A program made the translations under genes and the position numbers. From Acidobacteriaceae bacterium (GTDB taxonomy: Bacteria; Acidobacteriota; Terriglobia; Terriglobales; Acidobacteriaceae), in assembly GCA_030037635.1 (NCBI GenBank), contig JASHQH010000130.1, positions 1 to 38,996 of the forward strand: a stretch of DNA of 38,996 bases, written 5' to 3'. Shown piece after piece: positions 1 to 38,996 of this stretch. Each line of letters opens with the position of its first letter. Positions within the stretch are counted from its first letter, which is position 1. The notes under the pieces are model-generated. The model made no database searches and was not told the DNA's origin. It saw only the letters and a program-made list of their open reading frames with translations.

Positions 1-1
1 C

Positions 2-3000
2 GTGCAGACGGTGGACGCTACCTGCCTCGAATCGACGGTTCTGATATGGAAGCCCGGCATGGCCAACCTGGGCTCGGCCGCAGTGGGCGGAACGACGCCA
101 GCGCAGATTACGGCGTTCTCAGTTCCGGCCTCGGGCGGCTCACTGACCCTGACGGCGAACAATTCCTTCGCGGAAAACCAGGTGGTGACATTCACGGCGG
201 GGCCGAGCGATCCCCTGTACGTGCTCAACGGCCTGAGTTTTTATGTGAACGGGAGCCCGTTGAGCAGTACTGAATTCCAGGTTTCCATCCCCACCACTTC
301 GACCGATCCGGGGTATATTGCGGGCGGCTCAAGCGGCAGCACATCGGCAACGGCGACATTGACGCCATTTGCGACGATGTACTACACGTTCAACGCGGCT
401 ACGACGGCGGCCACCGGCAGCTTTACTCCGAGCAATAAGAACTTCACACCGGTTCCCAATCCGATTCCGAACACGGGCAACCTGGCCGCGGACGAGCCCA
501 CCCCCCCGCAGTCCTGCACAGCGGGAACGACCTATCCGGCATGGGCCCCTGAACAGCAGAGCAACGCGCAGTTCAGTTGGTGCTCAGTCTTTCTCGATCT
601 GACTACGCAAACGGCGGGACTGGTGGGCGCCGATATGCAGATCCTCAACTCCAGCGGCGGGGTGGTGAGCGGAAGCAACATTTACCTGACCGGCGTGGGA
701 CAAGGGGCGGCGATTTCCAGCCTATCTACGCCGGTGGCGTCGGCCATTGCTTCAGGTATGAGCGAGCCGGAACAAGTGGCGTCGGATGCGCAGGGAGACA
801 CGTATGTGGCGGATGCCGGCCTGAAGGCGATCGAATTTTATGCTGCCGGAACTTCAGCGGCGACCGCGCCCACAAAGGCGCTGGGAACCGGCCTGTCGGC
901 ACCCACTGGCGTGGCCGTGGACCTGGCCGGCGATGTATACATCGGCGACTCCGGCAAGGTCTACATCATTCCCAACATCAACGGCGCCCTGGCCACTTCA
1001 GAGCAGACCGAGATTGCGAGCGGTCTGGGCTCGGACTTGAGCCTGGCCGTGGACAACATGGGCGATGTTTTTGTGGCGGATAAGACCAACAAGCAGGTGG
1101 TGGAGCTGGCGAACCCGCAGTCGCAGCTTTTGCGGCAAAACTTGCCTGCGCTGCAAACGTTAGGCAGCAGCGCCAACTTTACCGGGCCGTCGGCCATAGC
1201 CACCGACAACTCAGGGAACGTGTGGGTGGCCGATGGAAACAACTTGTGGGAGATCGCGATGCCCTTTGGAGGAGCCACCGAGATCACCAGCAAGCTGGCA
1301 GGTCCGGTGACGGGGCTGGCTGTCGATCCCTCGGGCTCAGTGTTTGTGGCAGGGGCGAGCGGGATTTTGTGGATTCCGTACCAGGTGACTTCAACGTCCT
1401 CCGGGCTGAATGTGAACGGAGCGGTTCCAGTGGCCAGCGGACTGGGCTCGAGCAACTCTGAATTGCCCTTGAGCGTAGCGCTGGACGCATCGGCGAACGT
1501 TTATGCCGACTATGGATCAAGCTCCACGTCGGGTCTGGCGCAACTGAGCATTAACGGCGCGGTCAACTTTAACAATTACTACGCGGAGATCAATCCGGCT
1601 GTGCCCTACGAGGCCGACACGCAGTTGTTCAACGTTGGCAACACGCCTTTGACGCTGGCCGCATTGTCGAACGACACCATCACGCAACCGAATGCAGGCG
1701 AGTATTCGGTGGTGGAGGCGACGCTCAACTCGCCGGCCTGCGGCCCGTCGACCAGTACCTCACCGGGGAGTTCGTGCTATCTCGGTTTCGACATTTTGGA
1801 CGCGTTAACCCCGCCTGCCGGCGTGGGCGCGACCGATGCCTCCGCAAGCGTGGCGAGCAATGCCGCGAATGCGACTGCAGGGTTAAACCTCGCGCTCTCG
1901 GCCAATATCGTCCAGGATTTCCGGCCCTCAAGCAACATCGTTGTGACCTTTGCGCCGGCCAGCGGCACAGGGTGCGCGGGTTCAACCTATCCAGGGTGCC
2001 AGACGGCGACCGTGACGGTCTCCTCAAGCGGCGGCACGCCGCAGGGCACGGTGATCATCAAGGTTCCCGGCAGCGGTGTTGCCCAGGAAGACCAAACTGC
2101 GACCTTGAACAGCTCGGGTGTGGCGACCTTCAGCTTCAACAACCTGTCGGGCGGAACGTATAACGTGCTGGCGACCTACGGAGGCGAAGGCACGGCGGGC
2201 TCCACGCTGAATTCGTGCTCGTCGGGGACCCCGGTCTGTTTCGCTGGAAGCGCGTATACCACCACATTCACGATTGCCCGGGCAACACCGATGTTTACGG
2301 TGGGGCCGCCGGGGACCGAGGGCTGCCTGAGCTGGACACAGACCAACTGCACGCCGGACCCAGATATCGTGCAGCTGTACCTGGGTACCTATTTTGTTCA
2401 GTCCACGACGGGCGGTTGGTTTACGGCCTCGGTCACTTCAAATGTGGGAACGCCCACCGGCTCGGTAAGCTTCCTGGAAAACGGGCAGCCGGTCGATCCG
2501 ACGCAGGCGCAGAACTCGCTGAATGCCAGTGGGACCGCCGACTTCAGCCTGATCAATCTTCCTGTCGCTGTTTACAACGTCACCGCGCAATACAACGGCG
2601 ACCAGAACTACGCCAGTGAAACTGTGGCGTTGCCCACATTCGAGGTGATTCCTCAGAGCATTGAGATCACGGCCAGTCCGTCGTCGGTAACCACCACGGC
2701 GGGAACGGCGGTGACGGCCACTCTGAACCTGATGCCGCTGGTGGGATTCAGCAACAACGTGAGCCTGGAGTGCGTTTCGGCCTCATTGCCCGAGTACTCG
2801 GAATGCACATTTGCCTATTCAAGTACGAGCAATGGGACAGTAAGCGTGGGCGCCAACGGTGCAACGCCGTCGACCATCGTGGTCACCATCAGCACGAATG
2901 TGCCGGTGAACAGCGGCTCGGCATCGATTGCGCGCAGGGCGCCCTGGGCGCTGGCCGGGCTGTTTGGCTTAGGACTGCTGGGCCTGATTGCCGGGCGCAA

Positions 3001-3235
3001 GAGGCTCAACCGTTACCTGGCGATGATTTGCCTGGCGATGATGCTTTCGGGCGCATTTATGGCGGTGACGTCGTGCACCAACGCAGGGTACTCATCGCCG
3101 CCGGCAGCGCCCAAGGTGACAACGCCGGCCAATACCTACTACGTGCAGATCATCACCTACAACCCGGGGACCTCGCAGCAGAATTCGCTGACGTCTCCGG
3201 TGTTCACGCTGCCGGTTCAGGTATCCGCGCAGTAA
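2..3235 (+). CDS. Secreted NHL/Ig-like repeat protein, 5' end outside window
   Basis: The reading frame is open to the window edge, so the true start and signal peptide are probably missing; 1077 codons are visible. In order I see NHL-type beta-propeller repeats (about residues 250-510, with repeated 'VAVD..GDVYI.D' blocks), a choice-of-anchor-like segment (about 525-620, 'NVGNTPLTL'), two Ig-like domains with the 'GTPTGSVSF ... YNGDQNYAS' pattern (about 643-735 and 763-876), a further beta domain (885-965), a Gly/Leu membrane segment (982-998), a basic stretch (999-1004) and a second hydrophobic segment (1005-1024) ending in a lipobox-like VTSC with Cys1025. A 53-residue Thr/Pro-rich tail follows. 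It is likely an envelope-anchored surface protein of unknown function. The neighbour at 3378 has the same architecture, so the two look like tandem paralogues. Confidence 0.8.
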   Translation: MQTVDATCLESTVLIWKPGMANLGSAAVGGTTPAQITAFSVPASGGSLTLTANNSFAENQVVTFTAGPSDPLYVLNGLSFYVNGSPLSSTEFQVSIPTTSTDPGYIAGGSSGSTSATATLTPFATMYYTFNAATTAATGSFTPSNKNFTPVPNPIPNTGNLAADEPTPPQSCTAGTTYPAWAPEQQSNAQFSWCSVFLDLTTQTAGLVGADMQILNSSGGVVSGSNIYLTGVGQGAAISSLSTPVASAIASGMSEPEQVASDAQGDTYVADAGLKAIEFYAAGTSAATAPTKALGTGLSAPTGVAVDLAGDVYIGDSGKVYIIPNINGALATSEQTEIASGLGSDLSLAVDNMGDVFVADKTNKQVVELANPQSQLLRQNLPALQTLGSSANFTGPSAIATDNSGNVWVADGNNLWEIAMPFGGATEITSKLAGPVTGLAVDPSGSVFVAGASGILWIPYQVTSTSSGLNVNGAVPVASGLGSSNSELPLSVALDASANVYADYGSSSTSGLAQLSINGAVNFNNYYAEINPAVPYEADTQLFNVGNTPLTLAALSNDTITQPNAGEYSVVEATLNSPACGPSTSTSPGSSCYLGFDILDALTPPAGVGATDASASVASNAANATAGLNLALSANIVQDFRPSSNIVVTFAPASGTGCAGSTYPGCQTATVTVSSSGGTPQGTVIIKVPGSGVAQEDQTATLNSSGVATFSFNNLSGGTYNVLATYGGEGTAGSTLNSCSSGTPVCFAGSAYTTTFTIARATPMFTVGPPGTEGCLSWTQTNCTPDPDIVQLYLGTYFVQSTTGGWFTASVTSNVGTPTGSVSFLENGQPVDPTQAQNSLNASGTADFSLINLPVAVYNVTAQYNGDQNYASETVALPTFEVIPQSIEITASPSSVTTTAGTAVTATLNLMPLVGFSNNVSLECVSASLPEYSECTFAYSSTSNGTVSVGANGATPSTIVVTISTNVPVNSGSASIARRAPWALAGLFGLGLLGLIAGRKRLNRYLAMICLAMMLSGAFMAVTSCTNAGYSSPPAAPKVTTPANTYYVQIITYNPGTSQQNSLTSPVFTLPVQVSAQ

Positions 3236-3237
3236 GG

Positions 3238-3345
3238 CTGCCGAAAGGCAGGGGAAAAACGCGCTTTCCGGGGGTTGGAGGCGGCTCCCGGAGAGCGAGA
3301 GGAAAAAAGGAAGCCTCGAGCCGCGAGAAGAGAAGCCGCTCGCGG
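3238..3345. other. Short intergenic hairpins between the two paralogues
   Basis: Right after the stop codon of the first paralogue lies CTGCC-GAAA-GGCAG (3238-3251), a 5-bp stem with a GNRA-type loop. A second dyad, CCGCGAG (3321-3327) with CTCGCGG (3339-3345), lies just ahead of the next gene's ribosome-binding site. Neither has a T run, so neither is a classical terminator. They may be an mRNA stability or coupling element in a bicistronic transcript; this is weak evidence. Confidence 0.25.
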
Positions 3346-3377
3346 AGGGTTGATAAGAGTTTTTGGGGAGGAATGCC

Positions 3378-6300
3378 ATGGCCACCACGTCGTTCACCGC
3401 ACTGCGCCGGCTCGCCGGAATTGCATTTACGCTGATCCTATTTAGCCTTTGCCTGACGGGAGCAGCCATCGGCCAAACGCCGCTGGTGACCGCGAGCGCC
3501 CCTGTCGGATTGAACCATCCCGCGGGGTGGGGACAGACGGCGTCGGAGACCATCAATCAAACGGCGATCGATATGAACGGCGACTGGCTGGTGGCCCCAT
3601 ACGCTCCCAACGGGGGCCTGTTTGAATTTCCGGCCAACGGCGGGGCCATGGTCACGCTGGTGCCTATCACCGGTCTGGGCAACAACTATCAGAACCCCCT
3701 GATTCTGGTGGACCCGGCTAACAACATCTATGTGGGCGGCAACTGGAACAACTGCATGCTGGAGTATCCGTACGACGTGACCACGAATTCCTGGCCAACG
3801 CTTTTGGCCGGTTCCGTAGCGCTGACGGCCTCCAACCCCTCACCTAATGAATGCGGAGTGTACCCGCCCACGATCGCCCAGTACAGCATCTTTGGTTTCT
3901 CGCCTTATTACTTCCAGCCGTGGGGTGCGGCCATCGGCAACGCCAACACCGGGGCGGCAAGCGGCAACATTGTCGTGGGCAACCAGAACAGCGGGAACTG
4001 GATCTTTGACATGACGGTACAAGGAGCCTGGAGCAATCCGACCGTGACGCAGAGCTCCAGTTCGACCTTCGGAATCCTGACGGCAATGACCACGCGCCCC
4101 GACTCGATTGCCGTGGACCCGGAGGGCAACATCTATTTTGTTGAAGATCCCGGGGGTCTGCCCGGCGTTTATGAGATTCCCCAGTCATTCGTGGCGGCCG
4201 GCGAGGCCCAGGGGAGCGCAGGGGTAGGAGGGCTGAATGGCGGAGCGGGGGTTACGGATACCAGCCCCGGCATCGTGCGTGTCGACCCCATGCTGCCCGA
4301 CGTAACAGGAGTGGTCACAGACGCCCAAGGCAATTTGTACGTCAGCGACGCGGACGACGGCGTCTTCATGATTCCCAATCCATCGGGGACTCCGGAAACC
4401 TCGCAGACGGTGATGTTGAGCCCGTTGCCCACGCAGGGCGAGGTCGCCGTGGATCCGGCGCGCAAGATTCTGTATGTTCCGACGACGCAAACGCAGAACA
4501 ACGGTCAGGCGGACGTAGCCAAAGTGTGGGTCGGCTACGCGGAATTCGGCTCTTCGAACGTGGGAAAAACAACTTCCACGCCCATGACCATCGACTTCAA
4601 CTTCAGCGGGGCCGCAACTCCGGGGAGCTTCGTCATTGTGGAAGACGGTATGACGACGCCGGAGTTCGCCATCAGCAGCGGAAATTGCGCCACCGGCACG
4701 GCGTACGGGCCGTCAACGCTGCCGTTTTGTACCGAGAATGTGAGCTTCACTCCGGCCGGAGTGGGAAGTGCGTCGGCGAAGCTTCTGATGCTGGACGCCA
4801 ACAACAATATTCTGGCATCGATGAATTTGCATGGCACCGGGGTGGGCGCGAACGCACAGGTGCTTGCCGGTATTGAATCGACGATTGGGACGACTCTGGA
4901 CACACCGACCCAGGTGACGACGGACGCTTCGGCCAATGTTTACGTAGCGGATCCGGGCCTGGGCAAAGTTGTGGAATTTGCGGCAGGCTCCAGCAGCGCT
5001 GTTGCCGTCAACACAGGGTCGGTCACATTGGTTTCTCCGACTGGTGTGGCGGTCGACGGCACGGGCGATGTCTTTATCGCCGATAGCGGCGCCAGCGGCG
5101 GCGGCGCCGTGTACGAAGTCCCCTTTGGGCCAAATGGCCTGAACTCGACGGGCATAGTGACCCTGGCGAGCGGGTTGGGCACCAGCGGCTTGAACCTGGC
5201 CGCGGATGGGTTGGGCGATCTCTACGTCGCGGATCCAACCAACGCGCGCGTGATAAGAATATCGGGTCTCGGTGATTCCGGCGCCGGCGCCCTGGGTGTG
5301 TCGGAGACGATACTCACCACGGGGTTCACCGCGCCTTCGGCCGTGGCTGTCGATTCCAACAACAACCTCTATATTGTCGACGGCTCGAATCTCTTCGAGC
5401 TCGCCGGAGGCGTGTCCGCGCCAATCAGCTCGTCGACGCCAACAACGGTGCCGACAACGGTCTTGAACAATCTGAGCGGGGCCACTGGTATCAGTGTCGA
5501 TCCTTCCGGGGCGGTCTATATTGCATCGACGAGCGGCGTCACACGGATTCCGGTTGTGAGCGGGGTTGCCGGCAGCGGGACTGCCATTGTCACGGCCTCT
5601 TCTTCGTCCGTGGCGCTTGACCGTTTGGGCAATGTGTACGCTACTCCACCTTCGGGGTCCGGCATAACGCTGGTCAGCACCGTCGGCACCCTCGCGTTGC
5701 CCACTCCTTCTTCGCTCACCTCTCCGACATCGGCCACGACCACGATCACGAATATTGGCAATGCGCCTTTGACGATCTCCGGTTATACAAACTCGACATC
5801 GGTCGTGGATTCAGTGACGATTGCGGACTTTACGGGCGCCGACGGATCTTGCGTGGACGACAGCACAGCGCCCGCAACAGGTATTCCCGCGGGCGGTACC
5901 TGCCAAGTGGTCGTCACATTCAATCCAGGGCCGGGCGAACAGGGTGCGCTGACCGGCTGGGTGGAGGCGACGAGCAATGCGATCAACGCTCCAATCACGA
6001 TCGATACGTCGGGCACCGCCCTGGCGTTGAGCACGTCAAACACAGGTGTGACCGTAGGAACCTCGCAGGTGGTCAATACACCGGTAACGGTGACCGTGAC
6101 GCCATCGTCGGGTACGGTAACTCCAACCGGAACGGTGCAAGTGAGCTATACGTCCTGGACGGTCGTCGTTCCCACCAGCTGCGCCACTCCGCCTTGCGCT
6201 CCAACGATCAATCCCGTGACGGCGACAGCGTCGTCGGCTTTGACGAATGGCCAAGCGCAGTTCACTCTGGCGCCGGTCCTGGCGGGGAGCCAGACGATCA

Positions 6301-7664
6301 CCGTGGGTTATTCGGGCGACCGAACCTACGGCCGGTCGACGGGAACTCAGACTGCGACCGTGGCGAAGTCGTCGATCGTAGGCTTTATTGCGGATCCAAA
6401 GGCTCCGTCGTATCTACCGTTCGTGCAGGAACAGAGCGGTTCGACGCCCTACGACGGATCGCAACAGTACTGGCAATACAACATGCCTGTGACCGTGAAT
6501 ACCGCGGCCGGAATTCCCACGGGGACGGTCACGTTTATGGATAACACCTCATCCTGCCCGTCGGGAACGTCGGCTACAGGGCTGGGCGCGGGAATGTGCG
6601 CTGGGTTGCTGGGCGCGTCGGGTGTAGCGTGTCCGCTGAACGTGGGCCAGGGGGTTCAATATGTGGTGAATAGCGGCACCCCGTCGGCGAATGCCGGTGG
6701 GACGGCCACTTTCGTGTCCAGTTGCCTGGCGATGCCCACATTCGTAACTTACACACCGGTCGTGTCGACCCATTACATTACGCCGGTGTATAGCGGAGAC
6801 GCGAATTTCCTGGGAGCTACGGACCCGGTATCCAGTGTCTTCCAGGTCCTGCGCAGTTCCATGGTGAACATCACGACCACCATGCCTTCTACGCCAGCCA
6901 CCGGTCCTGTTTACACAGCTATCACCCCGACTTCTCTGAGTGTGCAACCCGGATCGACGGCGAGCTTGACCCTCTACCTCGCCCCGCTGCTGGGTTACGG
7001 CTTTGAAGGAAAGGGTGCGGAACTGAACAATTACAACTTCCCAGTCAGCCTGCAGTGCGACAACCTGCCGCCGCACACAGAATGCACGTTTACTTACCCG
7101 ACAAGCGTCAGCGCTTACCAACCCAGCGCTCCCAATTCTGCGCAAATTTGCCCACAGCCTACGCTGGATTCGAATTCAGACAGCAACACGGCGTTCGAGG
7201 CGTTGGCTGAAAGTGGCGGATGCAACGCGAGCGGAGTGGGCGTGGTAACGATGACGATCAATACTGACGTGTCGGCGGGCACCACAACCAGTCAAAATGG
7301 CACCGCTGCGTCGGTAACCCTGGCCTCGATTTTTGGCCTGGGAATGATCGGGCTCTTCTTCCGGCGCAGGGCGTTCCAGAAAGGTCGCTGGCTGTTGATG
7401 GTGGTTCTGATGATTGTCGGAGGCACGCTTGCGGTGACTCTGACCGCCTGTAACACCACCAACCTGACTCCGCTGGCGCAACTTTCTACGCCGGCGGGAA
7501 GCTACACCGTGAACATCACGGCGGTGCAGGTTGGCACGCAGTGTGTTCCGCAGACAGGGCCGGGCGCCAACTGCACGACGCCGAGCGGCGGAACGGGCGT
7601 GCTGGTTTACGGCAGCAACAACCAGGTTTCGTTGCCGTATTACATTAACCTGACGGTGCAATAA
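3378..7664 (+). CDS. Secreted NHL/Ig-like repeat protein with internal C-terminal lipobox
   Basis: I chose the ATG at 3378 because GGGGAGGA lies five bases upstream and the protein then opens with a clear Sec signal peptide (residues 1-33: Arg pair, Leu/Ile/Phe core, AIGQ end). The 1428-residue product has an NHL propeller (about 60-380), a beta domain (about 392-490), a second NHL propeller (about 498-771), a choice-of-anchor-D-like domain (about 788-880, 'NIGNAPLTISGY') and Ig-like domains (about 890-990 with 'VGYSGDRTYGRS', and 1010-1160). The C-terminus has a hydrophobic segment, RRRAFQKGR, a second hydrophobic segment (about 1338-1357) and LTAC with Cys1358. The 71-residue tail after this Cys begins near 'STPAGSYTVNITA'. 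It is probably a surface or adhesion protein; the true function is unknown. The domain order and C-terminus match the upstream gene, which argues for tandem duplication. Confidence 0.85.
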   Translation: MATTSFTALRRLAGIAFTLILFSLCLTGAAIGQTPLVTASAPVGLNHPAGWGQTASETINQTAIDMNGDWLVAPYAPNGGLFEFPANGGAMVTLVPITGLGNNYQNPLILVDPANNIYVGGNWNNCMLEYPYDVTTNSWPTLLAGSVALTASNPSPNECGVYPPTIAQYSIFGFSPYYFQPWGAAIGNANTGAASGNIVVGNQNSGNWIFDMTVQGAWSNPTVTQSSSSTFGILTAMTTRPDSIAVDPEGNIYFVEDPGGLPGVYEIPQSFVAAGEAQGSAGVGGLNGGAGVTDTSPGIVRVDPMLPDVTGVVTDAQGNLYVSDADDGVFMIPNPSGTPETSQTVMLSPLPTQGEVAVDPARKILYVPTTQTQNNGQADVAKVWVGYAEFGSSNVGKTTSTPMTIDFNFSGAATPGSFVIVEDGMTTPEFAISSGNCATGTAYGPSTLPFCTENVSFTPAGVGSASAKLLMLDANNNILASMNLHGTGVGANAQVLAGIESTIGTTLDTPTQVTTDASANVYVADPGLGKVVEFAAGSSSAVAVNTGSVTLVSPTGVAVDGTGDVFIADSGASGGGAVYEVPFGPNGLNSTGIVTLASGLGTSGLNLAADGLGDLYVADPTNARVIRISGLGDSGAGALGVSETILTTGFTAPSAVAVDSNNNLYIVDGSNLFELAGGVSAPISSSTPTTVPTTVLNNLSGATGISVDPSGAVYIASTSGVTRIPVVSGVAGSGTAIVTASSSSVALDRLGNVYATPPSGSGITLVSTVGTLALPTPSSLTSPTSATTTITNIGNAPLTISGYTNSTSVVDSVTIADFTGADGSCVDDSTAPATGIPAGGTCQVVVTFNPGPGEQGALTGWVEATSNAINAPITIDTSGTALALSTSNTGVTVGTSQVVNTPVTVTVTPSSGTVTPTGTVQVSYTSWTVVVPTSCATPPCAPTINPVTATASSALTNGQAQFTLAPVLAGSQTITVGYSGDRTYGRSTGTQTATVAKSSIVGFIADPKAPSYLPFVQEQSGSTPYDGSQQYWQYNMPVTVNTAAGIPTGTVTFMDNTSSCPSGTSATGLGAGMCAGLLGASGVACPLNVGQGVQYVVNSGTPSANAGGTATFVSSCLAMPTFVTYTPVVSTHYITPVYSGDANFLGATDPVSSVFQVLRSSMVNITTTMPSTPATGPVYTAITPTSLSVQPGSTASLTLYLAPLLGYGFEGKGAELNNYNFPVSLQCDNLPPHTECTFTYPTSVSAYQPSAPNSAQICPQPTLDSNSDSNTAFEALAESGGCNASGVGVVTMTINTDVSAGTTTSQNGTAASVTLASIFGLGMIGLFFRRRAFQKGRWLLMVVLMIVGGTLAVTLTACNTTNLTPLAQLSTPAGSYTVNITAVQVGTQCVPQTGPGANCTTPSGGTGVLVYGSNNQVSLPYYINLTVQ

Positions 7665-7696
7665 AGGCCGCCAATAGAAGAACGGAATTGCACCAG

Positions 7697-7722
7697 CATC
7701 GCGCCGCTTGTGCGGCGCGATG
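7697..7722 (+). terminator. Strong hairpin after the NHL/Ig gene pair
   Basis: CATCGCGCCGC and GCGGCGCGATG form a perfect 11-bp GC-rich stem with a TTGT loop, 32 bases after the stop codon at 7664. A short T run comes only at about 7737, so it is not a textbook intrinsic terminator. Its position and strength still make a transcription end the best reading. Confidence 0.6.
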
Positions 7723-8051
7723 CCGCTTATGAAGGCTTTTAGATCGACTGTGCTGAAGCTCACGACTTGTGGGCGAGGTAAGTGGCGGGCTGCATAAGTC
7801 AGTCAGGATTCATTTTTCAAAAGCGCCGAATCGCGGACTAAGCACTCACTTCGCAAGGAAACCTGAAAATAACATTCTGCTGCACTGTATCCTCTGGTAA
7901 ATTGATTTAGTAACATCCTGCCTTTTGAAGAAGACGCCGGCAGGCGCGCGGGGTCATCGCGTTACAGGCGCACAGCGAGTTCCAGGGACCATGGCTCGTC
8001 AACGGCTATGGGAAGATCCTGCGGCGCCAATTGTCCAATAAGAGGTTATCC
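7723..8051. other. Intergenic region ahead of the GH30 lipoprotein
   Basis: This stretch of about 330 bases has no convincing ORF. It becomes AT-richer around 7860-7925, which is the most likely place for the promoter of the downstream GH30 gene, but I could not pick out a convincing -35/-10 pair. The only clear signal is AAGAGG at 8040-8045, six bases before the ATG at 8052. Confidence 0.4.
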
Positions 8052-11000
8052 ATGCGGCTTGGTAAAGTCGGGTGGCTGCTGATTGCCGCGCTGTCGATTT
8101 CGGGGTGTGGCGGCGGTTCGAACTCGGGTGGAACCGGGCAGCAGACTACTCCGCCAACGGTAGTTGAGGTTAACCCCACGAACGGATCGACCGGTGTTGC
8201 CGTTAGTCTTACGAACATCAACGTCATCTTCAGCGAGCTCATGAATGAGACGACGCTTAATACGTCGACGTTCACATTAACCGGGCCCGGCGGAGCCGCG
8301 GTACCTGGAACGGTCTCGTTTCCGTCGGGCGAGCAGACAGCGGCCTTCACGCCATCGGCAAATCTTGCCTATGACACGGAATACACGGTCACTATTACGA
8401 CCGGGGCCGAGTCGATGAGCGACGTTGCCCTGGCAGCAAACTACAGTTGGTCATTCACCACCGCACCGGCTCCGGCGCCATCGGTCGCCTCCTTCTCGCC
8501 TCAGAACGGAGCGTCGGGTGTGAGCCTCAACACGACCGTTTCGGCTACGTTCAGCCAGGCCATGAATGCGTCGACAATCAGCGCGTCGACATTCACCCTG
8601 GCGGCCACGGGGGGAAGCGCCGTAACCGGGACCGTGAGTTATGACGCAGCCACGTTTATCGCGACGTTCACGCCCAGCGCACCCCTCTCCTACGACGCGA
8701 ACTATGTCGCCACCATCACGACGGGCGCGCAGACCTCGACAGGAATTGCGCTGGCCAGTAACGTCACCTGGTCGTTCACTACCGTGCAGGGCGCCACTCC
8801 CACGGTGACGGCAGTGACGCCTTCGAACAGCAGCACCGGCGTAGCGGTGACTTCTGCCGTCACCGCGACCTTCAGCGAGGCCATGGTCTCGGCACTTATC
8901 AACACGTCCACGTTCACGCTCGCGCCGCAGGGTGGTTCGGCGGTGGCCGCGAGCGTCAGCTACAACAGCACCAATCTGACGGCGACGCTCACGCCAAGCG
9001 CAGCGCTCGCTTATAACACCACTTACACGGCTACGATCACCACCGCAGTCACCAGTACGCAGGGAATTCCGCTGGCTGAGAACGATTCGTGGAGCTTCAC
9101 CACGGCGCCGGCGCCGATTCCTACCGTCACCTCGACGGTGCCCGCGAGCGGCGCCACGAATGTGAGCACCAGTAGCGCTCTGAGTGCGACCTTCAGCCAG
9201 CCGATGAACCAAAACACCATTACGTCATCCACTTTCACGCTGACCGGGCCCGGGAACACGTCTGTTTCGGGATTGGTCACCTATAACCCGGGCAGCTCCA
9301 CGGCGACGTTCACGCCGAATGCGGTGCTCGCGTCAAGCACTTCGTACACAGCAACTATCACCACGGGCGCAACCAGCACAGCGGGAGCGGCATTGGCCTC
9401 GAACTATGCGTGGAGTTTCACCACCGCAGCGGCGGTGATTCCAACTGTCGCGTCGACCGTGCCCGCGAGCGGGGCCACGGCCGTAAGCATCAGTAGCACT
9501 CTGACCGCGACCTTCAGCCAGCCGATGAACGAGAACACCATTACCGCGTCCACGTTCACGTTGAGCATCAGCGGCGGCGCCGCGGTTGCGGGAACGGTCA
9601 CCTATAACACGGGCACCTCCACGGCGACGTTCACGCCGAATGCGGCGCTGGCGTACAGCACTTCGTACACGGCGACCATCACCACAGGCGCGACCAGCAG
9701 CGCGGGAGCGGCATTGGCCTCGAACTATGTATGGAGTTTCACAACCGGAGCGGCTCCGGGCCCGGTGACGGTGGACTTCGGAACTACTTACCAGACCATC
9801 CGCGGCTTTGGCGGGTCGACGGCCTGGCTCGGAGAAATGCCCTCAGCGGTGGCCACGGCGCTGTTCGGCCCGAGCGGTCTCAATCTGAACATTCTGCGCG
9901 TGCGGATCGATCCGGAGGGCTCGGCAACCGGCGGAGGCGCCCACAACGATCCCTATGAAACCAGTGAATGGGACTATGAGGCTGCCAACGGCATGGAAGC
10001 CGTCGCAAACAACCCGAACGCCATCGTCTTTGCGACACCATGGACGCCTCCGGCTGCCTGGAAGCTTAACGGCAGCAGCAGTGTGTCCGATGACGGCGAA
10101 ACATGGAATCAGTCGTTCAACAGTTGCGCCGAAGGGACCGGTTATTGCGGCGGATACCTGGATTCAACTTACTACGCCGACTACGCCGGCTACCTGGAGG
10201 ATTTTGTCACCTTTTTCAATACCACCAACGGCTTCGACCTTTACGCGATCTCGATGCAGAACGAGCCGGAGGAGAACACAACCTACGAATCCTGCGTCTG
10301 GCTGCCCGAGGAGATGGATAGCTGGATTGCAGGCAATGCTTCCACAATCACCTCGGATGCGTACTCCACGAAACTCATGATGCCGGAATCGGATGTCTTC
10401 AACCCGATCGATGCGGCACCGTCGCTCAACGACGCAAATGCGGAGGGCCTTATCAGCATTATTGGCGGTCACATTTATCAGGTATTGAGCGGCAGCCCGA
10501 TTGTGTCCTATAGCATTCCTTCGGGCGATACGCCGAAGGAACTCTGGATGACCGAGTTCGGACCCTTGAGCACATCGACGCCCACCTGGAGCGAAGCGCT
10601 GACGACCTACGCCGAATCAATCCATAACTCGATGGTCACCGGCCAATACAACGCTTTTGTGTGGTGGGGGCTTTTCGGCCAATCCGTGGGTAGCGGCGCG
10701 ACCGCTGCCGGTACCTGGGGCCTGGTGGACAACGGCGGGAACCTGACAGTGATGGGCGACGTGATGGGCCAGTACTCGAAGTTCGTTCAGCGAGGATTCG
10801 TACGCGTGTCGGCCACGGCGAACCCGCAGTCCGGGGTGTATATTTCGGCGTACGACTATCCGCCGGGCAATTCCACGGTCGATAATTACGCGATTGTCGC
10901 GATTAACGCCAACACATCGGCGGAGACACTGTCGTTCACGCTGAGCAACGGAGATGTGACCTCCCTGACGCCGTACCAGTCGACATCTGCGGCCGGCCTC

Positions 11001-11084
11001 GCGGCACAATCCGCCGTCACCGTGACCGATGGGCAGTTCAGCTACACGCTTCCGGCGCAGAGCATCGTTACGTTTGTGCAGTAA
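8052..11084 (+). CDS. Lipoprotein, five Ig-like repeats + GH30_8-type xylanase domain
   Basis: The ATG at 8052 is preceded by AAGAGG. The 1010-residue product opens with a lipoprotein signal (hydrophobic core, ISGC, Cys19). Residues about 35-570 are five Ig-like (Big_5-type) repeats of about 107 residues, each ending in a W-S-F-T-T motif. Residues about 573-1010 are a GH30 domain close to subfamily 8 xylanases: GFGG start, 'ILRVRIDP', 'FATPWTPP', acid/base Glu738 in SMQNEPE, 'YESCVW', nucleophile Glu835 in WMTEFGP, and a C-terminal beta-sandwich ending LPAQSIVTF. The predicted role is endo-xylan hydrolysis at the cell surface. The loop after WW (871-872) lacks the Arg pair that binds the 4-O-methylglucuronic acid side chain in classical GH30_8 enzymes, so the substrate may be unsubstituted xylan or another beta-glycan. 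The gene stands alone between a terminator-like hairpin and a convergent gene. Confidence 0.88.
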   Translation: MRLGKVGWLLIAALSISGCGGGSNSGGTGQQTTPPTVVEVNPTNGSTGVAVSLTNINVIFSELMNETTLNTSTFTLTGPGGAAVPGTVSFPSGEQTAAFTPSANLAYDTEYTVTITTGAESMSDVALAANYSWSFTTAPAPAPSVASFSPQNGASGVSLNTTVSATFSQAMNASTISASTFTLAATGGSAVTGTVSYDAATFIATFTPSAPLSYDANYVATITTGAQTSTGIALASNVTWSFTTVQGATPTVTAVTPSNSSTGVAVTSAVTATFSEAMVSALINTSTFTLAPQGGSAVAASVSYNSTNLTATLTPSAALAYNTTYTATITTAVTSTQGIPLAENDSWSFTTAPAPIPTVTSTVPASGATNVSTSSALSATFSQPMNQNTITSSTFTLTGPGNTSVSGLVTYNPGSSTATFTPNAVLASSTSYTATITTGATSTAGAALASNYAWSFTTAAAVIPTVASTVPASGATAVSISSTLTATFSQPMNENTITASTFTLSISGGAAVAGTVTYNTGTSTATFTPNAALAYSTSYTATITTGATSSAGAALASNYVWSFTTGAAPGPVTVDFGTTYQTIRGFGGSTAWLGEMPSAVATALFGPSGLNLNILRVRIDPEGSATGGGAHNDPYETSEWDYEAANGMEAVANNPNAIVFATPWTPPAAWKLNGSSSVSDDGETWNQSFNSCAEGTGYCGGYLDSTYYADYAGYLEDFVTFFNTTNGFDLYAISMQNEPEENTTYESCVWLPEEMDSWIAGNASTITSDAYSTKLMMPESDVFNPIDAAPSLNDANAEGLISIIGGHIYQVLSGSPIVSYSIPSGDTPKELWMTEFGPLSTSTPTWSEALTTYAESIHNSMVTGQYNAFVWWGLFGQSVGSGATAAGTWGLVDNGGNLTVMGDVMGQYSKFVQRGFVRVSATANPQSGVYISAYDYPPGNSTVDNYAIVAINANTSAETLSFTLSNGDVTSLTPYQSTSAAGLAAQSAVTVTDGQFSYTLPAQSIVTFVQ
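8154..9760 (+). repeat. Five tandem Ig-like repeats, about 321 bp each
   Basis: Repeat units start near 8154, 8478, 8798, 9118 and 9439. The first three are well diverged in DNA. The fourth and fifth are still close in DNA (for example both contain GCGACCTTCAGCCAGCCGAT), which points to recent duplication or gene conversion. Such repeats usually act as spacers that hold a catalytic domain away from the outer membrane. Confidence 0.85.
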
Positions 11085-11139
11085 GGGATTTGCGGCCAGA
11101 GCTGATGAGAGCGAACTGCTGAGGGTCCGCGTTGAACGG

Positions 11140-14100
11140 TCACGATCCGGACCAATCGTACGAGGCGAGCAACCGGCCGTCCGCTGCTACCAGCAGAATG
11201 GCCGCTCGCCCGCTGGCCAGCGCGCCGGCGAAGCGCTTCCCGCTGCGCACATCAACGAAGTTGACCTCGGTCTGATTCGACTCCGAGGTAATGACATAGA
11301 GAGTGGCGTCAGGGAATCTGGTGGGGCAGATGAGAATACCGGGATCCTTGAGCGTGGTGGTGTAGATGGGCGCGACGCCGGCGGCTTTGAGCGCGTAGCT
11401 GTAAACATCGCCCAGCGCCTGCAGATTGTCGTTCAGCTCCAGGGGAAGCGGAGCGAAGAGGATTCTTCCCTTCCCGAGCGGCTTTTCGATCCAGTCTTCG
11501 CCGTTGGGCAATACGGCGCGGCTCAGGTAGGTGGTTTTATCACCGGAGAAAGTCAGCTGCTCGCCGCCGCCCGGAAAGTGCATGAGGTGCTCGCGGAGGG
11601 TCAGCGGCTCAGTCAGGTACGGAAGTCCAATCGCGTCCTGGCGGCCAGTGTTGTGGAAATGAGCGTCGGCGGCAAAGGGCCCGGTGACCAGCAGCACCGC
11701 TCCGGCCTTCACGTGATCTTCAATGGCCTGCCATGCGGGTTCGGCGAGTCCCATGGGCGACGGAAGAATAATCAGCTTGGGCGAGCCGAGCAACTCCGGC
11801 TGATATTCGCCGACAGCGTAGGCCTCACCATGCGCGTAGCCATAGAGCGCGCGAACTGTTTTCTTCTGAGCCTCGACGGCGAACGAATTGCCGACCGATA
11901 ACTGGAACGACTGCGGCAAAACGATGACGACGTCAGGGAGCAGAATGCCGGTGCCGAGCGGAGCAGCCTTGCGGGCGAACTCGCCCAGGTCCTTCATGCG
12001 GTCTTCCCAAATCTTGGCTGAGCCGTCGCTGCGCAGCATGCCAAAGTCGGGATCGCGTCCCCAGTCCCATTGCATGGCGCCAGTGCTGCCCGCGGCAAAG
12101 CCAAGGGCCCATTTACGTTCGATGAGGTCGACGCCGGTGAGCTCATCGTAGCGCCAGGCGCCGTCGGGAGCCCACACCGGCTGGTAGCCGGTTTCGCCGG
12201 TAATGTTGGGCACGCCGACGCGCTTTGCGGCCACGGAATCCCAAAGCAAAGCATCGTCCTGCCAATAGGTGTGGTTGGTAGTGAAGGAAACGCCCGCGCC
12301 GGCATAAAACTGGTTGAGCACGCGATCGATGACGCCGCCCTCATCCTGACCAATATCGATCAATTGCTTGCTTCCCAGGCTGCGAATGAGACCCACCATC
12401 GAACGCACCCAATCAACGAACTCATCCTGCGCGAAGAGGTTATAGTCGAGGGCGCGGACCTGGTTGGCGTTACCGCTGCGCGAGGGTGTGAGGTCGGCGT
12501 GGGACGGTAAGGGGATGGCGTCAAAGCTGACAAGCTGCTCTGGAGGAACGCGCCATGCATCGGCAAGCGCGGCAAGATTGCCGTCGTATTTCTGGTGCAG
12601 CCACTTATGCCAGGCGGCTGTTTCGGTGGGGTCGCCATTGGGATAGTTGCCTCTGAAGACGTGCAGGGGATTGGAAAAACTGGGCTCGTTCATCAGGTCC
12701 CAGGTAAGCCAAGGCACATCTTTGAAACGCTCCACGACGGAGCGGATATATGCCTGCTCCAACCGCACCTGCGCAGGATCGGTATAGGGATTGGGCGGAC
12801 TGGCATCGGGACCGGTGGGCCCGGCGACGCCAGTGCGTGGAACGAATGCAAAGAAGGTAAAGTTCACCGCGATATTGTGCTGTTGGGCGCAGTGCAGAAA
12901 GGCTTCGAGATTGCGCAGAAAGCGCTCGTTGGCGCCGCCCGTGTCCATGTCGACGAATCGCAGATACGGCATCCACACGCCGGTGCGCACAAAAGTGACG
13001 CCGTGGCGGGCCATCTCGTCGAAATCTTTGTCCCAGACGGCTGCGTTTCGAGGACCGGAAAAGTCTTCTACGAAGTTTTCGGTGGTGAAGTAGTTGGTGC
13101 CGACCGGGAAGTACGGCGCGCCGTCGCGGGTGAGAAAATCGCCCTTTACGCCAAGGACTGACCCGGCATTGAGAGAGGACGGCTCTGCCACCCAGAAACC
13201 GTTCTGATAAAACTCGCGCAGGCGGCCGTCTTGAGTCAGGGTCGCTGAGACTTTGTAGAAGCCAGGATCGAGCGTCTTGTGGAAGGGCGCAACCACGTCT
13301 GCAATCCGGCAATCGGCGATGGGAAGCGCTGCCGAATCGACAATCTTCTTACCCAAGCTCAGTGTGAGCTTGACCTCGGCGCCGGCTGCGGCGCCCAACT
13401 GTTGCTGGCGGAGGCTGCGCAGGTGGACGGTGACGAGTGGCGGCTCACCGGGCCGGATGGTATTGAAGAGCAATTCGACGGAAAACCGAGTGACGCCCTG
13501 GCCGGCATAAAGAGCAGATTGCCGGATCAGGGCAATGCCGTCCTGGCTTTGCCAATAGCCTGGCTGGGGATCGAAATCAAGTGCAACCATGCGGCTGCCG
13601 CGCTCGGGGCCGAAGGTGTGATCGGCGACGATGACGGGAGACGCAATCAAATCGCCGTCGGCGTTAACCATGTAGCCGAGACCGTTGAGGCGGCCGGCAA
13701 CGGCAAAAAAACGGCGTCCGCGAACCTGCGGCGTTTGCGGAAAGTCATAGCCAAACTTCCAGGCAAAGTGCGCATCGACGGGTGCGGGAACCTGATAGGT
13801 ATGCTGAAAGCCGAGCACGCGGGCATAGGTATCCTGCGCGGATGCAGCCACAAACTTGCCGCCAGCGCCGCTGACCGGCACGTTCAATGGCTGCCCGCCC
13901 ACGACCAGCAGATTGCCACCCGCGTGAAGATACCCCTCAATTGCGTTCCATGCGCCGGTTGGGACGGCAGAGCCGTATGGCAGCACGAGCAGGTCAGCAT
14001 CTTTGAGTGCGGCGGGGTCATTGAGTGAATTGAGGTCAAGGAACTGAGGGTCCATTCCGTCAAGAGCCTGCTCGAGCGTGGGGCGATCCACGGGTTCGCT

Positions 14101-14247
14101 GGCCACGGTTGGGAATTCGGACTGCCAGAAGACGACGGTCTTTGCAAAAAGCGGCGACGGCAGGAGAGCGACGATGAACGCGAGCGGAGTCAACCAGCCC
14201 GGGCTGTGAGCCGGTGGGGCAGATCGGGGAAACGGATTGCTGTTCAT
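11140..14247 (-). CDS. Secreted clan GH-A glycoside hydrolase (beta-galactosidase/cellulase-like)
   Basis: The ATG at 14247 has GGGAGG six bases upstream and gives a Sec signal peptide (about residues 1-35, ending PSPLFA); an upstream in-frame start would add about 115 unlikely residues. The 1035-residue product has an N-terminal Rossmann/glutamine-amidotransferase-like domain ('LLVLPYGSAVPTGAW ... GGNLLVVGG'), a beta linker, then a TIM-barrel hydrolase with 'FPVGTNYF', a likely acid/base Glu521 in DLMNEP and a likely nucleophile Glu685 in NITGETGY. The 164-residue spacing fits strands 4 and 7 of clan GH-A. A second amidotransferase-like domain follows ('LIILPSPMGLAEPAW'), as in GH42 enzymes. 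The exact family and substrate are not clear to me; plant beta-glycan is likely from context. It is the last gene of the minus-strand carbohydrate run, downstream of a LacI gene and operator-like sites. Confidence 0.75.
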   Translation of the reverse strand: MNSNPFPRSAPPAHSPGWLTPLAFIVALLPSPLFAKTVVFWQSEFPTVASEPVDRPTLEQALDGMDPQFLDLNSLNDPAALKDADLLVLPYGSAVPTGAWNAIEGYLHAGGNLLVVGGQPLNVPVSGAGGKFVAASAQDTYARVLGFQHTYQVPAPVDAHFAWKFGYDFPQTPQVRGRRFFAVAGRLNGLGYMVNADGDLIASPVIVADHTFGPERGSRMVALDFDPQPGYWQSQDGIALIRQSALYAGQGVTRFSVELLFNTIRPGEPPLVTVHLRSLRQQQLGAAAGAEVKLTLSLGKKIVDSAALPIADCRIADVVAPFHKTLDPGFYKVSATLTQDGRLREFYQNGFWVAEPSSLNAGSVLGVKGDFLTRDGAPYFPVGTNYFTTENFVEDFSGPRNAAVWDKDFDEMARHGVTFVRTGVWMPYLRFVDMDTGGANERFLRNLEAFLHCAQQHNIAVNFTFFAFVPRTGVAGPTGPDASPPNPYTDPAQVRLEQAYIRSVVERFKDVPWLTWDLMNEPSFSNPLHVFRGNYPNGDPTETAAWHKWLHQKYDGNLAALADAWRVPPEQLVSFDAIPLPSHADLTPSRSGNANQVRALDYNLFAQDEFVDWVRSMVGLIRSLGSKQLIDIGQDEGGVIDRVLNQFYAGAGVSFTTNHTYWQDDALLWDSVAAKRVGVPNITGETGYQPVWAPDGAWRYDELTGVDLIERKWALGFAAGSTGAMQWDWGRDPDFGMLRSDGSAKIWEDRMKDLGEFARKAAPLGTGILLPDVVIVLPQSFQLSVGNSFAVEAQKKTVRALYGYAHGEAYAVGEYQPELLGSPKLIILPSPMGLAEPAWQAIEDHVKAGAVLLVTGPFAADAHFHNTGRQDAIGLPYLTEPLTLREHLMHFPGGGEQLTFSGDKTTYLSRAVLPNGEDWIEKPLGKGRILFAPLPLELNDNLQALGDVYSYALKAAGVAPIYTTTLKDPGILICPTRFPDATLYVITSESNQTEVNFVDVRSGKRFAGALASGRAAILLVAADGRLLASYDWSGS

Positions 14248-14348
14248 GAAGGACCTCCCGAGCGGCGAGGCCGCCTGGAGATGGATCGCGCTAAGAAGCG
14301 CCAGGAAGGCAGAGGCTGCGCTTTTTCGGCGGCGATACGCATCAATTC

Positions 14349-14362
14349 TGATATTGTTATCA
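14349..14362. promoter_or_regulatory. Operator-like dyad TGATA-N4-TATCA
   Basis: TGATATTGTTATCA has perfect 5-bp arms around a 4-base centre and lies about 100 bases upstream of the clan GH-A hydrolase start. LacI/GalR-family operators are often of this length and composition. It is a plausible binding site for one of the two adjacent LacI proteins; this is inference only. Confidence 0.4.
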
Positions 14363-14515
14363 TTTGTGGCACAAGGCGCGAAAGCAAGTCGCACGGATTT
14401 GAGCCGGACGCACGCAATCTGCAGAATGTCCAAAAAGGATGGGGTTACCGACGCCAAGACGAGCCTCGGACGCCAGGATTTGAAACGCCGTGAACGCGCC
14501 GCGGACGCATTCAAA

Positions 14516-14529
14516 TGATAACGATACCT
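14516..14529. promoter_or_regulatory. LacI-type operator candidate with central CG
   Basis: TGATAACGATACCT has the central CG and AACG core typical of LacI/GalR operators, with four of seven symmetric positions matching. It lies 24 bases past the stop codon of the adjacent LacI gene and upstream of the hydrolase it may control. A related AACGAT core occurs at 16965-16976. Confidence 0.4.
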
Positions 14530-14552
14530 CAGCCGGCACCGCAGGAACCTCT

Positions 14553-15644
14553 CTAATTCAGGACGACCGGAGACCGGTGTTTGCAGCCGCATGAGCGCCG
14601 CAACACAAGCTCAACCGGCAGCACGACCCTGTGGCCGGTGTGCGGTGTTTCGCCGCGCGCAATGCGGTCAAAGAGCAGGCTCGCCGCTGCACGGCCCATC
14701 TCCTGCGCTGCCTGGCGAACCACAGTAAGCGGTGGTGAAGTGAATTCCGCCAGGTCGAAGTCGTCGAATCCAGCCAGTGCGAGGTCCTGGGGAACGCGCA
14801 CACCCAGCCGCGCAATGGCACTTAACACATATCGGGTTGCAAGAGTATTCGAAGTGAGGATGGCGGTGGGCCCGCCATTCCCATCGAGTTTGTCGGTGAG
14901 GATGCGCAGCGCCATCTCCTCCGATGTGCAGTCAAAGACAGCGTCCGCCTGGAGACCGGCACTTTGCATGGCGCGGCGATAACCGAGGAAGCGTGTGTTG
15001 ATGGTGAACAAGCTGCGGCTCAGGCCGATATAGGCGATGCGCTGGTGGCCGTGCTCGATCAGGTGCTCGGTCATGTGGCGCATGCCGATTGCGTTTTGCA
15101 CGAGCACGGTATCGATGGAGGGGTCGGAGACGGGACGGTCAAAGGCCACCACTGGAGTTTTGCCAAAAAGCGAGCGCGAGAGAAGGGATTGGCGGAACCG
15201 GGAGGGAATGACCAGCAAGCCGTCAACGTGCCGCTCCATCATTTGATCGGCCTCAGCATATTCCGTCTTGGGGTCCTCATCGGAGGTGGTGATGATGACC
15301 GAGTAACCGCGCTCCTTGGCGACGGTGGTGACGGCATGGGCGCAATTGGCGAAGAAGGGATCGTAAAGGTAAGGAATGATGAGGCCGATAGAGCGGCTGG
15401 TTTGACCGCGAAATGCGCGTGCCAGGACATTGGGACGGTATTTGAGCTGGTCGATTGCGGTTTGCACGCGCTGCGTTGTCTCTTCAGAGACACGAACGGT
15501 TCCGCTCAAGACACGCGAAACGGTCATGGTTCCGACGCCGGCCAGCCTGGCCACGTCGCTCATGGTGGGCTTGCGGTGCACGACCGGCCGGGGCGCGCGT
15601 TGCTTTACTTTGCCCGCAGATGGAGCGGCAGGGGTTTTCGCCAA
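14553..15644 (-). CDS. LacI-family transcriptional regulator
   Basis: I chose the TTG at 15644 because GGAGAG lies six bases upstream; in-frame starts further up (GTG 15737, ATG 15725) lack a good ribosome-binding site and add an odd N-terminus. The 363-residue product has a short basic leader, a LacI helix-turn-helix and hinge (about residues 27-75: 'TMSDVARLAGVGTMTVSRVLSG', then 'YRPNVLARAFRG') and a periplasmic-binding-protein-like effector domain ('IGLIIPYLYDPFFA', 'DGLLVIPSR', 'GFDDFDLAEFTSPPLT'). It should be a cytoplasmic, sugar-responsive repressor. It lies between a second LacI gene and the clan GH-A hydrolase, with operator-like sites just downstream, so local control of the carbohydrate genes is likely. 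The effector is unknown; cellobiose or another oligosaccharide is a guess from context. Confidence 0.85.
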   Translation of the reverse strand: MAKTPAAPSAGKVKQRAPRPVVHRKPTMSDVARLAGVGTMTVSRVLSGTVRVSEETTQRVQTAIDQLKYRPNVLARAFRGQTSRSIGLIIPYLYDPFFANCAHAVTTVAKERGYSVIITTSDEDPKTEYAEADQMMERHVDGLLVIPSRFRQSLLSRSLFGKTPVVAFDRPVSDPSIDTVLVQNAIGMRHMTEHLIEHGHQRIAYIGLSRSLFTINTRFLGYRRAMQSAGLQADAVFDCTSEEMALRILTDKLDGNGGPTAILTSNTLATRYVLSAIARLGVRVPQDLALAGFDDFDLAEFTSPPLTVVRQAAQEMGRAAASLLFDRIARGETPHTGHRVVLPVELVLRRSCGCKHRSPVVLN

Positions 15645-15787
15645 TTCGATCTCTCCAGCAAAGCTAGCGTTGTGCGCCCTGGCCGAACTCGGGTACAGGA
15701 ATTTACCGCACTGCGGCGCCTCCATCCCATGGGGCACCAGTTTGGTCCACCTGCGAGAGCAGATGCACCTTTCGATTGCGCGATAAA

Positions 15788-15793
15788 AACGTT
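15788..15793. promoter_or_regulatory. Possible CG-centred operator core upstream of LacI gene
   Basis: An AACGTT palindrome in an AT-rich setting (TAAAAACGTTAAAG) lies in the 200-base gap between the two LacI genes, about 145 bases upstream of the 15644 start. It resembles the core of LacI-family operators and could serve autoregulation. The outer arms are poorly symmetric, so this is weak. Confidence 0.2.
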
Positions 15794-15844
15794 AAAGCAG
15801 GACTATAGCAGCGAGAATGGCCGGGAGGCAAGCGAATGTCTTAG

Positions 15845-16912
15845 TCACGTTTTCGAGCGCTGAAGCCGTTCAGCAGGCGGACAGGTTGATTCGCGAATCA
15901 CCAATTCAGGCAGCACGGAAATGACGCGCGGAACCGAATCTTCGCCGCGCACGCGCTTGAGCAGGGTACCGGCGGCAATGGTGCCCATCTGATGGAGCGG
16001 CTGGCGGATGGTGGTGATACTGGGATTGTGAAAAGCCGCGCTCTGAATGTCGTCGAAACCGATGACAGAAATGTCTTCTGGCACCCGCAAGCCACGGTCG
16101 CGAAGGGCGCGGATGGCCCCGATGGCAGCGATATCGTCGTAACAGATCAAGGCCGTGAAATGCACCTTGCGGTCGAGCAGTTCACATGCCGGCTCGAATC
16201 CCAGTTCCGGCGTTGAAACCCGCAGCTTAAGCTGCACGGTGAGCTCCGGCTTGAGAGCGATGCCAAGTTCCCTGGCCACGCTTTTGAGGCACTCCCAGCG
16301 ATCGTCGGCATCGGAGCTGTGACTGCCCCCGCGCATAAAAGCGATGGTGCGGTGTCCGAGTTGATGGAGATGCCTTAAGGAGAGCTCGGCTGCGCGCCGC
16401 TGGTCCAAAACCACACTGGTAATTCCCGGGATCTGGTGATGTCCGGCCACGGCAACGGCCGGAATCTTGAAGCGGTGCCGCAACACGGTGTCGATGAGGA
16501 GCAATCCCTCGACCGAGCGCTCCATCAACATGCGCGGGTATTCTTCGATCAAGTCCGGCTGGCGGCGGTGGCTGGCGGTGAGGTAAAAGTACCCTCCCTC
16601 GATGAGAGATTGTTCGACGCCGGTGAGCACCTGCGCGGTATAGCTGTCGCTCAGTTCGGGGACCAACACGCCGATGGAATAGGTTTGGCGCTTGCGCAGC
16701 GAGCGCGCATAGAAACTGGGCCGGTAATCGAATTTGGCGGCTGCCGCCCTGACGCGGTCGCGCGTGTCCTGGGGGATGGCGCGCACCCCGGGAGCATCAT
16801 TCAGCACCAGCGAGATCGTCGCCGGTGAAAGATCGAGGTATTCGCCCAGAACGCGCAGGCTCACAGGTTGACCCGGCTTCGGCACGCGTCCTGATTTCAC
16901 CTTGCTGGCCAT
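15845..16912 (-). CDS. LacI-family transcriptional regulator (second)
   Basis: The ATG at 16912 gives a 355-residue protein starting 'MASKVKSGRVPK'; the Shine-Dalgarno is weak, and a TTG at 16963 is an alternative. The N-terminus carries a LacI-type helix-turn-helix ('SLRVLGEYLDLSPATISLVLN', about residues 18-38) and hinge ('YRPSFYARSLRKRQTYSIGVLVPEL'). The effector domain follows, with 'VEGLLLIDTV', 'GHRTIAFMRGG' and 'ISVIGFDDIQSAAFHNPSITTIRQP'. It is only distantly similar to the neighbouring LacI protein, so this is not a recent tandem duplication. It lies directly downstream of the symporter gene (51-base gap) and is probably co-transcribed with GH9 and the symporter. An operator-like site sits in that gap. 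The effector is unknown. Confidence 0.85.
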   Translation of the reverse strand: MASKVKSGRVPKPGQPVSLRVLGEYLDLSPATISLVLNDAPGVRAIPQDTRDRVRAAAAKFDYRPSFYARSLRKRQTYSIGVLVPELSDSYTAQVLTGVEQSLIEGGYFYLTASHRRQPDLIEEYPRMLMERSVEGLLLIDTVLRHRFKIPAVAVAGHHQIPGITSVVLDQRRAAELSLRHLHQLGHRTIAFMRGGSHSSDADDRWECLKSVARELGIALKPELTVQLKLRVSTPELGFEPACELLDRKVHFTALICYDDIAAIGAIRALRDRGLRVPEDISVIGFDDIQSAAFHNPSITTIRQPLHQMGTIAAGTLLKRVRGEDSVPRVISVLPELVIRESTCPPAERLQRSKT

Positions 16913-16963
16913 TTTTCTTGTTGTAACACGCCGCAAGGCAAATTGGCACTGTGATTTGCTCAA

Positions 16964-18862
16964 TTAAATCGTTTCAGTAAAAGCATTTTCTGATCCTGGT
17001 TGCGCAGGAACAGTTGGCGACTCGATCTCGCGCTGTTCGAGACGGTCGTACCAAGAGAACTTGAGGATTGCCGAGGTGATGAGAATGACAGCCGCGGTGA
17101 GGGCTGCGCGAGTGAACTCCCGGATCACGATGTACATGGGGAGCACGACGAGCGAAACCTGCCATACGATTCCCACGGCGATGTTGAACATGTCGCGCAA
17201 GAAGTCCTGGTTGCGCTTGAAGGCGGGATTCTGGGCAACCACCTTTTGATGGATGGGGCCCCAGAATCCCCAGGGCCGGACGTTCCGGTAAAAGTCCTTG
17301 AGCACCTCTTCATCCTCGGGCTTGGTGAGCAGGGTGCCGGCAAGGCAACCGGCGAGCGAAAGAACCAGCACCAAGGGAAAGACGACGGCAACATCCAGAT
17401 TGATGGAGTAACGGGCGAGCAGATGCTGGACCCAGGGCATGCGATCCAGGAGGGTAGGCAGCGCCAAGGCCGAGGCGATGCCGGCGACCATGCCCCAGAA
17501 GTAGCCATAGCCGTTGAAGCGCCACCAGTACCACTTGAGAACGTTGGAGGAGACATAGCCTCCCCACAAGCCGGAGACGATCCACACCACGACAGAGTTG
17601 ACCGAGGTGACGTTCCATCCGATGAGGATGCCGATGACCACCACGGCAAACGAGCTGAGATAGCTGAGGCGGACGTAAGTTTTGGGCGGGGCGTCGGGCC
17701 GGATATAGCGTTTGTAGATGTCGTTGACGAAGTACGGCGGCGCGGCATTCACGGTGGCGGCAAAGTTGGCCATGAATGCGGCCAGCAGTCCGGAGATCAG
17801 GAATCCCAGGAGCCCGACGGGCACGAAGCGCGCCAGCGCGTAGGGAAGCACCAGCTCGAAGTCCATATTGGTGCCCATGGCGCGAATACTGTCGCTGAAG
17901 AATGCCGCGGCAAGAATGGTGAGGCCGGCGGTGAGGAAGTAGCGCGGGAAGGTGAGCACAACGTTGACCCAGGCGCTCATGAGCGAAGCTTCGCGCGGAT
18001 TCTTTGAGGAGAGGACGCGCTGCATGTCGTAGTTGGGGGCGGGCCCAGCGGCAGAGATGAGCACGCCTTTGAAGAACAGCATCATGACAAAGAAGCCAAA
18101 CAGGCCGTAGCCGTCCTGATCGATCCTGGCGCCGGTGGCGGGAATCAGCTTCGACCAGTCGAGGTTCAGATGCCAGCCGAAAAACACGTTGTCCCAGCCA
18201 CTGGGCACCACGCGATGCAACATGGCGGGGGCGACCCGGCGCATGGCGATGATGCCTACCGCGAAAGAGGCGACCGACAGCACGCAAAACTGGATCACCT
18301 CAGTAATGACCACGCTGATCATGCCGCCCTTGATGACATAGATAGCGGTAATGACGATGAGGATGAGGGCGTACTGGTTGGGCGTGAGGTGCCAAGGCAG
18401 AAACGTTGCTGCAAATTTGCCGATGCCCTTGAACCCGTAGCTGAAGAAGCCGATGATGCTGATGAAAGCGTAGATGACCACGATCATGTGCGACAACTGC
18501 GCCCCGCGCCCGATGCCGAAGCGGGTTCTGATCCACTCGGCGCCGGTCATGACGCGGGAGCGCCGTAGCCACGCGGACAGATAAACCATGAGAAATACCT
18601 GGTTGAAGGTCGGCCACAACCAAGGTATCCACACACTTTTGAGGCCGTAGACGAACATCCAATAGACGAGCAGCATGGTGCCGCTGATATCGAACATGCC
18701 GGAGGCGTTGGAGAGGCCGAGGACGTACCACGGCATCTTGTTGCCGCCCAGGAAATAGGCAGCGATGTCGCGCGAGCCGTAATGAGATACCCAGTAGCCC
18801 GCCAGGACCGTGCCCAGCAGATAGAGCAGGATGATGGCGATATCCAATGCGTGAAGTTGCAT
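16964..18862 (-). CDS. Sodium/solute symporter (SSS family)
   Basis: The 632-residue product is rich in membrane helices from residue 7 onward ('ALDIAIILLYLLGTVLAGYWV') and shows SSS features: 'YFLGGNKMPWYVLGLSNASGMFDISGT' in the first helices, 'GGMISVVITEVIQF', a long core up to 'LALPTLLDRMPW', and a C-terminal part with 'DFYRNVRPWGFWGP' followed by two more helices. Members couple Na+ entry to uptake of sugars or other small solutes across the inner membrane. At 632 residues it is slightly longer than typical, because of the C-terminal extension. It lies 30 bases after the GH9 gene and before a LacI gene, so it most likely imports cellobiose or short cello-oligosaccharides for the divergent phosphorylase. 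Substrate specificity cannot be read from the sequence. Confidence 0.88.
   Translation of the reverse strand: MQLHALDIAIILLYLLGTVLAGYWVSHYGSRDIAAYFLGGNKMPWYVLGLSNASGMFDISGTMLLVYWMFVYGLKSVWIPWLWPTFNQVFLMVYLSAWLRRSRVMTGAEWIRTRFGIGRGAQLSHMIVVIYAFISIIGFFSYGFKGIGKFAATFLPWHLTPNQYALILIVITAIYVIKGGMISVVITEVIQFCVLSVASFAVGIIAMRRVAPAMLHRVVPSGWDNVFFGWHLNLDWSKLIPATGARIDQDGYGLFGFFVMMLFFKGVLISAAGPAPNYDMQRVLSSKNPREASLMSAWVNVVLTFPRYFLTAGLTILAAAFFSDSIRAMGTNMDFELVLPYALARFVPVGLLGFLISGLLAAFMANFAATVNAAPPYFVNDIYKRYIRPDAPPKTYVRLSYLSSFAVVVIGILIGWNVTSVNSVVVWIVSGLWGGYVSSNVLKWYWWRFNGYGYFWGMVAGIASALALPTLLDRMPWVQHLLARYSINLDVAVVFPLVLVLSLAGCLAGTLLTKPEDEEVLKDFYRNVRPWGFWGPIHQKVVAQNPAFKRNQDFLRDMFNIAVGIVWQVSLVVLPMYIVIREFTRAALTAAVILITSAILKFSWYDRLEQREIESPTVPAQPGSENAFTETI
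16965..16976. promoter_or_regulatory. LacI-type operator candidate at symporter/LacI junction
   Basis: Read on the minus strand the site is TGAAACGATTTA, with a central CG and four of six symmetric positions matching. It overlaps the symporter stop codon and lies 53-64 bases upstream of the LacI start at 16912. The AACGAT core is shared with the candidate at 14516-14529, which supports one regulator acting on both. Confidence 0.35.
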
Positions 18863-18892
18863 CGAGCCCCCAAAATCAGCTTGCGATTTCCC

Positions 18893-20716
18893 TTAGTTTC
18901 GCGTCCGTTTTCCCGCCTGCTCTCCGGTAGAGGCTCCGTCAGCGCTCATCTCTGAATGCAATTGTGCGGCAAGCAAAAAAACCAGAGGCGCCTGCCAGTT
19001 GATGGCAATTTCATTGCCAGCATACGATGCGGTTGCGTCGGCGTAGATTTTGGCCGGGGGCAAATCGGGAGGGAGCGCGGCCAGGACTACATCCTGACGG
19101 CCGGCATTGGGTCCTCCGGCGAGCATACCGGGCCAGGGCCCAGGCTGCTTGCCATCGGCGCTGGGCCGGTGATGCGGGTGCTGGACGGAGTGCTCGCCCA
19201 GCCGGGTCACCCAGCAAAGCGAGAATGTGTTCCGCCCCAGCAAATAGTGCAGATCTTCACGCGCCGTATTTACAAAATCAGGATTGGGCTCAATTTCGTT
19301 GGCGATGAGCAGGTCCATCCCATATTGCGCTGCGATTCCGTTCGAGCCCCAAACGAAGTCCTTGGCCTGCAGGCTTACGTGATAGGGGCTGGCGGCTGTG
19401 CGCGCCACAATGGCGCGCGCCGCGGTCAACATGCGTGCACGAATAGCTGCCATGGCCTCGGCATCGGCGTCTTTGCGCCGGGAAAGAACATAGCTGCGCA
19501 GCGCCATGGGAGCCATCGAACTCCAGTTCGCGGAGGGCGGAGAGTCGAGGCTCGCGAGATAGGGGGCGTACCCCTTGAGGAAAAACCGATGGTAGGTTGC
19601 GTCGCCAGTGGTGCGCCACAGCTCGACGGCTGCCCAAAGCCGCTCGTCGGCGCAATTGAAATCGCCGTACTCCCCGGTGGTGATGCCGGGCGGGTTTCGG
19701 AAGGTCACGTCGGGGTACTGCTCGGCCCAACGCCAGGCACGCTCGGCAGCATCGAGAGCCTGCGCGGCAAATTGAGGATCGTAGGGCTTGTAGACGCGTG
19801 CGGCAATCGCTGCGACGGCGGCCAAGTCGGCCGTGGCGCAGGTGCTCTTGTAGGGCGGCGCGCCGGTCCCGATCACTTCGCTGGGCAGCCTATCCTGCTC
19901 AGGAGCGATGAAGCCGGAAAAATGCTCGCTGGTCTGCTTGTGCCAGGCGCCTCCGTCCGTGTCCTGCATGGCAAGCATCCATTTCAGGTTCCAGCGCGCT
20001 TCGTTCAGAATGTCGGGGGTACCATTTCCTGTTTCGGGAATCTTGAGCTGAATCGGACCAAGGTTGCGACCGAAGATCTCCCAAGCCCACAGCAGTGTGC
20101 CCGTGCTTACGCCAGAGTTGACCATATAGCGGCCGTAGTCGCCTGCGTCGTGCCAGCCGCCCAGGTTGTCACGCGGCCCCGTTTTGCCGGAGCTGGGGTG
20201 AAATTCGCCGTGCAAGTGGCAAGCCGCGTGGGCGTACCCAGGAAATTCCGGCCCCAGATCCACTGCCGCTCCGCAACGCTGCCCGTAAAAGGCACGCATG
20301 GCGAGGTAATAGGCATGATCGTCGACGTTGCCACTTATGCGAAAGGTCCAGCTTTTGCCCACTCCGGGGATCAGAATGAAGTAGGTTCCGGGCAGCCGTA
20401 ACGGGGAGAAGTCCGCCGTCTCGACCGTATCTCCGGTGAGAGGGTCGAAAACGGGCGGTCCGAGGGCGGCTTGAAATTCCACCATTCCATCGCTGGACCG
20501 CCTGATCTCAAAGGTTTTAGCTGAGGCGCTGACGACCGCGAACTTGGGGCTATCGGCCAGATAGCCCACCTGGTCGACCTTGATCGCCGGCGTAGGGTTC
20601 TCGGCAGCGTAAAGCAGACCCCCGGGGACGAGAGCCAAGCACGTAGCGCATAAGCGCAGCCACCGGGGAAGGCTGGTGTGAGAGTTTCGCAGGGCCGCAA
20701 TGAGTGAAGGAGCCAT
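18893..20716 (-). CDS. GH9 endoglucanase (cellulase)
   Basis: Starting at ATG 20716 (a GTG at 20737 is possible), the 607-residue product has a signal peptide with core 'LCATCLALVPGGLLYAA', an N-terminal Ig-like domain of the CelD type ('IKVDQVGYLADSPKFAVV') and a GH9 alpha/alpha barrel. The catalytic base/nucleophile-activating Asp pair is in GGWHDAGDYGRYM (Asp190, Asp193). The histidine motif is 'LGRNTFSLCWVTRLGE ... HPHHRPS', and the catalytic acid is Glu569 in AGNEIAINW. All key residues are present. GH9 enzymes hydrolyse beta-1,4-glucans such as cellulose, lichenan or xyloglucan. It is the first gene of the minus-strand run with the symporter, and it is divergent from the GH94 phosphorylase, so it should supply cello-oligosaccharides. 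No cellulose-binding module is visible. Confidence 0.9.
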   Translation of the reverse strand: MAPSLIAALRNSHTSLPRWLRLCATCLALVPGGLLYAAENPTPAIKVDQVGYLADSPKFAVVSASAKTFEIRRSSDGMVEFQAALGPPVFDPLTGDTVETADFSPLRLPGTYFILIPGVGKSWTFRISGNVDDHAYYLAMRAFYGQRCGAAVDLGPEFPGYAHAACHLHGEFHPSSGKTGPRDNLGGWHDAGDYGRYMVNSGVSTGTLLWAWEIFGRNLGPIQLKIPETGNGTPDILNEARWNLKWMLAMQDTDGGAWHKQTSEHFSGFIAPEQDRLPSEVIGTGAPPYKSTCATADLAAVAAIAARVYKPYDPQFAAQALDAAERAWRWAEQYPDVTFRNPPGITTGEYGDFNCADERLWAAVELWRTTGDATYHRFFLKGYAPYLASLDSPPSANWSSMAPMALRSYVLSRRKDADAEAMAAIRARMLTAARAIVARTAASPYHVSLQAKDFVWGSNGIAAQYGMDLLIANEIEPNPDFVNTAREDLHYLLGRNTFSLCWVTRLGEHSVQHPHHRPSADGKQPGPWPGMLAGGPNAGRQDVVLAALPPDLPPAKIYADATASYAGNEIAINWQAPLVFLLAAQLHSEMSADGASTGEQAGKRTRN

Positions 20717-20836
20717 ATGGTTGGTTTCGCCTGGCACCAGCGCCCGAACGGAGTGGAAAGACGGACCAGTCTCTCACATTCCTGCAACGCGGGCAACGGG
20801 TGGGTTGTGCGGCGATGGATGAGCGCCGGAATTCCC

Positions 20837-20866
20837 TTGTTCCGCTCTCGCCGTATCGAGTATAAT
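20837..20866 (+). promoter_or_regulatory. Sigma-70-type promoter for the GH94 gene
   Basis: TTGTTC (20837-20842) and TATAAT (20861-20866) are spaced by 18 bases, giving a predicted start near 20873 and a leader of about 90 bases before the ATG at 20963. On the opposite strand TATACT (20864-20859) overlaps the same -10 and could belong to the divergent GH9 operon, though I find no good -35 for it. Confidence 0.55.
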
Positions 20867-20962
20867 CGCCCATCGCTCAAACCAGGCTCTGCTCAAACGT
20901 TTTGGCGGATTGTTGTCGGAAGGCGAGCCCGGTTGCGCACCGAGCAAAATGGGGCATCGGTC

Positions 20963-23407
20963 ATGAAGTTCGGGTATTTCGACGATGGCAACCGCGAGTA
21001 CGTGATTACGCGACCCGATACGCCCCTGCCGTGGATCAACTACCTCGGCTGCCAGCAATACTTCGGCATTATCTCCAACACCGCAGGAGGTTACTCGTTC
21101 TTTCGCGATGCGCGTATGCGCCGCCTGACGCGCTATCGCTACAACAATGTTCCTTTCGACTGCGGAGGCCGGTATATTTACCTGCGCGACCGGGAGTCGG
21201 GCCAATTCTGGTCGCCCTCGTGGCAGCCGACCCGTCACGCCGCGGAGAACTATTCCTGCCGCCATGGCATGGGCTACACCATCATCGGCTCTTCATGCGC
21301 ACAGATTGAAGCCGAGACGCGGTATTTCGTACCCCTCGATGAAAATCTGGAGCTGTGGCAGCTGACCGTGACCAACCGCCGCCCTCAGCCGGCACGGATT
21401 TCAGTTTTTGGCAGTGTCGAGTTTTGTTTGTGGGATGCCCAGGACGACGCTACAAATTTCCAACGCAATTTCAACATCGGCGAAGTGGAGGTGGCCGACG
21501 GCGTTATTTATCACAAAACCGAGTATCGCGAGCGCCGCAATCACTTTGCATATTTTGCCTGCTCAGAAGCGACTGCCGGCTTCGACACGCAGCGCGACGC
21601 ATTTCTCGGCGCGTATAGCGGCTGGGACAAGCCGGCCGCCGTGGCCGCCGGGCAATTGAGCAACTCCGTGGCTCACGGCTGGTCTCCCATTGGCGCCCAC
21701 CAGGTGGATCTGGAACTGGCTTCAGGAGAGGCGAAGCAGATTGTCTTCGTGCTTGGTTACCACGAGAATCCGAACGACCACAAGTTCGATCCTCCCGACT
21801 CGCAAAGCATTAGTAAGGGGACAGTGAAGCCGGTGATCGCCAGATATCGCCGCGTTCAAGAGGCCAACGCGGCCTTCGATCGTCTGCGCAGGTACTGGGA
21901 TCGCGTGCTGGGCATTTTCCAGGTGAGCACTCCCGATATCCACACCAATCGCATGGTGAATATCTGGAACGCGTACCAGTGCATGACAACATTCAACCTT
22001 TCGCGATCCGCGTCATTCTTTGAATCGGGCATCGGCCGTGGGCTCGGCTTTCGCGATTCAAACCAGGACCTGCTGGGTTTTGTGCACATGGCGCCGGCGC
22101 GCGCACGGGAGCGAATCCTGGACCTGGCCGCGACGCAACTGAAAACGGGCGGCGCCTATCACCAGTACCAGCCGCTCACCAAGCGGGGAAACAACGATAT
22201 TGGAAGCGGATTCAACGACGATCCGCATTGGCTCATTCTTGGTGTGGCAGCCTACCTGAAGGAGACCGGCGACTGGAGCATTCTGGACGAGCCCGTGGCG
22301 TATGACAACGAGCCCGGCTCCGAGGCGCCGCTCTACGAGCATCTGCGACGCAGCATTTGTTACACGCTGGAGCGTCTTGGGCCGCATGACCTGCCGCTTA
22401 TCGGCCGCGCCGATTGGAATGATTGCCTCAATCTGAATTGTTTCTCCGACGCGCCCGGCATGTCGTTCCAGACATCTTCGAACAAAGATGGCAAGGTGGC
22501 CGAGTCAGTATTCATCGCCGGCCTGTTTGTGCAAAGCGCCCGCGAACTGGCGGCGATCGCCGGCCGGCGCGATCACAAGGAAGACGCAGCTCACTTCCTG
22601 AGCGCGGCCGACAGAATGGAACAGACCGTTAAGAGTCACGGATGGGACGGCGAGTGGTTCCTGCGCGCCTACGACAGCTTCGGCGTCAAGATCGGCTCAA
22701 AGGAGTGCGAAGAGGGCAAGATCTTTACCGAATCGAACAGCTTTTGCGTGCTGGTAGGCATCGGTCTCGACGACGGCAAGGCCGCGCAGGCTGTGGCAGC
22801 CATGCGCAAGTACCTGGCCACGCAGCACGGAATTGTGGTACATCAGCCGGCGTACACCCGATACTATCTCCAACTGGGAGAGATTTCGTCATACCCGCCG
22901 GGCTATAAAGAGAACGCGGGCGTTTTCTGCCACATCAATCCCTGGGTGATGATTGCGGAGACGCGGCTGGGGCATGGCGATGAGGCGCACGACTATTATC
23001 TCCGCATCAATCCGTCGGCGCGCGAAGAGATCAGCGAGGTGCACCGCTGCGAGCCCTATGTTTACGCACAAATGATCGCCGGCAAGGACGCGCCCACTTT
23101 CGGTGAGGCCAAGAACTCCTGGCTCACGGGAACGGCGGCATGGAACTATTACGCGATTGCGCAATGGATTCTCGGCATCCGGACCACTTATGACGGGCTC
23201 GAAATTGCTCCCGTGATTCCCAGGAGCTGGCCCGGATTCACGGCCACGCGGAGCTTCCGTGGGACGATTTATAAAATTGCCATCACGCGAAAAGGTCCCG
23301 GCAACTGCATTGCGCTGACCGTGGACGGCACGCCGGTGAAGGGCAATACCGTGCCTCTGCCCGGAGATGGCCGCAAAGAGATTTCTGTGACGGGAACGTT
23401 GAGCTGA
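20963..23407 (+). CDS. GH94 cellobiose phosphorylase
   Basis: I chose the ATG at 20963 because family members begin exactly with 'MKFGYFDDxNREYVITRP'; 82 upstream in-frame codons are leader. The 814-residue length matches cellobiose phosphorylases. It has an N-terminal beta-sandwich ('PWINYLGCQQYFGIISNTAGGYSF', about residues 1-290), a helical linker and an (alpha/alpha)6 barrel with 'FRDSNQDLLGFVHMAP', 'HQYQPLTKRGNNDIGSGFNDDPHWL' and the catalytic GRADWNDCLNLN motif (Asp484 and Asp487; the second is the probable general acid). The phosphate site is likely in 'YPPGYKENAGVFCHINPW'. The enzyme converts cellobiose plus phosphate to glucose 1-phosphate and glucose in the cytoplasm, saving ATP. 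It is divergent from GH9 and the symporter, which together make a complete cellulose-to-glucose-1-phosphate route. Confidence 0.95.
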   Translation: MKFGYFDDGNREYVITRPDTPLPWINYLGCQQYFGIISNTAGGYSFFRDARMRRLTRYRYNNVPFDCGGRYIYLRDRESGQFWSPSWQPTRHAAENYSCRHGMGYTIIGSSCAQIEAETRYFVPLDENLELWQLTVTNRRPQPARISVFGSVEFCLWDAQDDATNFQRNFNIGEVEVADGVIYHKTEYRERRNHFAYFACSEATAGFDTQRDAFLGAYSGWDKPAAVAAGQLSNSVAHGWSPIGAHQVDLELASGEAKQIVFVLGYHENPNDHKFDPPDSQSISKGTVKPVIARYRRVQEANAAFDRLRRYWDRVLGIFQVSTPDIHTNRMVNIWNAYQCMTTFNLSRSASFFESGIGRGLGFRDSNQDLLGFVHMAPARARERILDLAATQLKTGGAYHQYQPLTKRGNNDIGSGFNDDPHWLILGVAAYLKETGDWSILDEPVAYDNEPGSEAPLYEHLRRSICYTLERLGPHDLPLIGRADWNDCLNLNCFSDAPGMSFQTSSNKDGKVAESVFIAGLFVQSARELAAIAGRRDHKEDAAHFLSAADRMEQTVKSHGWDGEWFLRAYDSFGVKIGSKECEEGKIFTESNSFCVLVGIGLDDGKAAQAVAAMRKYLATQHGIVVHQPAYTRYYLQLGEISSYPPGYKENAGVFCHINPWVMIAETRLGHGDEAHDYYLRINPSAREEISEVHRCEPYVYAQMIAGKDAPTFGEAKNSWLTGTAAWNYYAIAQWILGIRTTYDGLEIAPVIPRSWPGFTATRSFRGTIYKIAITRKGPGNCIALTVDGTPVKGNTVPLPGDGRKEISVTGTLS

Positions 23408-23464
23408 CAGGACGGATTGGCGATGCGCGGATCCGGCTGCGACGGCCGAAAAAAGGAGACGCCC

Positions 23465-24748
23465 TCACAACCCACTGAAGTCTTCTTGCTCGCCGCTCGC
23501 GAAGACTGCTCCATCGAAGACAATGATTCTCTGCTTGCGCAGGTTGGCCACGGTTTCCAGCGGTGAATGGCGCGTGACGATGAATCGGGCGCGATAGCCG
23601 GCCTTGGCCTGGCCAAACTTCTCCTTAAATGCCAGCCGATTTGAGCCAACTCCAGTGGCAGAATTGATGACTGCGAGCGAATTGAGCCCCGCGCGCTCCA
23701 TCAGCTCCAGTTCATCGAGCAGGCCCAGCCCGTGCGCTACGCCCACGGAACCGGCGTCGCTCCCGGCGACGACTTGCACGCCCATGGCGTGAGCCTTCAC
23801 CAGCGAGGCTGCATGATTCTCAAGAATCCTGTTCAGGTTGGCGACAACGCTTGCGTCCCAACCCATGGCGTCGGCGTGATCCACCTGCTTCTGCACGGGC
23901 GCAAAGGTGGGCACCCATGCAACCTGCCGGTCGCGCATTTTAGCCAGCTGATCGTCACGAACAAAAAATCCGTGCTCGACGGAATCCACGCCGCCATCGA
24001 TCACATGTTCAATGCCTGCGTCACCGGAGGCGTGAGCGAGAGTTTGCTTGCCGAAGGCGCGAGCGGCCGCAACCAGCGCGGAAACTTCCGGGGTGGTCAT
24101 CTGCGGCGCAGCCGTGACAGCGCCTTTTTTGAAATTGATGATGCCGGTGGGAATGAGCTTGATGCGATCGGCTCCCGCCTTGACGCGGGCCTCGACACAG
24201 GCGCGCGGCGAGGAAAAACTCTCGATGGGTTCGGCCATGAATCCGCCATAGCGGCCGCGATGATGGATGGCTGCGCCGGGGCTGTCGACGTAAGGCATGA
24301 GCGGACGCTCGCCGGCGGCGTAAAGCTGGCTCAGCGCCAGGCCCACGCCGTCTTTATCGCCCGCGTCGCGCACGCCGGCCACGCCGATGCGGACAAGTTT
24401 TTCCAGGCGCAGCCGGGCCAACCGCAACAGCTCTTTTGGCGATTGCTCGAGGAAGGCCGCGCGTTTGTCGAGATCGAGCTCGCTGCCGGCGAGAAAAAAG
24501 TGAGCGTGGGCCTCAATCAGGGACGGCAATAACGTGCATTCGGACAAGTCAGCGTCCGGCGCCGACTGTCCAGCGCGGACGAGGCGAGCAGGCGGAGAAT
24601 CCACGTCCGCATAGAGGATTTGCTGCTTCTGGTAAACGATGTGTGCATTGCGCAGCGGCGTGGTGCTTACGCCATCCAGCAAGGTTCCCACGCGGAGCCA
24701 GACGCGGCGTCCATCCGACGCTTCGGGAATCAGCGCTGTCTGATCCAT
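23465..24748 (-). CDS. Amidohydrolase (imidazolonepropionase/prolidase-like), last gene of C1 operon
   Basis: The ATG at 24748 follows the upstream gene's TGA by one base, so translation is probably coupled. The 427-residue product has the PF01979 layout: an N-terminal beta part ('VWLRVGTLLDG', 'NAHIVYQKQQI') and a metal-dependent TIM barrel with His81 and His83 (EAHAHFF), a possible bridging Lys197 (RIKLIPTG), His239 (LAHASG), His259 (VEHGFF) and Asp331 (GSDAGS). All ligands of a binuclear site appear to be present. Members hydrolyse cyclic amides, hydantoins, dipeptides and related C-N bonds. No signal peptide is visible, so it should be cytoplasmic. Its place in a corrinoid methyl-transfer operon suggests it releases an N- or O-methylated substrate or handles a by-product, but the substrate is unknown. 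Confidence 0.8.
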   Translation of the reverse strand: MDQTALIPEASDGRRVWLRVGTLLDGVSTTPLRNAHIVYQKQQILYADVDSPPARLVRAGQSAPDADLSECTLLPSLIEAHAHFFLAGSELDLDKRAAFLEQSPKELLRLARLRLEKLVRIGVAGVRDAGDKDGVGLALSQLYAAGERPLMPYVDSPGAAIHHRGRYGGFMAEPIESFSSPRACVEARVKAGADRIKLIPTGIINFKKGAVTAAPQMTTPEVSALVAAARAFGKQTLAHASGDAGIEHVIDGGVDSVEHGFFVRDDQLAKMRDRQVAWVPTFAPVQKQVDHADAMGWDASVVANLNRILENHAASLVKAHAMGVQVVAGSDAGSVGVAHGLGLLDELELMERAGLNSLAVINSATGVGSNRLAFKEKFGQAKAGYRARFIVTRHSPLETVANLRKQRIIVFDGAVFASGEQEDFSGL

Positions 24749-24749
24749 C

Positions 24750-25679
24750 TCAGAGATCAACGGCCGCGGCCTCCCTGCAGATAGACATGATGGCCTCAGC
24801 CTGGCGGAAACCGGAAGTCTCGTGTGTCTCGCCATCGCGCGGCCGTCCCTGCTCGAGCGCGTCGCGCAGTTTCGCCACCATGGGGTGATCGGGCGGCAGC
24901 GGTGCGGGCTTCTTTTCGGGGTTGGCCAGGGCAAAGTCGAGCCCGACCTCCATTCCCAGCGTGAGATACGCCTTTTCCAAGTCCTCGCGCACTTCCCTGG
25001 GCGTGCCCCACGCAAAATTCGAAAGGCCCACCAGCATGTGTACGCCTTTCAGATCGGGATCAGCGCTGATCATGCGCATGGCATCGAGGCCGATGTTCAC
25101 CAGCCCGTAAGTGTCGGCGCCCACCGGCGCCAGGCCCGGATCGATGATGATCTGGTCGTTGCGGCGTCCTGCTTTGGTGACGAGCAGCTCAACGAAATGT
25201 TTGGCAGCGCGGTGGGAATCTTCAGGGTTGAGGCACTGCGCGGTGCCGCCGGGCACGAATGTCTCGGAGGCCATTACCACGGCGAGGGTGTCGTAGTGCT
25301 TCACCAGTTCGACCATCTCGTCGAGGTGCTCGCGCGAGGCGGCCAGAGAATTGAGGATGGGCGCGCCACTGCGGGTGCGGTCGTAGTGCTTGAGCGCCGC
25401 TTTGTGATATTCGACGGAGGGATTATCGAAAGCAATGGGCGTGGAGGTTGCCTCCTGAATGGCCGGAATTACGTCGGGCAAAAAGTCCAGCATCTCCTGG
25501 CGGCGCACCTGGATTCTTTGCGTGCCGTCGAGGTTCAGCGTCAGGTAATCGACGCCCAGAGCCGATTCGAGTTTGGCGAGCTCCTGATATCCGCGGGGAT
25601 CGCGATGGTGGAATGCCTTGCGTGCGCGAGCGTAGGAGTTGTTCATCAGCTCGCCGATGACGTGCAGTTTCTTGCTCAT
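24750..25679 (-). CDS. Methyltetrahydrofolate:corrinoid methyltransferase (pterin-binding)
   Basis: The start ATG overlaps the stop of the upstream MetFV gene in an ATGA. The 309-residue product is a PF00809 (dihydropteroate-synthase-fold) barrel like AcsE/MtvA. Visible features are 'VDYLTLNLDG' (about 43-52), 'PIAFDNPSVEYHKAAL' (81-96), 'ILNSLAAS' (108-115), 'IIIDPGLAPVG' (177-187) and 'VGLSNFAWGTP' (217-227), where Asn221 matches the conserved Asn that binds N5 of the pterin in AcsE. Such enzymes move a methyl group between the corrinoid protein and tetrahydrofolate, and they correspond to module 2 of MetH. Here the enzyme would take methyl from the corrinoid protein at 31732 to make methyl-THF for MetFV, or run the other way. 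It is cytoplasmic. The C-terminal tail after residue 260 is hydrophilic and unremarkable. Confidence 0.88.
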   Translation of the reverse strand: MSKKLHVIGELMNNSYARARKAFHHRDPRGYQELAKLESALGVDYLTLNLDGTQRIQVRRQEMLDFLPDVIPAIQEATSTPIAFDNPSVEYHKAALKHYDRTRSGAPILNSLAASREHLDEMVELVKHYDTLAVVMASETFVPGGTAQCLNPEDSHRAAKHFVELLVTKAGRRNDQIIIDPGLAPVGADTYGLVNIGLDAMRMISADPDLKGVHMLVGLSNFAWGTPREVREDLEKAYLTLGMEVGLDFALANPEKKPAPLPPDHPMVAKLRDALEQGRPRDGETHETSGFRQAEAIMSICREAAAVDL

Positions 25680-27262
25680 GATTTCAGTGCTCCGGCCTCA
25701 ACGGGAATCTTCTCGGGCGATGCGGCGGACGCACGCCTGGCAGAATGATCGCGGCCGAGCCAGTTATTGGCCCACGCCGAAGTTCCGCGCAGGCCCTGGT
25801 TTTGGACCACCGGCGCATGATCGAGGAGGGCCAGTTCCCTGCCCTCATGCTTCAGCCGCTCGTAGGCGCGCAGCCAAATGCAGTCGCCAAAGCCGTCCAC
25901 CTCACACCGGCCCTCGCGCGTGCCGCCGCAGGGACCATTGCGCTGATTCTTGGCACACTGCGACTCGGGGCAAAGGTAGGCAATGTCGGGCAGCGAGCAG
26001 TCGCCGCAATCCTTGCAATTGAACAGGACTTCTTTACTCAGTTTCTCCAGCACCCGGAGCGGCCGAGGTCCTTGCATGGGATCCTTGGCGCGCGCGCAGG
26101 CCTTCGCACCCCACTTGGCAAAGGCCGCGTCAGGCTCGAACATGGTGCGATGCGACCATTTCGACAGTTCGTACACCGCAGTGATGTGCTTGCTGTGGCT
26201 CTGCGGCCGCGGATTTTCGCGCGTCCGGTCGGCAAGCCCCGTGGCAGGATCTTCTGCGTAGAAAAAGAACTCGCCGGGCCGCGAGAAGCGGATTTCACGG
26301 GCAAATTGCTTCCAGTCGCCGGGTGAAAACGTGCGCTCGATCTCGAGGATTCTTTCAATGGCGGGAAAACTGTGCACTCCGCCCAGGTAGGCCCCGCGAA
26401 ATCCAAGGCCGCGACAGATGGCAATCTGCTTGGCCGTCAATTCCAGAAAGAATGCCTTGCCGCCATCGGGCGACCGGCTCTGTTTCTGGCAAAGTTCCCA
26501 AAGCGCGTCGGAGATGACGACACCGGGAATCCTGCCTTCATGGAAAAGCTTCGCGACGCGCGGTCCGAGCAGATAGACATTGCCGATCAGCGGCGTGTGC
26601 TGCATGCCGTGCGTATCCATATAAAAGCGCAGTTCGGAGATTTTCCGCGAATCGAAGCCGATCTGGTTGATGATGAACTGGGCGCCGCATTGGACCTTCT
26701 TTTCAAGTTTCAAATACTGCGGCATCACTTCGCCTTCGCGCAGCTTGAAGTTGGTGGTAACGGCGCCAATGCAAAACTGCGTTTTTTCCAGGCGGTAATC
26801 ATCGCCCTGCGCTTGTCCCGCGCCCAGGCCCTGGTTCATTTTGTGCAGAAGCGAGATGAGGCCAATGGAATCGATATCGAAAACCGGCTTGGCGATGCCT
26901 TCGTTGCCAGCCACAGGATAATCGCCGGTCATGGCGAGGATGTTGTTGAAGCCCTCGCTGTTCAGCATCCACGCCTCGCTCTCGAGGGCGTTGCGGTTCA
27001 GGTCCTTGCAAGTGAGGTGAATTACCACTTCCTTGCCGGCGTAGAGGATGGGCCGTCCCAGGGCAAGCGGGGCGAGTTGCGGATTGCCGCCCGCGTTATC
27101 GGTGATCGAAACCCAGTCGATTTGCGGGCACGCCACCAGCTCATTGGCAAAACTGCGGGCCTTGATGGCGCTGCTTTCGGCCATCGAGCCGCGCACGGAA
27201 ACCAGCTCCGTTGCTATCAGGAACCGGGTTTCGTCGCGGAGTTTTTCCCGCAAGGTCTGCAT
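25676..27262 (-). CDS. metF: MetF-MetV fusion: methylene-THF reductase with Cys-rich C-terminal domain
   Basis: The ATG at 27262 has AGGA five bases upstream. The 528-residue protein combines a MetF-like flavin TIM barrel ('TELVSVRG', 'FANELVACPQIDWVSITDNAGG', 'HLTCKDLNRNALES', 'LAMTGDYP', about residues 1-300) with a MetV-like C-terminal domain. The latter has eight Cys in 46 residues (416, 419, 422, 431, 436, 445, 453, 461; 'CKDCGDCSLPDIAYLCPESQC', then 'GPCGG'), likely binding Fe-S. In acetogens MetF and MetV are separate subunits; here they are fused. The enzyme interconverts methylene-THF and methyl-THF. In this operon it probably oxidises methyl-THF produced by the pterin methyltransferase. 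The partner electron carrier is not encoded in the window. It lies downstream of the 109-aa unknown gene and overlaps the methyltransferase gene by 4 bases. Confidence 0.85.
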   Translation of the reverse strand: MQTLREKLRDETRFLIATELVSVRGSMAESSAIKARSFANELVACPQIDWVSITDNAGGNPQLAPLALGRPILYAGKEVVIHLTCKDLNRNALESEAWMLNSEGFNNILAMTGDYPVAGNEGIAKPVFDIDSIGLISLLHKMNQGLGAGQAQGDDYRLEKTQFCIGAVTTNFKLREGEVMPQYLKLEKKVQCGAQFIINQIGFDSRKISELRFYMDTHGMQHTPLIGNVYLLGPRVAKLFHEGRIPGVVISDALWELCQKQSRSPDGGKAFFLELTAKQIAICRGLGFRGAYLGGVHSFPAIERILEIERTFSPGDWKQFAREIRFSRPGEFFFYAEDPATGLADRTRENPRPQSHSKHITAVYELSKWSHRTMFEPDAAFAKWGAKACARAKDPMQGPRPLRVLEKLSKEVLFNCKDCGDCSLPDIAYLCPESQCAKNQRNGPCGGTREGRCEVDGFGDCIWLRAYERLKHEGRELALLDHAPVVQNQGLRGTSAWANNWLGRDHSARRASAASPEKIPVEAGALKS

Positions 27263-27310
27263 CCGTTTCCTACTCCCTGGCGGCATGAGCCGCGCCGCAG
27301 CCACGCGCAA

Positions 27311-27640
27311 TCAAAGCGCGAGAAAGATTGCGTTCTCTTCAACGGTCAATTCGACGCCCGCCGCCTTTGCGGCTTCCTGAAGCGCGGCGTTGAGCATCAC
27401 CACAGGATCGCGGCTCACGTCGAGCCGCCGCATCAGCCCCTCACCTTTCTTTGCACCCGCGGTGAGCGTGATCTTGAGCCCGCGCCGTTTGCAGCGCACC
27501 GCCGTGCCGTCTTCGAGCTTCACATTCATGGGCTTGATGTAAGCGTCGACGTAGTGAACGCCGATGCCCGACTTGTCATCGGTGTGCGCCGGCAGCTTCT
27601 CACTCGCCGCCTGGTTCACATCACAAAGTTTGACTTTCAC
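27311..27640 (-). CDS. Small conserved-looking protein of unknown function (109 aa) in C1 operon
   Basis: A GTG at 27640 with GGAG six bases upstream gives 109 residues; it overlaps the end of the homocysteine methyltransferase gene by 20 bases in another frame. I do not recognise the family. The sequence is soluble and charged: an N-terminal part 'VKVKLCDVNQAASEKLPAH', a middle with several strands ('GIGVHYVDAYIKPMNVKLEDG', 'AVRCKRRGLKITLTAG'), then a helix ('VVMLNAALQEAAKAAGVEL'). It has two Cys, no signal peptide and no membrane segment. The tight overlap, its own ribosome-binding site and the continuation into metFV argue that it is expressed with the operon. It might be a subunit or chaperone for one of the methyltransferases or for MetFV; this is conjecture. 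Confidence 0.7.
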   Translation of the reverse strand: MKVKLCDVNQAASEKLPAHTDDKSGIGVHYVDAYIKPMNVKLEDGTAVRCKRRGLKITLTAGAKKGEGLMRRLDVSRDPVVMLNAALQEAAKAAGVELTVEENAIFLAL

Positions 27641-28574
27641 GCTGCACTCCGCTTCCCGCCATGCCCTTGGCCTCGAAATACTCATCCATGGCCTTTCTAA
27701 AAGCGCGTATGTGGTCGGGCGTGCTGCCGCAGCACGCACCCACAATGTTCGCGCCCGCCTCAAGCAGCGGCACCACGCCTTTCACCATCTGCTCCGGGGT
27801 CTCGTCGTATACCACTTTCATGTTGACGAGCCGTGGCTTGCCCGCATTGGGCTGCACCATCACCGGCAGGCTGGTGACGCTCCTGTAGCGCTCCACGGCG
27901 GTGCGCGCGCGCTCCATCTCCATGCCGGTCCCACAATTCAGCGCGACGATGTGCACGCCGTGCTCTTCCATGAACTCCGCGGCACGCTCCGGATCGACGC
28001 CCATCATGGTGCGAAAGGTGGATCCGTCAAGGGTGGCATCGTAAGCCATGGAGCCGATAATGCACCTGGCGCCCGCCGCCTGAGCGGCACGAATGCCCAG
28101 CAGCAGCTCTTCGAGCGAAGTTTGCGTCTCGACGATGATGGCGTCGGCGCCGCCGTCCACCAATGCCGCCGCCTGCTCTGCAAAAGCGCTTTGCACCTGT
28201 TCTTCGGTAAAGTCTCCGAAGGGGGCAAGCAATCCACCGAAAGGCCCAATATCGCCCAGCACGTAGCCATCGCGCTCACCGAAGGCCTGGCGCGCGATAG
28301 CCACGCCCGCTTTGTTGATCTCGACCACCTGGTCTGCCTCGGAGTGCCGGTTGAGCATAATGCGCGACCCGCCAAAGGTGTTGGTGATCAGGCAATCCGA
28401 GCCGGCATCAACGTAACGCCGCTGAATGGCCAGCACGCGTTCAGGATGATCGAGGTTCCAGAGCTCGCCGCAGTTTCCCTGCTCCAGGCCCGCAAACATC
28501 AACTGCGTGCCCATGGCTCCATCGCCCAGCAAGGGCCGCTCCAGAATCGCTTCCTGCAAAAGTTTTTGGTTCAT
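27621..28574 (-). CDS. Homocysteine S-methyltransferase (MetH module-1 type)
   Basis: The ATG at 28574 overlaps the stop of the upstream gene (ATGA). The 317-residue product is a PF02574 barrel: 'LLGDGAMGTQL' start, 'LWNLDHPERVLAIQRRYVDAGSDCLITNTFGG', 'DGYVLGDIGPFGG', 'DAIIVETQTSLEE'. The three zinc-binding Cys are Cys214 (LNCGTG) and Cys281-Cys282 (GACCGST). It matches the N-terminal homocysteine module of cobalamin-dependent methionine synthase and lacks the pterin, B12 and activation modules, all of which are present as separate genes in this operon. It probably methylates homocysteine from the corrinoid protein at 31732. Transfer to another thiol, or use of S-methylmethionine as donor (as in MmuM), cannot be ruled out, but context favours the corrinoid. 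Confidence 0.88.
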   Translation of the reverse strand: MNQKLLQEAILERPLLGDGAMGTQLMFAGLEQGNCGELWNLDHPERVLAIQRRYVDAGSDCLITNTFGGSRIMLNRHSEADQVVEINKAGVAIARQAFGERDGYVLGDIGPFGGLLAPFGDFTEEQVQSAFAEQAAALVDGGADAIIVETQTSLEELLLGIRAAQAAGARCIIGSMAYDATLDGSTFRTMMGVDPERAAEFMEEHGVHIVALNCGTGMEMERARTAVERYRSVTSLPVMVQPNAGKPRLVNMKVVYDETPEQMVKGVVPLLEAGANIVGACCGSTPDHIRAFRKAMDEYFEAKGMAGSGVQRESQTL

Positions 28575-29827
28575 GGCTCTTTCTCCCGAGCGAGATCCTT
28601 CTGCGCCAAAGCGTAATGAATCGTCTCCAGCACCAGTCCCCACTTGTGCATGCGGCTGGGCGTTTCGCAATAACATCCCGCGGCATGGGGCAAGCGCGGC
28701 CACGCTAAAACGGCATTCAGTCGCTCGCCTTGCAGCGGTTTCTCGCTCTCAATGGCCGTCATCAGGCGTTCAGGATCGCGCTGATATTCGCACATGGCGG
28801 TGTGCCCGGCGTCGCCGGCAGCCGGCACGCAGCGCTGCTCGCGAATGGGATAGCCTTCGGCGCGCGATCCCAGGCGCACGTGATAGTTGAATGCCAGCGG
28901 GCGTCCCATGTTGGTGCATGTTGTTCCGTCGTAGCGGAACACCGCATCGAGCGAGCCGTCAGCTCGCTCTGAGATCGACAGGCGCTCATCTGCCCATCGC
29001 GCCAGGGCTCGCTGGTTCACGCTGTACTGTGCGTCGGGGTCGAGCACGGCAGCGGAAATGGGCAGCGGCTCGCCCGCCGTTCGAGGGGCGCGGCGGTACG
29101 GAGCCCGCCGATATTGGCACGGGCCCCAGGAGCAGTTCTGGCAAGGAACCAGTCCAGCCAGGCTGCGCAAATGCTCAGTGTGCTGGGTCAAACCGAAGAC
29201 CGCCAGCAGCGTTTTTTTAGGCCGCAGCATGCCGGTTGGGAAAACTTCAACATGCGAGGGAAACGATTCGCGCTGCGTCTGCTGGATCAGCTCGAGCAGG
29301 CGCGGCTGCTCGGCGACGTCCCACTCCGGATAGCCGGGGCTGGAATGCGGCAGCACCGCCATGCCGCGCTGTTCAGCCCAATCGCAAAGGCGCGCTCCGG
29401 TTTCGGCAGTTAGCTGCTCCACCACCGCGGAACCGAACACTTCAAGAAAGAAATACTCATCGGGTTTTTCGTCGCGCCAGCGGCGCTGTGCTTCTTCTTC
29501 AATTTCGGCGCCTGCTCCTACAGCAACGAGAATCACGCTGTGCGCCTGAGCCTGTTCAAGCGTGCGCTTGAGCCGCGTGGCCGAAAATGGCACACCTTCA
29601 ACGCGAATCGCGTCGCCCGCAAACTCGAATTGCTCTGCCTGGCGCGCGTAGAACCACGGGCGGCCGTGGGCCGCGTACCATGCGCGCGCCCAATCGGCGA
29701 GCTCTTTGGGCCTGCCCTCGAATACCCATCCGCGCGGATAACCGAGCAGACGGGCATACTCTTCGGGCAACACGTTCACGCCCGGAAGCACGCCGGCGAG
29801 CTCGATCTGTTCCGCTACCTGGCGCAC
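28571..29827 (-). CDS. MetH-activation-like protein with novel Cys-rich C-terminal domain
   Basis: The GTG at 29827 has GGAGG seven bases upstream and overlaps the RACo gene stop by 13 bases. The product has 418 residues. Residues about 75-215 resemble the AdoMet-binding activation domain of MetH: 'VILVAVGAGAEIEEEAQRRW', then 'PHSSPGYPEWDVAEQPRLLELIQQ', comparable to the PGYPACPDH region, and 'FPTGMLRPKKTLLAVFGL', comparable to the FAMxPAASVSG region. The C-terminal half, which I cannot assign, carries eight Cys: C229-x2-C232-x4-C237, C304, C333, C346 and C385-x-C387, in 'CQNCSWGPC', 'MCEYQRD' and 'AGCYCETPSRMHKWGLVLETIHYAL'. This could hold an Fe-S centre. A corrinoid reductive-reactivation or electron-delivery role is plausible but not shown. 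It sits between RACo and the homocysteine methyltransferase. Confidence 0.7.
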   Translation of the reverse strand: MRQVAEQIELAGVLPGVNVLPEEYARLLGYPRGWVFEGRPKELADWARAWYAAHGRPWFYARQAEQFEFAGDAIRVEGVPFSATRLKRTLEQAQAHSVILVAVGAGAEIEEEAQRRWRDEKPDEYFFLEVFGSAVVEQLTAETGARLCDWAEQRGMAVLPHSSPGYPEWDVAEQPRLLELIQQTQRESFPSHVEVFPTGMLRPKKTLLAVFGLTQHTEHLRSLAGLVPCQNCSWGPCQYRRAPYRRAPRTAGEPLPISAAVLDPDAQYSVNQRALARWADERLSISERADGSLDAVFRYDGTTCTNMGRPLAFNYHVRLGSRAEGYPIREQRCVPAAGDAGHTAMCEYQRDPERLMTAIESEKPLQGERLNAVLAWPRLPHAAGCYCETPSRMHKWGLVLETIHYALAQKDLAREKEP

Positions 29828-31458
29828 GGAATGGCCTCCACCACCTTGAACTGGCAGCCCTCGACAAAGAAATCGAAGAAATGCGGATGGGTTTCAAGGC
29901 GGCAATGCTGCACCTTTTTCACCAGCGCTTCCAATTCCTGGCGCCTGGACTTTGAGAGCAGAGCAAGGGTCGCGCCTTCAATGGCGATGTTCCCGGCCGG
30001 CACCATTTTCGCGGAATCGAGATCGGGCACCAGCCCGATGCGCTTCGACGAGTCCACTTTGAGGTGCCGGCCGAAACCTCCGGCGAGATAGAACGTATCG
30101 ATCTCGCTGAAATCGATGCCGTAGCTGCTGAAGACAACATGCAGCCCCGCGACGTTCGCTCCCTTGGCCTGCGCCAGCTCATTCACATCGCCTTCAGTCA
30201 GGAAGATCTCCTTGCCGCCATCGTGGTAAAGCGTGATGCGGCGAATGTCATCTTCGAACCGCCCCATCTCATTCATGCGTCCGGTGCGCAGCAATTCGCT
30301 CAGCAGGTCGACGAGACCCGATCCGCAGATGCCTTCGGGCGCACCGCCGCCGATAACGCCGAGGCGAAAGGTGCCGTCATCGCCAATCGCTACGTCTTCA
30401 ATCGCTCCTTCAAGCGCCGGCATGCCGCAGGAGATGGCGCCACCCTCGAATGCCGGGCCAGCCGGGCACGATGCCGCCAGAATACGGTGTTTGTTGCCGA
30501 CAATCAGCTCGGTGTTGGTGCCGATGTCCATCACCGCAATCAATTTTTCTTCGTGGGCCAGATTCACGGCCAGCATGGCGGCCGCGGCGTCGGCGCCCAC
30601 GTGGCCGCTGATGACGGGCGCGCCATACACGCGCGCCCTGGGATGGATGGGCAGCAAGCTGCGCGCGCCGTTCTGCACAAGGCTGGTGGTTGTGCGCTTG
30701 CCCTCGGCCATCTCGATTTCGGTGATCGATCGGTAAGGGTTCTGGCCGATAGAATGGACGCTCTGCCGGAAAAACAGATCGCGCATGGTCGAATTGCCGA
30801 CTACGACCATTTCGTAGATGGTCTTCGGGTCGACGGGGAATTTCTCGATGGCGTGGCTCAGGTATCCGGCCAGCGTGCGCAGCAGCAGGCGCCCCGGATG
30901 CTCGCCGTCGTAAGCGATGCGCGACATGACGTCGGACCCGCCAAAGCGCTGCGGATTTTCGAACGAAGTGTCGGCGATCAACGCGCCGCTCTCGAGATCG
31001 ATGAGTCGCAGAACCACGGTTGTGGTCCCCAGGTCCACGGCAATGCCGTGAATCGGGCCGGCCGACCGCTCCACTTCCGCGCCATCGATGAGAATGCGAT
31101 CGCCCGCGCGCGTCACGGCCGGGTCGAGCGCGAATCCCTTGAGCTCCGGCAATCCCAGCGCGCGGCTTTCGATGCGCATGTGTCCGCGCCGCATGGTGTG
31201 GCAGCGTACGTGGCCGGCCGGCGCGGCGACAAAGGTCTGGCAGGAGAGGCGGAACTTTCCTTTCAGATGCCGCTCGGGCTCAGTGGGAGCCGACAGCGCG
31301 TCCATTCCCTCCACAATTTCAACCATGCACTCACGGCATTTGCCTTGTTTGCGGCACGAGGTGGGAACGTCGATGCCCAGCGCTTCGGCCTGGTCGAAGA
31401 GCGACAAGCCCGGCCTGGCTTCGACCGATTGCCCATTGATGGTGAGAGTCGCGGCCAT
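29815..31458 (-). CDS. RACo-like corrinoid activation protein (2Fe-2S ferredoxin + ASKHA ATPase)
   Basis: The ATG follows directly on the TGA of the small protein gene. The 547-residue product begins with a plant-type [2Fe-2S] ferredoxin domain (Cys35, Cys41, Cys44, Cys73). A linker leads to an ASKHA-fold ATPase with 'GIAVDLGTTTVVLRL' (about 137-151), 'MVVVGNSTMRDLF', 'VMDIGTNTELIVG' and 'APEGICGSGLVDLL', ending near 'FYLAGGFGRHL'. This is the architecture of the reductive activators of corrinoid proteins (RACo/RamA-related, DUF4445), which rescue Co(II) that forms when Co(I) is accidentally oxidised, using ATP and a low-potential electron. Its target should be the corrinoid protein two genes upstream. 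It shows that the corrinoid system is meant to work with a Co(I) supernucleophile. A separate MetH-activation-like protein follows, giving the operon two candidate reactivation systems. Confidence 0.92.
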   Translation of the reverse strand: MAATLTINGQSVEARPGLSLFDQAEALGIDVPTSCRKQGKCRECMVEIVEGMDALSAPTEPERHLKGKFRLSCQTFVAAPAGHVRCHTMRRGHMRIESRALGLPELKGFALDPAVTRAGDRILIDGAEVERSAGPIHGIAVDLGTTTVVLRLIDLESGALIADTSFENPQRFGGSDVMSRIAYDGEHPGRLLLRTLAGYLSHAIEKFPVDPKTIYEMVVVGNSTMRDLFFRQSVHSIGQNPYRSITEIEMAEGKRTTTSLVQNGARSLLPIHPRARVYGAPVISGHVGADAAAAMLAVNLAHEEKLIAVMDIGTNTELIVGNKHRILAASCPAGPAFEGGAISCGMPALEGAIEDVAIGDDGTFRLGVIGGGAPEGICGSGLVDLLSELLRTGRMNEMGRFEDDIRRITLYHDGGKEIFLTEGDVNELAQAKGANVAGLHVVFSSYGIDFSEIDTFYLAGGFGRHLKVDSSKRIGLVPDLDSAKMVPAGNIAIEGATLALLSKSRRQELEALVKKVQHCRLETHPHFFDFFVEGCQFKVVEAIPCAR

Positions 31459-31725
31459 TCAATGAATTCCCCGCCAGTCCCTGGCTTCCAGCTCCGTCTT
31501 CACAGCCTCAGCCACTTCCCCCGCGGAACCTTCGCGCTCTTCCTCCTCGCTCCACTTCCACTGCGCAAGAAAGTCGTCGGCCGAGTGCAGCCCTCGCTTG
31601 GTTGCAATCGCATCCACCAGCTTCATGAAGCGGTCGTCGAGCGGCAGGGTCACGTCATCCACACCGTCGTCGGCCTTGATCTGGGTCGGAATTTCCTGCC
31701 AATAAAGAACCTTGTAGATCGCCAT
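31459..31725 (-). CDS. Small PF13769-type ('virulence factor') protein
   Basis: The 88-residue protein ('MAIYKVLYWQEIPTQIKADD ... LPLDDRFMKLVDAIATKRGLHSADDFLAQWKW') matches what I recall of PF13769, a family named 'virulence factor' from little evidence. It is acidic at the C-terminus (EEEEREGSAGEVAEAVKTELEARDW), soluble, and has no Cys, signal peptide or membrane segment. The gene lies six bases after the corrinoid protein gene and directly abuts the RACo gene, so it is embedded in the core of the operon. My memory is that homologues also sit beside metF, corrinoid and ASKHA genes in marine alphaproteobacteria, which would suggest a real role in C1 transfer rather than virulence. The biochemical function is unknown. 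Confidence 0.75.
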   Translation of the reverse strand: MAIYKVLYWQEIPTQIKADDGVDDVTLPLDDRFMKLVDAIATKRGLHSADDFLAQWKWSEEEEREGSAGEVAEAVKTELEARDWRGIH

Positions 31726-31731
31726 GGCTGT

Positions 31732-32373
31732 CTACGCCTGCTCCACAAGCCGGAGAAACAAATCTACGGCGGCCGACGCATTGGCCCCATAGCCGTCGGC
31801 GCCAATCTCGTCAGCAAACATCTGGCTGATGGGCGCGCCGCCGACTGCCATCTTGATGTGCGTCAAGCCCGCGGCGTTGAAGCCGTCGATCACGGTTTTC
31901 ATATACATCATGGTTGTGGTCAGCAGCGCGCTCATGCCGATGATGTTAGGCTTGCACTTCTCGGCCGCGGCCATGAACTTTTCAACGCTCTGGTCCACCC
32001 CGATGTCGTGCACCTCGAAGCCTGCACCCTCGGCCATCATGCCCACGAGATTCTTGCCGATGTCGTGCAGGTCGCCGCGCACGGTGCCCATGAGGAGCAC
32101 GCCTTTGGGCCTGGTGCCGCTCTCCTTCGATGTGAGCAGCGGCTTGAGCACCGCCATCCCCGCCTTCATGGCGCGTGCGGCAATCAGCACCTCGGGGACG
32201 TAGAGGACGTTGTGCTTGAAGTCCTCGCCCACCACGCTCATGCCCGCAATCAACCCCTCGTTCAGCACCTCCTGCACGGCGCGTCCCTCGGCGAGCGCCT
32301 CTTTGGTGAGCCGCTCCACCTCGCCGGCGTTTCCCTCGTAGAGGTACTGGTTCATCTGGGCGTAATCGGGCAT
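31732..32373 (-). CDS. Corrinoid (B12-binding) methyl-carrier protein
   Basis: The ATG at 32373 has GAGGAG upstream and follows the UroD-like gene by 11 bases. The 213-residue protein has the two-domain layout of MtaC/MtvC/MttC carriers: an N-terminal helical cap (about 1-85, 'EVLNEGLIAGMSVVGEDF', 'YVPEVLIAARAMKAGM') and a Rossmann B12 domain (about 88-213) with 'GTVRGDLHDIGKN', in which His103 is the lower axial cobalt ligand (DxHxxG), followed by 'GMSALLTTTM' and 'VGGAPISQMFADEIGADGYGANA'. All B12-binding motifs are intact. It should accept methyl from the UroD-fold methyltransferase encoded just upstream and pass it to tetrahydrofolate or homocysteine through the two downstream methyltransferases. 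RACo would reactivate it. It corresponds to module 3 of MetH. Confidence 0.95.
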   Translation of the reverse strand: MPDYAQMNQYLYEGNAGEVERLTKEALAEGRAVQEVLNEGLIAGMSVVGEDFKHNVLYVPEVLIAARAMKAGMAVLKPLLTSKESGTRPKGVLLMGTVRGDLHDIGKNLVGMMAEGAGFEVHDIGVDQSVEKFMAAAEKCKPNIIGMSALLTTTMMYMKTVIDGFNAAGLTHIKMAVGGAPISQMFADEIGADGYGANASAAVDLFLRLVEQA

Positions 32374-32384
32374 CCTGTCGCTCC

Positions 32385-33458
32385 TCAGCGCGCGCTCGAA
32401 ACGGCGCCGGCGGCGCGCTTGGCGTTGAACTCTTCAAGGGCCTCGAGCATTGCGAGAATGTTTTCGCGCGGCATGCCGGGACTGGTGCCGCCGCCCACTG
32501 AAAGGATGATCCCTTCGCCGCCTGAGCTCTCCAGCACGTCGAGGGTTTCGTCTTTCACTTCGTCGGGTGTGCCGCGCACGCCAATTTCGAGCGGGTTCAC
32601 ATTCCCCATCAGGCACATGCGATCGCCCACCCGCCGCTTCACTTCGCTGATGTGCTTCTGCTTGCCCCAATTCAACACGTTGAACCCGGTGTCGGGCAGA
32701 TGATCGAGGCAAGCGTCGACTTCGGCGTCGTTGTGGTACACCTTGACCCAATCCTTGGGGAAAGCGTCGCAGATGCGCTTCAAATAAGGATGCGCGAATT
32801 CCAGATAGTGCTCCTCGTTGATGAAACCCACGATATCGTCGAGGATGAAGATGCTCTCGACGGTATCGCCCATCACTTTCTGCTGTGCCTTGAGCCAGTC
32901 AATGATGACGCGCGTGCAGAGGTCGATGAGCTTGTGCGCGCCCTCGGGATTCTCCACCAGGTCGATCATGAAGTGCGTGGTGCCGCGAACAAAGCCGGCG
33001 GTGCAGAGCGGACCGCGCGAGGTAACCATGGGCAGAATGTAGCCGGCGTCGAGGATGCGCTGCCTCGCCATGCCGATGCGGTGCAGGGTGAGGCCCGCAA
33101 AGGCGTCGGCATCCACTTCGTACTCGGGAAAATTGTCGATGTCTTCGAGCCGGTACAGGGTGTGGTACTCGCTGGGCGTGTTGTCCTTCCAGAACTTGAT
33201 CTTGGCGCCCAACACCGAGGGCTCCGCCGCCATGCCGTATTCCATCCACCAGGAGGGGACGAAGATGATGTCGGGGAACTCGCGCATGATTTTGAGATTC
33301 GACTGGAACCACAGCTCGGGATCGAGAAAGTAGTCCATGTGGCCGATGCCCAGATAGCCCGGAATCCAGGGGCTATCAATAATGAGCGCCATGGGGATTT
33401 TGTCCATCTTCTCGCGGCGCGCAGCCCGCTTGAAGGTTTCCCATTGTTCCCGCAACAT
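32385..33458 (-). CDS. Uroporphyrinogen decarboxylase-fold methyltransferase (MT1), substrate unknown
   Basis: The ATG at 33458 has AGGAGG seven bases upstream; an in-frame extension to 33581 lacks such a site. The 357-residue product is a UroD-family (PF01208) TIM barrel: 'KIPMALIIDSPWIPGYLG', 'YILPMVTSRGPLCTAGFVRGTTHFMIDLVENPE', 'FILDDIVGFINEEHYLEFAHPYLKRI', 'MCLMGNVNPLEIGVRGTP', 'IILSVGGGTSPGMPREN'. Where MtaA/MtbA-type enzymes have the zinc ligands His-x-Cys and a later Cys, this protein has His242-Asn-Asp244 and a Gly-rich SVGGG, so it should not be a thiol (coenzyme M) methylase. As the first gene before the corrinoid protein, it is best read as MT1, transferring methyl from a methylated substrate to Co(I), like MtvB in vanillate O-demethylation. 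The donor may be a methoxylated aromatic or an N-methyl compound; sequence alone does not tell. Confidence 0.82.
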   Translation of the reverse strand: MLREQWETFKRAARREKMDKIPMALIIDSPWIPGYLGIGHMDYFLDPELWFQSNLKIMREFPDIIFVPSWWMEYGMAAEPSVLGAKIKFWKDNTPSEYHTLYRLEDIDNFPEYEVDADAFAGLTLHRIGMARQRILDAGYILPMVTSRGPLCTAGFVRGTTHFMIDLVENPEGAHKLIDLCTRVIIDWLKAQQKVMGDTVESIFILDDIVGFINEEHYLEFAHPYLKRICDAFPKDWVKVYHNDAEVDACLDHLPDTGFNVLNWGKQKHISEVKRRVGDRMCLMGNVNPLEIGVRGTPDEVKDETLDVLESSGGEGIILSVGGGTSPGMPRENILAMLEALEEFNAKRAAGAVSSAR

Positions 33459-33602
33459 TTTTCGCCTCCTGGCCGCGCTGGGTAAATCGCGCGGCGCCAA
33501 CCCGGCCCCAAACCGAGCCGTCCAAAGCCGCTCAAAGCCGTCCGCATCGGCCTGTGCCGGTTCACGGCTCCCGTCGGGCACACCGCGAGTTTACGGCATA
33601 TT

Positions 33603-33625
33603 CAAAGGATACCGCATTTCCTTTG
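33603..33625. repeat. 7-bp inverted repeat CAAAGGA-N9-TCCTTTG
   Basis: The arms are perfect and the spacer is 9 bases. The site is about 145-165 bases upstream of the MT1 start. It may be a leader hairpin or a dimer-binding site. There is no T run to make it a terminator. Confidence 0.4.
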
Positions 33626-33697
33626 ACTCCCGAACAAAATCACTCAGAACACCGGTTACGGACGGGCTACGAGCCAATATTCTCCAGGGTCGAACCT

Positions 33698-33712
33698 CCG
33701 GGCCCTGCCCGG
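33698..33712 (-). other. 6-bp GC hairpin near putative transcript start
   Basis: CCGGGC-CCT-GCCCGG forms a perfect stem with a 3-base loop. It would lie at the very 5' end of the operon mRNA if transcription starts near 33714, where such hairpins often protect mRNA from 5' decay. The role is inferred only from position. Confidence 0.35.
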
Positions 33713-33720
33713 TTTACGCC

Positions 33721-33760
33721 ATGATAGTTGAAAACAGGGTAGGGGGAAAATCGATTTTCC
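33721..33760 (-). promoter_or_regulatory. Candidate promoter with perfect 16-bp palindromic operator
   Basis: GGAAAATCGATTTTCC (33745-33760) is its own reverse complement. On the minus strand, TTTCCC within and just beyond its end and TATCAT (33726-33721) have a 17-base spacing, so the palindrome would overlap the -35 element. The -35 is poor (three of six), which fits a promoter that needs an activator or is blocked by a dimeric repressor. No regulator gene is adjacent, so it would be encoded elsewhere. Confidence 0.4.
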
Positions 33761-34062
33761 AATCTCCAGGCGCGAGTAACCAATTTCGTGGCCAGAACAA
33801 ATGAGGACGATTCGGCGCAAAGATCCGGTTTCGGCGCGGCGTGCATGATCTAACCTTTATGCCGACCGCAAAACCGGAGCCACCGGCCGCCGAACACGAA
33901 TAAGCAGAGTCGATGCCAGCACCAGGGAGCAGCGACCTTCAAGGAAACTCACTAGGAGGCCTCTGCTCTGGTTTTGCCGTAGGCACCGATCATACACATT
34001 TCGCGGAAAAAATCGGAGAAATGCGCCGGTTGTGCTGGGTCGAGGCTCGTGAAGGCGGTGGA

Positions 34063-34551
34063 TCAGCGCCTGTCGCGCCGGGCTTCGGCCCAGCCGAATG
34101 CGTTCTCAAAATGCGCGAATTCAGGAGGTTTCCCGGGCACGAGATACACGCTGATCACGTCAAAACGCACCTGCGGCGAAGGTGTCGAAGGCAATTGGCG
34201 GGTGTATTGGCGGGCCAGGCGGCGCAGGACATTGCGTTTATGGAAGTCAACCGCCGTTTCTGCAGGGGTCAGGTCGCGAGCGGTGCGTGTTTTCACCTCG
34301 AAGAAGCACAGCATCGGCCCCTGCCATCCGATCATGTCCAGATCGCCAGGCAGATTTCCTGCCGTCCATCGCCGCGCGACTACCGTATAGCCCTTGCGGC
34401 GCAGGTAAAAGTAAGCGGCCTCTTCGCCCTCGAGGCCGGCAAGCAGGTGCGCGGGCAGCGGCTGCGCCCGCCCGCGGCGCTCAGCCAGCCGGTCGAGTCC
34501 CACCAGAGCGCGTTGCACGCACCCGATCCGCATCTGCGCCAGGGGTTGCAT
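34063..34551 (-). CDS. yraN: UPF0102/YraN-family putative endonuclease-like protein
   Basis: The ATG at 34551 gives 162 residues; an ATG at 34533 is equally possible (156). The core shows the family pattern 'GLEGEEAAYFYLRRKGYTVVARRW', then 'GDLDMIGWQGPMLCFFEVKTRTA', with the D-x-D and E-V-K residues of a restriction-endonuclease-like fold, followed by 'AVDFHKRNVLRRLARQYTRQLP' and 'VRFDVISVYL'. Family members are about 120 residues and their role is unsettled; a Holliday-junction or nuclease function is assumed from the fold. The N-terminal 40 residues here are extra. It lies 70 bases downstream of the aminotransferase gene on the same strand. Confidence 0.82.
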   Translation of the reverse strand: MQPLAQMRIGCVQRALVGLDRLAERRGRAQPLPAHLLAGLEGEEAAYFYLRRKGYTVVARRWTAGNLPGDLDMIGWQGPMLCFFEVKTRTARDLTPAETAVDFHKRNVLRRLARQYTRQLPSTPSPQVRFDVISVYLVPGKPPEFAHFENAFGWAEARRDRR

Positions 34552-34621
34552 TGCCCACCATTGTCCGCCCGAAGAGGCAAGGTGCGCAAATGCACCTCCG
34601 GCCAGCGGATGCGCAGCGCGA

Positions 34622-36013
34622 TCACACGGCCACGGTTGCAGCCGATGCGCCGAGGTGCTCTTTTTCAGCCAGCGTGAGCGCCTCCTCGAGAATGTCGAGC
34701 GCGACGGTGGCTTCTTCGTTGCTGACGAGAAGCGGAGGCGCGAGCCGCAGCGAGGTTTCGCCACAGCCCAGGATCACGAGCCCGCGCTCGAAGGCCAGCG
34801 TCTCAATACGATTGCGCAGTTCCACGGCCGGCTCGCGTGTGGCCTTGTCCTTGACGATTTCAATGCCGATCATGAGGCCGCGCCCGCGCACGTCTCCGAC
34901 GGAAGCATGAGTCCGCTTCCAGCCGCGCAGGCGCTCCAGCATGAACTCGCCCACACGAGCCGCGTTGGGAATGCCCTCGCGCTCGAGGATGTCGATGGTG
35001 GCCAGAGCCGCGGCGATGGAGACAGGATTGCCGCCGAAGGTGGATGCATGCGAACCGGGATTCCAATCCATGATCTCGGCGCGCGTCATGCACACGCCCA
35101 GCGGCAGGCCGCTGGCGATTCCCTTGGCGATGCAGACAATGTCGGGCTGCACGCCGGAATGTTCGATGGCCCACCATTTGCCGGTCCTGCCGCAACCGCA
35201 CTGAACCTCGTCGGCGACCAGCAAAATCCCGTGCCGGTCGCAAATGGCGCGCAACTCGCGCAGAAAGTTGTCGGGCGCTGGAACAAATCCGCCTTCGCCT
35301 TGAATGGGCTCGACAAAGATCGCTGCCACTTCTTCAGGCGGAAGGATGGTCTTGAAGAGCTTGTCCTCGATGGCCCGCGCGCAGTTGAGGCTGAAAGCCT
35401 CCTGTTCCTGCGGCCCCCCGGTGCAGCCACGATAGACGTAGGGATAAGGCACGTGCGTTACGCCGGGCATGAGCGGCGAAAAACGCCGCTTCTGTTGCGG
35501 CTTGGAGGCGGTAAGCGACAGCGCGCCCATGGTGCGGCCGTGAAACGCGCCGTAGAACGCGATCATCTGCTGCCGTCCGGTGTGATAGCGCGCAATCTTG
35601 AGCGCGCACTCAATGGCTTCAGCGCCGGAATTACCGTAGAAAAAGCGGTGCGGGCCGGGCATGGGCGCAACCGCCGACAGGCGATCGGCCAATTCTGTGA
35701 GGCCTTCGTAGTAAAAATCCGTGCCTGAGATGTGGATCAGTTCCGCAGCCTGTTTCTGAATTGCGGCTACCACCTGAGGATGGCAATGGCCGGTGGAAAC
35801 CACGGCGATGCCGGCAGCGAAGTCGAGGTACTGGTTGCCGTCGGCGTCTTCAAGGCGCACGCCGAGCCCGCGTTTTGCTACCAGCGGGTAGGAGCGCGTA
35901 TAGCTTGGCGAGATGAGACGGTTGTCGGCGGCGACGGCGGCCCGCGCCCTGGGTCCTGGCGGCGGACAGACGAGCTTGGGTCCGTAACGTTTGTGCAGTT
36001 CCTGGTTGGTCAT
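34622..36013 (-). CDS. Class III PLP-dependent aminotransferase (acetylornithine/GABA type)
   Basis: The ATG at 36013 has GAGGAG upstream, giving 463 residues. Family motifs are clear: 'YLDFAAGIAVVSTGHCHPQVV', 'FFYGNSGAEAIECALKIAR' (phosphate-binding SGAEA), 'AFYGAFHGRTMGALSLTASK', 'AAIFVEPIQGEGGF', 'LLVADEVQCGCGRTGKWWAIEHSGVQPDIVCIAKGI' with the PLP-binding Lys297, and 'HASTFGGNPVSIAAALATI'. The segment 'PYVYRGCTGGPQEQE' resembles archaeal-type ornithine or broad-specificity omega-aminotransferases and related racemases more than classical ArgD. It acts in the cytoplasm on an omega-amino acid; the exact substrate (GABA, ornithine, acetylornithine or another amino acid) cannot be fixed. No arginine or GABA pathway gene is adjacent. 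Confidence 0.9.
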   Translation of the reverse strand: MTNQELHKRYGPKLVCPPPGPRARAAVAADNRLISPSYTRSYPLVAKRGLGVRLEDADGNQYLDFAAGIAVVSTGHCHPQVVAAIQKQAAELIHISGTDFYYEGLTELADRLSAVAPMPGPHRFFYGNSGAEAIECALKIARYHTGRQQMIAFYGAFHGRTMGALSLTASKPQQKRRFSPLMPGVTHVPYPYVYRGCTGGPQEQEAFSLNCARAIEDKLFKTILPPEEVAAIFVEPIQGEGGFVPAPDNFLRELRAICDRHGILLVADEVQCGCGRTGKWWAIEHSGVQPDIVCIAKGIASGLPLGVCMTRAEIMDWNPGSHASTFGGNPVSIAAALATIDILEREGIPNAARVGEFMLERLRGWKRTHASVGDVRGRGLMIGIEIVKDKATREPAVELRNRIETLAFERGLVILGCGETSLRLAPPLLVSNEEATVALDILEEALTLAEKEHLGASAATVAV

Positions 36014-36143
36014 TCGACTCTCTCCTCGGCAGATTCGGTTTTGGTGGTCCGCGCGAACATGGATAAATGTGACGCGGGCACGGATCCCGCCCATAGGGAT
36101 CAACAATTTCCGTGGACCCGGAGGGTCCAAGCTAGGCGAGGAT

Positions 36144-36175
36144 CTTCGGCGGAGGGTTGCTAATCGCCGCCGAAG
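36144..36175 (-). terminator. 9-bp inverted repeat, probable terminator or attenuator
   Basis: CTTCGGCGG (36144-36152) and CCGCCGAAG (36167-36175) pair perfectly around a 14-base loop. The structure begins three bases after the stop of the small ORF ending at 36179 and about 130 bases ahead of the aminotransferase. There is no T tract, so it may be a Rho-type or processing element. Confidence 0.45.
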
Positions 36176-36178
36176 AGG

Positions 36179-36415
36179 CTAGGTCGAGTGCGGATGGGCA
36201 GCACACGCAAGTGCCGCCGCGGGCACATGCGCTGCGCGCACGATCGCGACCAGCTCCTGGCGGCTGGCGCAAGCGGTAATCCATGTAGGGCGGCGTTGCG
36301 CATAAAAATACCCAGCTAATTCCCGAGCATAGCACGCATTGAGGTAGAAAGGCCACGCCGGCGCCCACTTGACCCAGCCGTAGATGACAGCAAGCTTGAG
36401 AGCCGGCAGGCACAT
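36179..36415 (-). CDS. Possible small protein (78 aa), unknown
   Basis: An ATG at 36415 opens 78 residues ('MCLPALKLAVIYGWVKWAPAWPFY ... SRQELVAIVRAAHVPAAALACAAHP'). It follows the stop of the secreted protein at 36431 in the same frame, after five intervening codons, and ends just before a 9-bp hairpin. I see no good ribosome-binding site and recognise no family. It may be a real small gene, a reinitiated downstream ORF, or the relic of a longer gene cut by a nonsense mutation. Confidence 0.35.
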   Translation of the reverse strand: MCLPALKLAVIYGWVKWAPAWPFYLNACYARELAGYFYAQRRPTWITACASRQELVAIVRAAHVPAAALACAAHPHST

Positions 36416-36430
36416 TGCGCGTCGCGAATT

Positions 36431-37162
36431 TCAGGACGGCTTGCTTGGAAAAGTGCCTTCGGGAACAAGCGCGGCCGGCGTGCCCCCTTCGAGGGATACG
36501 GTTGCCTGCTCAAACGCTTTCAGATCGGGCCAGTCGGCGGCCATCGTCATCCAGCACGCTGCGCCTTTTTCCAGGACGGTGCAGGCGATTTCAAAGATGT
36601 AGTGGTTTTCAGGATGGCCTTTGGGCGTCCCGTGCACGCGTTCGGCCCACATGCTGTGGCCGCCCAGCGAGTACGTGGCTTCCACGGCGTCGGTTTTCAG
36701 ATCGAATGTCTGCTTCATGCCTTCCACAGCTCCGGCGCCGAAGTTCACCAGATCACCGGACGACATGGTTTGCCCATAGCAGGAGAAGGGCAGGTCGAGC
36801 ACCACCACCACAGATGCAGGTGAGCCGTGCTTGGCTGTGAGCACGATGTCGATGCAGGCATCTCCCTTTCTGGGCGCGATGACCGTGGGGTAAGGAATCT
36901 CGACTTTGGGAGCCTGCGCCGGCGCCACGAACTCCCAATCGGAAGGCAGGCTGAAGCTGAAGCCGACGCTTGTGTCGTCGACCTGAGGCGGAGGCGCTGG
37001 AGCTGTGGTTGCCGCCGGAGCGGCGGCCGGAATAGGGGCCGGCTGGGCTGGAGGAGCGGCCGGTGCAGACGCCGGCGCCGCAGGAGCTGTGGGAGCAGGC
37101 GCCTGCGCCACAAGCGAGACGCAACCCCAAACGAGAAGCGAAGCTGCGAGAAGAGATCGCAT
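36431..37162 (-). CDS. Secreted protein with Ala/Pro-rich linker, unknown function
   Basis: The 243-residue product has a signal peptide ('MRSLLAASLLVWGCVSLVAQA'), a low-complexity Ala/Pro linker (about residues 22-60), then a globular domain ('VGFSFSLPSDWEFVAPAQAP', 'DACIDIVLTAKHGSPASVVVVLDLPFSCYGQTM', 'AVEATYSLGGHSMWAERVHGTPKGHPENHYIFEIACTVLEKGAACWMTMAA'). The pattern resembles acidobacterial periplasmic proteins of unknown role with a lipid- or ligand-binding beta fold; I cannot name the family. The Cys in the domain could form disulphides. The start has no clear ribosome-binding site. The gene lies 16 bases after the stop of the DUF4337-like gene, so the two are probably co-transcribed. 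Confidence 0.75.
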   Translation of the reverse strand: MRSLLAASLLVWGCVSLVAQAPAPTAPAAPASAPAAPPAQPAPIPAAAPAATTAPAPPPQVDDTSVGFSFSLPSDWEFVAPAQAPKVEIPYPTVIAPRKGDACIDIVLTAKHGSPASVVVVLDLPFSCYGQTMSSGDLVNFGAGAVEGMKQTFDLKTDAVEATYSLGGHSMWAERVHGTPKGHPENHYIFEIACTVLEKGAACWMTMAADWPDLKAFEQATVSLEGGTPAALVPEGTFPSKPS

Positions 37163-37178
37163 GGAATTGGCGTGGCTG

Positions 37179-37724
37179 CTATTTCAGGAAGAAACCCGAG
37201 GCTGCCGCCACGATGCCGGCCACCGCGAAAACGATCCCCACATACCAGTAGAATCGGCTGTGCGTGAGCAGCGTAACCGAAGTGATAACCAGGGCGATTT
37301 CGAGAAGCACCTCGCCGAGATCAAAACGGTCAGTGCGCGCCTCGCCCTTTTCTACTTGCACCTGCAAGGCCGCAGCTTTGTTCTGATCCAGGGTCAGATC
37401 CGAAGCCCACTTTTTTTGATGATCGGAGTAGGCCTTGAGTATCTTGGCAGTTGCGTCTTTGTTGTCGAGCGCTACCACACTCAGCAGATCGGAGGTTAAC
37501 TGGGTGTTGTAGTCGCGAATTTTCTGCGCCTGGTACTCGTTCCACTGATCAGTGGCCTGGTTCTGATGAATAATCGCATTGGCATGGGTGCGCTCGCCCA
37601 TCACGGTGGTTACGGCCACCAGCACAGCCAGCACGCTCATGGTGAATGCTACGGGCCGCAGCGATGTTTCGTGCGCTCCGTGTTCCGCCTGCTCCTTCAG
37701 ATCCTGCACATCGCTCGCATCCAT
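37179..37724 (-). CDS. DUF4337-like membrane protein
   Basis: The ATG at 37724 has GAAGG nine bases upstream and is preferred over the ATG at 37742, which has none. The 181-residue product has a charged N-terminus ('DLKEQAEHGAHE'), one N-terminal membrane helix ('PVAFTMSVLAVLVAVTTVMG'), a helical, Gln/Asp/Lys-rich periplasmic part ('HQNQATDQWNEYQAQKIRDY', likely coiled coil) and two C-terminal helices ('LLEIALVITSVTLL' and 'YWYVGIVFAVAGIVAAASGFF'). This is the layout of DUF4337 proteins, which are of unknown function. It is inner-membrane located. Confidence 0.8.
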   Translation of the reverse strand: MDASDVQDLKEQAEHGAHETSLRPVAFTMSVLAVLVAVTTVMGERTHANAIIHQNQATDQWNEYQAQKIRDYNTQLTSDLLSVVALDNKDATAKILKAYSDHQKKWASDLTLDQNKAAALQVQVEKGEARTDRFDLGEVLLEIALVITSVTLLTHSRFYWYVGIVFAVAGIVAAASGFFLK

Positions 37725-37853
37725 AGGGTTGTGCCTTCGCATAGGAGATTTTTTACGGTTGGGGGGAAGGCCCGCTTGAGGCTCCCTCCATCATACGATT
37801 CCGAGCGGGGAAAAGCATGCTGAAACCCGAGCCGGGCAAAAGCCGGAACCTGA

Positions 37854-37866
37854 CGGCTGATAGCCG
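37854..37866 (-). terminator. Weak hairpin after cysS
   Basis: CGGCT-GAT-AGCCG forms a 5-bp stem four bases past the cysS stop (minus strand). A T run is missing, so termination is possible but weakly supported. The rest of the gap to 37724 shows no gene. Confidence 0.3.
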
Positions 37867-37870
37867 CCGC

Positions 37871-38996
37871 TCACTTGCGCTTCCAGCGCAGGCCGTCTTT
37901 GGAATCTTCCAGAATCACGCCCTTTTCGGCCAGCTGGTTGCGAATCTGGTCGGCGCGGGCGAAATCGCGCCGCTTGCGAGCCTGCTCGCGTTCAGCCACC
38001 AGCGCTTCGATGGCCTCATCGGTGAGCGATTGGGCGGCCAGCAGCTCGGGGGCAACGCGGTCCATGAGGCCCGATTGCTCAGCCCAGGCCAATGCCCGCC
38101 GCGTGGGCTCGGCGTCGCGGTCTTCAATCACGTCAAAGACGGCGTCGAAATCTTTGAGTACCGGCAGAATCGCGTTGCGATCGCCCGCAAAAAACCGGCC
38201 CTCATCCATGGCCGTATTCGCGGAGCGGACCAATTCAAAGATGGGGGCGCGCGCTTCGGCGGTATTCAGATCGTTGGCCAGCGCCGCGAAGTATTCGTCG
38301 CGCGCCTTCTTTGCGGCCTCCTGCAACACTGAATTCCCGCCCGGCAGGAATTTCCCCGCATGCAGCCGCGCCTGGAAGGTGCGCAGCCGGTCGATGGCGC
38401 TGGCAGCCTCGACGAGCCCGTCGAAAGTGAAGTTGAACTGATGCCGGTAGGGAACCGAAATCAGCGCCAGCCGGATCGCCGATGCCTTGTATCCCTTCAG
38501 CAAAAGGTCGCGCAGCGTGTAAAAGTTGCCCTCGCTCTTCGACATCTTGCGCCCGTCCACCAGCAGGAAGCGCACGTGCATCCAATGCCGCGCAAACGGC
38601 TTGTGGGTTGCGGTCTCGCTCTGCGCAATCTCGTTCTCGTGATGCGGAAACATCAGGTCTTCGCCGCCGCAGTGCAGATCGAAGCTCTCGCCCAGGTACT
38701 CCATGGCCATGGTCGAGCACTCGATGTGCCAGCCGGGCCGTACGCGCCCGATCGCCGTATCCCACGCGGTTTCGCCGGGTTTGGGCGCCTTCCACAGCGC
38801 AAAGTCGCGCGCCGAGTCTTTCTCGTACTCGTCCACGTCCACGCGCGCGCCGTCTTCCATGCCGCTCAGGTCCTTTTTGCTCAGCTTGCCGTACTCAGGA
38901 AACGCCGCCAGCCGGAAGTACCACGAGCCTTCCTCGGTTTTGTACGCAGCTCCTGCGGCGGCGATTCTTTCAATCAGCGCCGTCATTTGCGGAATG
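37871..38996 (-). CDS. cysS: Cysteinyl-tRNA synthetase, 5' end outside window
   Basis: The frame is open to the window edge, so the N-terminal part with the HIGH motif is missing; about 375 codons remain. Diagnostic segments are 'PGWHIECSTMAMEYLG', 'FDLHCGGEDLMFPHHENEIAQSE' (zinc-binding Cys and His region), 'HVRFLLVDGRKMSKSEGN' (KMSKS loop) and the helical anticodon-binding part ending 'RADQIRNQLAEKGVILEDSKDGLRWKRK'. It charges tRNA-Cys in the cytoplasm. The C-terminus is full-length. It is a housekeeping gene with no functional link to the C1 operon visible. Confidence 0.97.
   Translation of the reverse strand, partial: IPQMTALIERIAAAGAAYKTEEGSWYFRLAAFPEYGKLSKKDLSGMEDGARVDVDEYEKDSARDFALWKAPKPGETAWDTAIGRVRPGWHIECSTMAMEYLGESFDLHCGGEDLMFPHHENEIAQSETATHKPFARHWMHVRFLLVDGRKMSKSEGNFYTLRDLLLKGYKASAIRLALISVPYRHQFNFTFDGLVEAASAIDRLRTFQARLHAGKFLPGGNSVLQEAAKKARDEYFAALANDLNTAEARAPIFELVRSANTAMDEGRFFAGDRNAILPVLKDFDAVFDVIEDRDAEPTRRALAWAEQSGLMDRVAPELLAAQSLTDEAIEALVAEREQARKRRDFARADQIRNQLAEKGVILEDSKDGLRWKRK

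What the first reader, a model, noticed from the sequence alone, without database searches (positions are those of the whole stretch)
23465..33458. Ten-gene corrinoid C1 operon with a methionine synthase split into its four modules
Ten minus-strand genes run with overlaps or short gaps (most within 12 bases): UroD-fold MT1, corrinoid protein, PF13769-type protein, RACo, MetH-activation-like protein, homocysteine methyltransferase, 109-aa unknown, MetF-MetV fusion, pterin methyltransferase, amidohydrolase. MetH needs homocysteine, pterin, B12 and activation modules in one chain; here each has its own gene, plus a separate MT1 for an outside methyl donor. This suggests a branch point: methyl from an unknown substrate goes to THF for oxidation through MetFV, or to homocysteine for methionine. 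The gene set is seen; the pathway is inference. No folD or fhs is in the window.
Basis: partly seen in the sequence, partly recalled or inferred. Interest (0 to 1): 0.88.

Follow-up and report, generated by a model that had tools for sequence, protein, structure and literature searches.

The report
Corrinoid demethylation operon tied to xylan
Soil bacteria carry a vitamin-B12-type gene set that probably strips the methyl group from 4-O-methylglucuronic acid, a sugar of plant xylan, and hands it to homocysteine or folate, which would fill a gap in how microbes digest plant cell walls.

Summary

It is not the cell's methionine synthase: MetH activation domains occur in 30 of 33. A donor is indicated: in Bryobacterales-type and Gemmatimonadota genomes the core lies with GH67 alpha-glucuronidase or glucuronate-pathway genes; one contig joins core, accessory module and GH67. 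In the family 9 of 9 MT1 genomes carry GH67, against 49 of 191 others; none lies beside the core in 25 Acidobacteriaceae-type loci. Best reading: O-demethylation of 4-O-methylglucuronate, inferred. Shared-corrinoid logic is known (MtgBCDE); donor and MT1 type are new.

The parts
32385..33458 (-). MT1: URO-D-fold corrinoid methyltransferase, predicted donor-side (4-O-methylglucuronate) demethylase
   Evidence: PF01208 142.9 bits; orthologues 75-95% identical; below HemE and MtaA/CmuA cut-offs; MtaA Cys ligand positions hold Asp244 and Gly323 (ligand roles recalled)
31732..32373 (-). Cor: stand-alone corrinoid protein
   Evidence: PF02607 + PF02310; GDLHDIGKN motif read in sequence; NCBIfam MtgC and TIGR02370 below cut-off
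31459..31725 (-). p88: PF13769 small protein, role unknown
   Evidence: PF13769 55.6 bits; weak match (33%, E 4e-3) to a gene annotated 'virulence factor' that leads metV-metF-pterin MT-hypothetical-RACo on S. meliloti pSymB
29815..31458 (-). RACo: 2Fe-2S + ASKHA ATP-dependent corrinoid reactivase
   Evidence: PF14574 238.1, PF17651, PF00111
28571..29827 (-). Act: MetH activation-domain fold (res 5-230), C-x2-C-x4-C motif, Cys-bearing C-terminal domain of about 170 aa
27621..28574 (-). Hcy: homocysteine S-methyltransferase-type acceptor enzyme
   Evidence: PF02574 205.5 bits; PRK08645 and PRK07534 below cut-off; NCG and CCG motifs read in sequence
27311..27640 (-). p109: conserved small protein, last gene of the core
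25676..27262 (-). MetF-MetV fusion, accessory module
   Evidence: PF02219 + PF12225; next to Pter in 13 of 13 loci, cut in L088
24750..25679 (-). Pter: predicted methyl-corrinoid:THF methyltransferase, accessory module
   Evidence: PF00809 47 bits; NF005719 93.3 bits, below cut-off; orthologue in 13 of 33 genomes or records
23465..24748 (-). Amid: amidohydrolase, accessory module, substrate unknown
   Evidence: PF01979 75.4 bits; NF051886 Xaa-Pro dipeptidase 131 bits against cut-off 500; in the trio 13 of 13

Best explanation
The operon is a corrinoid methyl-transfer system that most likely removes the 4-O-methyl group of 4-O-methyl-D-glucuronate, the side chain that GH67 alpha-glucuronidase frees from plant glucuronoxylan. 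MT1 (URO-D fold) moves the methyl to Co(I) of the corrinoid protein; Hcy passes it to homocysteine (methionine); where the accessory module is present, as in this window, Pter passes it to THF and MetFV oxidises methyl-THF. RACo re-reduces inactivated Co(II) with ATP; Act, a MetH activation-domain homologue without the AdoMet arginine and with an added Cys-bearing C-terminal domain, probably presents the corrinoid protein to RACo. Shown: gene content, module structure, Act fold (predicted model), genomic link to glucuronate genes. Inferred: substrate, direction, acceptors, Act-RACo partnership.
For: Families. Core conserved. Gene-cluster links: L022 and L024 have a sugar-acid dehydratase just before MT1 and an SDR + GH67 after p109 (gap to the SDR 18 bases in L022, 330 in L024); L027 and L028 have SDR + GH67 there; L023 has the SDR. 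Gemmatirosa megaplasmid: D-mannonate oxidoreductase (350.9 bits, cut-off 281) - UxuA-domain ORF (Pfam over cut-off, NCBIfam uxuA models below) - MT1 - Cor - p88 - RACo - Act - Hcy - p109. L143: MT1-Cor-p88-RACo (cut by the contig end) divergent from MetFV-Pter-Amid-SDR-dehydratase-GH67. GH67 in 9 of 9 MT1 genomes of the family against 49 of 191 (Fisher 9e-6); control GH28 8 of 9 against 105 of 191 (p 0.08). GH67 in 29 of 33 genomes or records of the Act loci, a set that overlaps the former; one of the 4 without is the MttB-type L036. Own genome has ManD fragment, GH67, SDR, ROK and GH10 on contig C334. Act. Arg position: 0 of 7 sequences with linked RACo keep Arg, 17 of 21 others do (p 2.8e-4).
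Against: No substrate test. In the 25 Acidobacteriaceae-type loci, to which the window belongs, no GH67, UxuA, ManD, SDR or dehydratase homologue was found beside the core; only a ROK protein like that of the GH67 loci lies near it in L004 and L005. Three genomes with the core or part of it show no GH67 (G412, G415, G422). GH67 also occurs in 49 of 191 family genomes without MT1, so other ways to deal with the methyl group must exist, or the ether is left. One MT1 orthologue (G436, 76-77%) has no core beside it, yet counts among the 9. The SDR and dehydratase of Bryobacterales score below the curated cut-offs of named enzymes. An unactivated sugar methyl ether is a harder leaving group than a phenol, and MT1 lacks the two Cys of the MtaA zinc site. 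The link was noticed after the fact, and genomes of one family are not independent. 19 of 32 genomes lack Pter (completeness mostly not told), leaving no obvious sink for stoichiometric methyl flux.
Confidence: 0.62

Rival explanations
1. Same chassis, other donor: a methoxylated aromatic (lignin) or another methylated plant compound is demethylated, and the GH67 link only reflects a plant-polymer lifestyle.
For: Known URO-D MT1s act on aryl methyl ethers or haloalkanes (PMC13222342 passages); CdmB is the best PDB hit of the MT1 profile. The GH28 control is also somewhat enriched, 8 of 9 against 105 of 191.
Against: Glucuronate-type genes sit with the core in Bryobacterales-type and Gemmatimonadota genomes, with two unrelated dehydratases (UxuA, mandelate-racemase type) just before MT1. 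Among the 48 proteins scanned, a selection of neighbours, none was named as an aromatic-degradation enzyme. MT1 is only distantly similar to CdmB (47.8 bits).
Confidence: 0.2
2. A conditional, folate-independent methionine synthase: the main purpose is methionine from a plant-derived methyl group, not carbon supply; the THF arm is an add-on.
For: Homocysteine enzyme in 31 of 34 loci, the other three being cut; Pter in only 13 of 33. In 13 Acidobacteriota genomes without full MetH the Act-like proteins keep the AdoMet Arg, as expected of true split methionine synthases.
Against: PF02965 over cut-off elsewhere in 30 of 33 genomes or records; Act in this operon lacks that Arg. No riboswitch at Rfam gathering scores in the 5 sources searched.
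Confidence: 0.3
3. Glycine-betaine-type N-demethylation as in Ruegeria MtgBCDE.
For: Cor scores best to an MtgC model though below cut-off; L036, L064 and L065 carry Cor-RACo-Act with an MttB-type MT1.
Against: The window MT1 is URO-D, not MttB; tblastn with the MttB of L036 found nothing in the window; the sugar neighbours belong to the URO-D form, and L036's genome lacks GH67.
Confidence: 0.04
4. The acceptor protein Hcy methylates sulfide or another thiol and makes methanethiol or dimethyl sulfide, as Holophaga is said to do from methoxyaromatics (recalled, no call).
For: Would explain a methyl sink in the 19 of 32 genomes without Pter.
Against: Hcy falls in the homocysteine / betaine-homocysteine group. 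Sulfide-related genes were not searched for.
Confidence: 0.08

Closest known systems
MtgBCDE of Ruegeria pomeroyi and the split methionine synthase of Phaeobacter inhibens (PMC12478193, PMC5764234)
   Same: One stand-alone corrinoid protein serves a donor MT1, a pterin enzyme and a homocysteine enzyme; RamA-like activase; a MetF paralogue for methyl oxidation
   Different: MT1 is MttB there, URO-D here; DUF1638 there, MetH-activation-fold Act here; MetH mostly absent there, present here; donor betaine there, probably methylglucuronate here
S. meliloti pSymB corrinoid region (L085)
   Same: A 'virulence factor' gene, MetV, MetF, pterin methyltransferase, RACo-like protein, corrinoid protein and bmt in one region
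   Different: MttB-type MT1 and DUF1638; no hit of Act or p109 in the 24 kb
URO-D methyltransferase I systems: CdmBCA, MtvB, OdmB, VdmB (PMC13222342, passages)
   Same: URO-D MT1 + corrinoid protein + activating enzyme + THF methyltransferase
   Different: Aryl ether or haloalkane donors; no homocysteine enzyme or Act in the passages seen; low sequence similarity
Type 1 mlp gene clusters (PMC10418091)
   Same: URO-D proteins with corrinoid protein and Ram/RACE
   Different: Mlp2 and Mlp3, often Mlp1, per cluster; obligate anaerobes; here one URO-D protein and a homocysteine enzyme
TM0269 stand-alone MetH activation protein (1j6r)
   Different: Act has a Cys3 motif, an extra C-terminal domain and His at the AdoMet Arg position
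P450 demethylation of 6-O-methylgalactose (PMC8360166, passages)
   Same: Removes a sugar methyl ether so that polysaccharide breakdown can go on
   Different: Oxidative, gives formaldehyde; no corrinoid

Membership tests
MtgBCDE / split methionine synthase | MttB-family MT1 (PF06253) | tested here: not met
   MT1 is PF01208; no match of the L036 MttB in the window
MtgBCDE / split methionine synthase | separate corrinoid, pterin and homocysteine proteins plus RamA-like activase | tested here: met
   but the pterin part is in only 13 of 33 genomes or records
MtgBCDE / split methionine synthase | DUF1638 partner (PF07796) | tested here: not met
   none among the ten products; rest of the genome not searched
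MtgBCDE / split methionine synthase | needed for methionine synthesis (MetH usually absent) | tested here: inconclusive
   MetH present in own genome and PF02965 over cut-off in 30 of 33; need itself not testable
URO-D-fold methyltransferase I systems | URO-D-family MT1 with linked corrinoid protein and activase | tested here: met
URO-D-fold methyltransferase I systems | methyl transfer from an ether or halide to the corrinoid protein | not testable with these tools
   needs enzymes
MtaA/CmuA subfamily (TIGR01463) | score over curated cut-off 235.4 | tested here: not met
   100.4 bits
MtaA/CmuA subfamily (TIGR01463) | His-x-Cys ... Cys zinc ligands (recalled) | tested here: not met
   positions hold Asp244 and Gly323 in the profile alignment to 4ay7
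HemE uroporphyrinogen decarboxylase (TIGR01464) | score over cut-off 302.95 | tested here: not met
   59.2 bits
Type 1 mlp gene cluster | at least Mlp2 and Mlp3 in the cluster | tested here: not met
   only one URO-D gene among the ten
MetH activation domain (PF02965) | fold | tested here: met
MetH activation domain (PF02965) | Pfam gathering score | tested here: not met
   no hit for Act; the relative in L079 reaches 37.4 bits, over 25
MetH activation domain (PF02965) | AdoMet-binding Arg of R-x-x-P-G-Y (role recalled) | tested here: not met
   His161 in window Act, Arg in own MetH

The most novel reading that the evidence does not exclude
A corrinoid-dependent O-demethylase of a sugar methyl ether, used by soil bacteria on 4-O-methylglucuronate from plant xylan, whose default methyl acceptor is homocysteine, so that hemicellulose methyl groups feed methionine and, through an optional second module, folate-linked oxidation; with a MetH activation protein recast as the partner of the ATP-driven activase RACo.
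Probability: 0.5. Interest if true: 0.88.

Novelty: new variant of a known kind. Interest (0 to 1): 0.78.

Why it matters
4-O-methylglucuronate is a common xylan side chain, and the account of its use looked at here passes from GH67 straight to the uronate pathway: a term search of the Geobacillus paper's main text found no 'demethyl' (PMC4194401). By title and start of abstract, no row listed in searches (15 of 28; 15 of 28; 3 of 3; 12 of 41; 12 of 483) of the held library is about a demethylase for it or about corrinoid demethylation of sugars; longer lists and other papers were not seen. The prediction names enzyme, carrier, activator and acceptors and can be tested with a cultured soil isolate, Gemmatirosa kalamazoonensis KBS708 (PMC3974934, passages). 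It also shows MT1 proteins of two families on a shared methionine-synthase-like chassis, and offers a natural experiment on how AdoMet-driven and ATP-driven corrinoid reactivation replace each other.
Full report
OBSERVATION. Pfam names eight of ten products; the 418-aa protein (Act) and the 109-aa protein (p109) match nothing in Pfam at 0.01 or NCBIfam at 0.1, and Act nothing in the PDB by sequence. MT1 is URO-D but far below the HemE (59.2 against 302.95 bits) and MtaA/CmuA (100.4 against 235.4) cut-offs. Against MtaA (4ay7) its His242 aligns with a His while the two Cys positions hold Asp244 and Gly323 (that these are MtaA's zinc ligands is recalled). So by these tests it is neither HemE nor an MtaA-type thiol methyltransferase.

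TWO MODULES. A scan with Act gave 34 loci from species genomes: 25 labelled Acidobacteriaceae, Acidobacterium, Acidobacteria or, for L031, Terriglobia (here 'Acidobacteriaceae-type'), and 9 others: L022, L024, L034 (Bryobacterales), L027 (Solibacteraceae), L028 (Sulfopaludibacter), L020 (Terriglobia), L026 and L036 (Gemmatimonadetes), L023 (Gammaproteobacteria MAG). MT1-Cor-p88-RACo-Act-Hcy-p109 is complete and in this order in 22 of 34; 9 are cut by contig ends; L020 and L034 show only part; L036 has an MttB-type MT1. A Pter orthologue (E 2e-120 or better) exists in 13 of 33 genomes or records searched, always with MetFV and the amidohydrolase beside it (13 of 13, cut in L088). The other 20 (19 genomes, one plasmid record) have at most weak matches of E 1e-10 or poorer, mostly in MetH. 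In 200 genomes of the family, MT1 (77% identity or more) is in 9 and Pter in 4, all 4 among the 9 (Fisher 1.9e-6). The trio therefore goes with the core, not the reverse. In the window the two stand end to end; in L017 they face each other; in L143 they diverge; in nine other genomes no core gene is near the trio.

NOT THE METHIONINE SYNTHASE. The host genome has MetH in two adjacent genes, a homocysteine module and a pterin-B12-activation protein; frames of similar size (920-933 aa) carry PF02965 in eight relatives, so the split is probably real. PF02965 is over cut-off in 30 of 33 genomes or records, 29 over 100 bits; the three without are G399, G419 and the Gemmatirosa plasmid record, which is not a whole genome. 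FolD is present elsewhere in the genome, so methyl-THF made by Pter could be oxidised through MetFV and FolD; this is inference.

SUBSTRATE. In L022 and L024 a mandelate-racemase-family dehydratase, closest in the PDB to putative glucarate dehydratases (4it1, 2.9e-76) but below NCBIfam cut-offs, ends just before MT1; in L022, L024, L027 and L028 an SDR (best to gluconate 5-dehydrogenase, KduD and mannonate oxidoreductase models, below cut-offs) and a GH67 alpha-glucuronidase (in two frames in L022) follow p109 on the same strand; L023 has the SDR. On the Gemmatirosa kalamazoonensis megaplasmid a D-mannonate oxidoreductase (over cut-off) and a UxuA-domain ORF precede MT1 on the same strand; GH67 is on the same plasmid, far away. 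L143, a contig of the genome of L026, carries MT1-Cor-p88-RACo running into the contig end, and on the other strand MetFV-Pter-Amid-SDR (64% to the Gemmatirosa oxidoreductase)-dehydratase (77% to that of L022)-GH67. This is the clearest single piece of evidence, as it joins core, accessory module and glucuronate genes. Outside the Acidobacteriaceae-type loci, 8 of 10 sources show such a gene beside the core or its remnant (L022, L024, L027, L028, L084; L026 through L143; L023 by the SDR alone; L034 by a dehydratase fragment beside Act alone); L020 and the MttB-type L036 do not. Among the 25 Acidobacteriaceae-type loci none does. There GH67 is elsewhere in the genome: 9 of 9 MT1 genomes of the family against 49 of 191 without MT1 (Fisher 9e-6), with GH28 as control at 8 of 9 against 105 of 191 (p 0.08). 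Over the genomes and records of the Act loci GH67 is in 29 of 33; some of these are the same genomes as in the family sample. The host genome has a ManD fragment, GH67, the SDR (53% to L022's), a ROK protein and a GH10 xylanase on one contig; the GH67 regions of G452, G580 and G436 include ManD over its cut-off. GH67 frees glucuronate or its 4-O-methyl form from xylan fragments (PMC4194401 passages); the 4-O-methyl group is the methyl ether of that pathway (established knowledge).

MECHANISM. Most likely: MT1 transfers the methyl of 4-O-methylglucuronate, or of a form derived from it, to Co(I)-Cor; Hcy makes methionine; Pter and MetFV, where present, open the folate route; RACo with Act repairs Co(II). 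Cleaving an unactivated ether needs Lewis-acid help; invariant His242, Asp244 and Glu246 are candidates (inference). p88 and p109 remain without a role. The amidohydrolase may open a lactone made by the SDR (speculation).

COMPARISON. The logic of one corrinoid protein shared between a catabolic donor and homocysteine is published for Ruegeria MtgBCDE (PMC12478193: abstract, first part of Results, section on distribution, Discussion read) and the split methionine synthase for Phaeobacter (PMC5764234, passages). URO-D MT1 systems are known for aryl ethers and haloalkanes (PMC13222342, passages) and in anaerobic mlp clusters (PMC10418091: abstract, first part of Results, passages). The S. meliloti pSymB region holds a 'virulence factor'-MetV-MetF-pterin-RACo set with an MttB nearby. 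The present system differs in MT1 family, in Act and p109 with no DUF1638 among its genes, in presence beside MetH, and in its apparent donor. Hence a new variant of a known kind; if the donor is confirmed, a new substrate class for corrinoid demethylation.

Noticed in passing
L002:2993-6948 (own genome C236): MetH is encoded by two adjacent genes, homocysteine module then pterin-B12-activation; PF02965 frames of 920-933 aa in eight relatives suggest the same split.
   Followed up: partly
L044, L047-L049, L051-L053, L055-L059, L061: Thirteen Acidobacteriota genomes have no full MetH activation domain but an Act-like protein with the AdoMet Arg; an MttB match lies within the fetched flank in 9 of 13: candidate split methionine synthases.
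   Followed up: partly
window 28571-29100: Act carries a C-terminal domain of about 170 aa with conserved Cys (C304, C333, C346, C385-x-C387) absent from short forms; no family, weak fold matches.
   Followed up: partly
window 27311-27640: p109 is a conserved small family at the end of the core, also in MttB-type L036 and L065, with a fairly confident model and no PDB match.
   Followed up: yes
L143:3461-5438: A glycosyltransferase and a PhyH dioxygenase lie between the divergent core and accessory module; PHYHD1 and relatives are reported to demethylate 2'-O-methyl nucleosides (PMC12709175, search listing only).
   Followed up: no
L134:6671-7735: MT1 orthologue (76%) in G436 with no corrinoid or RACo match in the 18 kb fetched.
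   Followed up: partly
L023: Contig labelled Gammaproteobacteria carries RACo-Act-Hcy-p109 at 57-78% to the window, then the SDR: transfer or binning error.
   Followed up: no
L082:7561-8769: A second, distant URO-D protein beside Act, Cor and Hcy matches in G362.
   Followed up: no
window 11140-23407: GH42-like, two LacI regulators, SSF symporter, GH9 and GH94: a cellulose-type locus beside the operon.
   Followed up: no
L015:977-2065: A MEDS (methylotroph/methanogen sensory) domain protein 234 bases upstream of MT1.
   Followed up: no
L016:3683-6035, L019:3355-5704: LacI regulator and MFS transporter upstream of MT1 on the same strand in two loci.
   Followed up: no
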